From assembly GCA_026708055.1 (NCBI GenBank), contig JAPOVS010000087.1:1-61073 (forward strand): DNA of 61,073 nt, given 5' to 3'. Both the position numbers and the translations under genes were made by a program. The notes beneath the pieces are model-generated. The model had not been told where the DNA came from, made no database searches, and saw nothing but the letters and a program-made list of their open reading frames with translations. The DNA is from a bacterium (GTDB lineage Bacteria > Actinomycetota > Acidimicrobiia > Acidimicrobiales > CATQHL01). Shown in pieces: positions 1 to 61,073 of this stretch (position 1 is its first letter; each line of letters begins with the position of its first letter).

Positions 1-211
1 CGGCTGCGGCCTGCGCCTCCCGCGCCTTGGCGGCGGCGGCCTGCGCGTCGGCCAGAGCCACGCCGGCGTCGGCCTGCGCGGCGCCGGCCTCGCTCATGGC
101 GGCGGCGGCCGCGTCGGCAGCGCCGTCGTCGGCGGCGCAGGAGGCTGCGATGAGCATCACCCCCAGCAGCGCCACCAACCAGCGGCCGCGGATTCGTGCG
201 AGTTCACGCAT
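1..211 (-). CDS. ABC transporter substrate-binding lipoprotein, N-terminal part (runs off window)
   Basis: Only the first 70 codons are inside the window. The ATG at 211 is preceded by a GGGGGAG ribosome-binding site. Residues 1-25 form a signal peptide with a basic start (MRELARIRGRW), a hydrophobic core and a lipobox ending IAASC, so the protein should be a lipid-anchored exported protein. An alanine-rich heptad-like segment follows. The protein aligns throughout with the first 70 residues of the complete gene at 433-2379, and 54 bp of the coiled-coil DNA (2-55 against 2170-2223) are identical, so the two are a tandem duplication. By that homology the missing part should be a family 5 solute-binding domain. 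Confidence 0.8.
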   Translation of the reverse strand, partial: MRELARIRGRWLVALLGVMLIAASCAADDGAADAAAAAMSEAGAAQADAGVALADAQAAAAKAREAQAAA

Positions 212-357
212 GAGTTCTCCCCCTCGTGTGAGCGGCGCCGCTCCGGCGCCCGGTGATTGAACGAATCGCCGGACGAACCGGCGGGCAGATGTTAGCGCCG
301 GTCGGCGCGCGGTTCAGCGGCCGCGTCGTCAGCGCGATCCGGTCAAGAAAGGCGGAA

Positions 358-383
358 CCCCGCCGACGTGATTGCCGGCGGGG
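358..383 (-). terminator. Hairpin after the SBP gene, likely intrinsic terminator
   Basis: An 8-bp perfect stem, CCCCGCCG (358-365) paired with CGGCGGGG (376-383), has a 10-nt loop. It lies about 50 bp past the stop codon of the minus-strand binding-protein gene. On that strand it is followed by a pyrimidine-rich tract (TTCCGCCTTTCTT), shorter in U than a classical terminator. The rest of the 212-432 gap shows nothing else recognisable. Confidence 0.5.
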
Positions 384-432
384 CTCCGCTCGCTCGTTCA
401 ACGGGGCGCAGGCTCAGGCCCGCGCCGCGGGG

Positions 433-2379
433 TTACTGGTCCAGTGGATACAGATCCGCCAGCCGCGGGATCTCGTTCGGGTACAGCGCGTAGCCCCCGA
501 CGTTGTCGCGCAGGGCGATCTTGTAGTCCGGCTGCGCCAGGAACACCCACGGAGCGTCCTCGGAGATGATGCGCTGCGCCTCCTCGAACATGCCGCGCCG
601 GACTGCCGGGTCCTTCTCGGCCCAACCGTCGCGGATGATCTCGTCGACCCGCGCGTTGTTGTAGTCGGTGTAGTTGCCGAAGACGCCCGACTCCAGGAGC
701 AGCGACAGCAGGTAGTTGGGATCGTCGATCCAGGCCAGGGCCTCGTCCACGAAGAACTGCAACTGCTTGCCGGCCTTGCGCTCGGCGAACACGGCGGCGG
801 TCAGCACCTCGATCTCCACGTCCATGCCGATCTCGGCCAGGTGCGACTGGACGCGCACGGCGATCAGCTCGTGCTCGCCCTTGCCGGCGTCGATGGACAG
901 GCTCACCGGGGAACCGTCGTAGCCGCTCTCGGCCAGCAGTTCCCGAGCACGGTCCACGTCACGGTCGTAACCGATCTGGTCGCCGATCGAGAACGCCGAG
1001 CCGTTGGGCAGGGCGCCCCGGAGCCGCTGGGCCTCGTTCTTGTAGACGTTGGTGATGATGTCCTCGTAGTCCACGGCGTAGGACACCGCCTGGCGCACCA
1101 GCACGTCGTCGAACGGGGCGATGGAGTTGCCCATGCCCAGGTACGCCTGGTTCTTGGACGGGAAGCGCTGCACGACCACGCCGTCCACTCCCTGGAGGGC
1201 GGCGAAGTCCTCGGTGCCGAGGCCGATGGCCACGTCGATGACGCCGGCGCTCAGCAACTGCACACGCTCGGCGTTGGACGGGATGATCTTCCAGATGATC
1301 TTGTCGTAGGCCCGCTCCCGGCCCCAGTAGTTCTCGCGCTTCTCGAACACGACCTCCTGGTCGGGCAGCCAGCTGGCGATCCGGTACGGGCCGCTGGGGT
1401 TCTCGACGTTGGATTGGAAGTGCTCGATCGCCCAGGGGTCGTCCTCGGTCGCGTACTTCTCGACCACCTTCGGATCCACCGGCACCGAGGAGGTCATGTA
1501 GAACTGCTGCATCACCATCGGGCTCGGCGCGTTGGCCGTGAACTGCAGGGTGTAGCGGTCGATCACCTCGGGCGGCTCGTCGATGAAGGCGATGTTGGTG
1601 AGCAGCCAGGCGCCGCCGCCGGGCGTGTTGAGGTTCCGGTCCACCCAGAAGCGCACCGTCTCGGCAGTCACCTCCGTGCCGTCGTCGAACGTGACGCCCT
1701 CGCGGACCTTGATGGTGTAGGTGACCCCGTCGGCGTGCTCCTCCCAGGACTCGAAGTAGACCGGCTCCACCTGGTCGGCCACGGCGACCAGGGCGCCGTC
1801 CTGCTCCACGATCGGGTGGATGACCGGCGTGTCGGACACGATCAGCTGGGCCTCGTGGCCGCGGATGAAGTTGGTGCAGCACGGGTCCAGCGTCTGGATG
1901 TCGCCGGGCACGCCGACGGTGAGGATGAGTTCCTCCTCTGCCATCGGTTCCGGCGCGGTCGCCGCGGCCTCGGCCTCGGCGGCGGCCGCGGCGGCGGCCT
2001 CGGCGGCCCCGCGCGCTTGGTCGGCCTCGGCCTGTGCGGCTGCGGCATCCGAGCGCGCTTGGTCGGCCGCGGCCTGGGCGGCGGCCAGGTCGGCCTCGGC
2101 CTGTGCCACGGCCGCCTGGTTGCCCTCAGCGGTGGCCTGCGCCAGCGCCGCGGCGGCGGTTGCCGTGTCGGCTGCGGCCTGCGCCTCCCGCGCCTTGGCG
2201 GCGGCGGCCTGCGCGTCGGCCAGTGCGACCTCGGCATCGGACTGGGCGCTCTGCGCCTCGGCCATCGCACTGGCAGCGGTGTCGGAGGCGCCATCGTCGG
2301 CAGCACACGAAGCTGCGACCAGCATTATCCCCAACAGCGCCAGCAGCCAGCGCTTTCGAACTCCAATACTCCCGCGCAT
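433..2379 (-). CDS. Family 5 (oligopeptide/nickel-type) ABC transporter substrate-binding lipoprotein with coiled-coil spacer
   Basis: Start: ATG 2379, with GGGAG six bases upstream; it aligns with the start of the paralogue at 211. An ATG at 2391 is also in frame. The signal peptide ends in a lipobox (LVAASC, about residue 25). Residues of roughly 30-140 are an Ala/Gln/Glu/Asp heptad-rich region predicted to be a long coiled coil. A family 5 solute-binding domain of about 500 residues follows, with typical features such as the VGVPGDIQTLDP start, the FDDGTEVTAETVRF segment and the YDRDVDRARELLAESGY segment. Such proteins capture peptides, metals-chelates or sugars for an ABC importer. No permease or ATPase gene is in the window. 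The coiled coil between anchor and binding domain is unusual for this family. Substrate unknown. Confidence 0.88.
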   Translation of the reverse strand: MRGSIGVRKRWLLALLGIMLVAASCAADDGASDTAASAMAEAQSAQSDAEVALADAQAAAAKAREAQAAADTATAAAALAQATAEGNQAAVAQAEADLAAAQAAADQARSDAAAAQAEADQARGAAEAAAAAAAEAEAAATAPEPMAEEELILTVGVPGDIQTLDPCCTNFIRGHEAQLIVSDTPVIHPIVEQDGALVAVADQVEPVYFESWEEHADGVTYTIKVREGVTFDDGTEVTAETVRFWVDRNLNTPGGGAWLLTNIAFIDEPPEVIDRYTLQFTANAPSPMVMQQFYMTSSVPVDPKVVEKYATEDDPWAIEHFQSNVENPSGPYRIASWLPDQEVVFEKRENYWGRERAYDKIIWKIIPSNAERVQLLSAGVIDVAIGLGTEDFAALQGVDGVVVQRFPSKNQAYLGMGNSIAPFDDVLVRQAVSYAVDYEDIITNVYKNEAQRLRGALPNGSAFSIGDQIGYDRDVDRARELLAESGYDGSPVSLSIDAGKGEHELIAVRVQSHLAEIGMDVEIEVLTAAVFAERKAGKQLQFFVDEALAWIDDPNYLLSLLLESGVFGNYTDYNNARVDEIIRDGWAEKDPAVRRGMFEEAQRIISEDAPWVFLAQPDYKIALRDNVGGYALYPNEIPRLADLYPLDQ

Positions 2380-2481
2380 ATTGTCTCCCATCTGTTCGTC
2401 GGGGCCGCATCGGGCGCTCCGGTGGAATGCGCGCCGCTCCCGCCCACCCGGCGAAAACGACCCGCGCATCGTAGCCGCAGG

Positions 2482-3195
2482 TCAGCGGATAGTCACAAAA
2501 CGCTCGGTCAAGTCCGCATGCCGGGCGGGACGCATGTCGGATCCGATGTCGTAGGCGATCGGGATCCCGGTGGGGATCTCCACGCCGGCGATGCCGGCGT
2601 CGGGGACGTTCTCGAGGTGCTTGACCAGCGCCCGCAGGCTGTTGCCGTGGGCGGCCACCAGCACGCAGCGGTAGGCTCGCAGGTCGGCTCCCAGCGGCCC
2701 CTCCCAGTAGGGCAGCAGGCGGGCGAGCACGTCGGCCAACGACTCGCACCGGGGCATCTCGCCGGCCGCAAGGTCCGTGTAACGGGGATCGGTGGCGGGG
2801 TTCCACGGGTTGTCGGGCCGGATCGGCGGCGGCGCGGTGGCGAAACTGCGGCGCCACAGCCTGACCTGCTCGGCGCCGTGACGGGCCGCTGTCTCGGCCT
2901 TGTCGAGTCCGGTCAGGTCGCCGTAGTGCCGCTCGTTGAGGCGCCAGTGCCGCCGCACACCGATGTCCCCGCAACCCACCTCGACCAGCGCCAGAGTGCA
3001 GGTGTCGATGGCTCTGGTCTGCAACGAGGTATGGGCCACGTCGGGGCGGATCCCGGCTGCTGCCAGCGCCCGCCCGGCGGCCACGGCCTCCTCGCGACCC
3101 TGCGGCGACAGGGGGCTGTCGTACCAGCCGGTGAAGCGGTTCTGGAGGTTCCAGGTGCTCTGCCCGTGGCGGAGCAGGATCAGGTTGGCGGTCAT
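2482..3195 (-). CDS. gpmA: 2,3-bisphosphoglycerate-dependent phosphoglycerate mutase
   Basis: Cytosolic glycolytic enzyme interconverting 3- and 2-phosphoglycerate. The 237-residue length is normal for the family. The catalytic motif LLRHGQSTWN (His10 is the phosphorylated histidine), the LNERHYGDLTG segment with the acid residue, and the late AAHGNSLRALVKHLE motif with the second active-site His are all present. It starts at ATG 3195, is transcribed with the binding-protein gene downstream on the minus strand and diverges from dnaK. A different histidine-phosphatase gene lies at 33398-34021, which is less GpmA-like. Confidence 0.96.
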   Translation of the reverse strand: MTANLILLRHGQSTWNLQNRFTGWYDSPLSPQGREEAVAAGRALAAAGIRPDVAHTSLQTRAIDTCTLALVEVGCGDIGVRRHWRLNERHYGDLTGLDKAETAARHGAEQVRLWRRSFATAPPPIRPDNPWNPATDPRYTDLAAGEMPRCESLADVLARLLPYWEGPLGADLRAYRCVLVAAHGNSLRALVKHLENVPDAGIAGVEIPTGIPIAYDIGSDMRPARHADLTERFVTIR

Positions 3196-3538
3196 CGGGC
3201 CCGTCCGGAAGGCGACTCTCGCGGGACGGCGCCCAGCCGTCCACCGCCGATGACCCTACCGAGTGCTCCCGACCGGCATCCCCACCCGGTCGCCCACCGC
3301 CCGATCTGCAGCGAGACGGCGGACCATTCCGTTTGCTCAGCAGTGGCGGGAAGATTTTGGCCGCTGCGGTTGTTGAATCTGTTGTCCGGTCCGCCGGTGG
3401 GCGCCCTTCAGGCGAACGGCAGGCGAACCGGGCCTCGGTAGCCTGCTTCGGGACGAGGCAGAACGCGCCGCGAGACATGTCAGGTTTCGCCGGTCCGGCG
3501 CGAGGACCGTCGAAAGCACTTCGGAGAGGTAACGCAGC
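3196..3538. other. Divergent gpmA/dnaK intergenic region
   Basis: These 343 bp separate two divergent genes and must hold both promoters. I looked for the HspR site (CTTGAGT-N7-ACTCAAG) and for a CIRCE element and found neither. The only ribosome-binding signal is GGAGAG at 3523-3528 before dnaK. No coding frame here is convincing. Confidence 0.6.
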
Positions 3539-5379
<1,841 letters not shown>

Positions 5380-5383
<4 letters not shown>

Positions 5384-5952
5384 CGGCTGGGACCGAGCAA
5401 GACCCGGCGCCCGGCGCCACCGAACCCCTCGAGTCGGAGCCCACGGCAGGCACCGAGCCGGAGGAGGCGACGCCACCGGACAGGTCGGCGGCGGAGGCAG
5501 CCGGGGAGGATTCCCCGGCACCGGCCGGGGACACGCTCGACGGTCCGGCCTGTGGGCGGTGCGCCGGTTACCTCGACTCCCTCACCCGCCTCAAGGCGGA
5601 GTTCGCCAACTTCCGCCGCCGGGCCGGCGAGCGGCAGGCCCAGGCGGCCGAACGCGGCGCCGCCGATCTGGCGGCCCGGCTGCTGGCTGTTCTGGACGCC
5701 TCCGAGGCCGGCGCCGCCCACGACAGCGAGTTGGTGGGCCCGCTGCACAGCGCGCTCCTGGACGCGCTCGCCGAGGGAGGTCTGGAAGTGATCTCACCTG
5801 CCGGCCAACCGTTCGATCCGAACTATCACGAAGCGGCACTGCACACCACCGCCGAGAGCCCCGGCGACCCGATCGTGACCGAGGTGCTCCGCACCGGCTA
5901 CGCCTGGAGCGGGCGGGTGCTGCGTCCTGCGGTGGTCGGCGTCCGGGGATGA
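5380..5952 (+). CDS. grpE: Nucleotide exchange factor GrpE
   Basis: Cofactor that releases ADP from DnaK. Its GTG start overlaps the dnaK stop (GTGA). The first 45 residues are acidic and low in complexity; then comes the dimerisation helix ([21 protein letters not shown]) and the C-terminal beta domain with the family signature [11 protein letters not shown] and [18 protein letters not shown]. The total is 190 residues, slightly short but complete. A CGRCAGY motif just before the helix adds two cysteines not usual in GrpE. Confidence 0.95.
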
Positions 5953-6002
5953 CCGCCCGCCCGCACGAGTCCTGAGGCGGGTGAGCCAGTGAACGTAAGC
6001 CA

Positions 6003-6944
6003 GTGAACGACATACGCCAGGAGTGGCTTCAGAAGGACTACTACCGCGTTCTGGAGGTGGCGCCGGACGCACCCCAGGATGAGATCACCAAGGCCTACCG
6101 CTCGCTCGCTCGCCGGCTGCATCCGGATCGGAACCCCGACGATGCCCGCGCCGAGGAGCGCTTCAAGCAGGTCTCGGCCGCCTACGACGTGGTCGGCGAC
6201 GCCGACAAGCGTGCGCAGTACGACGAGATCCGCCGCCTCGCCGCCGGCGGGAATCCGTTCGCCGCCACGGGTCCGGGGGGAACGCACTCCTTCCAGTTCT
6301 CGGGCGCCGACGGGCTGAATGACCTGCTGGCGAACCTGTTCGGCGGCGGTGCCGGGCCGTTCGGCGGCGCGCCGGGCGGCAACCGGCCGCAGCGGGGACC
6401 GGACCACCAGGCACAGCTCTCCCTCTCGTTCTCCGAGGCGGTGAACGGGGTGACCAGGGAGGTCTCCCTGGGTGAGCGGTCCGACCGCCGGAAGACGAAG
6501 GTGCGGATCCCCGCAGGCGTCGACGACGGCCAGCGGATACGGCTGCGGGGCAAGGGCGGCGCAGGTGCCGACGGCGGCCCGCCGGGGGATCTCTACGTGA
6601 TCGTGCGTGTCGGCGACCACCCGCTGTTCGGGCGAGACGGCGACCATCTCACCCTGACCGTTCCCGTCAGCTTCAGCGAGGCCGCCGCCGGGGCGCGCAT
6701 CGCGGTTCCGACCTTCGAGGGTGACCCGGTGACGCTGCGCCTGCCGGCGGGCACCCCGTCCGGGCGGACCCTGCGCGTGCGCGGCCGCGGCGTGACGACC
6801 GACCACCGAACCGGTGACCTGCTCGTTACGGTGGAGGTCGTGGTGCCCAAGAAGCTCAACGCGGCCCAGCGCCGTGCCCTGGAGGAATTCGACGAGGCCA
6901 CCAAGGGCCCGCCGCCACGCGAGCACCTGGGAATGCCGTCTTGA
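6003..6944 (+). CDS. dnaJ: DnaJ-family co-chaperone without zinc fingers (class B / CbpA-like)
   Basis: Stimulates DnaK ATPase. The J domain spans about residues 10-75 (YYRVLEVAPDAPQDEI, with the HPD triad in RRLHPDRNPDD). A Gly/Phe-rich linker follows, and then the two C-terminal beta-barrel substrate domains (SLSFSEAVNGVTREVSLG, LRVRGRGV). The four CxxCxGxG repeats of class A DnaJ are absent, so this is a class B protein of 313 residues. Start: GTG 6003. A 12-bp direct repeat (AGCCAGTGAACG) places a second GTG 14 bases upstream in a frame that stops at once, so the later GTG is used here. It follows dnaK-grpE and is coupled to egtB (TGATG). Confidence 0.93.
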   Translation: MNDIRQEWLQKDYYRVLEVAPDAPQDEITKAYRSLARRLHPDRNPDDARAEERFKQVSAAYDVVGDADKRAQYDEIRRLAAGGNPFAATGPGGTHSFQFSGADGLNDLLANLFGGGAGPFGGAPGGNRPQRGPDHQAQLSLSFSEAVNGVTREVSLGERSDRRKTKVRIPAGVDDGQRIRLRGKGGAGADGGPPGDLYVIVRVGDHPLFGRDGDHLTLTVPVSFSEAAAGARIAVPTFEGDPVTLRLPAGTPSGRTLRVRGRGVTTDHRTGDLLVTVEVVVPKKLNAAQRRALEEFDEATKGPPPREHLGMPS

Positions 6945-8218
6945 TGTCGCCGGTCGGCACCCTGGCCGAGCGCTACACGGCCGTACGGGGCCTCACCGAG
7001 CAGTTGGCGGCGCCGCTGTCGCCGGAGGACCAGTGCATCCAGACGATGGCCGACGTGAGTCCCACCAAGTGGCACCGCGCCCACACCACCTGGTTCTTCG
7101 AGACGTTCCTGCTGAAGCCTCACCTCGAGGGCTACGGCGAGGCGGACCCTCTCTACCACTACCTCTTCAACTCCTACTACGAGGCGGCGGGCCCCCGGCA
7201 CCCCCGCCCGCAGCGGGGGATCATCTCCCGGCCCTCCGCCGCCGAGGTTGCCGACTACCGGAGGTGGGTCGACGGGGCGATGGTTCGCCTGCTGACCGGC
7301 GAGCCCCCCGAGCCCGTCGAGGACCTCGCGACCTTGGGCCTGAACCACGAGCAGCAGCACCAGGAACTCCTGCTCATGGACATCAAGCACGTCCTGAGCT
7401 GCAATCCCGCCCAGCCCGCCTACCGTCCCGCCCCGCCGCCGTCCTCGACGGTTGCCGGGTCGGGACCCGGCTGGGTCGGGTTCGAGGGTGGACGCCGGGC
7501 GATCGGACACGACGGCGGTTCCTTCGCCTTCGACAACGAGGGTCCGCGGCACGAGGTCCTGCTCAGGCCGTACGAGTTGTCCAGCCGTCTGGTCACCTGC
7601 GGCGACTGGCTGGCGTTCATGGCCGACGGCGGCTACCGGACTCCCACCCTCTGGCTGTCCGACGGGTGGGCGACGGCGCAGTCCTCGGACTGGTCCGCAC
7701 CGCTTTACTGGAGCCGGACCGGCGACGGCTTCAGCGCTGGCTCCTGGCACGTGTTCACCCTGGCCGGCCCGCGGGAGGTGCACCCCGACGACCCGGTCTG
7801 CCACATCTCGTACTACGAGGCCGACGCCTTCGCTCACTGGGCCGGCGCCCGCCTGCCCACCGAGGCCGAATGGGAGGCCGCCGCGGGCAGTGCTGCCGCG
7901 CGACCGGACAGCGATGACGCGAACTTCCTGTTCTCGGGCGCGCTTCACCCCCGTCCCGCCGCCGGCGACGGCCTCACGCAGCTGTTCGGCGACGTCTGGG
8001 AGTGGACCGCCAGCGCCTACAGCCCCTATCCCGGGTTCGCGCCCGCGGCGGGTGCTGTGGGCGAGTACAACGGCAAGTTCATGGTCAACCAGATGGTGCT
8101 GCGGGGCGGTTGCTGCGTCACCCCCGCCGGTCACGTCCGCGCCAGCTACCGCAACTTCTTCGCTCCGGGCACGCGCTGGCACTTCTCGGGCCTGCGCCTG
8201 GCCCGGGACAGCCGCTGA
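6944..8218 (+). CDS. egtB: Hercynylcysteine S-oxide synthase EgtB (iron-dependent sulfoxide synthase)
   Basis: Joins hercynine to a thiol substrate with O2 in ergothioneine synthesis. It has an N-terminal DinB-like four-helix domain and a C-terminal formylglycine-generating-enzyme fold. The iron ligands can be read: His47 in KWHRAHTTW, and His135/His139 in NHEQQHQE (HxxxHxE). The FGE part shows RLPTEAEWEAAAG and GDVWEWTAS. The ATG at 6944 overlaps the dnaJ stop by one base; a TTG at 6941 is possible but less likely. The 424-residue length is normal. egtD follows after 12 bases. No egtA, egtC or egtE lies near, so the sulfur donor (gamma-glutamylcysteine or cysteine) cannot be told. Confidence 0.94.
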   Translation: MSPVGTLAERYTAVRGLTEQLAAPLSPEDQCIQTMADVSPTKWHRAHTTWFFETFLLKPHLEGYGEADPLYHYLFNSYYEAAGPRHPRPQRGIISRPSAAEVADYRRWVDGAMVRLLTGEPPEPVEDLATLGLNHEQQHQELLLMDIKHVLSCNPAQPAYRPAPPPSSTVAGSGPGWVGFEGGRRAIGHDGGSFAFDNEGPRHEVLLRPYELSSRLVTCGDWLAFMADGGYRTPTLWLSDGWATAQSSDWSAPLYWSRTGDGFSAGSWHVFTLAGPREVHPDDPVCHISYYEADAFAHWAGARLPTEAEWEAAAGSAAARPDSDDANFLFSGALHPRPAAGDGLTQLFGDVWEWTASAYSPYPGFAPAAGAVGEYNGKFMVNQMVLRGGCCVTPAGHVRASYRNFFAPGTRWHFSGLRLARDSR

Positions 8219-8230
8219 CCCGTCACCACC

Positions 8231-9265
8231 GTGGTCTCGGGAGCACGCTCCGACGCGTTCGTCGCGGCCGGCGCCGGGAACCGCGGCTACACGATCAGCG
8301 TCTGCACCGACGAGGCCGCCCGGGACCGGGCGCTGGCGGCCGACGTGTCCGCGGGGCTCGGATCGATGCCGAAGGATCTTCCCCCCAAGTGGTTCTACGA
8401 CGACGAGGGCTCCCGGCTGTTCGGGGAGATCACCCGGCTCGCCGAGTACTACCTGACGCGCCGCGAGCACGAGATCCTGCGACGCGTCGCTCCGGAGATC
8501 GCCACGCTCTCGGGCGCCGGAACGCTCGTCGAATTGGGCTCGGGCTTCTCCGACAAGACCCGCCTGCTGCTCGACGCCATGGCCGCCGCCGGCACCCTCG
8601 AGGCGTTCGTTCCCTTCGACGTGAACGAGACGGCCCTCCGTGCCACGGCCGCCCGCGCAGCCGAGGCCTATCCCGGCGTGGCCACCCACGGCGTGGTGGG
8701 CGAGTTCGGTGCGGACCTGCGGTCGGTACCCAGCGAGGGACGGCGGCTGGTGGCCCTGCTGGGTAGCACCATCGGCAACTTCTCCGGACCCGAGCGCCGG
8801 AAGTTCCTCGCCGAGATCGCCGCCATGTCCTCGGCGGGCGAGACGTTCCTACTCGGTGCCGATCTGGTCAAGGAACGCAGTCGCCTGCTCGCCGCCTACG
8901 ACGACGCCGCCGGGGTCACGGCGGCGTTCAACCGCAACGTGCTGCGCGTCATCAACCGGCGTCTGGACGCCGACTTCGAGCCCCTGCGGTTCAGGCATGT
9001 GGCCACCTACGACGACGAGACCCAGCGGGTCGAGATGTGGCTGCGGTCCGAGGGCGCGCAGGTCGTGCACGTGCGACGCCTCGCCCTGCGCGCCGCCTTC
9101 GCCGACGGCGAGGCCATGCGCACCGAGGTCTCCGCCAAGTTCCGACCCGCCCAGGTCCTCGAGGAGTTGACGGCGGCCGGCTTCACGGTCCTGGCCCAGT
9201 GGCTGGACGGTGCCGGCGACTTCTCGCTCACGCTGGCGCAGCGCGCCAACGGGTCGCGACCGTAG
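8231..9265 (+). CDS. egtD: L-histidine N-alpha-methyltransferase EgtD
   Basis: Trimethylates histidine to hercynine using SAM, the first step of ergothioneine synthesis. The 344-residue protein has the family pattern: PKWFYDDEGSRLFGEITRLAEYYLTRRE near residue 55, the SAM-binding LVELGSGFSDKTRLLLDA, and the ALLGSTIGNF motif, ending in the TEVSAKF and SLTLAQR segments typical of EgtD. It starts at GTG 8231. It follows egtB and forms a minimal egtBD pair transcribed with the chaperone genes, which suggests a shared stress role. Confidence 0.95.
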   Translation: MVSGARSDAFVAAGAGNRGYTISVCTDEAARDRALAADVSAGLGSMPKDLPPKWFYDDEGSRLFGEITRLAEYYLTRREHEILRRVAPEIATLSGAGTLVELGSGFSDKTRLLLDAMAAAGTLEAFVPFDVNETALRATAARAAEAYPGVATHGVVGEFGADLRSVPSEGRRLVALLGSTIGNFSGPERRKFLAEIAAMSSAGETFLLGADLVKERSRLLAAYDDAAGVTAAFNRNVLRVINRRLDADFEPLRFRHVATYDDETQRVEMWLRSEGAQVVHVRRLALRAAFADGEAMRTEVSAKFRPAQVLEELTAAGFTVLAQWLDGAGDFSLTLAQRANGSRP

Positions 9266-9301
9266 GCTGGTCCGGGCCGTTCGCTCACGAGGGAGGGCGT
9301 T

Positions 9302-10591
9302 GTGGGAGCAACCGTGGTGGTTGGCACCCAGTGGGGCGACGAGGGCAAGGGGAAGCTCACGGACCTGCTCGCGGCCGAGATGGAGATGGTCGTGCGCTAC
9401 CAGGGGGGGCACAACGCCGGGCACACCATCGTGGTCGGCGAGGAGTCCTTCGCCCTGCAGTTGGTGCCGTCGGGCGTGCTCTACGAGCACATCACGCCGG
9501 TCATCGGCAACGGTGTCGTCGTCGACCCGTTCGTGCTCGTCGACGAGTTGGCCATGCTCGAAGCGCGTGGCATCAGCACCCGGCGGCTGCAGGTGTCCGG
9601 CAACGCCCACCTCATCCTTCCCTACCACCAGCAGCTCGACGTCCTCAGTGAGCGCCGCCTGGGGTCCAACAGGTTGGGCACGACCAAGCGTGGCATCGGA
9701 CCGGCCTACGCCGACAAGGCGACCCGCATCGGCCTGCGCCTGCAGGACCTCTTCGACGCCGGCATCTTCCGCAAGAAGCTGGAGGCAGTCCTGCGGGAGA
9801 AGAATCCGTTGCTGGCGAAGGTCTACAACCGGCTGGGCTACGACTCCGAGGTGCTCGCCGACAAGTACCTTCAGGAGATCCGCCCCGCGCTGGAGCCGTA
9901 CGTCACCGACACGGTGACGACGGTTCACGAGGCGCTCGAAGCAGGCCGCCAGGTTCTCTTCGAAGGGGCCCAGGCCACGTTCCTGGACCTGGACCACGGG
10001 ACGTATCCCTTCGTCACGTCCTCGAATCCGGTTGCCGGGGGAGCCTGCGTGGGCGCCGGCGTGGGGCCGCGGCACATCGAACGGGTCATCGGGATCACCA
10101 AGGCGTACACGACCAGGGTCGGGTCGGGCCCGTTCCCCGCGGAGACCCACGGCGAGGTGGCGGACCGGCTCGTGGCCGACGGAGCCGAGTTCGGCACCAA
10201 CACGGGCCGCCGCCGGCGCGTGGGTTGGCTCGACCTGGTGATGCTCCGCCATGCGGTGCGGCTGAACTCGCTCTCGGAGATCGCGATCACCAAGCTGGAC
10301 GTCCTCGACTCGCTGGCGGTCGTGAAGGTGTGCGTGGGCTACGACATCGGCGGCCGGCGCACCGAGGACATGCCGTACCACCAGTCCGACGTGCACCGGG
10401 CCTCTCCGGTGCTCGAGGAGTTGCCGGGCTGGCGCACCTCCCTGGCCGAGGTCACGGCGCCGGGGGATCTTCCCGCCGCCGCCGGCGGCTACCTTCGCTT
10501 CGTGGAGGAGCGGGCAGGTGTGCCGATCACGCTCGTCGGTGTCGGCCCGCGTCGGCGGCAGCTCGTCCGCCTGAAGTCGCCGTCGTCGTGA
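9302..10591 (+). CDS. purA: Adenylosuccinate synthetase
   Basis: GTP-dependent condensation of IMP and aspartate in AMP synthesis. The 429-residue protein starts with [17 protein letters not shown] (catalytic Asp and P-loop-like segment), followed by [10 protein letters not shown] with the catalytic His and [14 protein letters not shown]. The GTG start at 9302 has GAGGGAGGG upstream. The stop overlaps the purB start by four bases (GTGA), so the two steps from IMP to AMP are coupled. Confidence 0.98.
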
Positions 10592-12000
10592 CCATCCCGA
10601 ACCTGCTGGCCGAGCGTTACGCCGGCGCGGCGATGCGCGCCATCTGGTCGCCGCGCGAGAAGGTCCGCCGGGAACGGGAGTTCTGGGTGGCCGTCCTCGA
10701 AGGGCAGATCGAGTTGGGGCTGGAGGTTCCCGGGGACGCGCCAGCCGCGTACCGGGCCGTCGTCGAGGACATCGACCTGGATTCCATCGCCCGCCGGGAG
10801 CGCCGGTTGCGGCACGACGTGATGGCCCGGCTGGAGGAGTTCTGCGCGCTGGCAGGTTGCGAGTACCTCCACTGGGGTCTCACCTCCCGCGACGTCACCG
10901 AGAACGTCGAGCAGACGCAGATCCGCGATGCGATGCGTCTCGTGCTGACCAAGGCGGTCGCCGCCGCCGATGCCGTGGCGCGGCGGGCCGGCGAGTTGGC
11001 CGCAACGCCCGTGGTGGCGCGTACGCACAACGTTCCAGCGCAGGTCACAACCTTCGGCCGCCGCTTCGCCGCCGCGGGCGAGGAGTTGATCGAGGCGATC
11101 CGCCGCCTCGAGACGCTGGTCGAGGACTACCCGTTGCGCGGGTTGAAGGGTGCCGTCGGCACGCAGGCGGGCCTACTGGGGCTGTTCGCCGGCGACCCCT
11201 CGAAGGTGGAGGCGCTGGAAGCGGCCGTCGCCGCCCGGCTCGGGTTCGACCGCACACTTGGTGCGGTGGGGCAGGTGTATCCCCGGTCGCTGGACTTCGA
11301 CGTCGTCTCGAGCCTGTTCAGGCTCGGCAACGGGCCGGCCAACCTGGCGACGACGATCCGCCTCATGGCCGGGCAGGAACTCATCACCGAAGGGTTCGGT
11401 GCCGGACAAGTCGGATCGTCCGCCATGCCCCACAAGACCAATGCTCGTTCCTGCGAACGCATCAATGGCCTCGCGACGGTGTTGCGCGGGCACGTCACCA
11501 TGGTTGCCGACCTGGCGGGGGTTCAGTGGAACGAAGGTGACGTCAGTTGCTCGGTCGTACGCAGGATCGTGTTGCCCGACGCGTTCTTCGCGATCGACGG
11601 GCTCCTGGAGACGTTCCTCACGGTGATGCAAGAACTGGAGCCCTTCCCGGCCGTGGCCGTCGAGGAGTTGCGCGGCCGAGCACCGCTCTTGGCGAGTGCA
11701 GCTCTTCTCGTTGCCGCGGCCGATGCAGGAGCTGAGCGCTCCCATGTCCATTCGGTACTGCAGCGCCACAGTGCAGCTGCTGTGGCTGCACAGCGAACCG
11801 GTCAGGCGTACGATCTCGCGGCCGCTTTGGGCCAGGACGACGACTTCCCCTTGACAATAGAAGGCGTGGAAGCAGTCCTGAACGAGGCCAGTGAACCCGG
11901 CCGGGCCGAAGCGCAAGTGGCTGACTTCGTCAAGGCGGCAGCCGACTTGTTGGACCGCTATCCCCTGGCTGGAGAAGTTGCTCCGGAGCCGCTCCTGTAA
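10588..12000 (+). CDS. purB: Adenylosuccinate lyase
   Basis: Cleaves adenylosuccinate to AMP and fumarate, and SAICAR in the earlier purine pathway. I place the start at the GTG overlapping the purA stop; the open frame extends further upstream inside purA but only the part from [13 protein letters not shown] resembles the family. This gives 470 residues. The superfamily signature [17 protein letters not shown] is present (about residue 275), as are [15 protein letters not shown] and [16 protein letters not shown]. The final third has somewhat lower GC than the start. Confidence 0.95.
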
Positions 12001-12030
12001 CGGCGGGCACCGGCTGTCAGTGGTGAACCG

Positions 12031-12447
12031 TCAGCGAATGCCCGCAGCCTGAAGGACCTTTGCGGAGACACCGACCTCTCGCCAAGCCTGATACGAGATG
12101 CCCTTGCGCTCGCTGTATGAAGCCGCTACATCGATGAAACCGTTCTCGAGTTCGTCGATGTCAACGCTCTGTTCAGCGGCGTCGATTGCCTTCTGCAGAT
12201 TGATTCTCTCCTGAACGAGGTGCAGGCGCCCCACGGCGCCTGCTGATTCCAAGTCCTGTTCCACAGCCGCCAGCTTCTTCTGGAGCGATTCTTTGGAGCG
12301 GCGCCTGCCGCCGGATTGTCTCACTTCGAGTGCCTCGAGGTACTGGCGTACAACACGGGTCTCGGTTCGCCCTTGGATCATCGCCGCCTTGTGCTCAGGG
12401 GTGACCTCGCGGGCTTTCCGCTCGCTGCTTGCGTCGCTCTCGCTCAT
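12031..12447 (-). CDS. Conserved hypothetical helical protein
   Basis: 138 residues, all alpha-helical by eye, with no signal peptide or membrane segment. There is a basic stretch (GGRRRSKESLQKK, about 47-58), a likely coiled-coil helix pair (about 55-105) and a conserved-looking C-terminus (YSERKGISYQAWREVGVSAKVLQAAGI). The C-terminal pattern matches, from memory, small uncharacterised actinobacterial proteins that may bind nucleic acids; I cannot assign a function. It converges on purB with a 30-bp gap, and its GC content is lower than its neighbours. GAAAGGAG upstream of the ATG at 12447 is a good ribosome-binding site. Confidence 0.75.
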   Translation of the reverse strand: MSESDASSERKAREVTPEHKAAMIQGRTETRVVRQYLEALEVRQSGGRRRSKESLQKKLAAVEQDLESAGAVGRLHLVQERINLQKAIDAAEQSVDIDELENGFIDVAASYSERKGISYQAWREVGVSAKVLQAAGIR

Positions 12448-12641
12448 GTCGACTGCTCCTTTCGGTGATGGCTCACCACGAATAGACAGACTAATTCAGA
12501 TCACCGAAGTCTAACCAGATTCTGTCCGAGCGAGTCAAGCGACTCCAGGAGATTGACAAGTTTTCCGTCGGGGTGCCTTGCATCGCGAGTTGTTCCCACC
12601 GGCGGTGCGCAACTATTGAACTGCTGGTCTTGTGGACTTGT

Positions 12642-12673
12642 CTACGGTAGATTGGCTCTACGGTAAATTGGCA
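12642..12673 (+). repeat. Two tandem 16-bp repeats directly upstream of pyrE
   Basis: CTACGGTAGATTGGCT (12642-12657) is followed at once by CTACGGTAAATTGGCA (12658-12673): 14 of 16 positions agree and there is no gap. The pair ends two bases before the pyrE GTG. It occupies the site where a ribosome-binding site would be and is AT-richer than its surroundings, so it may be a tandem operator or promoter element for a leaderless transcript (inference). The remaining upstream gap (12448-12641) shows no other motif. Confidence 0.7.
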
Positions 12674-12675
12674 CT

Positions 12676-13242
12676 GTGAAACGATCATCCGTAGACCTGT
12701 TGAAGCAGCACCTGTTGAAACACTCGATCCGTACGGGTGACTTTGTCTTGAAATCCGGGCGCCGCAGCAACTGGTTCTGCGACGCCAAGCAGACCGCCTG
12801 CCGGGCGGAGGGGATCCTGCTGGTCGCCGACGCGGTGCTGGATGTGATGCCGCCCGGCATCGACGCCATCGGCGGCTTGGCCGCCGGCGCGGATCCGATC
12901 GCGTTCGGCGTGGCGGGCGTCGCCGCCGTCCGGGGACGGCCGCTCCGTGCTTTCAGCATCCGCAAGGAGGCCAAGGACCATGGTGTGGAAGGCCGTCTGG
13001 CGGGCGCGCTGGAGGCGGAGGACCGGGTTCTCATCGTTGAGGACACCGTCACCAGGGGCCGCTCGCCGCTGGAGGCGGCGCGGGTGGTCCGCGCTCTGGG
13101 CGCCGAGCCGCAGATGATCCTGGCGATCGTCGACAGGGGCGGCACGTGCGCGGCGGCTGCGGCCGCCGAAGGGCTGGTCTTCCGGGCGCTGGTGACCGCG
13201 CCGGAACTCGGCTTCGCCTACGAGTCCCCCGGAGGCGCCTAG
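12676..13242 (+). CDS. pyrE: Orotate phosphoribosyltransferase
   Basis: Makes orotidine 5'-phosphate from orotate and PRPP in pyrimidine synthesis. The 188 residues carry the N-terminal HSIRTGDFVLKSGRRSNWFCD segment, the catalytic-loop KEAKDHG and the PRPP-binding signature VLIVEDTVTRGRSPLEA. The GTG at 12676 has no Shine-Dalgarno sequence; two tandem 16-bp repeats end just before it. The stop codon TAG lies inside the first copy of a 19-bp tandem repeat (13225-13319) and exists only because that copy has CTAGG where the others have CCAGG. Confidence 0.93.
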   Translation: MKRSSVDLLKQHLLKHSIRTGDFVLKSGRRSNWFCDAKQTACRAEGILLVADAVLDVMPPGIDAIGGLAAGADPIAFGVAGVAAVRGRPLRAFSIRKEAKDHGVEGRLAGALEAEDRVLIVEDTVTRGRSPLEAARVVRALGAEPQMILAIVDRGGTCAAAAAAEGLVFRALVTAPELGFAYESPGGA

Positions 13243-13319
13243 GTCCCCCGGAGGCGCCCAGGTCCCCCGGAGGCGCCCAGGTCCCCCGGAGGCGCCCAGG
13301 TCCCCCGGAGGCGCCCAGG
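13225..13319 (+). repeat. Five tandem copies of a 19-bp GC-rich repeat
   Basis: The unit TCCCCCGGAGGCGCCCAGG occurs five times without gaps (starts 13225, 13244, 13263, 13282, 13301). Only the first copy differs, with T for C, which creates the pyrE stop codon. The array fills most of the space between the last pyrE codons and tRNA-Phe. It is too short and has no spacers, so it is not a CRISPR; it looks like a slippage-type VNTR. Confidence 0.95.
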
Positions 13320-13373
13320 TGTACCCGGAGCAGACCGTCGCCGACCGGGCCCGGGTGACGGGGATCGACCGCG

Positions 13374-13446
13374 TGGTCGGGCCCGGCATCGATCCGGGGA
13401 CCTTCCGCTTTTCAGGCGGACGCTCTGCCGACTGAGCTACCCGACC
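13374..13446 (-). tRNA. tRNA-Phe (GAA)
   Basis: A full 73-nt cloverleaf on the minus strand: acceptor GGTCGGG pairs with CCCGACC, D-stem GCTC/GAGC, anticodon stem TCCGC/GCGGA around loop CTGAAAA (anticodon GAA), T-stem CCCGG/CCGGG. No CCA is encoded. The T-loop reads ATCGATG instead of the usual TTCnAnY, so position 54 is A. Confidence 0.88.
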
Positions 13447-13450
13447 GGGG

Positions 13451-13525
13451 CGGTCCTGACGGGATTTGAACCCGCGACCTCCGCCTTGACAGGGCGGCGT
13501 GCACTCCAAGCTGCACTACAGGACC
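13451..13525 (-). tRNA. tRNA-Asp (GTC)
   Basis: 75 nt, minus strand, five bases from tRNA-Phe. The acceptor is GGTCCTG/CAGGACC, the D-stem GTGC/GCAC, and the anticodon stem CCGCC/GGCGG with loop CTGTCAA (anticodon GTC). The T-loop TTCAAAT is normal. Discriminator base G, as expected for tRNA-Asp. No encoded CCA. Confidence 0.95.
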
Positions 13526-13597
13526 AGCAGGACCGAATCCTATCCGCAGCGGCTCCGACGCGGCGCGGAGCGCTGATGCGGCGGAGCCGGACAGCGG

Positions 13598-13670
13598 CAC
13601 CCCCAACGGGATTCGAACCCGTGTTACCGCCTTGAAAGGGCGGCGTCCTAGGCCGCTGGACGATGGGGGC
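13598..13670 (-). tRNA. tRNA-Glu (TTC)
   Basis: 73 nt, minus strand. The acceptor is GCCCCCA/TGGGGGT, the anticodon stem CCGCC/GGCGG with loop CTTTCAA (anticodon TTC), and the T-loop TTCGAAT is normal. It lies upstream of tRNA-Asp and tRNA-Phe, so the three may be one transcript read from the ctaA side. Confidence 0.96.
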
Positions 13671-13682
13671 AACCGGGGCAGC

Positions 13683-14600
13683 CTACCGGGCGGGCGCCTC
13701 GTGCACGGCCAGGTGAAGCCGCAGGACGGCGGTCCAAAGGGCGGCCGCGCCGGCGATATGGACGCCGACGAGGAGCACGGGCACACCGGTGAAGTACTGC
13801 AGGTAGCCGACCGCGGCCTGCGCGCCGATCACCAGTACCACCAAGCGGGCGGCGGGGGCGTGCGGCGTCGCCCGGTGGCCCCGGCGCCGGAGCCGGAACG
13901 AGCCGCGCTCGGCACCGGCCCAGAGCAACAGCGCCACCGCGGCGCACAGCACCATGGCCCCGCCGTGCAGGCGGGCCAGGGACGGGATGTCGTACTGCAG
14001 CCGCTCGACATCGGCGTCACCACCATGCGGGCCGGCTCCGGTCAGCAACGTGCCGCTCACGATGGCCAGGACCGCCAGGACCACCAGCAGGCGCGTCAGG
14101 TGGCCCGCCGCCCGCGCCGGCGCGCCCGCCCCCCTCGGAGCCCCGTCGGGCAGACCGGCGCGGTGGTGCAACACGACGGCGTTGGCCACCAGCACCATCG
14201 ACAGCAGGAAGTGGGCGATGACCAACCACGGGGAGAGGTGGTACCACACGACCAGGCCCCCGAGGACCACCTGGCCGGCAACCCCCGCCACGAGCCCGAA
14301 CGCCAGTCCGACGAGGTCCTGCCGCCTGGGTCGCCGCAGCAGCGCACCGAGCACGGCGAGCGCCACGGCCAGCGACACCACGCCGGTAATGGCCCTGTTC
14401 ACGAACTCCACCAGGGCGTGGTACTCCAGGTCGGGGACGAACTGGTTCTCCTCGCAGGTGGGCCAGTCCGAGCAGCCCAGTCCGGAGCCGGTGAGGCGCA
14501 CCGCGCCACCGGTGATGATGATGAAGATCAGGGCCAGCAGGGCCAGCAGAGTGATACGGCGGTAGCCGGCCGGGCTGATTCCGTTCCTCCGCAGCGCCAT
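13683..14600 (-). CDS. ctaA: Heme A synthase (COX15/CtaA family)
   Basis: Membrane monooxygenase oxidising heme O to heme A for the oxidase encoded next door. The 305 residues have about eight membrane helices. The signature GGAVRLTGSGLGCSDWPTC follows the first helix, and the heme-binding histidines sit in EYHALVEFVNRA, VWYHLSPWLVIAHFLLS, LHGGAMVLC and VGVHIAGAAALW. It diverges from ctaB, which makes heme O, with a 96-bp shared promoter region, so heme A synthesis flanks the oxidase cluster. Confidence 0.94.
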   Translation of the reverse strand: MALRRNGISPAGYRRITLLALLALIFIIITGGAVRLTGSGLGCSDWPTCEENQFVPDLEYHALVEFVNRAITGVVSLAVALAVLGALLRRPRRQDLVGLAFGLVAGVAGQVVLGGLVVWYHLSPWLVIAHFLLSMVLVANAVVLHHRAGLPDGAPRGAGAPARAAGHLTRLLVVLAVLAIVSGTLLTGAGPHGGDADVERLQYDIPSLARLHGGAMVLCAAVALLLWAGAERGSFRLRRRGHRATPHAPAARLVVLVIGAQAAVGYLQYFTGVPVLLVGVHIAGAAALWTAVLRLHLAVHEAPAR

Positions 14601-14696
14601 CGGCGCTCAGCCTAGGAGCCGGCCGCAGTGCCCCTCGCCGCTCCATCAGCGTCGCGAGTGGAGTATTGGACACGCGGGTCTCGTACGCTTGCGCCG

Positions 14697-15572
14697 ATGC
14701 CTGCGACGAAAGCCCGGGCCACGATCGCGTCCTACGTGGCGCTGACCAAACCGCGCATCATCGAGCTGCTGCTCGTGACGACGGTTCCCACCATGATCGT
14801 TGCGCAGCGAGGCCTGCCCCCGGTGTGGTTGATCGGGGCGGTCATCGCCGGCGGGGCCCTCGCCGCCGGCGGCGCCAACGCGCTCAACATGGTCATCGAC
14901 CGCGACATCGACAGCATCATGCAGCGCACCCGGGACCGGCCCCTCGTCACCGGCGAGATAAGCCCGCGCAGCGCCCTGGCGTTCGCGGTCACCCTGGAGG
15001 TGGCGGCGTTCGTCTGGCTCTGGCTGATGGTGAACCTGCTCAGCGCGGTCCTGGCGGTGAGTGCCACGCTGTTCTACGTCTTCGTGTACAGCCTCTGGCT
15101 GAAGCGGCGGTCCGAGCGCAACATCGTCATCGGCGGAGCCGCCGGCGCGGTCCCCGTGCTCGTGGGCTGGACGGCCGTGACGGGCCGGCTGGACTGGGCG
15201 CCGCTGCTGCTGTTCGCGGTGATCTTCTACTGGACGCCACCCCACTTCTGGGCGCTGGCGGTGCGCTACCGCGATGACTACGCGCAGGTCGGGGTGCCGA
15301 TGCTGCCGGCGGTCCGCTCCATCCGGACCGTGGCCCTGCGCATCATCGCCTACACCGTGGTCCTCTGGGCCACGAGCGTCGCTTTCGGGTTCGTGGCCGA
15401 GTTGGGGACCCTCTACCTTGCGACCGCCCTGGTGACCGGCGTGATCTTCATCGCCCTGGGTGTCCGGTTGCTTCGCCATGGCACACCGCAGGTGGCGATG
15501 CGCCTGTTCAACTGGTCCATCACCTACATCGTGTTGCTGTTCGGGGCCATGGCTCTGGATCGGTTCGTCTGA
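14697..15572 (+). CDS. ctaB: Protoheme IX farnesyltransferase (heme O synthase)
   Basis: Integral membrane prenyltransferase converting heme B to heme O. Start: ATG 14697 (MPATKARATIASYVALTKPRIIELLLVTTVPTMI); the open frame reaches further upstream without family resemblance. This gives 291 residues with multiple membrane helices. The prenyl-diphosphate motif NMVIDRDIDSIMQRTRDRPL and the later YWTPPHFWALAVRYRDDY loop are intact. It diverges from ctaA and leads the oxidase cluster. Confidence 0.95.
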   Translation: MPATKARATIASYVALTKPRIIELLLVTTVPTMIVAQRGLPPVWLIGAVIAGGALAAGGANALNMVIDRDIDSIMQRTRDRPLVTGEISPRSALAFAVTLEVAAFVWLWLMVNLLSAVLAVSATLFYVFVYSLWLKRRSERNIVIGGAAGAVPVLVGWTAVTGRLDWAPLLLFAVIFYWTPPHFWALAVRYRDDYAQVGVPMLPAVRSIRTVALRIIAYTVVLWATSVAFGFVAELGTLYLATALVTGVIFIALGVRLLRHGTPQVAMRLFNWSITYIVLLFGAMALDRFV

Positions 15573-15747
15573 TGGCGCCAATGGTGTCACCGGGCGGCAT
15601 GATCCGGGACCGATCTGCTGCGGTGCGGGCGGCCCGCGGACTCGCGTTACAGTTCCAGGCTGGATCAGCCCCCCTGGCCGCCGGTCGAGCGGACTTCGCC
15701 GAGCGGTCATACCGAACGGACAACTCGCACCTCGTTACCGAATTCGT

Positions 15748-17463
15748 ATGACCGCGACCGAGACTCACGCTGCCGCCACGGACGAGCACGCCTCGGCCAC
15801 GCCGGCAGGCTCGCCGACCCCGCGGGGACTTGCGGGGATCCTGTCCAGCAGCGACCACAAGACGCTGGGGCGGATGTGGATCCTGGCGTCGCTGCTGCTC
15901 GGCACCTTCGTGCTGGTGTGCGGGCTGCTGTTGCACATCGAGCGCGCCAACCTGCCGGGTCTCGAGGTCTTCGCGGGCATCGAATCGTTCCGGCAGTTCT
16001 TCACGCTCTACCGGGTCGGTCTGGTCTTCCTGTTCGTCATGCCGTTGTGGATCGGTCTCGCCACGCACGTGGTCCCACTGCAGATCGGCGCCCGGGGTGT
16101 GGCCTTCCCGCGGGCGGCCGCGGCCGCCTTCTGGGGCTGGCTCACCGGGGCCGGCATCCTCATCGCCTCCTGGGCGATCGACGGGGGCCTTGCCGCCGGT
16201 GGCGAGCAGCGGGCCGTGGAGCTCTCCCTGCTCTCCTTCGCCCTGGTGGTGCTGTCGCTGCTGGGCGCCACGGGAGTGCTGCTCACCACCATGTGCACCC
16301 AGCGGCCGGCCGGCATGAGCCTGGAACGCATGCCGTTGTTCTCCTGGTCGGTGTTCGTGGCGGGTGCCGTGTGGCTCCTGAGCCTGCCCGTGCTGCTGGC
16401 CAACCTGGTCATCATGTGGATCGACCTGCGGGGTCCGAGCGCGGTGCGCTTCGGGGCCGGGCAGAACCTGTACGAGCAGGTCTCCTGGGTGTTCGACCAG
16501 CCCCAGGTGTTCGTGTTCGCAATCCCCGTGGTCGGTGTCGTGGGGGAGATCCTGCCGGTGGCCTTCGGCATGCCGCAGCGGCGCTGGGGCGTCATGCTCT
16601 CGCTCGTCGGTCTGGCCGGAGTGTTCAGTTTCGGTGCCGACCTGCAACGATTCTTCAGCCCGACGGCCCAGACGACGCCGCTCTACGTGGTCAGCGGCAT
16701 CGTCGTGGCGCTGGTGGTCGTGGCGCTGCTGGGAGGCTGGGCCGACCTGGGGCGCGGCGCCCGCCGCCTGCCCCGGCCCAGCGGGCACCTCGCCGTGGCG
16801 ATGTCGGCGCTGGGCGTGCTGGTCTTCGCGGCGATCGTGGGATTCATCCGGGTGCTCGGCGGGGCGGTCGGGTTCCTGCGGAGCTTCGCTCGGCACAACG
16901 AGTCCTGGCAGGGTGATCTGGACCGTGCCCTGGCGCCCCTGGACGATCTGCGGGGGACCATGGCCGGCGCGGGGCTGCTGGACCTCGTGGCGATGGCGGC
17001 CGTGCTCGGTGCCGTGGCCGGGCTCTTCTACTGGAGCCCCAAGATCTTCGGGCGCCGGGCCTCGCACGCCGCCGGCTTCGGCGCGGCGGCGATCCTGGGC
17101 GCGGCCGGCCTGTTGACGGGCCTGATGGGCCTCGTCGCCGGCTTCCTGGGCCAACCCGAACGCCCCAGCGCGAGCTTCACCTCGGGGGGTGCGGAGGCTG
17201 CGGCCATCCTCGCCGTCATCGGCGTGATCGGGGTCCTGTTGGCTATGGCGATCGTGCTGATCGTCACCCTGCGCGGCGCCGCCTCGCTCGCCCGGGGCGC
17301 CTCCACGGTTCCCGACCCCTGGGGCGGGCACACGATGGAATGGTTCGCCGCCTCGCCGCCCCCGCCGGACAACTTCGGTGACGAGCCGGCGGCTCCGGTG
17401 CGTTCGGCGCATCCTCTCTGGGACGCGCCGGCGCCGTCGACAGGCGAGAGAGGTGCCCCGTGA
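15748..17463 (+). CDS. Cytochrome c oxidase subunit I homologue lacking all heme and copper ligands
   Basis: 571 residues, about twelve membrane helices. It aligns end to end with the normal CtaD at 20318: SSSDHKTLGRMW at the start, VPLQIGARGVAFPR (115-122), RMPLFSWSVF (194-203), FYWSPKIFG and a C-terminal DPWGGHTMEWFAASPPP corresponding to DPWDARGLEWMTASPTP. Every redox ligand is replaced: heme a His94 is Tyr88; the HPEVY copper/Tyr motif is QPQVF (251-255); the HH pair is gone near 298-301; the HFH pair aligns with GLL. It therefore cannot bind heme a, heme a3 or CuB and should be a structural or regulatory pseudoenzyme. The frame is long and intact, so it is not a decaying gene. It overlaps the next gene by four bases (GTGA). 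Confidence 0.9.
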   Translation: MTATETHAAATDEHASATPAGSPTPRGLAGILSSSDHKTLGRMWILASLLLGTFVLVCGLLLHIERANLPGLEVFAGIESFRQFFTLYRVGLVFLFVMPLWIGLATHVVPLQIGARGVAFPRAAAAAFWGWLTGAGILIASWAIDGGLAAGGEQRAVELSLLSFALVVLSLLGATGVLLTTMCTQRPAGMSLERMPLFSWSVFVAGAVWLLSLPVLLANLVIMWIDLRGPSAVRFGAGQNLYEQVSWVFDQPQVFVFAIPVVGVVGEILPVAFGMPQRRWGVMLSLVGLAGVFSFGADLQRFFSPTAQTTPLYVVSGIVVALVVVALLGGWADLGRGARRLPRPSGHLAVAMSALGVLVFAAIVGFIRVLGGAVGFLRSFARHNESWQGDLDRALAPLDDLRGTMAGAGLLDLVAMAAVLGAVAGLFYWSPKIFGRRASHAAGFGAAAILGAAGLLTGLMGLVAGFLGQPERPSASFTSGGAEAAAILAVIGVIGVLLAMAIVLIVTLRGAASLARGASTVPDPWGGHTMEWFAASPPPPDNFGDEPAAPVRSAHPLWDAPAPSTGERGAP

Positions 17464-18074
17464 GCGAGCAGGCCGCTCCGGCGACCGAGATGGTGGCACC
17501 GGCGATCGCCCCGCGCCGCCGGACCCTGCAGGTGGGCACGGGTTTCGCCGCGGCGGCCGTGTTGATGTACTTCGGTGGCCTGCTGGGCGTCTACTTCTCC
17601 GAGCGGGCCGATTTCCTGCGGGCGAACCCCGGCGAGTCGTGGATCCCCTCCGGGGCCCGGGTCGAGCTGACCGCGCCGACGGTGATGGCCTGGACGCTGC
17701 TGCTGAGCGTCGTCACCATGCAGTGGGTGGTGCACGCCACCAAGCGGGACGACCGGCGCCACACCCTCATCGCCCTGGTCGTCACGGCCGTCTTCGGCGT
17801 GGCGGTGATCAACCAGACCGCCTTCCAGTACCGCCAGATGGGGCTGGCGATCGACGGGGGCAGCCTGGCGGCACCGCTCATCTACACGATCTCGGGCAGT
17901 CATCTCGCCCTGGTCGTCGTGGCCCTCGGCTACCTGTTCGTCATGGCGGTGCGGGCCCTCACCGCGCCGGCGCCCAGCGTCCACCTCGACGGCATGTCGG
18001 CGGCGGCCATGCTCTGGCACGTCATGGTGTTCGTGTACCTGGTCATCTGGGTCGGACTCTTCGTGACGAAGTGA
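17460..18074 (+). CDS. Divergent cytochrome c oxidase subunit III homologue
   Basis: 204 residues, five or six membrane helices. It resembles the genuine CtaE at 22408 in helix order and in two places: ISGSHLALVVVALG matches LTGFHGAHVTIGIV, and AAAMLWHVMVFVYLVIWVGLFV matches LIGLYWHFVDIVWILIFTIIY. The GTG start overlaps the stop of the ligand-less subunit I gene, so the two are coupled as ctaD-ctaE are. Together they look like a duplicated oxidase core without catalysis. The role is inferred from homology and position only. Confidence 0.75.
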   Translation: MSEQAAPATEMVAPAIAPRRRTLQVGTGFAAAAVLMYFGGLLGVYFSERADFLRANPGESWIPSGARVELTAPTVMAWTLLLSVVTMQWVVHATKRDDRRHTLIALVVTAVFGVAVINQTAFQYRQMGLAIDGGSLAAPLIYTISGSHLALVVVALGYLFVMAVRALTAPAPSVHLDGMSAAAMLWHVMVFVYLVIWVGLFVTK

Positions 18075-18131
18075 TGAGCCCCATCCCCGCACCCTCGGTC
18101 CACCGGCTGCGCCCGCAGCGAGGTTGCTGAC

Positions 18132-18965
18132 GTGCTGACTCCGGGTTTCAAGCTCTTCTTCGGGTTCGGCGCCCTCGCCGCCGTGGGCGCCATCATCTAC
18201 GGGATCGCAACCGGTGATCCCGCCGGCGCGGACTACCTGGGCGTGGTGGATCGTGACGCCTGGAAGGGTGTCATCAGCCTGGGATGGCAAGGCGGCGTCG
18301 GGGAACACACAGGTTTCATCGTGCTGGTCTTCGCCGCCCTGGTCGGCGCCGGCCTGGGCTGCATGCTCGTGGCGTTCCGCGACGCCGACGCCGAGTCCGT
18401 GGGCGAGCTTGCCCCGACCGGCGAGACGCCGCCGAGCGAGGCGCCGGCCCATCCCTCCTACTGGCCGCCGCTGCTGGCCTTCGCGGCGGCCGTGGTCGTG
18501 ATCGGACTCGTCACCCACGCAGCCATCTTCGTGATCGGGCTCATCCTGGCCGGCGTCGTGGCGTTCGAGTGGATGGTCACCGCCTGGGCGGATCGGGCCA
18601 CTGGCGACGCGGCGGCGAATCGGGCACTGCGCAACGGGCTCATGCATCCCATCGAGATCCCGGTGCTGGGCGCCGCCGGTGTGGCCATCCTGGTGGTCGG
18701 CGGCTCGCGCGTCCTGCTGGCCGTGAGCGAGTTCAGCGCCGTCTGGATCGCTGCCGGGGTCTCCGCGGTGATCCTGCTGGCGGCAATGCTGTTCGCCGCC
18801 CGGCCCCACATCGCCCGCTCGGTCATCACCACCGTGCTGGCCTTCGCCGCCGTGGCGATCGTGGCCGCCGGCATCGTGGCGACCGCGGTCGGCCCCTACG
18901 ATCACGGCCACGCGGGCGAGCACGGCACCGACGAGGCCGGCGAGATCCACGAGGGCGACGAGTAA
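18132..18965 (+). CDS. Membrane protein of the oxidase cluster with CtaD-tail-like PSYWP module
   Basis: 277 residues with about seven membrane helices and a His/Asp/Glu-rich tail. Residues of roughly 108-150 (HPSYWPPLLAFAAAVVVIGL) resemble the extra two-helix module at the C-terminus of the CtaD encoded at 20318 (SPSYWPVVVALGLPLVAYGL), which corresponds to the small actinobacterial oxidase subunit. The rest is unrecognised. GTG start at 18132. It overlaps ctaC by one base (TAATG). With the two preceding genes it forms a three-gene insert between ctaB and ctaC; it may be the third subunit of that complex. Confidence 0.7.
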   Translation: MLTPGFKLFFGFGALAAVGAIIYGIATGDPAGADYLGVVDRDAWKGVISLGWQGGVGEHTGFIVLVFAALVGAGLGCMLVAFRDADAESVGELAPTGETPPSEAPAHPSYWPPLLAFAAAVVVIGLVTHAAIFVIGLILAGVVAFEWMVTAWADRATGDAAANRALRNGLMHPIEIPVLGAAGVAILVVGGSRVLLAVSEFSAVWIAAGVSAVILLAAMLFAARPHIARSVITTVLAFAAVAIVAAGIVATAVGPYDHGHAGEHGTDEAGEIHEGDE

Positions 18966-20242
18966 TGGACGAGCACGCCGCCGGCCGTTTCGGGAGGCCT
19001 CTCTGGCGGCGCCTCCGGCTGGCGCTGATCGCGCCGGCGGTGGCGCTGGCGCTGACCGCATGCGCCGACGAGCACCCGCTGGACACCCTCACGGAGGCCG
19101 GCCCGGACGCGCGGGAGATCAACGACCTGTTCTTCCCCGTCCTCGGGGTCGCCGTCGTCGTCTTCTTCCTGGTGCAGGGTGCCGTCATCTACCTGGTCCT
19201 CAAGTACCGGGCGCGACGCCGGGACTCGTCTGCGGCGGCCACGGGCGGCGAGGGTGACGGCGACGACCTCTACGGGGACGACGAGTATCCCGAGCAGGTT
19301 CACGGCAATCTCCGGCTGGAGCTGGCCTGGACCATCATCCCCACGATCCTGCTGGCGGTCATCTCGGTGTTCGCGCTCATCTCCCTCGTCGAGTTGAACG
19401 AGGTGTCCGCCGCTGAGGACGATCTCCGGGTCACCGTCGTGGGCCAGCAGTGGTGGTGGGAGTTCCAGTACCACCTGGACGGCGACACCTCCACGGCGCC
19501 GGACATCGTGACCGCGAACGAGTTGGTGATGCCGGTGCGCCAGCAGGTGCCCCTGGAGATCACCTCGCGGGACGTGATCCACTCGTTCTGGATCCCGCGG
19601 CTGAACGGCAAGCGCGACGCCGTCCCGGGCCGTACCCATCCGTGGGTGATCGAGGCCGACGAGCCGGGCCGCTACATGGGCCAGTGCACCGAGTTCTGCG
19701 GGCTCTCGCACGCCTACATGCGCATGTACGCCGTCGTGCTGGAGCCCGCCGAGTGGGAGGAGTGGGTGCAGGGCCAACTGGTGGACGCCGCGCCCCTGGA
19801 ACCCACCGATCCCGGTTACGAGGGCCAGGAGGTCTTCCTGGCGAACTGTGCCAACTGTCACGTCGTCAACGGTGTGACCGACGTGAACCTCGACGGTCGC
19901 CTCGACGGTACGGCCGACTACGCCGGCACCGGCGACTTCGACTCCGAGCCCATCACCTCGGCACTCGTGGCGGGCGCGGCCCCCAATCTGACCCACCTGG
20001 CGAGCCGCACCACGTTCGCGGGCTCCATCTTCGACCTCTACGAGAACCGAGCCAAGTACATCCCCTACCTCGAGGTGGCTGAGCGGGGCGACCTGAACCG
20101 AGGCGACCTCGAAGCCTGGATCCGCAACGCCCCCGAGCGGAAGGCCAACGACGCCGACGGCGCCCGCGGCATGACCGCTTTCCCGGGCCTCACCGAGGGC
20201 GACATCGACGCGTTGGTCGAATATCTGATGACCCTGCGCTAG
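18965..20242 (+). CDS. ctaC: Cytochrome c oxidase subunit II fused to cytochrome c (caa3 type)
   Basis: 425 residues. A signal peptide ends in a lipobox with Cys33 (LALTAC); two membrane helices follow (about 57-78 and 120-141). The periplasmic CuA domain has WWWEFQY (162-169) and ligands His206, Cys241, Cys245, His249 and Met252 (CTEFCGLSHAYM). A cytochrome c domain follows with CANCH at 295-299 and a late Met (RGMTAFPGLT). The fused heme marks a caa3-type oxidase accepting electrons from the bc complex or its cytochrome. ATG 18965 overlaps the preceding stop. Confidence 0.96.
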   Translation: MDEHAAGRFGRPLWRRLRLALIAPAVALALTACADEHPLDTLTEAGPDAREINDLFFPVLGVAVVVFFLVQGAVIYLVLKYRARRRDSSAAATGGEGDGDDLYGDDEYPEQVHGNLRLELAWTIIPTILLAVISVFALISLVELNEVSAAEDDLRVTVVGQQWWWEFQYHLDGDTSTAPDIVTANELVMPVRQQVPLEITSRDVIHSFWIPRLNGKRDAVPGRTHPWVIEADEPGRYMGQCTEFCGLSHAYMRMYAVVLEPAEWEEWVQGQLVDAAPLEPTDPGYEGQEVFLANCANCHVVNGVTDVNLDGRLDGTADYAGTGDFDSEPITSALVAGAAPNLTHLASRTTFAGSIFDLYENRAKYIPYLEVAERGDLNRGDLEAWIRNAPERKANDADGARGMTAFPGLTEGDIDALVEYLMTLR

Positions 20243-20317
20243 ACAGCAGAGAGCGGAACCAGAGAACACCCGAGACGGTACCGAGACCCAGAAACCCGGA
20301 GAGACCCCGGCAACCCC

Positions 20318-22411
20318 ATGACCACCACCTCCGAACCCCCGCTGCAACTCACCGCAGGCGAGCAGATGGTGCGGCCCTCGACGTCGCTCGGGGTGTTCTC
20401 GCGGCCGAGGGGTGACACAGGCTGGCAGAGCTGGCTCTTCACCGTCGATCACAAGCGCATCGGCATCATGTACGGCGCCGCGGCGCTGCTGTTCCTGGTG
20501 ATCGGCGGCATCGAGGCGCTGCTTATCCGGCTGCAGCTGGCCGTTCCCGGGGGCAACGTGCTCAGCGAGGACGCCTACAACCAGGTCTTCACCATGCACG
20601 GCGTCACGATGGTGTTCCTGGTGATCATGCCGATGGCCGCCGCCTTCGCCAACTACCTGCTGCCGCTGCAGATCGGCGCCCGGGACGTGGCCTTCCCCCG
20701 GCTCAACGCCTTCAGCCTGTGGGCCTTCCTGGCCGGCGGCATCTTCCTGAACACCTCGTGGTTCCTCGGCGGCGCCCCCGACGGCGGCTGGTTCGGCTAC
20801 GCGCCCAACAGCGGCCTCGTCTACTCGCCGAGCAACGGCATGGACTTCTACGCCCTGGGTCTGCAGATCGCCGGCATCGCCTCGCTGGTCAGCGCCATCA
20901 ACCTCATCACGACGGTGCTCAACATGCGCGCCCCCGGCATGACCCTGTTCCGGATGCCGGTGCTCTCCTGGATGCTGCTCGTCGTGCAGTTCCTGCTGCT
21001 GTTCGCCATCCCGGTGATCACCGTCGCTCTGTTCCTGCTGAGCTTCGACCGGCTGTTCGACGCCAACTTCTTCAACGTGGCGGCCGGTGCCGACCCGCTG
21101 CTGTGGCAGCACCTCTTCTGGATCTTCGGGCATCCCGAGGTGTACATCCTCATCCTGCCCGCCTTCGGCATCATGTCCGAGGTCATCCCCGTCTTCAGCC
21201 GCAAGCCCATCTTCGGCTACCCGTTCATGGTCTTCTCGGGGATCGCCATCGGCTTCATGGGCTGGGGGGTGTGGGCCCACCACATGTTCACCTCCGGCAT
21301 GGGGCCGGTCTCGGTGGCGGCCTTCTCGCTCTCCACCATGTTCATCGCCGTGCCCACAGGGGTGAAGATCCTCAACTGGTTGGCGACCATGTGGGGCGGC
21401 CGGGTGCGGTTGACCACGGCGATGCTGTACTCCGTCGGCGCGGTTGCGATGTTCACCATCGGCGGCCTGTCGGGGGTGACCCACGCCATCGCGCCCGCGG
21501 ACACCCAGCAGACCGACACCTACTACATCGTCGCCCACTTCCACTACGTGATATTCGGGGGATCCCTCATGGGCATGCTCTCGGGCATCTACTTCTGGTG
21601 GCCGAAGATGTTCGGACACAAACTCGACGAGAAGCTCGGCAAGATCGGCTTCTGGGTTCTGCTCATCGGCTTCAACCTCACGTTCGGGCCGATGCACATA
21701 CTGGGTCTGCAGGGCATGTCGCGCCGCATCCACAGCTATGCCGCCGACTCCGGATTCAACCTGTGGAACATGTTCGCCACCGTGGGTTCGTTCGTCGTCG
21801 CCGTGGGCCTTCTGCTGTTCTTCTGGAACATCGGCGTCAGCCGCCGCCGCGCCCGCGGCGCGCCGCCGGTGGGTCCCGATCCGTGGGACGCGCGCGGCCT
21901 GGAGTGGATGACCGCCTCGCCGACGCCCGTCCACAACTTCGACCGCGACATCACCGTCACGCGCCAGGACGAGTTCTGGCACCGCAAGTGGCGCATCGGC
22001 GACGACGGCCAGGTGACGCGCATCGCCCGGGCCGAGGACGTGGCGCACGACGGCAGCGCCACCGACGTGCACCTGCCCTCGCCCTCGTACTGGCCGGTGG
22101 TGGTCGCCCTCGGGCTGCCCCTGGTGGCCTACGGGCTCATCTACAACCTCTGGATCACCGGCGTGGGCGCGCTGTTGATCCTGGGCGGCCTGTACGCCTG
22201 GGTGTTCGAGCCGCCCGACGATCCCGAGGCCCACGCGCACGACGACCACCACGACGCCGACCCCTCCGACGACCCCGACAACGGTGCCTCCGGCGGCGGG
22301 ACGTCCACGAACGGTGAGGGTGGACCCGACGGCGGTGACGGCACGCGCCAGCTGGCCGGAGCGGGAGTCGCCGGCGGTCCGTCCGCGCAGGCGACGGAGG
22401 AGCAATCGTGA
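20318..22411 (+). CDS. ctaD: Cytochrome c oxidase subunit I with C-terminal extra helices
   Basis: Catalytic oxygen-reducing subunit, 697 residues. All ligands are present: His94 (TMHGVTM) for heme a; His272 and Tyr276 (HPEVY), His321 and His322 (AHHMF) for CuB; His407 and His409 (AHFHYVIFGG) for hemes a3 and a. After the usual twelve helices and the DPWDARGLEW segment the protein carries about 130 more residues: a loop, PSYWP, two membrane helices (about 590-640) and an Asp/His/Gly-rich tail. The added part looks like a fused actinobacterial subunit IV (CtaF) module. ATG 20318; the 75-bp gap after ctaC has no promoter I recognise. It overlaps ctaE by four bases. Confidence 0.97.
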   Translation: MTTTSEPPLQLTAGEQMVRPSTSLGVFSRPRGDTGWQSWLFTVDHKRIGIMYGAAALLFLVIGGIEALLIRLQLAVPGGNVLSEDAYNQVFTMHGVTMVFLVIMPMAAAFANYLLPLQIGARDVAFPRLNAFSLWAFLAGGIFLNTSWFLGGAPDGGWFGYAPNSGLVYSPSNGMDFYALGLQIAGIASLVSAINLITTVLNMRAPGMTLFRMPVLSWMLLVVQFLLLFAIPVITVALFLLSFDRLFDANFFNVAAGADPLLWQHLFWIFGHPEVYILILPAFGIMSEVIPVFSRKPIFGYPFMVFSGIAIGFMGWGVWAHHMFTSGMGPVSVAAFSLSTMFIAVPTGVKILNWLATMWGGRVRLTTAMLYSVGAVAMFTIGGLSGVTHAIAPADTQQTDTYYIVAHFHYVIFGGSLMGMLSGIYFWWPKMFGHKLDEKLGKIGFWVLLIGFNLTFGPMHILGLQGMSRRIHSYAADSGFNLWNMFATVGSFVVAVGLLLFFWNIGVSRRRARGAPPVGPDPWDARGLEWMTASPTPVHNFDRDITVTRQDEFWHRKWRIGDDGQVTRIARAEDVAHDGSATDVHLPSPSYWPVVVALGLPLVAYGLIYNLWITGVGALLILGGLYAWVFEPPDDPEAHAHDDHHDADPSDDPDNGASGGGTSTNGEGGPDGGDGTRQLAGAGVAGGPSAQATEEQS

Positions 22412-23049
22412 CCGATGTCGCCGATCCCGAAGCGGCCGTGACCGCCCCGGCCGCGGGCGGCCACGAGGCACCCGCGCACCCGCCCACGACCACGGGCATG
22501 TCCCACAACAAGGTGGCGATGTGGCTGTTCCTGGGGTCGGAGTGCCTGCTGTTCGGCGCCCTCATCTCCGTCTACATGTTCGCCAAGTCCCGGCTGCCGG
22601 CCGGCGAGATCGGCCCGAACGACGTCTTCGACATCCCGTTCACGTCGGTCAGCTCGTTCGTGCTGCTGATGAGCTCGCTGACCATGGTGCTGGCGCTGTC
22701 GGCCCTGACGCGGGGCGAGGAGCGGGGCTTCCGGGTGTGGATCGTGGCCACGGCGCTGCTCGGCGGCACGTTCATCGCCGGGCAGGTCTACGAGTTCACC
22801 GTCTTCTACAACCTCGGACTGGGCTACACCACGAACATCTTCGGGTCGGCCTTCTACACCCTGACCGGGTTCCACGGCGCCCACGTCACCATCGGCATCG
22901 TGATGCTGATGTCGGCGCTGGTGGCCAGCCTGCGCGGCCGCCTGAGCCCCCGGAACGCCGAGACCGTCGAGCTCATCGGCCTGTACTGGCACTTCGTCGA
23001 CATCGTGTGGATCCTCATCTTCACGATCATCTACCTTTTCCCGCAGTAG
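22408..23049 (+). CDS. ctaE: Cytochrome c oxidase subunit III
   Basis: 213 residues. A His/Pro-rich N-terminal tail of about 30 residues is followed by five membrane helices. Typical elements are MWLFLGSECLLFGALI, GQVYEF, FYTLTGFHGAHVTIGI and LYWHFVDIVWILIFTIIYLF. GTG start overlaps the ctaD stop. It is the standard partner of ctaD and is distinct from the divergent homologue at 17460. Confidence 0.96.
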   Translation: MTDVADPEAAVTAPAAGGHEAPAHPPTTTGMSHNKVAMWLFLGSECLLFGALISVYMFAKSRLPAGEIGPNDVFDIPFTSVSSFVLLMSSLTMVLALSALTRGEERGFRVWIVATALLGGTFIAGQVYEFTVFYNLGLGYTTNIFGSAFYTLTGFHGAHVTIGIVMLMSALVASLRGRLSPRNAETVELIGLYWHFVDIVWILIFTIIYLFPQ

Positions 23050-23064
23050 GGGAGGCGCCGCTCC

Positions 23065-23439
23065 ATGAGCCAGACACAGCCGGCGCCGCCCGCCGAGGAG
23101 GCCGTGCCGCACGACGTGGCCGAGGCCGCCCACGACGACCACGGCGAGGGCCACGAGCACCCCTCGGACCGGCAGTACGTCAAGATCGCCCTGATTCTCG
23201 GCGGCCTCACCGCGCTCGAGGTCTTCACCTACTTCGAGTCGGTGCACAACCTCGGCGACGCGGCGATCTACGTGATCCTGATCGTGCTGATGGTCCTCAA
23301 GTTCATCTACGTGGTGGCCTGGTTCATGCACCTGAAATTCGATTCGGTGCTGTTCAAGAGGATCTTCGTAGCGGGCATCGTGCTGGCCCTGGGGGTCTAT
23401 CTGGTCATGTTGACCGCGTTCCGGATCTGGGGAGCCTGA
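23065..23439 (+). CDS. Cytochrome c oxidase subunit IV (bacterial COX4/CyoD-like)
   Basis: 124 residues: a His/Asp/Glu-rich soluble N-terminus of about 45 residues, then three membrane helices (KIALILGGLTALEVFTYF, AAIYVILIVLMVLKFIYVVAWFMHLKFD, FVAGIVLALGVYLVMLTAF). The helix pattern and the WFMHLKFD loop are characteristic of the prokaryotic subunit IV family, which stabilises the CuB site during assembly. GGGGAGG lies upstream of the ATG at 23065. It follows ctaE by 15 bases. Note that CtaD also carries a fused subunit IV-like module. Confidence 0.9.
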   Translation: MSQTQPAPPAEEAVPHDVAEAAHDDHGEGHEHPSDRQYVKIALILGGLTALEVFTYFESVHNLGDAAIYVILIVLMVLKFIYVVAWFMHLKFDSVLFKRIFVAGIVLALGVYLVMLTAFRIWGA

Positions 23440-23461
23440 GCCCGGCGTCCGGGGGTGGGCG

Positions 23462-24388
23462 ATGCGGGAGTTCATCGACTACGACCTGTGGGGCTGGACA
23501 CCGCACCCCGAGGTGTGGGTGATCGTCCTGGTGGCGCTCGCCGTCGGGGGCTACGTGGCACGGGTGCTGGCGCCGGCGGCCGGCGAGGTCATCGAGCGTC
23601 GCCGCAAGGGCTGCTACCTGGCGGCGGTGGGTGTGCTCTGGTTCGCCAGCGGCTGGCCCATGCACGACATCTCCGAGCAGTACCTGTACTCGGTGCACAT
23701 GGTGCAACACCTGCTGATCACCCTGGTGGTGCCGCCGCTGCTGCTGCTCGCCACCCCCGAGTGGATCGCACGGCGCGTCGTCGAACCCTCCCGACCGCTG
23801 GCACGGCGCCTGCTGCGCCCGATCACCGTCGGCATCACGTTCAACGTGGTCGTGGCGATCACGCACATTCCCTGGGTGGTGAACACCAGCGCAACCAACG
23901 GCGTCTTCCACTACACGGCACACCTGGCGTTGTTCGTGACGGCGATCGCCATGTGGTTGCCGGTGTGCGGGCCATTTCCCGAATTGCGCCTGCAGCCGCT
24001 GCCGAAGATGTTCTACCTGTTCGCCATGTCGGTGCTGCCCACGGTCCCGGCTGGGTTCCTGACCTTCGCCCAGACCCCCATCTACGAGGCCTACGACACA
24101 CCGCTGCGGTTGTGGGGGGTGTCGGTGGCCAACGACCAGCAGATGGCGGGGCTCATCATGAAGATCGCGGGCGGCCTGTACCTGTGGGCGATCATCGCCG
24201 GCGTGTTCTTCCGCTGGTCGGCCCGCCAGCGCGCAGCCGACCGCGCCACCGCCGACGGCACGCCGATCTCCAGCGAGGACGGCGAGGCACCCGTGCCCGC
24301 CCGGGCCGCCGCCGACATGCTCACCTACTCGCAGGTTGTCGAGGCCTTCGAGCGGGCCGGTGAGCCGCCCAGCGAGGCCCGCAACTGA
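23462..24388 (+). CDS. ctaG: Cytochrome c oxidase assembly protein CtaG (caa3_CtaG family)
   Basis: 308 residues, seven or eight membrane helices, no relation to the COX11-type CtaG. Family features are ASGWPMHDISEQYLYSVHMVQHLLITLVVPPLLLL and HIPWVVNTSATNGVFHYTAHLALF, with conserved histidines that may bind copper. It is thought to help build the CuB centre of caa3 oxidases. It closes the oxidase operon; the next gene follows after a strong ribosome-binding site. Confidence 0.92.
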   Translation: MREFIDYDLWGWTPHPEVWVIVLVALAVGGYVARVLAPAAGEVIERRRKGCYLAAVGVLWFASGWPMHDISEQYLYSVHMVQHLLITLVVPPLLLLATPEWIARRVVEPSRPLARRLLRPITVGITFNVVVAITHIPWVVNTSATNGVFHYTAHLALFVTAIAMWLPVCGPFPELRLQPLPKMFYLFAMSVLPTVPAGFLTFAQTPIYEAYDTPLRLWGVSVANDQQMAGLIMKIAGGLYLWAIIAGVFFRWSARQRAADRATADGTPISSEDGEAPVPARAAADMLTYSQVVEAFERAGEPPSEARN

Positions 24389-24405
24389 CGGAGAGGAGGT
24401 TGGCC

Positions 24406-25596
24406 GTGAGTTCTGAGGACGGCTTCCTGGCGGCGCTCGAGGCATCGACGACCGATGTCAACGAGGCGATCACTCTGCCGCCCGCCTGTTACACGTCGGA
24501 GGAGTTCCTGGCCTTCGAGCGCCGGGCGATCTTCGATCAGGACTGGGTGTGCGTCGGCCACGAGGGTCAGATCCCCAACGCCGGCGACTACTTCTGTGTG
24601 CAGTTGTTCGACGATCCGCTCGTGGCGGTGCGCGGCGCCGACAACGAGGTGCGCGTCCTGTCGGCCGTCTGCCGCCACCGGGGCATGGTCGTCGCCGAGG
24701 GCTCGGGCAACGGATCCAACTTCCGCTGCCCGTACCACTTCTGGGTCTACGGCCTCGACGGCCGGCTGCTCGGCGCGCCGGCGATGGAGCAGCGCGCCGA
24801 CTTCGACAAGTCATGCCTGGGGCTCCCGCAGCTCAAGACCGAGTTCTGGAACGGGTTCATCTTCGTCACCTTCAACGGCGAGGCCCTGCCGCTGGTCCCC
24901 ACGCTCGGCGGCCTCGACGGCATCCTCCGCAACTACCGCCTCACCGAGACCATCTGGGTGGACGGCGGCCACTTCGACGACCTGCCGTGGAACTGGAAGG
25001 TCATGCTGGAGAACTTCGTGGACGGCTACCACAACAACCGCCTGCACAGCGGCATCGGCGACGTGATGCCCTGCAGCGACGCCACGTTCGTGCCCTTCGA
25101 CCCCGAACGTGACAACCACATCTCGCGTTCGAACCGCACCCTCAAGCAGGACGCCTCGTTCAATCTGACGCGGGAGCCGCTGTTCCCGGTGTTCCCGCAC
25201 CTGTCCGAGGAGGATCGTTGGCACTGGAACTTCGCGCTGGTGCCCCCGACGCTGGCGCTGGCGATCGTGCCCGATCAGGTGGCGTACTTCACCGTCTTCC
25301 CCAGGGGCGCCAACGGCATCTCCATCCAGATCGGCTACCTCTTCCACCACAAGGTCGTCGAGATGCCGATGTTCGACGTCCGTTTCGCCCAGGCCAAGGC
25401 CGACGTGGACAACTTCAACGGTGCCGACATCCACGCCGACACCATGGTCCAGGTGGGGCTTCGTTCACGCTTCGCGCCGCGGGGCCCGTACTCGTGGCAG
25501 GAGGCGACCCTGCAGCAGATCAATCGCTGGCTCGTCAAGCGCTACCGCGAGCACTACCGGCGCGACCCCGCCCCGGTGCGGGCGGCCGGCCTGTAG
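24406..25596 (+). CDS. Rieske non-heme iron ring-hydroxylating/demethylating oxygenase, alpha subunit
   Basis: 396 residues from GTG 24406; GGAGAGGAGG at 24390-24399 gives ideal spacing to this codon, whereas the TTG at 24400 abuts it. The N-terminal Rieske domain binds [2Fe-2S] through Cys89, His91, Cys108 and His111 (CRH...CPYH). The C-terminal catalytic domain has the mononuclear iron motif NFVDGYHNNRLHSGIGD with two His, and a distal acid in the last third. Members hydroxylate aromatics or demethylate quaternary amines such as betaine and carnitine. No reductase or catabolic gene is adjacent, so the substrate is unknown. Confidence 0.88.
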   Translation: MSSEDGFLAALEASTTDVNEAITLPPACYTSEEFLAFERRAIFDQDWVCVGHEGQIPNAGDYFCVQLFDDPLVAVRGADNEVRVLSAVCRHRGMVVAEGSGNGSNFRCPYHFWVYGLDGRLLGAPAMEQRADFDKSCLGLPQLKTEFWNGFIFVTFNGEALPLVPTLGGLDGILRNYRLTETIWVDGGHFDDLPWNWKVMLENFVDGYHNNRLHSGIGDVMPCSDATFVPFDPERDNHISRSNRTLKQDASFNLTREPLFPVFPHLSEEDRWHWNFALVPPTLALAIVPDQVAYFTVFPRGANGISIQIGYLFHHKVVEMPMFDVRFAQAKADVDNFNGADIHADTMVQVGLRSRFAPRGPYSWQEATLQQINRWLVKRYREHYRRDPAPVRAAGL

Positions 25597-25682
25597 GAGA
25601 ATCAAGCCGCAGCGCCGCCGCGGCGGCAGCACGTCGTCGCCGCACTTGCTGACGGCTCCGGGCGACGCGCCGGTACGGTTTT

Positions 25683-26966
25683 GTGGTGCTCGACGTCCGC
25701 TTGCTGCGACATGAGATGGAGCGGGTGCGCGCCGCCGTCATCTCCCGGGGCGACGAAACCGCGCCGCTGGTTGAGGCGCTCGACCTCGACGTGCGGCGGC
25801 GTCACCTGCTGGCGCGTCGCGACGAGTTGCGCCACGAGGTGAAGGAACTCTCCGCCGAGATCGGGAAGCTGCACCGGGAAGGCCGCCGCGACGAGGCCGT
25901 CGAGTCCATCGAGCGCAGCCGCATGCTCGGCGACGAGACCAAGGCGTTGGCGGCGCAGGCCGACGAGCTGGGCGGGCGCCTCGAGGACCTGCTGATGCGG
26001 ATGGCGAACCTCCCCGCCGAGGACTGTCCCGTCGGCGCCGGGGCCGAGGACAACCCGGTGCTGCGGGTCGAGAACTTCACCCCCGACCGCTACGGCCCCC
26101 ACCAGCGCGTCCCCCACTGGAACTTCACAGCCGAGATGGGTCTCCTGGATGTGGAGCGTGCCACCAAGCTGTCCGGGGCGATGTTCTCCATGTTCCGGCG
26201 GGAGGGCGCGATGCTCGCCCGCGCCCTGGTGCAGTTCGCCCTGGACCGCAACGCCGATCTGTACGAGGAGGTGCGGCCGCCCACGCTCGTCCACACCGAG
26301 ACAATGACCAGCACCGGCCACCTGCCGCGCTTCGCCGACGATGCCTACCACCTGGAACGCGATGACCTGTGGGCGATCCCGACCGCCGAAGTGCCGCTCA
26401 CGTCGCTGTGCCGTGACGAGGTGCTCGCCGAGTCCGACCTCCCGATGCGCCTCATGGCCCACACCTCCTGCTTCCGGCGCGAGGCCGGGGCGGCGGGCCG
26501 CGACACCCGGGGCCTGTTGCGCGTGCACGAGTTCGACAAGGTCGAGATCCTGGCCTACGCCACCCCGGAGCAGGCCCCGGAGATGCACAACGAGCTGCTC
26601 GATCGGGCCGAGGGCGCGGTCGCGGATCTCTCCCTGGCCTACAGGATCGTGGACATCTGCACCGGTGATCTGGGGGGCGCGGCCGCCCGGACCTTCGACA
26701 TCGAGGTCTACTCGCCGGGCAGCGACCGCTGGTTGGAGTGCTCGTCGGTCTCCTGGTTCAGCGACTACCAGGCCCGGCGCGCCAATGTCCGCTATCGCCC
26801 CGACGGCACCCGCGGGACCCGGCTCGTGCACACCCTGAACGGCTCAGCCCTGGCGGTGCCGCGGGTTTGGGCCGCGCTCACCGAGACGTGGCGCCGGCCC
26901 GACGGATCCATCGAGGTGCCCCCGCCGCTGCGCCCGTACATGCGCGGGCTGGAGGTGATCCGGTGA
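25683..26966 (+). CDS. serS: Seryl-tRNA synthetase
   Basis: Class II synthetase charging tRNA-Ser. The N-terminal antiparallel coiled coil (about 30-100, LARRDELRHEVKELSAEIGKL) is followed by the catalytic core with motif 2 (FRREAGAAGRDTRGLLRVHEFDKVE) and motif 3 (LNGSALAVPRVWAALTE). 427 residues. Two consecutive GTG codons (25683 and 25686) can start it; the second gives the usual MLDVRLLR beginning. No ribosome-binding site is evident. The methyltransferase gene follows. Confidence 0.97.
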   Translation: MVLDVRLLRHEMERVRAAVISRGDETAPLVEALDLDVRRRHLLARRDELRHEVKELSAEIGKLHREGRRDEAVESIERSRMLGDETKALAAQADELGGRLEDLLMRMANLPAEDCPVGAGAEDNPVLRVENFTPDRYGPHQRVPHWNFTAEMGLLDVERATKLSGAMFSMFRREGAMLARALVQFALDRNADLYEEVRPPTLVHTETMTSTGHLPRFADDAYHLERDDLWAIPTAEVPLTSLCRDEVLAESDLPMRLMAHTSCFRREAGAAGRDTRGLLRVHEFDKVEILAYATPEQAPEMHNELLDRAEGAVADLSLAYRIVDICTGDLGGAAARTFDIEVYSPGSDRWLECSSVSWFSDYQARRANVRYRPDGTRGTRLVHTLNGSALAVPRVWAALTETWRRPDGSIEVPPPLRPYMRGLEVIR

Positions 26967-27018
26967 CGCGGGCGACGGTCGCCCGGATCGTCGCCGGCTA
27001 GCGGCCCGCCGCAGCCAG

Positions 27019-27690
27019 ATGCAACGGGACGGCGAGCGGGACACGATCCGACGCCTGCCGCCGCTGATCGCGGCCCCGGAGAATCTGCCCGATCTCGACG
27101 GTTCGGATCATCCTGTGCGGGCCATGACCCGATCGGTGGCTGGCGACGAGGCCTCCTGGACGCCCGCCGCGGCGGCCGAGATAATCGAGCGGTTCGACGA
27201 GTTGGCGCCCGACTGGTCCAACCGCCTGCGGCCCGAGGAGTTCGTGGGCCTCCCCGACGCCTGCGAGCGCGGCCTCCTCGAGCCGTCGGCGCTGTGCCTG
27301 GAGGTGGGCTCGGGCACCGGGTTCGGGACGGTGCACCTCGCGGCGCACTTCCGGGCCACCGTCGCCGTGGACATCTCGGCGGGCATGCTGGCGCTGGCAC
27401 CTCCCGATCTGGCCCCTCGCGTGCGGGCGGACGGGGCCTCGCTGCCGCTGCCCGACGACTCCGTCGACGTCGTGGCGTTGATCAACATGCTGCTGTTCCC
27501 CTCCGAGGTGGACCGCGTGCTGCGGCCCGACGGGGCCGTTCTCTGGTTCAACACGCTCGGGGTGCGCACACCCATCCATCTCCCTGCCGAGGAGGTGGCG
27601 GCGGCCCTGCCCGGTCGCTGGCAGGGGATCGCCAGCGAGGCGCTCTGGGCGACGTGGTGTGTGCTGCGCCGGGCGGCGCCTGACGGCTGA
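27019..27690 (+). CDS. Class I SAM-dependent methyltransferase, substrate unknown
   Basis: 223 residues. The Rossmann-fold signature LCLEVGSGTGFGTVHLA (motif I) is followed by VAVDISAGMLALAP and ADGASLPLPDDSVDVVALINMLLFP (motif III/IV region), which place it in the UbiE/COQ5-like class (Methyltransf_11 type). The first 45 residues are an unaligned extension. It lies 52 bases after serS and converges on ccdA with a 7-bp gap, so there is no room for a separate terminator. No clue to substrate. Confidence 0.82.
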   Translation: MQRDGERDTIRRLPPLIAAPENLPDLDGSDHPVRAMTRSVAGDEASWTPAAAAEIIERFDELAPDWSNRLRPEEFVGLPDACERGLLEPSALCLEVGSGTGFGTVHLAAHFRATVAVDISAGMLALAPPDLAPRVRADGASLPLPDDSVDVVALINMLLFPSEVDRVLRPDGAVLWFNTLGVRTPIHLPAEEVAAALPGRWQGIASEALWATWCVLRRAAPDG

Positions 27691-27697
27691 ACGCCCC

Positions 27698-28813
27698 TCA
27701 GGCACCCATGTCCGGCACGGCGCGCAGCCGCCGCCGAAGCCGGAGCCAGACGATGGCGGCGACGACGACGGCCGCCAGGATCTCGAACAGCACGGCCCAG
27801 CGCAACGGGTCGGACCAGTTGGCCATGCGCTCGGGGATGTCGGCGATGGTCCGCACGATCGGCAGCACGAACAGGTCGAAGCGGTAGTACGCACCCTCGA
27901 CGGCCAGCCAGAGCACCCCGAAGGCCGCCAGGGCGATGCGCGCACCCAGCGGCTGCATGCTCGGCCGCAGCGCCACCAGCACGATCCCGACCACGATGTA
28001 GCCCGCCGCCACAGCGAGGCGGGCCGGTGCGGCCGCCGCCGCCCAGGAACTCAGTGCGGTCTGAGCGTCCAGCGAGAGGTCGACGAGGACGTTGGTCATC
28101 AGATTGCCGCTGAGCACCTGCACCTCCCACCACCCGTAGAGAGTCAGGAAGCCTCCGACCACGACGAGAAAGCCTCCCGAGATGCGGTTCACGTGGGGGA
28201 GGATGCGCCGCATCTTGGCGATCACCTCGGTCCGGGCGACCGCCATCGCCAGCGTCAACACCATGATCACGGCGCACAGCCCGCCGCCGTAGGCGAGGAA
28301 CACCAGCAGCCCGTCGAAGAAGTCCCTGCTGGAGAAGGCACTGACGACGGTCCCGAAGAACACCGGCATGGTGCACCCCAGCGACACGATGGCGTAGGAC
28401 ACCCCGAACAGGAAGATCGAGCTGAGGCGGCGGCTCTCGCCCCCGCGCTGCAGCCGCGGCAGCCGGAACTTGGGTTCGAACCCCCGCAGCATCGCCAGCC
28501 CGAGGATGCCCATGACGATCCCCAGCACGAAGGTCACCCACGCCACCCGGCTCTCGATGGCGCTGCGGCTCAGCACCGTCGAGGCCAGGGCGCCGATGGC
28601 GGCGAACACCGCCATGAAGCCGGCACAGAGAGTCAGCCCCACGCCGAGCCCCCGGAAGATGCTCTGGGCAGGACTCAGCCGCTTGTCGCCCTCGATGCCC
28701 AGGAAATACGAGAGGTAGGCGGGCATCATCGCGAAGCCGCACGGGTTGAAGGCGGAGATGAACCCCGCCGAGAGGGCCAGGCTCGCCAAGGTCGTGAGGC
28801 TGACGGTGTTCAC
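27698..28813 (-). CDS. ccdA: Thiol-disulfide electron carrier CcdA (DsbD transmembrane family)
   Basis: Carries reducing power from cytosolic thioredoxin across the membrane. The N-terminal 240 residues are the standard six-helix CcdA with the redox pair in FNPCGFAMMPAYLSY and GCTMPVFFGTV. About 130 extra residues add two or three membrane helices, ending in a basic cytosolic tail (RLRRRLRAV). The gene follows a TlpA-like thioredoxin gene on the same strand, its likely partner, and together they would serve cytochrome c maturation for the many c-type hemes in this window. Confidence 0.9.
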   Translation of the reverse strand: MNTVSLTTLASLALSAGFISAFNPCGFAMMPAYLSYFLGIEGDKRLSPAQSIFRGLGVGLTLCAGFMAVFAAIGALASTVLSRSAIESRVAWVTFVLGIVMGILGLAMLRGFEPKFRLPRLQRGGESRRLSSIFLFGVSYAIVSLGCTMPVFFGTVVSAFSSRDFFDGLLVFLAYGGGLCAVIMVLTLAMAVARTEVIAKMRRILPHVNRISGGFLVVVGGFLTLYGWWEVQVLSGNLMTNVLVDLSLDAQTALSSWAAAAAPARLAVAAGYIVVGIVLVALRPSMQPLGARIALAAFGVLWLAVEGAYYRFDLFVLPIVRTIADIPERMANWSDPLRWAVLFEILAAVVVAAIVWLRLRRRLRAVPDMGA

Positions 28814-28853
28814 GGCCCTGCTCTCACGGGCGCTGCTCTCCGGGCGCCGCCGC

Positions 28854-29447
28854 TCATACGCCCAGGTGCTCGGCGATGAGCGCCCGCAGGTCCTGTGCCC
28901 GCAGGCGTGAACTGATCATGTGCACAATCATGCCCTCTGCATCCACCAGCACCGTGGTCGGCATGCCGAACCCCCCGAAGGCCTGGAAGATCCCCGAATC
29001 CGGGTCCTCCGCCAGCGCGTAGGTCACGCCGGTTCTTTCCGCCAGTTCCCGCGCCGCGCCCGGCTCGTCACCCACGTTGAAGCCCAGGAGCGCCACCTGG
29101 GGCGCCAGCTCGACGTGCACAGCCTCGAAGGCCGGCATCTCGGTGATGCAGGGCGGGCACCACGAGGCCCAGAAGTTGATCACCGCCGGCTTGCCGGCGA
29201 GATCGGCGAGTGTGCCCTCGGACCCGTCGAAATAGTCGAAGCGCACCTCGGGAACCGGCCGGTGATCCCCCGCCGGGGTCGGCTCGCCGGTTTCCGGGGC
29301 GGCGGCCGTCGTGGCGACCTCGCCGGCCGGCGGTGGGCTCACCGTCTCGGCCGCGCCGCTCCCGCACGACACCGCCAGCAGCAGGGCGAGCATCGCCAAC
29401 GCACCCCGCGTGCGGCACGTCCGGCGGACCCTGGAGTCGGGTTTCAC
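28854..29447 (-). CDS. TlpA/ResA-like thioredoxin-fold lipoprotein
   Basis: 197 residues from GTG 29447, chosen because it gives a proper lipoprotein signal (MKPDSRVRRTCRTRG, hydrophobic core, lipobox AVSC) and sits just after the upstream stop; the frame itself reaches further upstream. The thioredoxin domain has the active site WASWCPPCITEMP and the cis-Pro segment FGMPTTVLVD. It should act outside the membrane as a reductant for apocytochrome c or other thiols, fed by CcdA encoded next. A 35-residue Pro/Ala/Thr linker separates anchor and domain. Confidence 0.9.
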   Translation of the reverse strand: MKPDSRVRRTCRTRGALAMLALLLAVSCGSGAAETVSPPPAGEVATTAAAPETGEPTPAGDHRPVPEVRFDYFDGSEGTLADLAGKPAVINFWASWCPPCITEMPAFEAVHVELAPQVALLGFNVGDEPGAARELAERTGVTYALAEDPDSGIFQAFGGFGMPTTVLVDAEGMIVHMISSRLRAQDLRALIAEHLGV

Positions 29448-29449
29448 GC

Positions 29450-30541
29450 CTAGGCCGGGGAGAAGACCGTCTGACCGTCGCGCTGGGTGGCGGTCAGATC
29501 GCCGAGGACGCGGAGGTGTTCGAGGTGGGCGAACGTCTCGCTCTCGGCCATGTTGCCCCACGAGCGTTCGGAGAAGAGCCGTTTCATGTACTCCGGTACG
29601 GTGCCCGTGCCGAGTTCACCGGCGGCGTTGCGGATCACGTTCAGTCGGTGCTCGTGGTGGTGCCGGATCGCCTTCGCCCTGCCGCCGAGGTCGTCGAACG
29701 GGTGCCCGTGCGCCGGCAGAACCACCCGCACGCCCTCGATGGTGCCCATGCGCCGCAGCGACTCGAAGAAGCGATTGAGGGGATCGGGAAAGGGGCTGAG
29801 TCCGCTGATGTGGGGGGTGATTGTCGGCAGGACGTGATCGCCCGACAGCAGGACGCCATGTTCGGGGTCGAAGAGGCAGAGGTGGTCCTCGGTGTGACCG
29901 GGAGTGTGGAGACAGAGCCACTCGCGGCGGGCGAGACGGATCACCTGGGCGTCGACCACGGTGCGTGTGGGGCGCGGGGTGGCGAACCAGCGGGGGTCGT
30001 TCTCGGCGATCTCCAGCCAGGTGCGCAACTCCTTCTCCGGAAGCGCCTCGCGCCGGGTGCCCCACGGGTTTCGCTGCAGCGCCAGCCAGGGCGGCCGTTG
30101 CGGTTCGTCGCCGTCGCCCTCGGCGGTGGTCAGTTCGGGAGGCTCGGCGACCTCGGTCGACTCCCAGACGGGCCGGAACGACTCGTGGGTCAGGATCTCC
30201 GCGCCGGCGAGGGCCCGTAGGCGCTCGGCCCCGCCGAAGTGATCGAAGTGCGAGTGAGTGATGACGGCGGTGTGCACGTTCTCCATGGAGTAGCCGGCGG
30301 CCCCGAGACGCTGCTCGAGCGCCGCGAAGGAGGCCGGGCTGGGCAGGCCGGGGTCCACGACGGCCACGCCCCGCTCGTCCTCGAGCAGGTAGCAGTTGAC
30401 GTGACCGATGCCGGGCAGGTTCACCGGCAACTGGGAGCGCAGCACCCCGGGTGCGATCTCGGTGATCTCGGCTCGGGCGGGTTCCCGCTCCTGGCGAGGC
30501 GGTCGTGGCGGTGGCTGCTCGTCCGGCGCCGCGTCGCTCAC
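29450..30541 (-). CDS. Metallo-beta-lactamase-fold hydrolase
   Basis: 363 residues, GTG start. The metal motif THSHFDHFGG (HxHxDH) is at about residues 94-103, with later metal ligands in LCLHTPGHTEDHLCL and LLSGDHVLPTITPHI, and a final His in LPAHGHPFDDL. The C-terminal helical part resembles the LACTB2-like extension. The fold includes glyoxalases, lactonases and thioesterases; I cannot choose among them. It shares a transcript with tlpA-ccdA (2-bp gap) and lies below orn. Confidence 0.88.
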   Translation of the reverse strand: MSDAAPDEQPPPRPPRQEREPARAEITEIAPGVLRSQLPVNLPGIGHVNCYLLEDERGVAVVDPGLPSPASFAALEQRLGAAGYSMENVHTAVITHSHFDHFGGAERLRALAGAEILTHESFRPVWESTEVAEPPELTTAEGDGDEPQRPPWLALQRNPWGTRREALPEKELRTWLEIAENDPRWFATPRPTRTVVDAQVIRLARREWLCLHTPGHTEDHLCLFDPEHGVLLSGDHVLPTITPHISGLSPFPDPLNRFFESLRRMGTIEGVRVVLPAHGHPFDDLGGRAKAIRHHHEHRLNVIRNAAGELGTGTVPEYMKRLFSERSWGNMAESETFAHLEHLRVLGDLTATQRDGQTVFSPA

Positions 30542-30581
30542 CGGGTCAACCTATCGCCGCTGGGAGGTACTCGAACCGCGG

Positions 30582-31130
30582 TTATTCCGATGCTTGGGCC
30601 GGCGCGAAGACGGTGCTCCGCCAGTAGCGCAACTCCTCGATGCTCTCGAGGATGTCGTCGAGCGCCCGGTGCCCCTTGCGCTTCCGGGGCCGCTTCTCGG
30701 CGGCTTCGGGATACCAGCGTTGCGCCAGCTCCTGGAGGGACGAGACATCGACGACGTGGTAGTGCAGCAGATTCTCGATGTCCGGCAGCCAGCGGTTCAG
30801 GAATCGCCGGTCCATGCCGATGGAGTTCCCGCAGAGCGGGATCTTCCCGGGCTCGGGGATGTGCTCGCGGATGAATTCCACGGTCTGCTTCTGGGCCTCG
30901 GCGAGGCTCAGGGTCGAGAGGCGCACCTCGTCGGTCAGGCCGCTTTCGTGGTGCATCTTGCTGACGACGTCGCCCATCAGTCCCAGCACCTCGGGGGGTT
31001 GATGGATCACCAGCTGCAGCCCGTCACCGGCGGGGTTGAGGTCATCGTCGGTGATGACCGTGGCGATTTCCAGGACGTGGTCGCGGTCGGCGTCCAGGCC
31101 GGTCATCTCCAGATCGATCCACACGAGCAC
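30582..31130 (-). CDS. orn: Oligoribonuclease
   Basis: 3'-5' exoribonuclease degrading di- to penta-ribonucleotides. 182 residues from GTG 31130 (MLVWIDLEMTGLD); the frame is open further upstream but only this part matches the family. The DEDDh residues are visible: DLEMTG (Exo I), CGNSIGMDRRFL (Exo II) and HRALDDILESIEELRYWR (Exo III, His and Asp). It is a core actinobacterial gene. No Shine-Dalgarno sequence is clear. Confidence 0.95.
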   Translation of the reverse strand: MLVWIDLEMTGLDADRDHVLEIATVITDDDLNPAGDGLQLVIHQPPEVLGLMGDVVSKMHHESGLTDEVRLSTLSLAEAQKQTVEFIREHIPEPGKIPLCGNSIGMDRRFLNRWLPDIENLLHYHVVDVSSLQELAQRWYPEAAEKRPRKRKGHRALDDILESIEELRYWRSTVFAPAQASE

Positions 31131-31231
31131 GGGCCGGATGCTAGCGAGGTGAGTGGGCCCCGAATCGGGACGCGCCGCTCGGGATCGCGGCCGGGCCCGG
31201 CTCGGCGGACGGACTGGGATCAAGCTGGGGA

Positions 31232-31248
31232 CAGCGCCATCGGCGCTG
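31232..31248. other. Perfect short hairpin in the orn/dut divergent region
   Basis: CAGCGCC-ATC-GGCGCTG is a 7-bp stem with a 3-nt loop in the 204-bp region between divergent orn and dut. There is no T-tract on either side, and a terminator is not expected between divergent starts. It may be an operator or chance in GC-rich DNA. Nothing else stands out in 31131-31334. Confidence 0.35.
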
Positions 31249-31334
31249 GGGGACGACTCTGAAGAACCTCTGGATCCCCCTCGGAAACCGGGCAGGCGAG
31301 AGACAGCGCTGTCCGGCGGTCGTATCGTCCCGCC

Positions 31335-31811
31335 ATGGCTGTGACGGTCCCTCTGCAGCGCCCCGATGACATGACGGTCACAATCTCCGTGCAGCGCCTC
31401 GACGCCGACCTGCCCCTGCCCGCCTATGCACGGCCCGGAGACGCCGGACTGGATCTGCGGGCCGCTGCGGATGCCGAGTTGCCCGCCGGCGGCGGGCGGG
31501 CACTGGTCCCGACGGGCCTGGCCGTGGCGATCCCCGAAGGTTTCGCGGGATTCGTCCAGCCGCGCAGCGGCTTGGCGCGGGATCACGGCGTGACCTGCCT
31601 CAACACGCCGGGCCTCATCGACAGCGGCTACCGGGGCGAGTTGAAGGTGCTGCTCGTGAACACCGATTCAACTGAGACGTTCACGGTGCGCCGGGGCGAG
31701 CGCATCGCCCAACTCGTGATCCAGCCGGTGGCGACCGCCGCGCTGGTCAAGGTGGACGAGTTGCCCCCGTCGGCGCGGGGCAGCGGGGGATTCGGTTCGA
31801 CCGGACGCTGA
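31335..31811 (+). CDS. dut: dUTP diphosphatase
   Basis: Hydrolyses dUTP to dUMP, keeping uracil out of DNA and feeding dTMP synthesis. 158 residues; ATG 31335, with ATG 31371 ([11 protein letters not shown]) as an alternative nearer the usual family start. All five trimeric dUTPase motifs are visible: [36 protein letters not shown] and the C-terminal [10 protein letters not shown] arm. Confidence 0.96.
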
Positions 31812-31823
31812 GGGGGCTCAGCG
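31806..31823. terminator. Hairpin spanning the two convergent stop codons
   Basis: CGCTGAG-GGGC-like hairpin: CGCTGAG (31806-31812) pairs perfectly with CTCAGCG (31817-31823) around a G4 loop. It contains both the dut stop and the stop of the minus-strand gene ending at 31818. Without a U-tract it is at best a weak bidirectional terminator. Confidence 0.4.
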
Positions 31824-32183
31824 CCGGTCGGCCCCGCGGCGGCTTCGGGCTCCGTCGGTATCCAGGCTCACCGTTCGAGTCTCCAGGAAGTGCCCGGCGG
31901 CTTGCCAGCGTCCGGGACGCCGGATCTCCACAGTGACGATCACCGTCATCGTCCCGACGTCGAAATGGATCCGGAGCCGGTCCCGGGTCCGCGCCCGAGC
32001 CAGGCCGGCGGCGGCGAGGTCGGTCACGACCGACGACAGGTGAGCTCCGAGGGCGGCACCGCCGGCGCGGTGGTGCAGGAGTCCGGTCGCCGCGGTCGAG
32101 GCGAGGGCCAGTGAGGCCGGCTCGGCCGGCAGGCTGAGGCTGATGCGGCCGCCTGCGGTCGCCTGACGCGGCGCTCTACGCAC
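31818..32183 (-). CDS. Small protein of unknown function
   Basis: 121 residues from the GTG at 32183, which overlaps the upstream lipoprotein stop by eight bases (GTGCGTAG). The open frame continues upstream but the translation there is a shadow of the lipoprotein gene. The protein has an N-terminal basic stretch, a middle (ISLSLPAEPASLALASTAATGLLHHRAG) and a beta-rich end (LRIHFDVGTMTVIVTVEIRR). The layout faintly recalls serine-kinase anti-sigma (HATPase) domains without their N and G boxes; I do not assign it. Coupling suggests co-expression with the lipoprotein. Confidence 0.5.
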   Translation of the reverse strand: MRRAPRQATAGGRISLSLPAEPASLALASTAATGLLHHRAGGAALGAHLSSVVTDLAAAGLARARTRDRLRIHFDVGTMTVIVTVEIRRPGRWQAAGHFLETRTVSLDTDGARSRRGADRR

Positions 32184-33168
32184 AGGCTTCCAGCGCCACG
32201 ATCTCCGTGCGCCCCGCCCGGAAGCGGATGACCTCCCCGCCGGAGATGTCGAAGGCGATGCGGAAGGCGGCGTCGTTGGGATCGGTCGGGACGAACGTGG
32301 CCAGGATCCAACCGGCCAGGTACGGGTGCTCCTCGACGACGAGCTTCTCACCGAGGAGCGAGCGCAATTCGCCCAGATGCGTGCCCACGCCGAGGCCGGA
32401 CTGCGTCCGCAGCAGGGGCGTGTCCACATCGACGCGTTCGACGGTGCCGTGATACACCCACAACGCCACGCCGGGCGGCCCGTTGGCCGGCGTCATCACG
32501 TAGCAGTCGGACCCACCCGCCGGTATGCCCGCCCAGACGGTGCCGACCCGCTCGGCGGCTTCCTCGGGCGACATCCCGAAGTAGACCGCGCCGATGCCGA
32601 CCGTCGAGACCTTGGAGCGCTCATCGAAGGCTCCTTCGGCGGCGGTGGGCGTTCCGGCGGTGGGCGTTCCGGCGGTGGGCGTTCCGGTGGTCGTCGCCGG
32701 GGTCTCGACGTCCGCGCCCGAGTCGCCGTCCCCGGAGTCAGCGGATCCGCCCTCGCCCGTTGTGGCGGCGCTCCCGGCCCCCTCGCCGCCCTGTTCGGTG
32801 CCCGCCGGCTGCTCCGCCGCGGCCACTTCGGCGGCGGCGGTCGTCACCGTCGGCGGCTCGGTGGCGATCTCACCCGGGGTCTCGTCCTCGCCGACGTCCA
32901 GGGCGGGGCCTTCGCCCGAGGGTGTCTCGGCAGCCTCGGCGCCATTGTCGGAGGGGAGATCCTGCTGCGGCTCGGTCGCGCTCGGGGGCGCCGCGCCGTC
33001 GACGCTGGTCGCGGTCGTGGTCGTCCCGCTCGCCGGACCGGAACGGCCTCCCAGGGCGGCGGCGTCGGGAGACTCCGAGCTGATCGTGCAGGCGGCGGCC
33101 AGAACGACCGGAACGATCAGGGCGACGACGACCATCGCCGCGCTGCGCCGTGCTCGCAAGAGTGCCAC
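32176..33168 (-). CDS. Lipoprotein with long Thr/Ala/Glu-rich linker
   Basis: 330 residues, GTG start at 33168. The signal peptide (ALLRARRSAAMVVVALIVPVVLAAAC) has a lipobox. About 150 residues of acidic, Thr/Ala/Gly-rich low-complexity sequence follow, including three GTPTA repeats encoded by a 3 x 15-bp tandem repeat (32641-32685). The C-terminal 140 residues form a compact domain (TVGIGAVYFGMSPEEAAERVGT...) with two Cys. The FGMSPEEAAERVG stretch resembles the start of small extracytoplasmic actinobacterial lipoprotein domains. Function unknown; a cell-wall-spanning sensor or binding protein is plausible. Confidence 0.8.
   Translation of the reverse strand: MALLRARRSAAMVVVALIVPVVLAAACTISSESPDAAALGGRSGPASGTTTTATSVDGAAPPSATEPQQDLPSDNGAEAAETPSGEGPALDVGEDETPGEIATEPPTVTTAAAEVAAAEQPAGTEQGGEGAGSAATTGEGGSADSGDGDSGADVETPATTTGTPTAGTPTAGTPTAAEGAFDERSKVSTVGIGAVYFGMSPEEAAERVGTVWAGIPAGGSDCYVMTPANGPPGVALWVYHGTVERVDVDTPLLRTQSGLGVGTHLGELRSLLGEKLVVEEHPYLAGWILATFVPTDPNDAAFRIAFDISGGEVIRFRAGRTEIVALEACA
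32641..32685 (-). repeat. Three tandem 15-bp repeats inside the lipoprotein linker
   Basis: GGCGGTGGGCGTTCC is repeated three times without change, encoding GTPTA three times on the minus strand. It keeps frame, so copy-number change would only lengthen or shorten the linker. Confidence 0.9.
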
Positions 33169-33231
33169 AATGCCAGATTACGGCGGCCCACTCGGGACTC
33201 GGCGCACCCCGGAGGGGCTCTGCCGGTGCGG

Positions 33232-33305
33232 TGCCCCCGGTGGGATTCGAACCCACGATCTGCGGATTAAAAGTCCGATGCCTTGCCGGGCTTGGCTACG
33301 GGGGC
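33232..33305 (-). tRNA. tRNA-Lys (TTT)
   Basis: 74 nt on the minus strand. Acceptor GCCCCCG/CGGGGGC, short D-stem GCC/GGC with a loop containing GG, anticodon arm with loop CTTTTAA (anticodon TTT), T-arm GTGGG-TTCGAAT-CCCAC. The outer pair of the anticodon stem (T-C) is mismatched. No encoded CCA. Confidence 0.93.
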
Positions 33306-33397
33306 GTTCCGATTATCGCAGTTGAGCGCGGCGACGCGGCGTGTCCCGGCGCCGTCGTCCCCGATCCCCCCCGGACCGGCCGGCCGCTCCGGTCCGC

Positions 33398-34021
33398 TCA
33401 GGCGCTCCGCGCCTCGTTGCCGGCCTCGACGGCTTGGGAGCTGTGCTGCTCGGCGTCGCCGACGGTGACCGGCTCGCCGACGCTCACCGTGCCGTTCTCG
33501 ACGGTCACCCAGCGCCCGGAGAGGTTGGGCATCGGGACCATGGTGAGGCCCGCCCGCACGGTCAGGCTGCTGATGACTCCGCCGTGGGTGATGACCAGCA
33601 CCTCGGGCGTGTCTCTGCGTTCCGCCTGCCGGGCGATGTCACCGAGGGCGGCATCCGCCCGCGCCACGAGTTGCTCGTCGGATTCGTAGCGGGTCGGCCG
33701 GCGGCCGCTGCCGAGATATCCCGGCCAGCCCCGTTCGATCTCGCGCCGGGTGAGTCCCTGCCACGGTCCCGCATTGCGCTCGCGCAGGCGCGGCTCGATG
33801 TCGATCACGTCGATCCCGGCGCCCGCGGCGATGATCTCGGCCGACTGGCGGGCGCGGCAGAGGTCGGAGCACACCAGCACCTCGAAGCTCGCCAGCACCG
33901 GCCCGGCTTGGGCGGCGTGGCGCCTGCCGCGCTCGGTCAGGGGCGTGTCCGCCTGACCCTGCCAACGCCCCTGGGCGTTCCATTCGCTCTCGGCGTGTCG
34001 CAGCAGCAGGAGTCGGACCAC
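33398..34021 (-). CDS. Histidine phosphatase family protein (phosphoglycerate mutase-like)
   Basis: 207 residues, GTG start. The catalytic motif LLLLRHAESEWNAQGRWQGQAD has the phospho-accepting His, and the second His is in LVITHGGVISSL. ERNAGPWQGLTRREIE carries the usual acid. It is shorter than GpmA and belongs to the CobC/GpmB-like branch, whose members act on varied phosphates, so the substrate is open. It diverges from the MoaD-MshA gene; in many actinobacteria a phosphatase-like mutase gene also lies near mshA. Confidence 0.85.
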   Translation of the reverse strand: MVRLLLLRHAESEWNAQGRWQGQADTPLTERGRRHAAQAGPVLASFEVLVCSDLCRARQSAEIIAAGAGIDVIDIEPRLRERNAGPWQGLTRREIERGWPGYLGSGRRPTRYESDEQLVARADAALGDIARQAERRDTPEVLVITHGGVISSLTVRAGLTMVPMPNLSGRWVTVENGTVSVGEPVTVGDAEQHSSQAVEAGNEARSA

Positions 34022-34104
34022 AGCCGGCGACGATACCGCCGCCGGACCGCCGCCGGCCGGCTGCCGACGGTGCCACCGGCAGCGCCCAGTTCTACGCTCA
34101 TGGT

Positions 34105-35568
34105 GTGGCCACCTTGCGCCTCTTCGCCGCCGTGCGCCAGGCCGCCGGTGTCAGCGCCGCCGAAATCGGCGGTGACACGGTCGCCGAGGTGCTCGACGCC
34201 GCCGCGGCGCGCTTCGGTCCGGCGTTCGAGGAGCAATTGCGGGCCTGCCGGATCTGGCGCAACGGAGAGCCCGCCGACCTTGCTGAAGCCGTCGCCGCCG
34301 GCGACGAGATCGCCGCGCTGCCGCCTGTGTCCGGCGGCGACGGTCGCACCGGCCGCGTGGCGGTCATCTCGCTGCACACCTCACCGCTGGTGCAGCCGGG
34401 TTCCGGCGACAGCGGTGGCATGAACGTCTACGTGCGCGAGCTCTCGGCGGCGTTGGCACATCGCGGGCTGGAGTGCTCGGTGTACGTGCGCCGCTACCGC
34501 GACGACCTGCCACCGGAGATCGGTGTGGAGCCCGGCGTGCGGGTGGTGCACGTCCCGGCCGGGCCCGCCGACCTGCCGAAGGAGTCACTGGAGGGCACGC
34601 TCGACGCCTTCACCGCGGGTGTCCTCGCCGATCTGCGGCGGACCGGCGGCGTCGACGCCATCCACGCGCACTACTGGCTCTCCGGGGTGGCCGGCCACCG
34701 CGTCAAGCATGCCCTCGACCGACCGCTCGTGACGACGTTCCACACGCTCGACAGGGTGAAGCAGGGCCTCGGCGAGGCGGAGTCCCCGGGCCGCGCCCGC
34801 GCCGAGGAGGTCGTGGTGGCCTGTTCGGACGTCGTCTGCGCCGCCGGGCCGGTGGAGATGGATCATCTCGTGCGCCTCTACGGGGCGCCCGCTGACCGGG
34901 TGCAGATCGTGGCGCCGGGTGTGGAGCACGCACTCTTCTCGCCCGGCGACCCCGAGGGCGCCCGGGCGGCCCTGGGTCTCGGCAGCGAGCCCGTGCTGCT
35001 GTTCGTGGGTCGGGTGCAGCCTCTGAAGGGACTCGATCTGGCGGTGGCGACGCTGAGCCGTCTCCACGGTCGGCTGGGGCGTGCCCGGCTGCTCGTCGTC
35101 GGGGGCCCGAGCGGCCGCCAGGGGCGCGCCGAGCTGGCACGGGTCCGCCGCCTGGTCGCCGCGGCCGGTCTCGCCGACCGGGTGCGCTTCGTTTCCCCTC
35201 AGCCGCACCACCGCCTCGCCACCTACTACCGGGCCGCCGACGTGGTCCTGGTGCCGAGCCGGAGCGAGACGTTCGGGCTGGTGGCCCTGGAGGCGGCGGC
35301 CTGCGGCGCTCCCGTGGTGGCGGCGGAGGTCGGGGGCCTGAAGACGCTCGTCCGCCACGGCAGCACGGGCTACCTCGTGGCCGACCGCGACCCGCTGTCG
35401 TGGGCGCAGCGGACCGAGGAGATCCTGGAGGACCGTCTCACGGCCGCCACGATGGCGCTCGAGGCCGCCGCCGTGGCCAGGGGCTACTCATGGGATGCCA
35501 CTGCGGGGCTGCTGGCAGGTTGCTACGACCGGCTGCGGCAGCGCCGGCTCGTGGAGTGCCTGGCCTGA
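34105..35568 (+). CDS. mshA: MoaD-like ubiquitin-fold domain fused to D-inositol-3-phosphate glycosyltransferase MshA
   Basis: 487 residues. Residues 1-78 are a complete MoaD-type beta-grasp sulfur-carrier domain, starting TLRLFAAVRQAAGV and ending with the diagnostic ALPPVSGG (GG at 77-78). Without a stop the frame runs into a complete GT4 glycosyltransferase: RVAVISLHTSPLVQPGSG and DSGGMNVYVRELS (UDP-GlcNAc side), IHAHYWLSG, FVGRVQPLKGLDL and the ExxE motif SRSETFGLVALEAAACG. MshA makes the first intermediate of mycothiol. GTG 34357 could start MshA separately, so the locus might yield a fusion, a cleaved pair or two products. It is followed with one-base overlap by ybjN, as in mycobacteria. 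Confidence 0.9.
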   Translation: MATLRLFAAVRQAAGVSAAEIGGDTVAEVLDAAAARFGPAFEEQLRACRIWRNGEPADLAEAVAAGDEIAALPPVSGGDGRTGRVAVISLHTSPLVQPGSGDSGGMNVYVRELSAALAHRGLECSVYVRRYRDDLPPEIGVEPGVRVVHVPAGPADLPKESLEGTLDAFTAGVLADLRRTGGVDAIHAHYWLSGVAGHRVKHALDRPLVTTFHTLDRVKQGLGEAESPGRARAEEVVVACSDVVCAAGPVEMDHLVRLYGAPADRVQIVAPGVEHALFSPGDPEGARAALGLGSEPVLLFVGRVQPLKGLDLAVATLSRLHGRLGRARLLVVGGPSGRQGRAELARVRRLVAAAGLADRVRFVSPQPHHRLATYYRAADVVLVPSRSETFGLVALEAAACGAPVVAAEVGGLKTLVRHGSTGYLVADRDPLSWAQRTEEILEDRLTAATMALEAAAVARGYSWDATAGLLAGCYDRLRQRRLVECLA

Positions 35569-36032
35569 TGATCCGCCGGCCGGCGACGCCTGCCGAACTC
35601 GACGAGATCGAACGACGGATAGACGCCTGGGCCGCCCGCCAGGTGGCCGCCGACGACTCCGTCGCCTCGGTGGAGCGCGCCGAGCCGCCGCTGCGGCGCT
35701 GGTACATCCGGCTGCTGGGCGAGGAGAAGTCCGTCTTCTCCATCTGGCTGACGTTGCAGCAGCGTTCGTTGCACTTCGAGACCTACTTCGTCCCGGCGCC
35801 GGAGGAGAACCCGGCCCGGCTCTACGAGTACTGCCTGCGGCACAACCTCAAGCTGCGCGGCGCCCGTTTCGCCATCGGTGCGGAGGACGCCGTGTTCCTG
35901 CTCGGCGAGATCAGCGCCGGCTCCGTCGACGACGACGAACTCGACCGCATCCTGGGCACCCTCTACGAGGCCACCGAGCGACACTTCCGTCCGGCGATGC
36001 GCATCGGCTGCGCCAGCCGGTTCCGCGGCTGA
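35568..36032 (+). CDS. YbjN-domain protein
   Basis: 154 residues; the ATG overlaps the mshA stop (TGATG). The YbjN/type III secretion-chaperone-like fold is suggested by RRWYIRLLGEEKSVFSIWLTLQQRSLHFETYFVPAPEENPARLYEYCLRHNLKLRGARFAIG and the following EISAGSVDDDELDRILG. It has no catalytic motif. A YbjN gene directly after mshA is a conserved actinobacterial arrangement, but its role in mycothiol metabolism is not established. Confidence 0.85.
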   Translation: MIRRPATPAELDEIERRIDAWAARQVAADDSVASVERAEPPLRRWYIRLLGEEKSVFSIWLTLQQRSLHFETYFVPAPEENPARLYEYCLRHNLKLRGARFAIGAEDAVFLLGEISAGSVDDDELDRILGTLYEATERHFRPAMRIGCASRFRG

Positions 36033-36093
36033 GAGCGACCGCCCGGTGCCCTTGAGGGGTAGCACGGATTAGCATGTTACGACACAAAAGCTA

Positions 36094-36122
36094 TTGACAA
36101 TAAGTGACTATTTCAGTATATT
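36094..36122 (+). promoter_or_regulatory. Near-consensus sigma-70/SigA promoter in an AT-rich island
   Basis: TTGACA (36094-36099), a 17-bp spacer and TATATT (36117-36122) match the housekeeping promoter consensus at 11 of 12 positions. This lies in an AT-rich stretch (about 36070-36128) quite unlike its surroundings. It points to proC, whose GTG is at 36233, leaving a leader of about 100 nt. In the leader I see no hairpin or open frame that I can interpret. A TTTCAG motif occurs twice, at 36111 and 36121. Confidence 0.7.
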
Positions 36123-36232
36123 TCAGTTCTGCCACCACACCAGGGGCGTCCGGGCCGGCTCAATCGGGGAAGCGGCCGGTCCGGCGCCCCTCGGCGGCCG
36201 GAGCGGCCCGGCGGTCGGGCTAGGGTGCGGGC

Positions 36233-37027
36233 GTGGGCTTCCGGCTGCAATTCATCGGCGGGGGCAAGATGGGCGAGGCGCTCCTCGGCGGCCTCATCGC
36301 GCAGGGCTGGGCGCCGCCCGAGGAGTTGGCGGTCACCGAGACGCTGGCGGAGCGCCGCCGCGAACTGTCGGGCCGCTTCCCGCAGACGCTGGTGAGCGAC
36401 GCCCCCCAGGCGGGTGTCGACGCCGTTCTGGCCGTCAAGCCCAACGACATCGAAGCGGCCGCTGGCGCCCTCGCCGCGCTGGGCCCTCCCCGCGTGCTGT
36501 CGATCGCCGCCGGGGTGCGGACGGCCTCCCTGGAGCGCCGGCTGGGCGCCGGGACACGGGTGGTCCGCGCCATGCCCAACACGCCCGCACTCGTGGGCGC
36601 GGGCGTCTCGGCGGTGGCCCCCGGCAGCTCCGCCACCGCCGACGACGTCGGCTGGGCGGTCGACGTGCTCAGCAGCGTGGGCGCGGTGGAGGTCACCTCC
36701 GAGCAGCAGCTCGACGCGGTCACCGGGCTGTCAGGCTCGGGGCCGGCGTACGTGTTCCTGGTGGCCGAGGCGCTGATCGCCGCCGGCGTGGCCGAGGGAC
36801 TGGCTCCCGAGGTGGCCGACAGCCTGGTGCGGGCGACCATCCGTGGCGCCGGGGAGTTGCTCGTGCGAGCCGATCGTCCCCCGGCGGCGTTGCGGGCGGA
36901 CGTCACCTCACCCGGGGGCACGACCGCGGAGGGAATCCGGGTTCTCGAGCACGAGGGAGTCCGGGAGGCGCTGGCCGCCGCGGTGGCGGCCGCCACCCGG
37001 CGCTCGTTGGAGTTGGGCGGCTCCTGA
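36233..37027 (+). CDS. proC: Pyrroline-5-carboxylate reductase
   Basis: NAD(P)H-dependent last step of proline synthesis. 264 residues, GTG start. The N-terminal Rossmann motif is LQFIGGGKMGEALLGGLIAQG, the middle has VVRAMPNTPALVGAGVSAV, and the family signature DAVTGLSGSGPAYVFLVAEALIAAGVAEGL and the TSPGGTTAEGI segment are complete. It is followed by the BldC-like gene, the same order as in mycobacteria. Confidence 0.96.
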   Translation: MGFRLQFIGGGKMGEALLGGLIAQGWAPPEELAVTETLAERRRELSGRFPQTLVSDAPQAGVDAVLAVKPNDIEAAAGALAALGPPRVLSIAAGVRTASLERRLGAGTRVVRAMPNTPALVGAGVSAVAPGSSATADDVGWAVDVLSSVGAVEVTSEQQLDAVTGLSGSGPAYVFLVAEALIAAGVAEGLAPEVADSLVRATIRGAGELLVRADRPPAALRADVTSPGGTTAEGIRVLEHEGVREALAAAVAAATRRSLELGGS

Positions 37028-37144
37028 GCGACCCCGTCCCGCGGACCTGCCTGCGGTGGGACGACTGTGGCACGAGCGGAGCGAGTTCGACTTGTTCGTC
37101 GTGTTGCGCCTGCGTACTGTGTATGCCGCGGAGTAGGGGGAGAC

Positions 37145-37339
37145 ATGGACAAGGTACAAGAGAGGCCCCGGTTCATGACCGTGGCAGAGGTGGCGGAGTT
37201 GATGCGCGTCTCGACGATGACGGTGTATCGGCTCATCAAGGCCGGCGATCTTCCGGCCGTCCGGTTCGGCAAGTCCTACCGGATCGACGAGGCGGACGTG
37301 GACGCCTACCTGGCGGACCGGTACACCCGAGCCGTCTGA
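37145..37339 (+). CDS. BldC-like small helix-turn-helix DNA-binding protein
   Basis: 64 residues. The ATG at 37145 follows GGGGGAG, the best ribosome-binding site nearby; a GTG upstream would add 26 non-conserved residues. The whole protein is one MerR/excisionase-type winged helix: FMTVAEVAELMRVSTMTVYRLIKAGDLPAVRFGKSYRIDEADVDAYL. It resembles BldC of Streptomyces and the small HTH protein next to proC in mycobacteria. It probably binds direct repeats as head-to-tail oligomers and regulates development or respiration genes; its targets here are unknown. Confidence 0.88.
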   Translation: MDKVQERPRFMTVAEVAELMRVSTMTVYRLIKAGDLPAVRFGKSYRIDEADVDAYLADRYTRAV

Positions 37340-37343
37340 CACC

Positions 37344-38216
37344 CTGCGCTACCGCACGGTCTCGTTCCTGTCCGACTATGGGCTGACCGACGAGTTCGTC
37401 GGCGTCGTCAAGTCGGTCATCTTCTCGATCGCGCCCGAGGTCCGGATCGTCGACATCACCCACGGCGTGGATCGGTACGACATCCGCGGTGGGGGCCTCA
37501 CCCTGGCGCGGGCGGCGCAGTATCTGAATCCGGGCGTCGTGCTGGCAGTGGTCGATCCCACCGTCGGCACCAGGCGCCGACCCATCGCCGTGGAGGTGGG
37601 CGGGGGCTCGTCGATCCTGGTGGGACCCGACAACGGGTTGCTGGCGCCGGCCGTCGGACTCGTGGGCGGTGCCACACGCGTCGTGGAGTTGCGCAACGAG
37701 CGGTACAGGCTCACCGGGGAGGCCAACACCTTCGACGGCCGCGACATCTTGGGACCGGCCGCCGGGCACCTGGCCCTCGGCGTGCCGCTCACCGAGTTGG
37801 GCCCGGAGGTCGATCCCGCGGGGCTGGTGCCGGGCATCGTCGCCAACGCCGCCGTGCATCCCGACCGCGTCGAGGCGGAGGTCCTGTGGGTGGACCACTA
37901 CGGCAACGCCCAGCTGAACGTGGACCCGCAGGATCTGGCACACCTGGGCGACTCGCTGCTGCTGCTGACGGGAGACGACAGGCGCACGGTGCGGCAGGCC
38001 GAGACCTATGCCACCATCGGGAGCGGCGAGATCGGCTTGGTGGTGGACTCCTACGGGCTCGTCTCCCTGGCGCAGGATCGTCGCGACTGCGCCGCCGAAC
38101 TCTCCCTCCAGCCGGGCTCGGCGGTCACGCTGCGCCACCTCGAGGACTCCGCTGGCGCCGGCGGAGCCGGTACCGTGACGGTGCGCCTGGGCGTCGGCGG
38201 TGGAGGCCGCGCATGA
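37344..38216 (+). CDS. SAM hydroxide adenosyltransferase (SAM hydrolase, DUF62 family), CTG start proposed
   Basis: Family members split SAM to adenosine and methionine with water; relatives are fluorinase and chlorinase. The N-terminal substrate motif FLSDYGLTDEFVGVVK (with the key Asp) is encoded from about 37362, and DPTVGTRRRPIA, GPDNGLLAPA, TFDGRDILGPAAGHLALG and WVDHYGNAQLNV follow. The first ATG/GTG/TTG in frame is GTG 37467, which would delete the N-terminal motif. Between the upstream stop codon in this frame (37218) and that GTG the only plausible start is CTG 37344, five bases after the HTH stop, giving 290 residues. Either a CTG start or a sequence error applies. Confidence 0.8.
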   Translation: MRYRTVSFLSDYGLTDEFVGVVKSVIFSIAPEVRIVDITHGVDRYDIRGGGLTLARAAQYLNPGVVLAVVDPTVGTRRRPIAVEVGGGSSILVGPDNGLLAPAVGLVGGATRVVELRNERYRLTGEANTFDGRDILGPAAGHLALGVPLTELGPEVDPAGLVPGIVANAAVHPDRVEAEVLWVDHYGNAQLNVDPQDLAHLGDSLLLLTGDDRRTVRQAETYATIGSGEIGLVVDSYGLVSLAQDRRDCAAELSLQPGSAVTLRHLEDSAGAGGAGTVTVRLGVGGGGRA

Positions 38217-38302
38217 GACATGGAACCAGCATCGTGATCGCCGTCCTGCTCGTGGCCGTGCTGGTGGCCGGCGTCCTGCAGATCTTCTTCCTGGCGCGCT
38301 GA
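38213..38302 (+). CDS. 29-residue single-pass membrane peptide
   Basis: The ATG overlaps the SAM-hydrolase stop (ATGA). The peptide is MRHGTSIVIAV... with about 20 hydrophobic residues and a short FFLAR end, so it would be one membrane helix with a basic N-terminus. The coupling and the clean helix argue for a real gene; the small size argues for caution. Function unknown. Confidence 0.45.
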   Translation: MRHGTSIVIAVLLVAVLVAGVLQIFFLAR

Positions 38303-38317
38303 GCAACCGCCGACACT

Positions 38318-38324
38318 TTGTGAA
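38318..38324 (+). promoter_or_regulatory. Possible Rex half-operator upstream of rex
   Basis: TTGTGAA, one exact half of the Rex operator TTGTGAA-N4-TTCACAA, lies 29 bp before the rex ATG. The second half is not at the right spacing; CTCAC occurs at 38335-38339, six bases too far. In Streptomyces Rex represses its own rex-hemACD operon, so a site is expected here, but this one is incomplete. Confidence 0.35.
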
Positions 38325-38352
38325 TTAGAGAAATCTCACTAGCCTCTCGCCA

Positions 38353-39048
38353 ATGCGCGCGGGTGGTCCGGGAGCCGACGGCTACAACTCGATCCCGGCG
38401 GCCGCCGTGGCCCGGCTGCCGGTCTACCGCAGGGTCCTGCTGGAGTTGCTGTCCACCCGGACCACCACCGTGTCCTCGACCCGCCTGGCGACTCTTGCCG
38501 GCGTGAACGCCGCCAAGGTGCGCAAGGATCTCTCCTACCTGGGCTCCTTCGGCATTCGCGGCGTGGGGTACAACGTCGAGCATCTGCTCTACGAGGTGAG
38601 CAGGGAGTTGGGGCTGACGCACGACTGGCCCGTGTTGATCGCCGGCCTGGGCAACCTGGGTTCGGCGCTGGCCAACTACGGCGGCTTCCTGGAGAGGGGC
38701 TTCCCCGTGCGGGCGCTGGTGGACGCCGATCCGGCGAAGGTCGGCCGCAAGATCGCAGGTGTGCCGGTGCGGCACGTCGACGAACTCGAGGTGATCGCCT
38801 CGGAGAACCGCATCGCCATCGGCATCGTGGCCACGCCGGCCGCGGCCGCGCAGGATGTGGTGGACCGCATGGTGACCGCCGGCATCGGCTCGATCCTCAA
38901 CTTCGCGCCGGTGGTCGTGAACACCGCCGACGGTGTCAGCGTGCGCAACGTGGACCTGGCGGTCGAACTGCAGGTGCTCAGCTTCTACCAGCGCCGCCAC
39001 GTGCCCGGTGTTCTCGAGGACCTGCTGGAGCCGGGGAGGGTCTCCTGA
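38353..39048 (+). CDS. rex: Redox-sensing transcriptional repressor Rex
   Basis: 231 residues. The N-terminal winged helix has SIPAAAVARLPVYRRVLLELL and VNAAKVRKDLSYLGSFGIRGVGYNVEHL; the NAD(H)-binding Rossmann domain starts with VLIAGLGNLGSALANYGGF; the C-terminal swapping helix is present. Rex binds its operators when NADH is low and lets go when NADH rises. It heads rex-hemA-hemC-hemD as in Streptomyces. A strong Rex operator lies at 54326 before the bc-complex operon. Confidence 0.96.
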   Translation: MRAGGPGADGYNSIPAAAVARLPVYRRVLLELLSTRTTTVSSTRLATLAGVNAAKVRKDLSYLGSFGIRGVGYNVEHLLYEVSRELGLTHDWPVLIAGLGNLGSALANYGGFLERGFPVRALVDADPAKVGRKIAGVPVRHVDELEVIASENRIAIGIVATPAAAAQDVVDRMVTAGIGSILNFAPVVVNTADGVSVRNVDLAVELQVLSFYQRRHVPGVLEDLLEPGRVS

Positions 39049-39069
39049 ACCTGTCGCTAGATTGACGGC

Positions 39070-40329
39070 GTGTCCGTCCTCGCCATCGGTCTGAATCATC
39101 GCACCGCTCCGCTGGAGTTGCTGGAGCGCATCAGCGCACCGCACGCGAACCTCCCCAAGACCCTCGGCCGGCTCGACGAGTTGCCGAACGTCGACGAGAC
39201 GGTCGTGCTGTCGACGTGCAACCGGTTGGAGGTGTACGCCTGGGCGGAGAAGTTCCACTCGGCGTACGAGCACATCTACGACCACCTCGCCGATCAGGCC
39301 TCCGCGGCGGCCACGGAGATGAGCAGCTCGGTGTACTCGCTGTACGGCACCGACGCCGTGCGCCACCTCTACGCCGTGGTGAGCGGGCTGGACTCGGTGG
39401 TTCTGGGTGAGGCCGAGATCCAGGGCCAGGTCAAGCGGGCCTGGCAGACCGCCGAGGCGGCGGGAACCGCCGGCGGCAACCTGAGCCCCCTGTTCCGGCA
39501 GGCCCTCGGGGTGGGCCGGCGGATCCGGACCGAGACGCAGGTGGGGCGCCGGCTCACGTCGGTCTCCGAGGCCGCGGTGGCCCTGGCCTCGGAGGTTCTC
39601 GGCGGCTTCGCCGGCCGGCGCATCGCCGTGCTGGGTGCGGGCGAGATGGGCGGTGGCATGGCCAAGGCCATCGCCCCGGTACGCGGCGCCGAGTTGGTCC
39701 TGGCCAGCCGTTCCTGGCAGCGGGCCCAGGAGTTGGCGCTGATGCTGGGGGCGCGGGCCGTCCACCTCGACGAGCTCGCGGCCGAACTCGTGGGTGCCGA
39801 CGTGCTGTTCACCTCGACCGCCGCCAGCTCTCTGGTCATGGACGTCGACGAGTTGGAGAAGGTGATGGCCGAGCGCGGCGGGCGAGAACTGCTCGTCGTG
39901 GACATCGCCGTGCCCCGCGACGTGGATCCCGCGGCGGCCGCTCTCGACGGCCTGAGATTGTGCGACATGTCCGACGTGCGGTCGTTCGCGGCGGCCAACG
40001 GGGGTCACACGGAGGCCGAGACCCGCAGAGCCTGGGCGATTGTCCACGCCGAGGCCGAGCGCCACGGGGACCAGGTGGCCGGGCGCGACGTGGCGCCGCT
40101 CATCAGCGAGTTCCGGCGGCGCATCTGCGACATCTCCCAGGCGGAGTTCGAACGCTTCGACGCCCGCCTCGCCTCCCTCGACGTCGAGCAGCGCCGGGCA
40201 GTGGAGGCGTTGGTGCACGGGATCGTCAACAAGGTCCTGCACGAGCCCACCGTGCGCCTGAAGGAAGCCGCCCCCGACGGTGGGAGCGAGCAACTGGCCG
40301 GTGCTCTCCGCGAGCTCTTCGACATCTGA
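39070..40329 (+). CDS. hemA: Glutamyl-tRNA reductase
   Basis: First committed step of C5 tetrapyrrole synthesis, reducing Glu-tRNA to glutamate-1-semialdehyde. 419 residues, GTG start. The active-site Cys is in VVLSTCNRLEVYAW, the tRNA-binding region has GLDSVVLGEAEIQGQVKRAW, the NADPH fold has IAVLGAGEMGGGMAKAI and the C-terminal dimerisation helix is present. It overlaps hemC. Confidence 0.97.
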   Translation: MSVLAIGLNHRTAPLELLERISAPHANLPKTLGRLDELPNVDETVVLSTCNRLEVYAWAEKFHSAYEHIYDHLADQASAAATEMSSSVYSLYGTDAVRHLYAVVSGLDSVVLGEAEIQGQVKRAWQTAEAAGTAGGNLSPLFRQALGVGRRIRTETQVGRRLTSVSEAAVALASEVLGGFAGRRIAVLGAGEMGGGMAKAIAPVRGAELVLASRSWQRAQELALMLGARAVHLDELAAELVGADVLFTSTAASSLVMDVDELEKVMAERGGRELLVVDIAVPRDVDPAAAALDGLRLCDMSDVRSFAAANGGHTEAETRRAWAIVHAEAERHGDQVAGRDVAPLISEFRRRICDISQAEFERFDARLASLDVEQRRAVEALVHGIVNKVLHEPTVRLKEAAPDGGSEQLAGALRELFDI

Positions 40330-41233
40330 ATCTCTTCCCTCCGGGTCGGAGGGGCAGGACTCGCCGCGGCGTCTGCGTGTTGCCACCCGCTCGAGCCCGC
40401 TGGCCCTCCGGCAGGCCGCGGCCGTGGGCCGGATGCTGTCGCAGGAACATCCCGGCCTCGGCACCGAGGCCGTGCCGATCCGGACCGAGGGAGACCGTCT
40501 CGCCATGGCCCCGCTGGCGGACATCGGCGGCAAGGGCGTCTTCGTCCGGGCGCTGCAGGCGGCGGTCCTGGACGGTACGGCGGACTTGGCTGTGCATTCG
40601 GCCAAAGACCTGCCATCGCAGACCCCCGAGGGTCTCTGCCTCGCCGCGGTCCCGCGGCGAGGCGAGGTGCGCGACGCCCTCGTCGGCTCCCGGCTGGCGG
40701 ACCTCGGGGAGGGCGCCGTGGTGGCCACGGGTTCGGCGCGCCGGCGTGTCCAGCTGGCCGACCGCCGGCCCGACCTGCGATTCGCGGACCTGCGGGGGAA
40801 CATCGACACCCGCCTGGCCAAAGCAGCGGACTTCGACGCCGTGGTGATGGCCCTGGCGGCGCTGGAGCGTCTCGAGCGGCGGCCCCCGGTGCTCGAGGCC
40901 CTGGACGTGGACCTGATGGTGCCGCAGGTGGGTCAGGGAGCCCTGGCGGTGGAGTGCCGCGCCGGGGACCGCGAGCTGCGCCGCCTGCTGGCAGCGATCG
41001 AGGATCCCGCCTCCCGGCGTTGCGTGGACGCCGAACGGGCCTTCCTGGCCGCCCTGGGGGGAGACTGCACGGTGCCCGCGGGTGCGCACGCCCGGCTCGC
41101 CGGCGGCGAGGTTCACATGCGCGGGGTGCTGGCGCCGGCGGTGGGCGAGCCGCTGCGGCGCGCCGCTCTCAGCGACGGCGACGCGGCCCGCGCCGGTCTG
41201 CTGCTGGCAGAGCTGCTGACGGGGCAGGGATGA
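40280..41233 (+). CDS. hemC: Hydroxymethylbilane synthase (porphobilinogen deaminase)
   Basis: Polymerises four porphobilinogens. The core begins at RRLRVATRSSPLALRQ, with DGTADLAVHSAKDLP, GSARRRVQL, RGNIDTRLAK and the dipyrromethane-binding Cys in ALGGDCTVPAGAH. The start is uncertain: GTG 40280 or 40301 lie inside hemA and add about 25-30 unconserved residues, and CTG 40373 is directly at the core. I give the longest form (317 residues). It overlaps hemD by four bases. Confidence 0.93.
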   Translation: MGASNWPVLSASSSTSESLPSGSEGQDSPRRLRVATRSSPLALRQAAAVGRMLSQEHPGLGTEAVPIRTEGDRLAMAPLADIGGKGVFVRALQAAVLDGTADLAVHSAKDLPSQTPEGLCLAAVPRRGEVRDALVGSRLADLGEGAVVATGSARRRVQLADRRPDLRFADLRGNIDTRLAKAADFDAVVMALAALERLERRPPVLEALDVDLMVPQVGQGALAVECRAGDRELRRLLAAIEDPASRRCVDAERAFLAALGGDCTVPAGAHARLAGGEVHMRGVLAPAVGEPLRRAALSDGDAARAGLLLAELLTGQG

Positions 41234-42000
41234 CGACCTCGCCGCGGCGCCCGCTCGCTGGGCGGCGGATCCTGGTGGTGCGGCCCGCCGCCCAGGGCCT
41301 CGCCAGCGCGGAGGTCCTGCGCGCCGCAGGGGCCGAGCCGGTCGCCGTGCCGCTCATCGAGTTGCTGCCCCCGTCCGACGGCGGCGCCGCCCTGGCCGGC
41401 GCCGTGGGGCGCCTGGCCTCCTACGACTGGCTGGTGCTCACCTCGGCGAACGGTGCCGGCCGCTTGGCGGCGTCGCTCGCCGGTGCGGATCTGCCGCCCA
41501 CTCTGCGGGTTGCCGCCATCGGCCCCGCAACCGCCGCGGCACTCGCCGAAGCGGGTGCGACGGTCTCGCTGCTGCCCGAACAGTTCGTTGCCGAGGCCCT
41601 GGTGGAGGTCTTCCCACGCCGAGACGTGCACGATGGCGCCGGCCGGGTGCTCGTCGTGCGGGCCGAGGTGGCACGCGACGTGGTGCCCGTCGGGCTGCGG
41701 GCCAAGGGCTGGTCGGTCGACGTCGTGGCCGCCTACCGGGCCGAGCCTCGGGTCCTGGCGGCATCCGAGCGCGCGGCCGCGGCTGGCTGCGACACCGTGA
41801 TCTTCACGTCGCCCTCGGTCGTCGAGGCGTTCTGCGATCAGCCCGAACCGCTGCCGGTGCCCGGGACGGTGGCGGCCATCGGACCTGTCACGGCCGCCGC
41901 CGCCCGCCGCCGGAACCTGACCGTGCACGTCGAGGCGGGCGAGCACACCATCGAGGGTCTGGTCGCCGCCCTCGCCGCCCTCGCCGCCGCCACGGGCTAG
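41230..42000 (+). CDS. hemD: Uroporphyrinogen-III synthase
   Basis: Cyclises hydroxymethylbilane with inversion of ring D. 256 residues from the ATG overlapping the hemC stop (ATGA). The family is poorly conserved, but RRILVVRPAAQGLASAEVLRAAGAEPVAVPLIEL, YDWLVLTSANGAGRL, VAAIGPATAAALAEAG and VIFTSPSVVEAF are typical of its two-lobed fold. Position between hemC and hemB supports the call. Confidence 0.92.
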   Translation: MTTSPRRPLAGRRILVVRPAAQGLASAEVLRAAGAEPVAVPLIELLPPSDGGAALAGAVGRLASYDWLVLTSANGAGRLAASLAGADLPPTLRVAAIGPATAAALAEAGATVSLLPEQFVAEALVEVFPRRDVHDGAGRVLVVRAEVARDVVPVGLRAKGWSVDVVAAYRAEPRVLAASERAAAAGCDTVIFTSPSVVEAFCDQPEPLPVPGTVAAIGPVTAAAARRRNLTVHVEAGEHTIEGLVAALAALAAATG

Positions 42001-42071
42001 AGCCGGCCGTCGCCGGCCGCAGCGCTGCGGCCTCGGCTGATCATCGGGCGCCGTTCGTAGACTCGGGCTCC

Positions 42072-43052
42072 GTGGTGTTCCCCGCCCAGCGTCCCCGCCG
42101 GTTGCGCCGCACCGCCGCGCTGCGGCGGCTCGTGGCCGAGACGGCGCTGCGAGTCGACGACCTGGTTGCGCCGCTGTTCGTGCGCCAGGGCATCGACGAG
42201 CCACAGCCGGTGCCGTCGCTGCCGGGCGTGGTGCAGCACACGGTGGCCTCGCTGCGCGCCGAGGTGCAGCGGCTGCGCGACCTGGGCGTGCCGGGGCTGA
42301 TCCTCTTCGGCGTGCCGGCCCGCAAGGACGCCCGGGGGTCGGAGGCCTGGAACCCCGACGGCATCGTGCAGGTGGCCCTGCGAGAGCTGCGCGAGGAAGT
42401 GGGCGACGACGTGGTGCTGATGGCCGACCTGTGCGTGGACGAGTACACCGACCACGGGCACTGCGGCATCCTCCGCGCCGACGGCTCGGTGGACAACGAC
42501 GCCACGCTGGCGATCTACCAGCAGGCCGCCGTGGCCCAGGCCACCGCCGGCGCCCATGTGTGCGCGCCCAGCGGCATGATGGACGGCCAGGTTGCGGCGA
42601 TCCGCAGCGCCCTCGACGGCGCCGGGCACGCCGACGCAGCCATCCTGGCCTACGCCGCCAAGTACGCCTCGGCGCTGTACGGGCCCTTCCGGGACGCCGT
42701 GGACGTGACGATTCGCAGCGGCGACCGCAAGGGCTACCAGCAGGACTGGCGCAACGCCCGGGAGGCGCTCAGCGAGGTGCTGGCCGACGTGGCCGAGGGC
42801 GCCGACATGGTCATGGTCAAGCCGGCGGTCACCTACCTGGACGTGATCGCCCGGACGCGCGCCGCCGTGCACGTGCCGCTCGGTGCCTACCACGTCTCGG
42901 GCGAGTACGCCATGATCGCCGCCGCCGCCGAGCGGGGTTGGATCGACGGGCCGGCGGTGGCGCTCGAGCAGCTGACCGCCGTCAAGCGCGCCGGCGCCGA
43001 CTTCGTGCTCACCTACTTCGCGGCCGGGATGGCCGAGGCGCTCGGTGCGTGA
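42072..43052 (+). CDS. hemB: Delta-aminolevulinic acid dehydratase (porphobilinogen synthase)
   Basis: Condenses two ALA molecules. 326 residues, GTG start. The two Schiff-base lysines are in AAKYASALYGPFRDA and MVMVKPAVTYLDV. The metal loop reads DLCVDEYTDHGHCG: Cys, Asp and Cys, so the middle Cys of the zinc-type triad is replaced by Asp, a mixed type common in actinobacteria. It ends overlapping or just before hemL. Confidence 0.96.
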   Translation: MVFPAQRPRRLRRTAALRRLVAETALRVDDLVAPLFVRQGIDEPQPVPSLPGVVQHTVASLRAEVQRLRDLGVPGLILFGVPARKDARGSEAWNPDGIVQVALRELREEVGDDVVLMADLCVDEYTDHGHCGILRADGSVDNDATLAIYQQAAVAQATAGAHVCAPSGMMDGQVAAIRSALDGAGHADAAILAYAAKYASALYGPFRDAVDVTIRSGDRKGYQQDWRNAREALSEVLADVAEGADMVMVKPAVTYLDVIARTRAAVHVPLGAYHVSGEYAMIAAAAERGWIDGPAVALEQLTAVKRAGADFVLTYFAAGMAEALGA

Positions 43053-43074
43053 GCCGCACGGACATACCACCGAG

Positions 43075-44358
43075 ATGGCCGGCACCACCAACGACGAACT
43101 GTTCGAGCGCGCCTGCGCCGTGCTCCCCGGCGGCGTCAACTCGCCCGTGCGGGCGTTCGGCTCGGTCGGCGGAACCCCCTACTTCGTCGCCCGCGGGCAG
43201 GGAGCCCACGTCTGGGACGTCGAGGGCAACCGCTACATCGACTACGTCCAGAGTTACGGGCCGGGCATCCTGGGCCACGCCCCGGCCACCGTCATTGCCG
43301 CCGTCGCCGTGGCCGCCGGCGGCGGCACCAGCTTCGGTGCGCCCACCGAGGCGGAGGTGCGCTTGGCGAACGAGATGTGCGCCCGCGTGCCGGGTCTGGA
43401 GATGCTGCGGCTGACCTCCAGCGGCACCGAGGCCGCCATGTCGGCGGTCCGCGTTGCCCGCGGCGCCACGGGCCGAAACAAGATCATCAAGTTCGCCGGC
43501 TGCTATCACGGCCACTCCGACTCGCTGCTGGCCGCAGGCGGCAGCGGGGTCGCCAACCAGGGCCTCAGCGGCTGCGACGGCGTCACACCGGGGGCGGTGG
43601 CCGACACGGTCGTGGCGCCCTACAACGTGGTGCCCGACGTCGACGCGGACACCGCGGCGGTGCTGGTGGAGCCGGTGGCGGCCAACATGGGCTTGGTGGC
43701 GCCGGCACCCGGCTTCCTGGAGGGCCTGCGGGCGGCCTGCGACCGAGCCGGCGCCCTGCTGGTCTTCGACGAGGTGATCACCGGCTTCCGGCTGGGGTGC
43801 GGCGGTGCCACGGAGTTCTACGGGGTGCGGCCCGACCTGTGGTGCTTCGGCAAGGTCATCGGCGGGGGACTGCCGGTGGGCGCATTCGGCGGCAGCCGTG
43901 ACCTGATGCGCCATCTCGCCCCCCTCGGCGGCGTCTACCAGGCCGGCACGCTCTCGGGGAATCCTTTGGCGACCGCGGCCGGGCTGGCGACGCTCGCGGC
44001 GCTTGACGTGGCGGCCTATGACCGTCTCGAAGCCACCGCCGTGCGACTTGCCGCCGGGCTGGAGGATGCCTTCGCCGCTGCGGGCGTCGCTGCGGTGGTG
44101 CCGCGAGTCGGTTCCCTGCTGGGCCTGTTCTTCGGCGCCGAGACGCCTCGGAACTTCGACGAGGCCAACGCCTCGGTGGCCAGAGGCCTGTACGCCCCGT
44201 TCTTCCAGGGCATGCTGCGCCGCGGCGTGGCGCTGGCACCCGGCCCCTATGAGGCCGTCTTCGTCAGCCTGGCCCACTCCGCCACCGACATCGAAGCGAC
44301 CATCACCGCCGCCACAGAGGCCGCTGCCGAACTCCCCGCCGACCTGGCCGCTGATTGA
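43075..44358 (+). CDS. hemL: Glutamate-1-semialdehyde 2,1-aminomutase
   Basis: PLP enzyme making ALA, completing the C5 route. Start: ATG 43075 gives the standard beginning MAGTTNDELFERACAVLPGGVNSPVRAF; a GTG at 43045 overlapping hemB would add ten residues. TSSGTEAAMSAVRVARG, CYHGHSDSLL, FDEVITGFR and the PLP-lysine region WCFGKVIGGGLPVGAFGG are all present. 427 residues. The hemA-C-D-B-L set covers the pathway up to uroporphyrinogen III. Confidence 0.96.
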   Translation: MAGTTNDELFERACAVLPGGVNSPVRAFGSVGGTPYFVARGQGAHVWDVEGNRYIDYVQSYGPGILGHAPATVIAAVAVAAGGGTSFGAPTEAEVRLANEMCARVPGLEMLRLTSSGTEAAMSAVRVARGATGRNKIIKFAGCYHGHSDSLLAAGGSGVANQGLSGCDGVTPGAVADTVVAPYNVVPDVDADTAAVLVEPVAANMGLVAPAPGFLEGLRAACDRAGALLVFDEVITGFRLGCGGATEFYGVRPDLWCFGKVIGGGLPVGAFGGSRDLMRHLAPLGGVYQAGTLSGNPLATAAGLATLAALDVAAYDRLEATAVRLAAGLEDAFAAAGVAAVVPRVGSLLGLFFGAETPRNFDEANASVARGLYAPFFQGMLRRGVALAPGPYEAVFVSLAHSATDIEATITAATEAAAELPADLAAD

Positions 44359-44379
44359 GACGCGTGCGCGCCGGCGCGG

Positions 44380-44510
44380 TGTCGATCCGGTCGACGCAGG
44401 CGGTCAGGCTCGGGCTTCGGCTTGCGGCGGCCTTCGAGGCGTCCGAGAGCGCGCAGGATCTCGCCCAACTGTCTGTTGAACTCGCCCATGCGGTGCCCCT
44501 GTTCTCCGTG
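44380..44510 (-). pseudogene. Decayed copy of the small coiled-coil membrane protein gene
   Basis: On the minus strand this stretch encodes EQGHRMGEFNRQLGE followed by ILRALGRLEGRR. The intact gene at 51688-51954 encodes the matching sequence with ILRALGRIEGRLG. The DNA is also alike (CCTTCGA, GCGCGCAG and ATCT blocks in order). The membrane-helix start is missing and the frame runs on into an unrelated tail under hemL, so it is most likely a gene fragment. Confidence 0.5.
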
Positions 44511-44539
44511 CCCCGGATACGGCCCGACTCGAACGGGGC

Positions 44540-45775
44540 CTACTCGAACGGGATCGCGTGCCTCTCCCGGTAGGAGGCGAAGGCCTCGTCCACGACCTGC
44601 TCGCTCAGCCCGAAATCCCCCAGCCGGTAGATGTGCCGTCCGAAACGGTTCTGCGGGTTCGCCTCCAGGCAGCGTGCGGCTGCGTGCTCGGCCTCGTCGT
44701 CGAAACCGATCCCCGCGTGCTGGCAGATCCGCCGGAGTTGGGCAATCGGATCCCTGGTCAGGTCGTAGTACGAGACGTCGACGAAACATCCGTCGCCGGG
44801 CCCCGTCCGGACCTGCAGCGACCGGTCGACCATCCGTCGGGTCTTCCGGAGCCAGTGCTCCCCGATCTCGAGCGGATCGACGTGATCGCTGAGAATGCCG
44901 CGGGCGTGGGCCACCAGGCTGCAGAACGAGGCGACCGTCTTGCGCGGATCGCGGTGGGTCTGGACGATCGTGGCGTCGGGGAACACGCTTCGGAACGCGT
45001 CGAGGTGTTCCATGTGTTGGGGGGTCTTGAGAACCCAGGCACGGCCGGGGCGCTGCCGGCAGAGCACCTGCAGGACCCGGCGGAAGTACTCGTAGGTCCA
45101 GGTGTGGTCCTGCCCCTCCAGCCAGCGGGAATAGCTCGGCACGGACATGGTGGCCTCGCCCGACTGGCTCATGAAGGTCAGATCGATCAGCAGGACCTCC
45201 TCCTCCGGTTCGCCGTGGTCAGTGGGATGGATCGCCTTGAAGTCGGGTGCCAGATAGGCGAAGGCCCGCTCGGCGAGCCGGGCGCGCCGCGCGCGCGCCC
45301 TCTCGCCGCGGGCGCCCATGGCCGGCACCGGGTTCAGGACCTCCGCCCCCGAGATTCCCCGGATGTCGGGATGGGAGTTCAGCAGGCGCTGCAGCAGGGT
45401 GGTGCCGGAGCGCTGCAGTCCGGCGATCAGGACGATCCTGCCGAGGTTGATCTCATGGATCTCGGGATGCCTGCGGAGCAGCTCCTGGATCCGCAACCGG
45501 TTCACCAGTGCGGCGCCGAGCCGGGTCCTCTGGATCTGCCGTCCGGTGGCGGTCAGCCGGGCTTCGTCGTTGATCGCCTCGACCAACACGTCCAGGGCGC
45601 GGCGGTGCCCGTCCTCGCCGAAGTCGCTCAGCTCGGTCTTGCGCTGTGCGGCGCCGACGAGCGAATCGACGTCGAGGCGACCGGAGGGTCCGCCGCGCCG
45701 GCCCGCGTTCCCGATCCGGTTGAAGACCCTGATCGGCACGGGGCGGTAGGGGTTCGCATAGTCCGTCGAAGTCAC
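44540..45775 (-). CDS. Sulfotransferase (PAPS-dependent)
   Basis: 411 residues. The 5'-phosphosulfate loop is VLIAGLQRSGTTLLQRLLNSHPD, the 3'-phosphate-binding part is WVLKTPQHMEHLDAFRSVFPDATIVQTHRDPRKTVASF. No signal peptide. It moves sulfate from PAPS onto an unknown acceptor (lipid, sugar or small metabolite). The GTG start overlaps the preceding small gene (GTGA), and the operon begins with the PAPS-synthesising enzyme, so donor and transferase are co-expressed. Confidence 0.9.
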   Translation of the reverse strand: MTSTDYANPYRPVPIRVFNRIGNAGRRGGPSGRLDVDSLVGAAQRKTELSDFGEDGHRRALDVLVEAINDEARLTATGRQIQRTRLGAALVNRLRIQELLRRHPEIHEINLGRIVLIAGLQRSGTTLLQRLLNSHPDIRGISGAEVLNPVPAMGARGERARARRARLAERAFAYLAPDFKAIHPTDHGEPEEEVLLIDLTFMSQSGEATMSVPSYSRWLEGQDHTWTYEYFRRVLQVLCRQRPGRAWVLKTPQHMEHLDAFRSVFPDATIVQTHRDPRKTVASFCSLVAHARGILSDHVDPLEIGEHWLRKTRRMVDRSLQVRTGPGDGCFVDVSYYDLTRDPIAQLRRICQHAGIGFDDEAEHAAARCLEANPQNRFGRHIYRLGDFGLSEQVVDEAFASYRERHAIPFE

Positions 45776-45984
45776 AAGCCGCTCCTGGCTCCGGGAGCGA
45801 TCGTCCGCTGCGCCGCCTTCGGCAGGCCGGCGAGCTTGACCAGCCGGGGTCGGGGACGCTCCGTCGCCCGCACCCGGACGCGCCGGGCGGCCACATCCTC
45901 CTCCTCCGTCCTGCCAAGGAGTCTCCCCACCAGGAGCGAGATCCGCCTAAACAGGGCGAGGAGACCGATTGCGAGCTTTCCCAT
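45772..45984 (-). CDS. Small basic protein in the sulfation operon
   Basis: 70 residues from ATG 45984, which has GGAGG at proper spacing. The N-terminus (MGKLAIGLLALFRRISLLVGRLLG) is an amphipathic or short membrane helix; the remainder is charged and Arg-rich. It overlaps the sulfotransferase start by four bases and follows the PAPS synthetase by about 50 bases. It may tether or assist the sulfotransferase; that is inference from position only. Confidence 0.65.
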   Translation of the reverse strand: MGKLAIGLLALFRRISLLVGRLLGRTEEEDVAARRVRVRATERPRPRLVKLAGLPKAAQRTIAPGARSGL

Positions 45985-46037
45985 GGCGTACCTCCGGTCG
46001 GTCCGCGCCACGATGGTACGCGGAACGGCCGGTCCGC

Positions 46038-48189
<2,152 letters not shown>

Positions 48190-48429
48190 GTGGGCGTTGA
48201 GATTCTGGACCGCCCGGTCTATTCCGAGGCCGACGCCGCCGACATACTGCGCGTCCCGAGGTCCACACTGCACTGGTGGCTAAAGGGGCGACCTGACGCC
48301 AGTCGGACCTATCCGCCCGTGATTCGGCAAGTCGCGACAGGCGACACTCACCTGACGTGGGGCGAGTTCGACGTGGGCTGGGCGCGCTCGTACGAGTTGT
48401 CCCGTCGCAGCGCCACTCGTGCCGCGTGA
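48190..48429 (+). pseudogene. Antitoxin-like protein with MerR-type HTH, probably truncated
   Basis: 79 residues from GTG 48190. The recognisable part is VYSEADAADILRVPRSTLHWWLKG followed by YPPVIR and THLTWGEFD, a pattern known from DUF433-type antitoxins with an N-terminal HTH. After WGEF the family normally continues for over 100 residues; here it shifts to VGWARSYELSRRSATRAA and stops, consistent with an internal deletion or frameshift. Its stop overlaps the next remnant (GTGA), the classic toxin-antitoxin spacing. Confidence 0.55.
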
Positions 48430-48524
48430 AGCCGGCGATAGTCCGCTTCTGCTTCGATGCCGACATTCTCGGCTTGGGCAGACTCGTCGCCCACTGGCCC
48501 TCCGCGGGAGTCGTGGATGTCTGA
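48426..48524 (+). pseudogene. Toxin remnant (PIN-like, DADxLG motif)
   Basis: A 32-residue frame beginning at the GTG that overlaps the antitoxin-like stop. VRFCFDADILGLGRLVA resembles the N-terminus of PIN-like toxins that pair with this antitoxin type, with the first catalytic Asp. It is cut short at a TGA eight bases into the following methyltransferase gene, so at most the first strand and helix remain. Confidence 0.45.
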
Positions 48525-51500
48525 CCTCCTGCTCGTCGATCCCGATAGCCCGGATCTCCGCGAGAGCGCCCGGCTGATGCTTCGGCGGCACGAAGAGGTG
48601 GCGCCGGAGGCGGATGTGCGGTCGGCCATTGCCGACTTCCTTGTGACCACCGGGCTTGCGGCGCGCGACGAGATTCGGATGGAGCAGGACCGGATCGACC
48701 TGCAGACCGGTGATTTCGTGATCGAGGTCAAGAAGCGAATCGGGACTGGCATCAACCCAAATCCAAAATGGGTGAGCCAACTGGACGGCTACCTTCGTGA
48801 GCGGGCGCGGGCCGGGGAGCGGGAGCGGCTGGGGGTCCTCACCGACGGGCGCTACTGGATCCTCCGCCAGTCGGGCATCGAGGAGGTGCGGACAGCGGCC
48901 CCGTACGGGTTCGAGATCCCCGATGCCGATGTGGCGTACCGCCTGTACGAATGGCTGCGCAACGAGTCCCAGGCGTTCGAGGCGAGCGGCTTGGCGCCCA
49001 CAGACGAAGAGGTTCAACGGGCCTTCGGCGAGGGTCCCCGCGCCGAGATGGAACTCGCAGAGCTGCAGCGGCTCTACGAAGCCGCGCGAGACAGTCCGAC
49101 GGTCGTCGTGAAGTTGGAACTCTGGCGGAGACTGCTGAGCGCCGCGCTGGGGACCGTGGTGGACGAGGAGGAGGACCTCGCCAGGCAGTTCATCCGCCAC
49201 ACCTACCTCTCGGCGGTCGTGGGAATGGCATTGCAGGCCGCCTTCGGGATCGACGTCAAGTCACAGGCGGTCAAGGACGTCTCCCGACTCCTCACGGGCG
49301 AGACCTTCTTCTCCGAGACGGGCCTGAGGGGCGTCGTCGAGTCGGACTTCTTCGCCTGGCCCGTCGAGGTTGAAGGAGGCGATCGGTGGCTGACCGATCT
49401 GGCCGGAAGGGTCTCGAAGTTCGACTGGGCGGCCACGGAGTCCGACGTGGCACGCATCCTGTATCAGTCGATTGTGCCCGCGGCGGACCGCAAGCGGCTG
49501 GGCGAGTACTACACGCCGGACTGGTTGGCGCGGGAGATCGTGGAGGTCGCCGTGACCGATCCGCTCAACCAGCGGGTGCTGGACCCCTCCTGCGGCTCGG
49601 GCACGTTCCTGTTCGCAGCGGTGCGCAGGTATGTCACGGCCGCGCGGTCGGCGGGTCGGACACCCGGTCAGATCGTGGGTGGACTTCAACAGGCCGTCAC
49701 CGGCGTGGATGTGCATCCTGTGGCCGTCCATCTGGCCCGGGCCACCTGGGTCATCGCCGCCCGCGACGCCATCACCGAACTCGGCACCGCAGAGGATGTG
49801 ACCATTCCCGTCTACCTCGGTGACTCCCTGCAGTTGCGGACCGAGACGGGAAGCCTGCTCGCGGGCCAGAACGTCACGATCGAGGTCGAGGGCGACCCGG
49901 CGACCGGCGACGGACCGAGCCGGCTGGAGTTCCCGCGGGCGCTCGTGGAGCAGTCCGACTGGTTCGACGGGGTCATGTATCGAATCGGCGACTACATCGA
50001 GTCCGGACTCGATCCACAAGTCGCCTTGGACGAGGCCGACATCCCGGCGGGACCTGAACGCAGCGTCCTGGAGCGCACAATCGGCCGCCTGATGGAGTTC
50101 CACGAGCGGGGGCGGGATCACATCTGGGCCTACTACACGCGGAACCTGGTGCGCCCTGCCTGGCTCTCCAGCGAGGGCGGCAAGGTGGACGTGATCGTCG
50201 GCAACCCGCCCTGGCTGACCTACAGCCGCACCGACGCCACCGTGCGCTCCGAGTTGGAGAGCCTGAGCAAGCAGACCTACGGCATCTGGGAGGGCGGGCG
50301 CTACGCACCCCATCAGGACATCTCCGGGCTGTTCTACACGCGCTGCCTGGACTTGTACCTGCGCGACGGCGGAATCGCCGCGATGGTGATGCCCCACAGC
50401 GCCCTGCAGACGGGCCAGTTCCGGCGCTGGCGCACAGGTAGTTGGCGCCGCCCGAAGAAGTCGTCTCCGGGTGGACGGCGGGGGAGAGGCGAGCCGATGA
50501 GCCACGCCGTCGGCGCGGACCTGTCGGTGAGACACCCATGGGATCTCGAGCAGGTCGAGCCCAACGACTTCTTCCCGGTGCCGTCGTGCGTGGTGTTCGC
50601 GCGCAAGGTGGCGCCCGAGGAGGCGCGGTCCATGCGCGCTGAGTCGGCGATCTGGCGCGGCCCGGTCGGCGGGCCGTTCGACCGCAGCATCGCCTCGCTC
50701 ACCGACACCGGAAGCGGCGAGTTCGCCTCACCGTACGCGGAGCGCGCCCGCCAGGGCGCAACGATCGTGCCGCGCGCGTTGTTCTTCGTGAACGTCTCCG
50801 AGTCTCACACCGCGATCGCCCCCGACATCGTGCAGGTCTCCCCGCGCCGCGGCTCGAAGGACAAAGCGCCCTGGAGCGACCTCCGCCTCGACGACTTGGA
50901 GGGCCACATCGAGAGCGATCACCTGTGGCCGGTGCATCTGGGAGAGACGCTGGCCCCTTACGTGCTGCTCGACCCGCTCTCAGCGGTGCTGCCGGTGCGC
51001 CGGGGGGATCGTCTCGCTCGCAGCGAAGCGGAGAACGCGGTCGGTGCCATCGACCCGGTGCGCCTCGGCCCTCGCACGAGGAAACGCTGGCTGACCGCCG
51101 GCGAGCTCTGGGAGGAGAACAAGACACCCGGGAACAAGCTTGACCTCTTGGAGCAACTCGACTACATGGGCAAGCTGCGCCATCATCTGGAGGCAGAACC
51201 CGGGATCCGGCTCGTCTATGCCACATCCGGCAAGCCGACCGCGGCCGTCATGCACGCTCCCGGCGCTGTACTTGATTGCACGCTCTTCGGTGTGCCGTGC
51301 GAGTCATTGCCGGAAGCACGGTTCCTTGCTTCGGTGATCAACGCTCCCACTGTCGAAGAAGCAGTCGGCGAATGGATGCCCAAGGGCCAGTTCGGGAGCC
51401 GCCACGTCCACAAGCACCTGTGGCGGCTTGCCATCCCGGAGTTCGACGCATCCAATGCCCGTCACGTCGAACTCGCGGAGCTGGGGGAGCGGGCGGAGGC

Positions 51501-51669
51501 CGAGGCCGCCGAACTCCACCTCTCCCTGCTCTCCGAACGGGCCGCCGCCGGCAGACCCACAACCGTCACCACGGTCCGCTCGGAACTGCGGGCCTGGCTG
51601 CACGGTTCCGACCTCGGCCGCCGCATCGACCGACTCGTCGCCCGCCTGCTGGAACGAGGTCTCGCCTGA
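48517..51669 (+). CDS. Large DNA adenine methyltransferase with nuclease-like N-terminus (type IIG/Eco57I-like)
   Basis: 1050 residues from ATG 48517. Residues of about 40-75 contain DRIDLQTGDFVIEVKK, a PD-(D/E)xK-type nuclease pattern (Asp61/66, Glu70, Lys72). The methyltransferase core has motif I DPSCGSGTFLF (356-366), GVDVHPVAVHLAR and the N6-adenine motif IV NPPWLTY (563-569). The C-terminal half is probably the target-recognition part (NDFFPVPSCVVFARK, FGSRHVHKHLW). A basic, poorly conserved patch at about 640-670 might hide two compensating frameshifts. No separate S or R subunit is nearby; it could be a single-chain restriction-modification enzyme or a BREX/PglX relative. Confidence 0.85.
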   Translation: MSDLLLVDPDSPDLRESARLMLRRHEEVAPEADVRSAIADFLVTTGLAARDEIRMEQDRIDLQTGDFVIEVKKRIGTGINPNPKWVSQLDGYLRERARAGERERLGVLTDGRYWILRQSGIEEVRTAAPYGFEIPDADVAYRLYEWLRNESQAFEASGLAPTDEEVQRAFGEGPRAEMELAELQRLYEAARDSPTVVVKLELWRRLLSAALGTVVDEEEDLARQFIRHTYLSAVVGMALQAAFGIDVKSQAVKDVSRLLTGETFFSETGLRGVVESDFFAWPVEVEGGDRWLTDLAGRVSKFDWAATESDVARILYQSIVPAADRKRLGEYYTPDWLAREIVEVAVTDPLNQRVLDPSCGSGTFLFAAVRRYVTAARSAGRTPGQIVGGLQQAVTGVDVHPVAVHLARATWVIAARDAITELGTAEDVTIPVYLGDSLQLRTETGSLLAGQNVTIEVEGDPATGDGPSRLEFPRALVEQSDWFDGVMYRIGDYIESGLDPQVALDEADIPAGPERSVLERTIGRLMEFHERGRDHIWAYYTRNLVRPAWLSSEGGKVDVIVGNPPWLTYSRTDATVRSELESLSKQTYGIWEGGRYAPHQDISGLFYTRCLDLYLRDGGIAAMVMPHSALQTGQFRRWRTGSWRRPKKSSPGGRRGRGEPMSHAVGADLSVRHPWDLEQVEPNDFFPVPSCVVFARKVAPEEARSMRAESAIWRGPVGGPFDRSIASLTDTGSGEFASPYAERARQGATIVPRALFFVNVSESHTAIAPDIVQVSPRRGSKDKAPWSDLRLDDLEGHIESDHLWPVHLGETLAPYVLLDPLSAVLPVRRGDRLARSEAENAVGAIDPVRLGPRTRKRWLTAGELWEENKTPGNKLDLLEQLDYMGKLRHHLEAEPGIRLVYATSGKPTAAVMHAPGAVLDCTLFGVPCESLPEARFLASVINAPTVEEAVGEWMPKGQFGSRHVHKHLWRLAIPEFDASNARHVELAELGERAEAEAAELHLSLLSERAAAGRPTTVTTVRSELRAWLHGSDLGRRIDRLVARLLERGLA

Positions 51670-51687
51670 CATACTTTGGGGGTTTGT

Positions 51688-51954
51688 TCAGGCGACCTCG
51701 GCGGGATCGTCGGCGATTCCGAGGCGACCTTCGATTCGCCCGAGGGCGCGCAGAATCTGTCCCTGTTGGCTTCCGATGGCGTCGAGGCGGCGATCCAGGT
51801 TGTCGAGCCGGTTGCCGTGCTCGTTGAGGCGACGCCCCTGTTCGTCCATGCGGTCGCTGAGCCCGCGCCACGTGAGGCGCCACGACGCCAGGACGACGGC
51901 GACGACCAGCCCGGTGGCTGGCAGGGCGACGGCGACGGCGCTGGCGGTGCTCAC
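51688..51954 (-). CDS. Small membrane-anchored coiled-coil protein
   Basis: 88 residues, GTG start at 51954. One membrane helix (about 6-26, VALPATGLVVAVVLASWRL) is followed by a heptad coiled coil (DEQGRRLNEHGNRLDNLDRRLDAIGSQQGQILRALGRIEGRLG). Such proteins resemble XhlA/holin-associated or generic bacterial coiled-coil anchors; function unknown. It converges on the methyltransferase with an 18-bp gap. A decayed second copy lies at 44380-44510. Confidence 0.65.
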   Translation of the reverse strand: MSTASAVAVALPATGLVVAVVLASWRLTWRGLSDRMDEQGRRLNEHGNRLDNLDRRLDAIGSQQGQILRALGRIEGRLGIADDPAEVA

Positions 51955-52039
51955 GGCCTCAGTCTGCCCGACCGAGCGCTCTCCTGCATAGAGGTGGGGC
52001 GAGGCGCCGCACCTCCACGCGAGGATCGAGTCCGGTCGC

Positions 52040-52096
52040 GGAGCTTCAAATGACGATTATGATCATATTTCAGAGTATATCACGTTAGATGCGCTC
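52040..52096. promoter_or_regulatory. AT-rich island with palindrome and possible minus-strand promoter
   Basis: A 57-bp AT-rich stretch in otherwise about 70% GC DNA. It contains the perfect palindrome TATGATCATA (52058-52067) and, on the minus strand, TATACT with TTGCTG 16 bases upstream, which could drive the coiled-coil gene ending at 51688. It shares ATATTTCAG with the AT-rich island at 36.1 kb. Confidence 0.4.
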
Positions 52097-52150
52097 AGCA
52101 ACCCGGCGTAGCGTTGCAATTCCCCGGCGTCCCCCGCTGCCGTACGCGGC

Positions 52151-53401
52151 TCAGTCGGGCCAGAGCCAGGCGGCGCGGGCTGCGGCCTTGTAGATGTACT
52201 CCGGGGCGCCGGGGTCGTCGGAGTCCATGAGGTTGGCCATGATGCGCAGCGCCCACTCCATGAGGGTCTGCGACTGCATCCCGAACTGCACGAGGCGGCT
52301 GATGAGGCGGGGCCGGCCGATGGCGTAGGCGAAGAGCCGGGCCACCTTGAAGTAGGCGCCGTACTCGGCCTCGAGGAGTTCGGGATAGCGCGACAGCGCC
52401 AGGCCGTCGTCGCAGATCACCGCCTCGGCCACCAGCTCGGCGGCGAGGCGGCCCGTCTCGTAGGCGTAGTCGATCCCCTCGCCGTTGAACGGGTTCACCG
52501 AGCCGGCCGCGTCGCCCACGATCAGGAAGTTCGGGCCCGCCTTGGGGTTCACCGAGCCGGCCATCGGCAGGCGGCCTCCCACCGGGGCTGCCAGCGGCGC
52601 GGCAGGGTCGAGCCCCCAGCGGTCGGGCGCGGCGTAGGCCCACTCCTCCATCAGGTGGCTGGTGTTCACGTTCCGCCAGTCCCGATAGGAGGTGAGCAGG
52701 CCGATGCCCACGTTCACCGTCCCGTCACCGAGGGGGAAGATCCAGCCGTAGCCGGGCAGCGTGGCGCCGTTGCGGTCGCGCACGTCCAGGGCGCTCTCGA
52801 TCCACGGATCGTCACCGTTGGGACTCTCGAAATAGCTGCGGATGGCCATTCCCTGGGGCCAGGAGCGCTCGCGCCGGCAGCCCAGCCCTCGCCCCACCCG
52901 GGAGTTCGCGCCGTCGGCGACCACCAGATAGGAGGCCTCCACGTCGCTGCTCTCGCCGGAGGCGCGATCCAGCACGCGCACCCCCCGGCAGAGGCTGCCG
53001 GCCAGCAGCGGCTCGGTGGCCTCGGCCCCGTGCTGTACCAGCGCCCCCGCCTTGCGGGCGTGCTCCAGCACCGCGGCGTCCAGGGTGCTGCGCCGCACCA
53101 CGTAGCCGTGGGAGGGGTAGATCGGATGCTCGGGCCAGGGGAGTTCCCGGGTGTGGCCACCGGCGACGGCCCGCAGGCCGTCGAAGCGGTGGTAGGACTC
53201 GATCTCGGCTCCGAGGCCCATGTCGACGAGTTGCTTGACTGCCCGGGGCGTCAGGCCGTCGCCGCAGGTCTTGTCACGTGGGAACTGCTTGCGCTCCAGC
53301 ACCACCACGTCGAGGCCCTGCAGTGCCGCCCAGTAGGCGGTGGCCGCGCCGGCTGGTCCGCCGCCGACGACGACCAGATCGTGGCGGTGGGCGATGGTCA
53401 G
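52151..53401 (-). CDS. Geranylgeranyl/menaquinone reductase-family FAD oxidoreductase, CTG start proposed
   Basis: 416 residues if started at CTG 53401, which overlaps the cytochrome c stop (CTGA). This frame encodes the FAD motif DLVVVGGGPAGAATAYWAA; the first ATG/GTG/TTG in frame is GTG 53308, which would remove it, and a TGA lies a few codons upstream. Other family features are TCGDGLTPRAVKQL, VVADGANSRVGR, and NFLIVGDAAGSVNPFNGEGIDYA. Relatives saturate isoprenoid chains, including MenJ on menaquinone in mycobacteria; a gene next to bc-complex and nuo genes fits quinone tailoring. Confidence 0.85.
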   Translation of the reverse strand: MTIAHRHDLVVVGGGPAGAATAYWAALQGLDVVVLERKQFPRDKTCGDGLTPRAVKQLVDMGLGAEIESYHRFDGLRAVAGGHTRELPWPEHPIYPSHGYVVRRSTLDAAVLEHARKAGALVQHGAEATEPLLAGSLCRGVRVLDRASGESSDVEASYLVVADGANSRVGRGLGCRRERSWPQGMAIRSYFESPNGDDPWIESALDVRDRNGATLPGYGWIFPLGDGTVNVGIGLLTSYRDWRNVNTSHLMEEWAYAAPDRWGLDPAAPLAAPVGGRLPMAGSVNPKAGPNFLIVGDAAGSVNPFNGEGIDYAYETGRLAAELVAEAVICDDGLALSRYPELLEAEYGAYFKVARLFAYAIGRPRLISRLVQFGMQSQTLMEWALRIMANLMDSDDPGAPEYIYKAAARAAWLWPD

Positions 53402-54213
53402 GCCCCGTCGTCGGCTGCCAGGAGTGGTGCCAGGAACTCCGCCACGTCACCGGCGGTCACGTTCTCGTCGAACTGCTCGGGGAGTTCCAGGGTCCCGGCG
53501 GCCAGCAATTCGTCCACGAGCGGCGCCAGGGTGGCGGCGACGTCGCTCTCGCCGTGGGTGACCCGCTCGTAGAGCACGACCGCCAGGATCTCCGTGCCGC
53601 TCAACTCGTCCCAGTGGCCGGGCATGTCAGCGAACCACCCGGCCTCCCGGCCACGCTCGGGCGAGCCGTACGGATTGCCCTCGCCGGTGCCGTCGGTGGC
53701 GATGGCCACCCAGGTGACGTGCTGGGCCAGACCCAGGTTCTCGGGATCGTCGGGGAAGGTCAGTACCACTTCACCGTCGTTCAACTGGGGGCCGGTCCCG
53801 CTGCCGCCACCCGAGGCGAGGTGGCAGACCGCGCACTGCGCGGCGTACACCTCGGCGCCGTCGGCCAGGATGCCGGTTGCGGCCCGGGTGGGCTCCTCCA
53901 AGGTGCCGACGTACATGAACACCCAGATGGGCAGGAACAGCAGGACCGGCATCACCCAGTAGGGGATCTTGTTGCGCCCCATGGCCGCCTGCACCCAGGG
54001 TTTGGGCGGCGGGGGCGGCGGCGCCGGCGCCGCCGGGGGAATCGCCGGCAGGGGAGACGTCGCCGGAGCGGGCACCGCGGGCGCGCCGGCCGTGGCCGGG
54101 GCTGCGGGTGCCGCGCCTTCGGGGGGAGAGCCTGCGGTGGGTCCGGCCTCGCCGGTCAACTCCAAGCGTCGCTGGCGCGATCGCTCGAGCAGATACTCGG
54201 GTACTTCGGTCAT
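53398..54213 (-). CDS. Membrane-anchored monoheme cytochrome c
   Basis: 271 residues. A cytosolic N-terminus begins MTEVPEYLLERS and continues through a long Pro/Ala-rich stretch to about 72. One membrane helix lies at 85-103, then a periplasmic cytochrome c domain with CAVCH at 127-131; the Met ligand is probably in WFADMPGHWDELS. It overlaps the flavoprotein gene downstream. It diverges from the bc-complex operon across a region with a Rex operator, so it may be a partner of that complex. The N-terminal motif recurs in the cytochrome b C-terminal subunit at 56286. Confidence 0.85.
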   Translation of the reverse strand: MTEVPEYLLERSRQRRLELTGEAGPTAGSPPEGAAPAAPATAGAPAVPAPATSPLPAIPPAAPAPPPPPPKPWVQAAMGRNKIPYWVMPVLLFLPIWVFMYVGTLEEPTRAATGILADGAEVYAAQCAVCHLASGGGSGTGPQLNDGEVVLTFPDDPENLGLAQHVTWVAIATDGTGEGNPYGSPERGREAGWFADMPGHWDELSGTEILAVVLYERVTHGESDVAATLAPLVDELLAAGTLELPEQFDENVTAGDVAEFLAPLLAADDGA

Positions 54214-54325
54214 GGTCCTCCGCGCGCGGCTGCAGCCGCCGGCGTGATCCTAGCGTCGGCCAAATGAGGGCCGGTGCGGCCGCTCTCGCGGCTACGGCCG
54301 GGATGTCCACAGCAGGCTAGACTCC

Positions 54326-54343
54326 TTGTGAGCACTTTCACGA
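54326..54343. promoter_or_regulatory. Rex operator between the divergent cytochrome c and bc-complex genes
   Basis: TTGTGAGCACTTTCACGA matches the Rex operator TTGTGAA-N4-TTCACAA at 12 of 14 defined positions; the two mismatches are the innermost base of the left half and the sixth base of the right half. It is 73 bp before the GTG of the plus-strand operon and about 113 bp before the minus-strand cytochrome c start. rex itself is encoded at 38353. Confidence 0.65.
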
Positions 54344-54415
54344 GCGCACTTGTTTCGTGTGTGTGCTCGGGCGGCCGGCGTGGCTAACATCGCTTGGTCA
54401 ACCAGAGGGAGCAGC

Positions 54416-55012
54416 GTGGCTGAAATCCGGGCGATCGACCTAGCGGCGAAGAGGTTCAACCGCGCCATGGTTGGCAGTTCGGTGCTGCTGTTTGGTGTGC
54501 TCGCCCTCTGGCTGGGCATTACCGGCGATGCCGATCCGCCGTACTTCAATGTGGCCTTCACGTCCTCGTGGATCGTGGGCTGCCTGGGGATCGCCGGCCT
54601 GCTCGCCTACGCCCGCCGCCGGCCGGTCGGAGCACCCGTGACCTGGGGCGGCGCCATGGTCGGCGCCACCCTGGCCTTCTTCCTGATGTTCTGGATCTAC
54701 GGCGTGGTGCCGCACTGGTGGCTGGTGTTCGCCGACAGCGAATTGAACTGGCGCGCCGACCGCATGCTGGTCGGTCCCCCGCTGCCCGGCTGGTGGGCGC
54801 CGGACCAGAACCTGCTGCCCTGGGCCCTGCCGTTCGATCTCACGTACCGGGTCGCTCGGGACGTCGTCGCCACGGTCATCTACGGCTTCGCGCTGGTGGG
54901 CCAGGTGGCGCTGCACGCCATCTGGCAGAACCGGGACCGCCCGCCCGTGGAGGTCCCCGAGCCGGCGTCCCGCTACGGTCGCCCGCTGGTACGGGAAGGA
55001 GTTGAGGCCTGA
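54416..55012 (+). CDS. Uncharacterised membrane protein heading the bc-complex operon
   Basis: 198 residues from GTG 54416, which has GAGGGAG upstream. Four membrane helices are visible (about 15-35, 43-63, 75-97, 150-173). The loop after the third helix has conserved-looking aromatic residues (YGVVPHWWLVFADSEL, LPGWWAPDQNLLPWALPFDL). No cofactor motif. It overlaps the ferredoxin gene by one base (TGATG), so it is probably a membrane partner of the ferredoxin and cytochrome b. Confidence 0.75.
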   Translation: MAEIRAIDLAAKRFNRAMVGSSVLLFGVLALWLGITGDADPPYFNVAFTSSWIVGCLGIAGLLAYARRRPVGAPVTWGGAMVGATLAFFLMFWIYGVVPHWWLVFADSELNWRADRMLVGPPLPGWWAPDQNLLPWALPFDLTYRVARDVVATVIYGFALVGQVALHAIWQNRDRPPVEVPEPASRYGRPLVREGVEA

Positions 55013-55428
55013 TGGCTGCCAACGACGCCAATCCCCCGATGCCGGAGTTCCGCGACGACTACGTCCTCGCCGAGGTCGACTCGGAGTGGCTCTCGGCCGC
55101 GGTCAAGCCCAAGCAGTTCATCCACATCGACCAGTCCGAGTGCATCATGTGCGAGGGCTGCGTGGACATCTGCCCGTGGAAGTGCATCCACATGGTCACA
55201 CCCGACGCCATCGACATGGCCGTCGGCACCGAGCGACCGGGCGCGGATCCCAGCGACCACGTGATCTTCACGATCGATGATGACGTGTGCACACGCTGCG
55301 CCCTGTGCGTGGACCGCTGCCCCACCGGCGTGATCATCATGGGCAAGATCGGTGAAGCGCCTCCCGGCGGCGATCCCCACCAGCGCGTGGTCAGCTACGG
55401 CTACGGCTACGGCATGCGGCTGGCATAG
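55012..55428 (+). CDS. 2[4Fe-4S] ferredoxin-type protein
   Basis: 138 residues, no signal peptide. Two clusters: [15 protein letters not shown] (about 44-58) and [12 protein letters not shown] (about 93-104), each CxxCxxCxxxCP. A 35-residue insert separates them, longer than in small ferredoxins, resembling the electron-transfer subunits of membrane oxidoreductases. It lies between a membrane protein and cytochrome b; a cytosolic electron input or output for the b complex is a reasonable guess. Confidence 0.88.
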
Positions 55429-55460
55429 CGACCGAACGGCGACGAGAAGGGCGGAACGAG

Positions 55461-56261
55461 TTGGCTCCCAGACTCCCCACAGCAGACGACGTTCGCCGCA
55501 TGGGCAGCCAGCTCGGCGGTAAGGCGTCCGACCTCATGGACCAGGTCCAGGGATCGCAGGCCTGGACGTCGATCTTCCGGCCCGGGTCGATCTTCCGCAA
55601 GGGGTACACCGACAGCCCGCGGAACCGCTCCTACGTCATCATGAACAGCGTCCTGTACCACCTGCACCCGGTGAAGGTGAAGCGCCACGGCGTGCGGGTG
55701 AGCTACACCCTGTGCCTGGGTGGGCTCAGCTTCTTCCTGTTCATCCTCCTGACCGTCACGGGCATCTTCCTGATGTTCTTCTACCGACCCACCGCGGCGC
55801 AGGCCTGGGACGACATCTACATCCTGCAGACCGAGGTGGCCTTCGGGCTGCTGGTGCGGAACATCCACCGCTGGGGCGCTCACCTCATGGTGCTCACGGT
55901 GTTCCTGCACATGGCCCGCGTCTTCTACCACGGCGCCTACAAGCCGCCCCGCGAGTTCAACTGGGTGATCGGCGTGATCCTGCTGACGCTCACCCTGCTG
56001 CTGTCGTTCACCGGCTACCTGCTGCCCTGGGACCAGTTGGCGCTGTGGGCCGTCACCGTCGGGACCAACATGATGGGGTTCACCCCCGTGTTCGGCGACC
56101 AGGTGAGGTTCGTGCTGCTCAGCGGCGTGGAGATCGGGACGGACACACTGCTGCGGTGGTATGTGCTACACGTTCTGATGTTACCATTTGTTTTGATCAT
56201 TTTCCTTGCGGTCCACTTCTGGCGGGTCCGCAAGGACGGCGGGATCTCCGGACCGCTGTAG
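55461..56261 (+). CDS. Cytochrome b N-terminal subunit (b6-like)
   Basis: Quinol-oxidising heme b subunit, 266 residues, four membrane helices. Heme ligands are in [21 protein letters not shown] (His-x13-His) and [18 protein letters not shown] (His-x14-His); the 13/14 spacing is that of cytochrome b6 rather than bc1. The start is TTG 55461 or ATG 55500; the first 60 residues are a soluble extension. The C-terminal part of cytochrome b is a separate gene, as in b6f complexes. Confidence 0.92.
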
Positions 56262-56285
56262 GCCGGTGCGAGGAATCGACGAGCC

Positions 56286-57056
56286 ATGACCGAGGTACCC
56301 GAGCACCTGCTGCGGCGCGCCAAGGAGGCCCGCGAGCGCTTGGAGGACTCCGGCGAGTCCGCCGAGGCTCCCGCGGCACCGGACGCCGGCCCGCCGCCCG
56401 CGGATCCGACTGGGTCCACCGCGGCCGCCGGCGACGAGGAGAAGATCCCCGCGCACCTGCTGGATCGCTCACGCTCGGCTTCCGAGCAGGCCGCCATGGC
56501 CCCGGCGGCGCCGGGCGGACCCGTCGCCCCGGCCCCGCCGAGCCTGCCCACCGGCCCCGGCGGGCATACCCAGCGCCTGCTGACCGTCGTGAAGTCGGGG
56601 TCCATCCAGGACGTCAAGGCCATGCCGCAGGACCGGGTGCACGTCTGGCCGCACCTCCTGCTGGGGGAGTTCGTGGCCTCGCTGTTCATCACGGCGTTCC
56701 TGCTGATCTTCTCGGTCTTCGTGAACGCCCCCCTGCTGGAGTTGGCGAACGTCAACGAGACCCCCAACCCCTCCAAGGCGCCGTGGTACTTCTTGGGTCT
56801 GCAGGAACTGCTGACGATGTTCCACCCCATGGTGGCCGGCGTGACCATTCCCGGGATCGCTCTGTTCCTGCTGATCCTGGCCCCCTACATCGACCGCAAC
56901 AAGGAGAAGGCCCCGGAGAAGCGCAAGTTCGCCGTCTCACTGATGACCGTGCACCTCATGTTCTGGGCCGTGCTGGTCATGATCGGCTCGTTCTTCAGGG
57001 GTCCGGGCTTCAACTTCATCTTCCCGTGGCAAGACGGGCTCTTCTTCGACTTCTGA
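56286..57056 (+). CDS. Cytochrome b C-terminal subunit (subunit IV-like)
   Basis: 256 residues. The first 100 are soluble and Pro/Ala-rich, with two copies of a short motif: VPEHLLRRAKEARERL at the start and IPAHLLDRSRSASE at about 60. Then come DRVHVWPHLLLGEF and three membrane helices, with NPSKAPWYFLGLQELL corresponding to the PEWY quinol-site loop; the Glu of PEWY is replaced (APWY). It partners the b6-like gene 25 bases upstream. Confidence 0.9.
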   Translation: MTEVPEHLLRRAKEARERLEDSGESAEAPAAPDAGPPPADPTGSTAAAGDEEKIPAHLLDRSRSASEQAAMAPAAPGGPVAPAPPSLPTGPGGHTQRLLTVVKSGSIQDVKAMPQDRVHVWPHLLLGEFVASLFITAFLLIFSVFVNAPLLELANVNETPNPSKAPWYFLGLQELLTMFHPMVAGVTIPGIALFLLILAPYIDRNKEKAPEKRKFAVSLMTVHLMFWAVLVMIGSFFRGPGFNFIFPWQDGLFFDF

Positions 57057-57066
57057 GGCACGTGCC

Positions 57067-57927
57067 GTGATCGTCCTCGCCATCGTCATCCCGATCCTGG
57101 CCGCCGCGGCTCTGATCATGCTGATCGCCGCCTACCGCCGGCGCGAGGTGCGCTCGGTGGTGGGGCGGCTCTCGCGGCGCACCCGGTTGCGTGACCGGCT
57201 GGCACGGCGTTCCGAGGAGGCCACGGACACCGCGCCCACCGGGCGCGAGGTGGAGCGTGCCGCGGTGCTGGCCCGGCGCGAGCCCGACGACCTCCCGGCG
57301 ATTCCCAGCGACGACGACGCTCTCTGGACACCCCCGGATCCCGAAGAGGTCGGGGTCACGCGCCGGCAGTTCCTGAACCGCTCGATCGTGGGCTTCATGA
57401 CCCTCAGCATCACCGGGTTCGGCGCCGCCGTCCTGGGGTTTCTCTGGCCGCCGTTCGTGACCGGCTTCGGCGCGGTCATCAACGCCGGCACGGTGGAGAG
57501 TCTCAAGACCCAGGTGCGCGACGAGAACGGCTTCCTGAAGCTGCCCGAAGGGCGCATGTGGGTGACGGAGTATCCCGAGGGTGCTCTGGCGAAGGCTCGC
57601 GAGACGTACTCGCCCGCAGTCCTGGGTGGCATGGAGGCGGGGCTGGTGGCCCTGTACTGGAAGTGCCCGCACCTGGGTTGCACCGTGCCGGAGTGCGTCA
57701 GCTCGCAGTGGTTCGAGTGCCCCTGCCACGGCTCCAAGTACAACCAGGTGGGCGAGAAGCGCGGCGGACCGGCGCCGCGCGGCATGGATCAGTTCGCCAC
57801 CTCGGTCAACGACCGCGGCGAGTTCCTCGTGGACACCGGCAAGATCATCCAGGGCCCGCCCATCGGCACCAACACCACCAACCAGGAGGCGCAGGGTCCG
57901 CACTGCATCGGCGAGGCCACTGAGTAA
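57067..57927 (+). CDS. Rieske iron-sulfur protein of the bc-type complex
   Basis: 286 residues, GTG start. An N-terminal membrane helix (2-23), a basic cytosolic loop, and a Tat-like TRRQFLNRS before the second helix (about 107-130). The [2Fe-2S] site reads CPHLGCTVPEC and CPCHGSKYN, with both cluster-binding Cys/His pairs and the disulfide Cys. It accepts the first electron from quinol and passes it to cytochrome c. It overlaps the diheme cytochrome gene by one base. Confidence 0.94.
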   Translation: MIVLAIVIPILAAAALIMLIAAYRRREVRSVVGRLSRRTRLRDRLARRSEEATDTAPTGREVERAAVLARREPDDLPAIPSDDDALWTPPDPEEVGVTRRQFLNRSIVGFMTLSITGFGAAVLGFLWPPFVTGFGAVINAGTVESLKTQVRDENGFLKLPEGRMWVTEYPEGALAKARETYSPAVLGGMEAGLVALYWKCPHLGCTVPECVSSQWFECPCHGSKYNQVGEKRGGPAPRGMDQFATSVNDRGEFLVDTGKIIQGPPIGTNTTNQEAQGPHCIGEATE

Positions 57928-59141
57928 TGCCACCGGTGATGGGCGATCTCGGTGTCTTCGCGGCATCCACCCAGCGGACCATCGGCGTGGTCATCGGGGT
58001 GCTGGCCATCGGCGGCTTCCTGCTCTACTGGATCTTCAACTGGTTCGCGGGCCGGGCCGAGACCGGCTCGGAGATCGAGCTGGCGCCCAACCGCAAGCCG
58101 CTCCCCGACGACGCGGACATGGAGAGCCGCCGGCTGGATCAGGGCCTCATGGCCGGCCTGGTCTGCATCGTCATCATCGCCATCGCCCTCCCGCTGTACT
58201 GGCTGGGTGAACCGGGTCGCCACGACGGCCTCATCGAGGTCAGCGACGAGTTGGCGGCCGAGCGCGGCCACCACCTGTACGAGGAGCGCTGCGCCACCTG
58301 CCACGGCTCGGTGGACGGCCCCGGCGGGCTGCGCGACCACACACTGGTGGACAACAACGGCCTCTTCCTGGCGCAGGTGCAGTGGCAGGTGCCCTCGCTG
58401 GCGGCGGTCCTGTACCGCTACTCCACCGAAGAGGTCCGCTACGTGATGGAGTACGGCCGCCCGAATACGCCCATGCCGGCCTGGGGCATCGCCGGCGGCG
58501 GCCCGTTCACCACCCAGCAGATCGACGACATCATCGTCTACCTGGAGCACGAGCAGATCGACGTGCCCGAGATCCGCCAGCGGGCCCAGGACGGCATCGC
58601 CTCGACGGCCCGCCGGATGGCGACCGAGCAACTCGGCGAGGGAGCCTCCAACACCGACATCGGTGCAGCTGCGCAGCAGATCCTGGCCGACGCCGCCGAC
58701 GATCCGGTCCGGCTGGGCGAGTTGCTGTTCAACAACGCCGCCGACGGCGGCGTCTACGGCTGCGCCCGCTGCCACACGCCCGGCTGGTCCTACGACGCCG
58801 ACGAGGTGGCCGCTCAGAACCCGCTGGTACCGCCGGAGATCGCCGCCGGCGGCGGCTTCGGTCCGCCGCTCAACAGCGGGGCCACCACCAGGCAGTTCGA
58901 CACCGCCGCCGAGCACGAGGAATTCATCGCGGCCGGGAGCCGGAACGGCATCGAGTACGGCAACTTCGGCCAGGGCGACGGCGGCGGGCAGATGCCCTCG
59001 TTCGGCAGTTGCGTGGCCGACCGGGACGCCGGTGACCTGGAGTACATCAGCCGCATCGAGTTCTGTCTGGCGCACGGCGACGAGGGGATGCTGACCCCTG
59101 AACAGATCGCCGCCATCGTGGCCTACGAGCGGCAGTTGTAG
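57927..59141 (+). CDS. Membrane-bound diheme cytochrome c
   Basis: 404 residues. Two membrane helices (about 17-40 and 72-92) precede two cytochrome c domains with CATCH (about 124) and CARCH (about 280). Met ligands are probably in NTPMPAWG and GQMPSFGS. This replaces cytochrome c1/f and would pass electrons to the cytochrome c domain of CtaC; diheme cytochromes in actinobacterial bc complexes support a supercomplex with the oxidase. ATG 57927 (TAATG overlap). Confidence 0.92.
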   Translation: MPPVMGDLGVFAASTQRTIGVVIGVLAIGGFLLYWIFNWFAGRAETGSEIELAPNRKPLPDDADMESRRLDQGLMAGLVCIVIIAIALPLYWLGEPGRHDGLIEVSDELAAERGHHLYEERCATCHGSVDGPGGLRDHTLVDNNGLFLAQVQWQVPSLAAVLYRYSTEEVRYVMEYGRPNTPMPAWGIAGGGPFTTQQIDDIIVYLEHEQIDVPEIRQRAQDGIASTARRMATEQLGEGASNTDIGAAAQQILADAADDPVRLGELLFNNAADGGVYGCARCHTPGWSYDADEVAAQNPLVPPEIAAGGGFGPPLNSGATTRQFDTAAEHEEFIAAGSRNGIEYGNFGQGDGGGQMPSFGSCVADRDAGDLEYISRIEFCLAHGDEGMLTPEQIAAIVAYERQL

Positions 59142-59152
59142 CGGGTAAGGCC

Positions 59153-60367
59153 ATGGGTATGAACGCCCTCGTGACCCTCGGCGGCATCAGCTGGGAGCCG
59201 GAGATCCGCGGCATCCTGACCGTGGCGCTGGCCTCGGCCCTGCTGATGGGGACCGTCTGGTTGCTGCTGGTGCTGAACACCGGCGTGCGCCTCGGCTCGC
59301 TGCTGGCGCTGGCGGGGCTCTTCGGCTGGTTCACCATCATGGCGGTCATCTGGTGGCTGCAGGGCATCGGTTATGTGGGTGACTCGCCGACGTGGGAGTA
59401 CGAGGGAACGTTCGCGGACCCCGCGGGGGTCGAGGCGACCGGCATCGAGGACGCCTATGTGTCCACGGTGTCCGACCTGCCCGACCCCAACTGCGACACC
59501 GGGCAGATCTTCCCGGTCTCCGAGACCGGCTGGCGGTTCTCGCCGCCGGCTCACGGCTGCGGGCCCCGGGCGATCGCGCTGGCTCTGCACTATTCGGGGC
59601 CCGATCAGGACGAGGTGCGGGCCGCCGTCGCCACGGTGGACACCGACGGCATCCGCGCCCGTCTGGTGGAGCGCAACGACTTGCTCTCTCCCGAGGATCC
59701 CCGCCACCTGGACGAGGTGGCTCTAGAGGCCAAGCTCGACGAGCAGGTGGCGGCGGAGGCCAACCGCATCGACAACCTCTCGATGAGCGCCCTGGCGGCC
59801 GCGGCGCCGCAGGTCATCGAGTGGGCGGAGCGGCTCGGCCACGTCGACCTGGGGGATTGGGAGTTGCTGTCCACCGCGGAGGCCGGCGAGGCGGCTGCCA
59901 GCGCCGAGGCGTTCCTGATCGCACGCGACACCTTCGCCTTCGTCCCCACGGTGGTCTCGCTGCCCGACGGCAGCGAGGAGCCCTCGGTGAGCCCGCTGTA
60001 CGTGTTCGAGGACACCTACGAGATCGGGGGCAAGCCAGAACCCGAGGGCGGCCTCTGGTCCCGGGTCGCCAACAAGATCACCAACTCGGCGCGCATCACG
60101 CACCCGCCGCACTACGCCGTCGTGCAGGTCCGCCCGGCAGTGCCGAAGGTCCAGGTTCTGGGGGAGGCGCCGCCCCTGCCCGAGCCGGACCGGAGCGGCG
60201 ACACCTTCTCCATCGTGATGGTCCGCGACCTGGGCGACCTGCGGTTGGTGCCGGCGCTGGTGGCGATCGGTTCGGGCCTCATCTTCCTGACCCTGGTGCT
60301 CAGCCTGCACTGGCGCGACCTGCGGTTCCGCCGGGAGCAGGAGGCGTTCGAGAGCGCCACGGCCTAG
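59153..60367 (+). CDS. Uncharacterised membrane protein between the bc complex and nuo genes
   Basis: 404 residues; ATG 59153, or ATG 59159 two codons on. Two membrane helices at the N-terminus (about 19-42 and 47-69), a 270-residue presumably extracytoplasmic domain, and one helix at about 363-385 with a basic tail. The domain has two Cys (DPNCDTG and HGCGPRA) that might form a disulfide, and long acidic helices. I recognise no family. It is co-transcribed with the cytochrome genes and nuoA. Confidence 0.8.
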   Translation: MGMNALVTLGGISWEPEIRGILTVALASALLMGTVWLLLVLNTGVRLGSLLALAGLFGWFTIMAVIWWLQGIGYVGDSPTWEYEGTFADPAGVEATGIEDAYVSTVSDLPDPNCDTGQIFPVSETGWRFSPPAHGCGPRAIALALHYSGPDQDEVRAAVATVDTDGIRARLVERNDLLSPEDPRHLDEVALEAKLDEQVAAEANRIDNLSMSALAAAAPQVIEWAERLGHVDLGDWELLSTAEAGEAAASAEAFLIARDTFAFVPTVVSLPDGSEEPSVSPLYVFEDTYEIGGKPEPEGGLWSRVANKITNSARITHPPHYAVVQVRPAVPKVQVLGEAPPLPEPDRSGDTFSIVMVRDLGDLRLVPALVAIGSGLIFLTLVLSLHWRDLRFRREQEAFESATA

Positions 60368-60382
60368 GCGGGGGAGGTCGGA

Positions 60383-60877
60383 GTGGGTCAGTACCTTCCG
60401 GTCCTCGCCCTCGGAGTGCTGGCGGTCGTCTTCTGCGCCTTGAGCTTCGTGGCGTCGCGCCTGATGGCGCCCCGGCGGCCGACGAGGGCCAAGAACGCAC
60501 CCTACGAGTGCGGCATCGTCTCGCAGACCGAGATCCCCGAGCGCTTCCCGGTCCGTTTTTTCCTGGTGGCGATGATCTTCATCGTCTTCGACGTGGAGAT
60601 CGTGTTCCTGTACCCGTGGGCGGTGACCCACGGTGCGCTCGGGCTCTTCGGGCTGGTGGCGATCGGCATCTTCTCCTTCGCCGTCTTCGAGTCGTTCGTG
60701 TACCTCATCAGCAAGGGTGCGCTGGACTGGGGCCCGCTGCGGACCCAGCGCGCCGACCCCTCGGTTGACGCCGCCCGCACGACCGCGGGGACGATCCGCC
60801 GGGTTCCGCCCGGCGATTCCGAACCCGGGCTGCCCGCAACCGCGGCGGCCGCCCCACCCGGGGGTCCGGCGTCGTGA
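60383..60877 (+). CDS. nuoA: NADH-quinone oxidoreductase subunit A
   Basis: 164 residues, three membrane helices. NAPYECGIVSQTEIPERFPVRFFLVAMIFIVFDVEIVFLYPWA is the family signature, including the conserved ECG loop. An unusual 45-residue Pro/Ala-rich cytosolic tail follows the last helix. GGGGGAGG lies upstream of the GTG at 60383. It overlaps the next reading frame by four bases. Confidence 0.96.
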   Translation: MGQYLPVLALGVLAVVFCALSFVASRLMAPRRPTRAKNAPYECGIVSQTEIPERFPVRFFLVAMIFIVFDVEIVFLYPWAVTHGALGLFGLVAIGIFSFAVFESFVYLISKGALDWGPLRTQRADPSVDAARTTAGTIRRVPPGDSEPGLPATAAAAPPGGPAS

Positions 60878-61073
60878 GCGCCTCCCCGCCGCCCGAGGCC
60901 GCACCGCTGGGTCCCGCCCACGGCGGGCTCGCGGAGTTGCCCCAGAGTTGCGCTGTGCCACCGGGCGCCTCGGCGCCGGGTGACGAGCCGCTCGGCGCCG
61001 CCTACGGCGGGCTCGCGGAGTTGCCCCAGAGTTGCGCTGTGCCACCGGCCGCCTCGGCGCCGGGTGACGAGCC
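60874..61073 (+). CDS. Start of the next nuo gene (probably nuoB) with repeat-coded N-terminus; incomplete
   Basis: GTG 60874 overlaps the nuoA stop (GTGA), the position of nuoB in nearly all nuo operons. The 66 codons visible encode no NuoB sequence but an extension built of 28-residue repeats (GGLAELPQSCAVPP core). The frame is open to the window edge. Identification as nuoB rests only on position. Confidence 0.45.
   Translation, partial: MSASPPPEAAPLGPAHGGLAELPQSCAVPPGASAPGDEPLGAAYGGLAELPQSCAVPPAASAPGDE
60904..61073 (+). repeat. 84-bp tandem repeat at the window end
   Basis: Unit 1 (60904-60987) and unit 2 (60988-61071) are nearly identical, and a third begins at 61072. The 84-bp period keeps reading frame (28 codons). 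Within each unit GAGTTGC occurs twice. The array may extend beyond the window. Confidence 0.9.

Follow-up and report, generated by a model that had tools for sequence, protein, structure and literature searches.

A subunit I homologue without heme or copper ligands heads a putative pseudo-oxidase cassette in the caa3 operon of Acidimicrobiales

Introduction

Subunit I of the heme-copper oxidases is defined by its histidine ligands. In a 61,073-nucleotide stretch of DNA from a bacterium of the Acidimicrobiales (contig JAPOVS010000087.1; the whole stretch is referred to below as the window), a caa3 oxidase operon contains a gene for a subunit I homologue that has none of these ligands. This raises the question of whether such a gene is maintained by selection and, if so, what its product could be used for. 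A ligand-free clade that is selected, widespread and located in an oxidase operon would represent a pseudoenzyme branch of the principal respiratory oxidase, and no description of a comparable metal-free subunit I homologue was found in the literature searched. The first-pass annotation of this DNA, made from the sequence alone, had proposed that the gene was kept for a non-catalytic purpose. Here, the gene is considered together with features beyond that annotation, namely, the degenerate subunit III gene that follows it, a CtaF-like third gene, and a cupredoxin domain in early-branching forms of the latter.

Results

Loss of the active site in psCtaD

The gene at 15,748–17,463 (+), here named psCtaD, forms a clean frame of 571 codons without a stop, as previously annotated, and its frame, profiles, alignment and model identify the product as a subunit I homologue of 571 residues without heme or CuB ligands. 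The protein scores 112.9 bits against Pfam COX1 (PF00115; cut-off 34.8) over residues 40–382 and a second, C-terminal stretch, and its best relatives in the PDB are actinobacterial CtaD structures (6hwh, E 8e-38). Against the CtaD-specific equivalog model (TIGR02891), it reaches 179.5 bits versus a cut-off of 670.75. Alignment with the intact CtaD of the window, whose gene lies 4.6 kb away, confirmed the earlier observation that all six ligand histidines and the cross-linked tyrosine are replaced: H94 corresponds to Y88, H272 to Q251, Y276 to F255, H321 to Q300, H322 to R301, H407 to L410, and H409 to D412. The claim that the motifs of CtaD are kept from end to end holds for the fold, which is retained, but sequence divergence is greatest in the C-terminal third of the protein.

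The residues expected of an A-type oxygen reductase are also largely missing. The tyrosine of the HPEVY motif, which is Phe in the window protein, is present in 24 of 50 psCtaD sequences; the D-channel aspartate (D123), N130 and the K-channel lysine (K350) are retained in 0% of psCtaD, N112 in 2%, and the HPEVY glutamate (E274) in 10%. Of 118 columns with almost no variation in CtaD, 34 are shared by at least 80% of psCtaD sequences, whereas 47 persist in no more than 20%, with the propionate arginines R469/R470 among the lost columns; the roles of the channel and propionate residues are those known for A-type oxidases. The kept columns include the N-terminal DHK, the PLQIG-AFPR loop, R186/G189 and the C-terminal DPW..EW..PP..NF, and they are more common outside helices (19 of 37 non-helix columns versus 24 of 81 helix columns). 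This pattern fits a surface that may have been retained for partners around a core that was free to change.

The COX1 profile and the subunit I fold place psCtaD, by descent, in the heme-copper oxidase superfamily; as an enzyme, the window protein with its six replaced histidines does not belong there, and, read by its residues, psCtaD stands outside every catalytic class. Since both ligands and channels are lost, O2 reduction and proton pumping by the known routes are ruled out for psCtaD and for the cassette to which it belongs.

A three-gene cassette ahead of the caa3 genes

The annotated location of psCtaD within the oxidase operon is correct, the gene lying directly 5' of its cassette partners and ctaC-ctaD-ctaE. 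It is followed by psCtaE (17,460–18,074, +), a degenerate subunit III homologue whose start overlaps the psCtaD stop by 4 bp (GTGA), and by a gene for a CtaF-like membrane protein of 277 residues (18,132–18,965, +). This three-gene cassette stands directly upstream of the intact caa3 genes: ctaC (18,965–20,242, +), which encodes subunit II with a CuA motif and a fused cytochrome c (NCBIfam CoxB, 194 bits, above the cut-off); ctaD (20,318–22,411, +), which by profiles and alignment encodes a catalytic subunit I with all ligands; and ctaE (22,408–23,049, +), an intact subunit III by its profile. The start codon of ctaC shares a single base with the stop of the CtaF-like gene (TAATG). By sequence appearance only, the small membrane protein encoded next (23,065–23,439, +) is probably of the caa3 subunit IV type. 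The same kind of evidence points to two assembly genes on the other side, a ctaB-like heme O synthase gene just upstream of psCtaD (14,628–15,572, +) and a divergent ctaA-like heme A synthase gene (13,683–14,600, −). Because the gene after psCtaD encodes a degenerate subunit III and the third gene a subunit-IV-like protein, the whole cassette is involved; it duplicates subunits I, III and IV but includes no subunit II. The intact CtaD itself carries a C-terminal extension that corresponds to the second half of Cyt_c_ox_IV (PF12270, residues 585–631), and it ends in a low-complexity acidic tail.

The assignment of psCtaE rests on its Pfam COX3 score of 43.2 bits (cut-off 23.8), which identifies a subunit III; its score against the NCBIfam CtaE equivalog is 50 bits, far below the cut-off of 190. 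For the third gene, the CtaF-like family profile aligns with actinobacterial CtaF (hhalign 95%, E 2.8e-8) over columns 27–161, that is, in the N-half only. The window protein itself matches no Pfam family well and is under the PF12270 cut-off; 3 of 19 family members match PF12270 weakly, and the third-gene protein of the locus L119 matches it directly (E 2.9e-5). The C-half resembles the membrane anchor of cupredoxins that follow the caa3 operons of other Acidimicrobiia orders. In the window, this protein lacks a cupredoxin domain bearing Cys-His-Met ligands, and its C-terminus is only a short His- and acid-rich tail; the domain is found in early-branching orthologues. In L035, L040–L043, L107, L108 and L056, the third gene has a C-terminal cupredoxin that shows the Cys-x2-His-Met pattern (PF13473 at E 4e-11 in L108). 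The predicted structure of the CtaF-like protein was poor (pLDDT 62, pTM 0.41), and no conclusion was drawn from it.

Several neighboring features were also observed. In one family (f7, L115–L121), the third gene has a tail of cupredoxin-like length without the Cys-His-Met ligands, possibly a degenerate cupredoxin. In other orders of Acidimicrobiia, a membrane-anchored cupredoxin stands behind the caa3 operon (8,656–9,444 in L095, with similar loci L096–L114); the anchor of this cupredoxin and the C-half of the CtaF-like protein are homologous. A TlpA-like thioredoxin is encoded between the CtaF-like gene and ctaC in some heme-retaining loci (L040, 8,591–9,232; L042, 8,052–8,600; L049, 9,226–9,798).

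Elsewhere in the window, a bc-type complex (55,461–59,141, +), recognized from its ORFs and a PF13631 match of 130.8 bits, comprises a split cytochrome b, a Rieske protein and a cytochrome c with two CXXCH motifs, and it is likely the electron donor to the caa3 oxidase. Its cytochrome b is divided into two ORFs of 266 and 256 residues. The second of these (56,286–57,056, +) and a cytochrome c protein (53,398–54,213, −) share the same unusual start motif (MTEVPEYLLERSRQRRLEL / MTEVPEHLLRRAKEARERL), which is repeated internally in the cytochrome b ORF as KIPAHLLDRSR. The ORFs at 6,941–9,265 resemble those for ergothioneine synthesis (EgtB-like and EgtD-like) in appearance only.

Occurrence across the Acidimicrobiales

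Orthologues of psCtaD were found at 78–98% identity in seven other genomes of the genus and at 57% in another genus of the family; across the order, identities are lower, mostly 30–44%, again without stops. The gene order psCtaD-psCtaE-CtaF-like-CtaC-CtaD-CtaE occurs in approximately 45 examined loci, all from Acidimicrobiales, and on nearly every sufficiently long contig; the clearest exception is L107, in which the cassette and ctaC are several kilobases apart. The orthologue search proposed in the first-pass annotation thus finds the position conserved. Since the gene is present in seven other genomes of the genus and in dozens of genera at the same place, it is not a product of chance or misassembly, and the stop-free orthologues within the genus exclude a local mutation. 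Those relatives that carry names are MAGs of Acidimicrobiia, with Candidatus Microthrix and Microthrixaceae among them.

When 395 genomes of the class were searched, the third gene, used as a marker, gave strong matches (>90 bits) in 96 genomes, all Acidimicrobiales. Some families of the order (f23 and f33) gave no marker matches, and in the other orders of the class, the matches cover the C-half only; in the loci read from those orders, the oxidase is present and psCtaD is absent. Among 396 sampled genomes from the phylum, no psCtaD-type protein was found outside the order, the best matches there keeping the complete ligand set, although window-type forms too diverged for the query could have escaped this search.

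Origin of the cassette and order of ligand loss

All psCtaD sequences form one clade (support 100/100), which is separate from the operon CtaDs and attaches between two canonical CtaD groups. A simple tandem duplication of the neighboring ctaD is not favored by this separation, nor by the gene order of the nearest canonical relatives, CtaC-CtaD-CtaE-CtaF, which matches that of the cassette. The subunit III tree contains 15 rows without an assigned label, and nothing rests on it.

The ligand losses are common to the orthologues, as the proposed search was to establish: the CuB set is kept in none of 50 psCtaD, and the single His at one CuB position in three of them is probably due to chance. 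The heme ligands are more persistent, with the low-spin pair in 11 of the 50, the high-spin His in 8 and all three in 7. The first-pass annotation had regarded histidine-bearing orthologues as a sign of local mutation or misassembly; heme histidines do occur in some early-branching orthologues, but the CuB set and the proton channels are absent from all of them, and the losses are therefore staged within one clade and not a local mutation. The heme-keeping sequences include the earliest branches, yet L132 and others sit deeper in the clade. Under the assumption that heme ligands are never regained, a quick tree implies about ten losses of the low-spin pair, and unordered parsimony requires at least five changes; these counts are rough because many branches are weakly supported. 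Gln is the most common substitute at three ligand columns, occupying the H276 column in 28, the H325 column in 32 and the H411 column in 15 of the 50 sequences. A cupredoxin on the third gene accompanies 7 of the 11 heme-keepers versus 1 of the 39 others (Fisher p 2e-5), and this association is not significant in tree-aware pairs from the same set. It appears from these patterns that CuB and the proton channels were lost first and the heme ligands later and repeatedly, in a module that probably began redox-active and became metal-free.

Selection and predicted structure

The dN/dS of psCtaD is 0.14–0.28 (seven comparisons with the window and two pairs among relatives, all within the same genus or family, dS 0.17–1.4), well under one; the corresponding values are 0.12–0.25 for psCtaE, 0.11–0.21 for the CtaF-like gene and 0.10–0.17 for CtaD. 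An AlphaFold model of psCtaD, computed from an alignment of 33 orthologues (psCtaD rows only), shows the whole subunit I fold with pLDDT 85 and pTM 0.89. This predicted fold superposes on E. coli bo3 subunit I with a Z score of 40.5 (498 residues, 2.8 Å) and on M. smegmatis CtaD with a Z score of 40.2 (500 residues). The dN/dS and structure checks suggested in the first-pass annotation, together with the shared losses and the conserved position, uphold its view that the gene is kept for a non-catalytic purpose.

Discussion

Possible roles of the cassette

The active site is lost in a protein that remains under purifying constraint, and the cassette is very probably a selected pseudo-oxidase. 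Among its possible roles, the most likely order is a structural partner first, transient assembly second, and docking or relay third. In the structural-partner reading, to which we give about an even chance, the cassette would be a duplicate of subunits I, III and IV in which the fold was kept while CuB and the proton channels disappeared, followed on several occasions by the hemes. Its proteins, made from the caa3 operon and lacking their own subunit II, would bind stably to the caa3 oxidase or to a bc-caa3 assembly, perhaps forming the inactive half of a pseudo-symmetric hetero-oligomer, and the module might keep the fused cytochrome c and the bc complex positioned or stabilize the enzyme. 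The conserved gene order, the 4-bp and 1-bp overlaps, the single clade, the dN/dS values and the predicted fold all fit such a partner. On the other hand, the place in the operon would by itself also be consistent with an assembly factor or a separate complex, and the full I, III and IV-like set could form a complex of its own. In principle, the oxidase needs no cassette, because a closely related caa3 CtaD serves other orders of the class that lack one. Physical association with the caa3 oxidase and a structural role are what we infer. The fuller proposal, that a CuB-less diheme cytochrome with its own cupredoxin gave rise to a metal-free I-III-IV module, now a permanent hetero-oligomer partner of the active caa3 oxidase across the Acidimicrobiales, is tentative.

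Alternatively, the cassette could be a transient assembly factor, a template or placeholder that helps CtaC, CtaD and CtaE to be inserted, to receive heme and copper or to find one another, and that leaves the finished enzyme. Its location between ctaB and ctaC and the TlpA-like thioredoxin inside the operon of some heme-retaining members agree with this, as does the overlap of the third gene with ctaC, through which stoichiometry with the oxidase may be tuned. However, a 12-helix protein with copies of subunits III and IV is large for a chaperone, and the heme ligands and copper-ligand cupredoxin of the early-branching forms point to an original redox role and not to a chaperone role; we consider the assembly reading unlikely. 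That redox origin is the starting point of a further possibility, in which an early diheme, CuB-less subunit I and its cupredoxin relayed electrons to caa3 or another acceptor; this is improbable, as is its extension to the window lineage, in which the docking surface alone would remain. The retained heme histidines and the cupredoxins that accompany them speak for a relay, but the association loses significance once relatedness is allowed for, and the window lineage has neither hemes nor cupredoxin, so a relay cannot be its present redox function.

The ion or proton movement suggested in the first-pass annotation fares worse. Reuse of the fold as a conduit without redox chemistry would suit the transmembrane fold, predicted to be intact, and the polar Gln often found at the ligand columns; however, it is unsupported because the D-channel aspartate and K-channel lysine are missing throughout psCtaD, the other channel positions being kept rarely or never, and we consider it very improbable. 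A decaying paralogue carried without function, which very fast divergence and repeated heme-ligand loss might suggest, is the least probable reading and is largely refuted by dN/dS well under one, in copies that lack stops, occupy the same position in many families and have a fold predicted to be intact.

The clade offers a living series, from forms without CuB that have both hemes and a cupredoxin, through forms with the low-spin heme only, to forms with no metal, which lets one ask what uses the oxidase fold has once catalysis is removed and test directly if both halves of an oxidase oligomer must be active.

Comparison with known systems

psCtaD resembles the A-type subunit I (CtaD/CoxA; PF00115, TIGR02891) in its full fold, its N- and C-terminal signature motifs and its operon context, but it lacks the heme and CuB ligands, the cross-linked Tyr and the D and K channels. 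The cassette as a whole is similar to the CtaD-CtaE-CtaF cassette of actinobacterial aa3 oxidases, sharing the order I-III-IV and a third gene whose N-half is related to CtaF. In contrast to that cassette, it has no subunit II of its own, its subunits I and III are degenerate, and its subunit IV is fused to a second membrane domain, with a cupredoxin added in early-branching members. The membrane-anchored cupredoxins of other Acidimicrobiia orders share their anchor, by homology, with the C-half of the CtaF-like protein; however, their operons contain neither psCtaD nor psCtaE, and the window CtaF-like protein has no cupredoxin domain. In cytochrome bd, the CydAA' and CydB proteins treated by Murali, Gennis and Hemp in 2021 are reportedly oxidase subunit paralogues with reduced cofactors that pair with an active subunit. 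They belong to an unrelated protein superfamily, and the cassette described here has lost every metal ligand and carries second copies of subunits III and IV as well.
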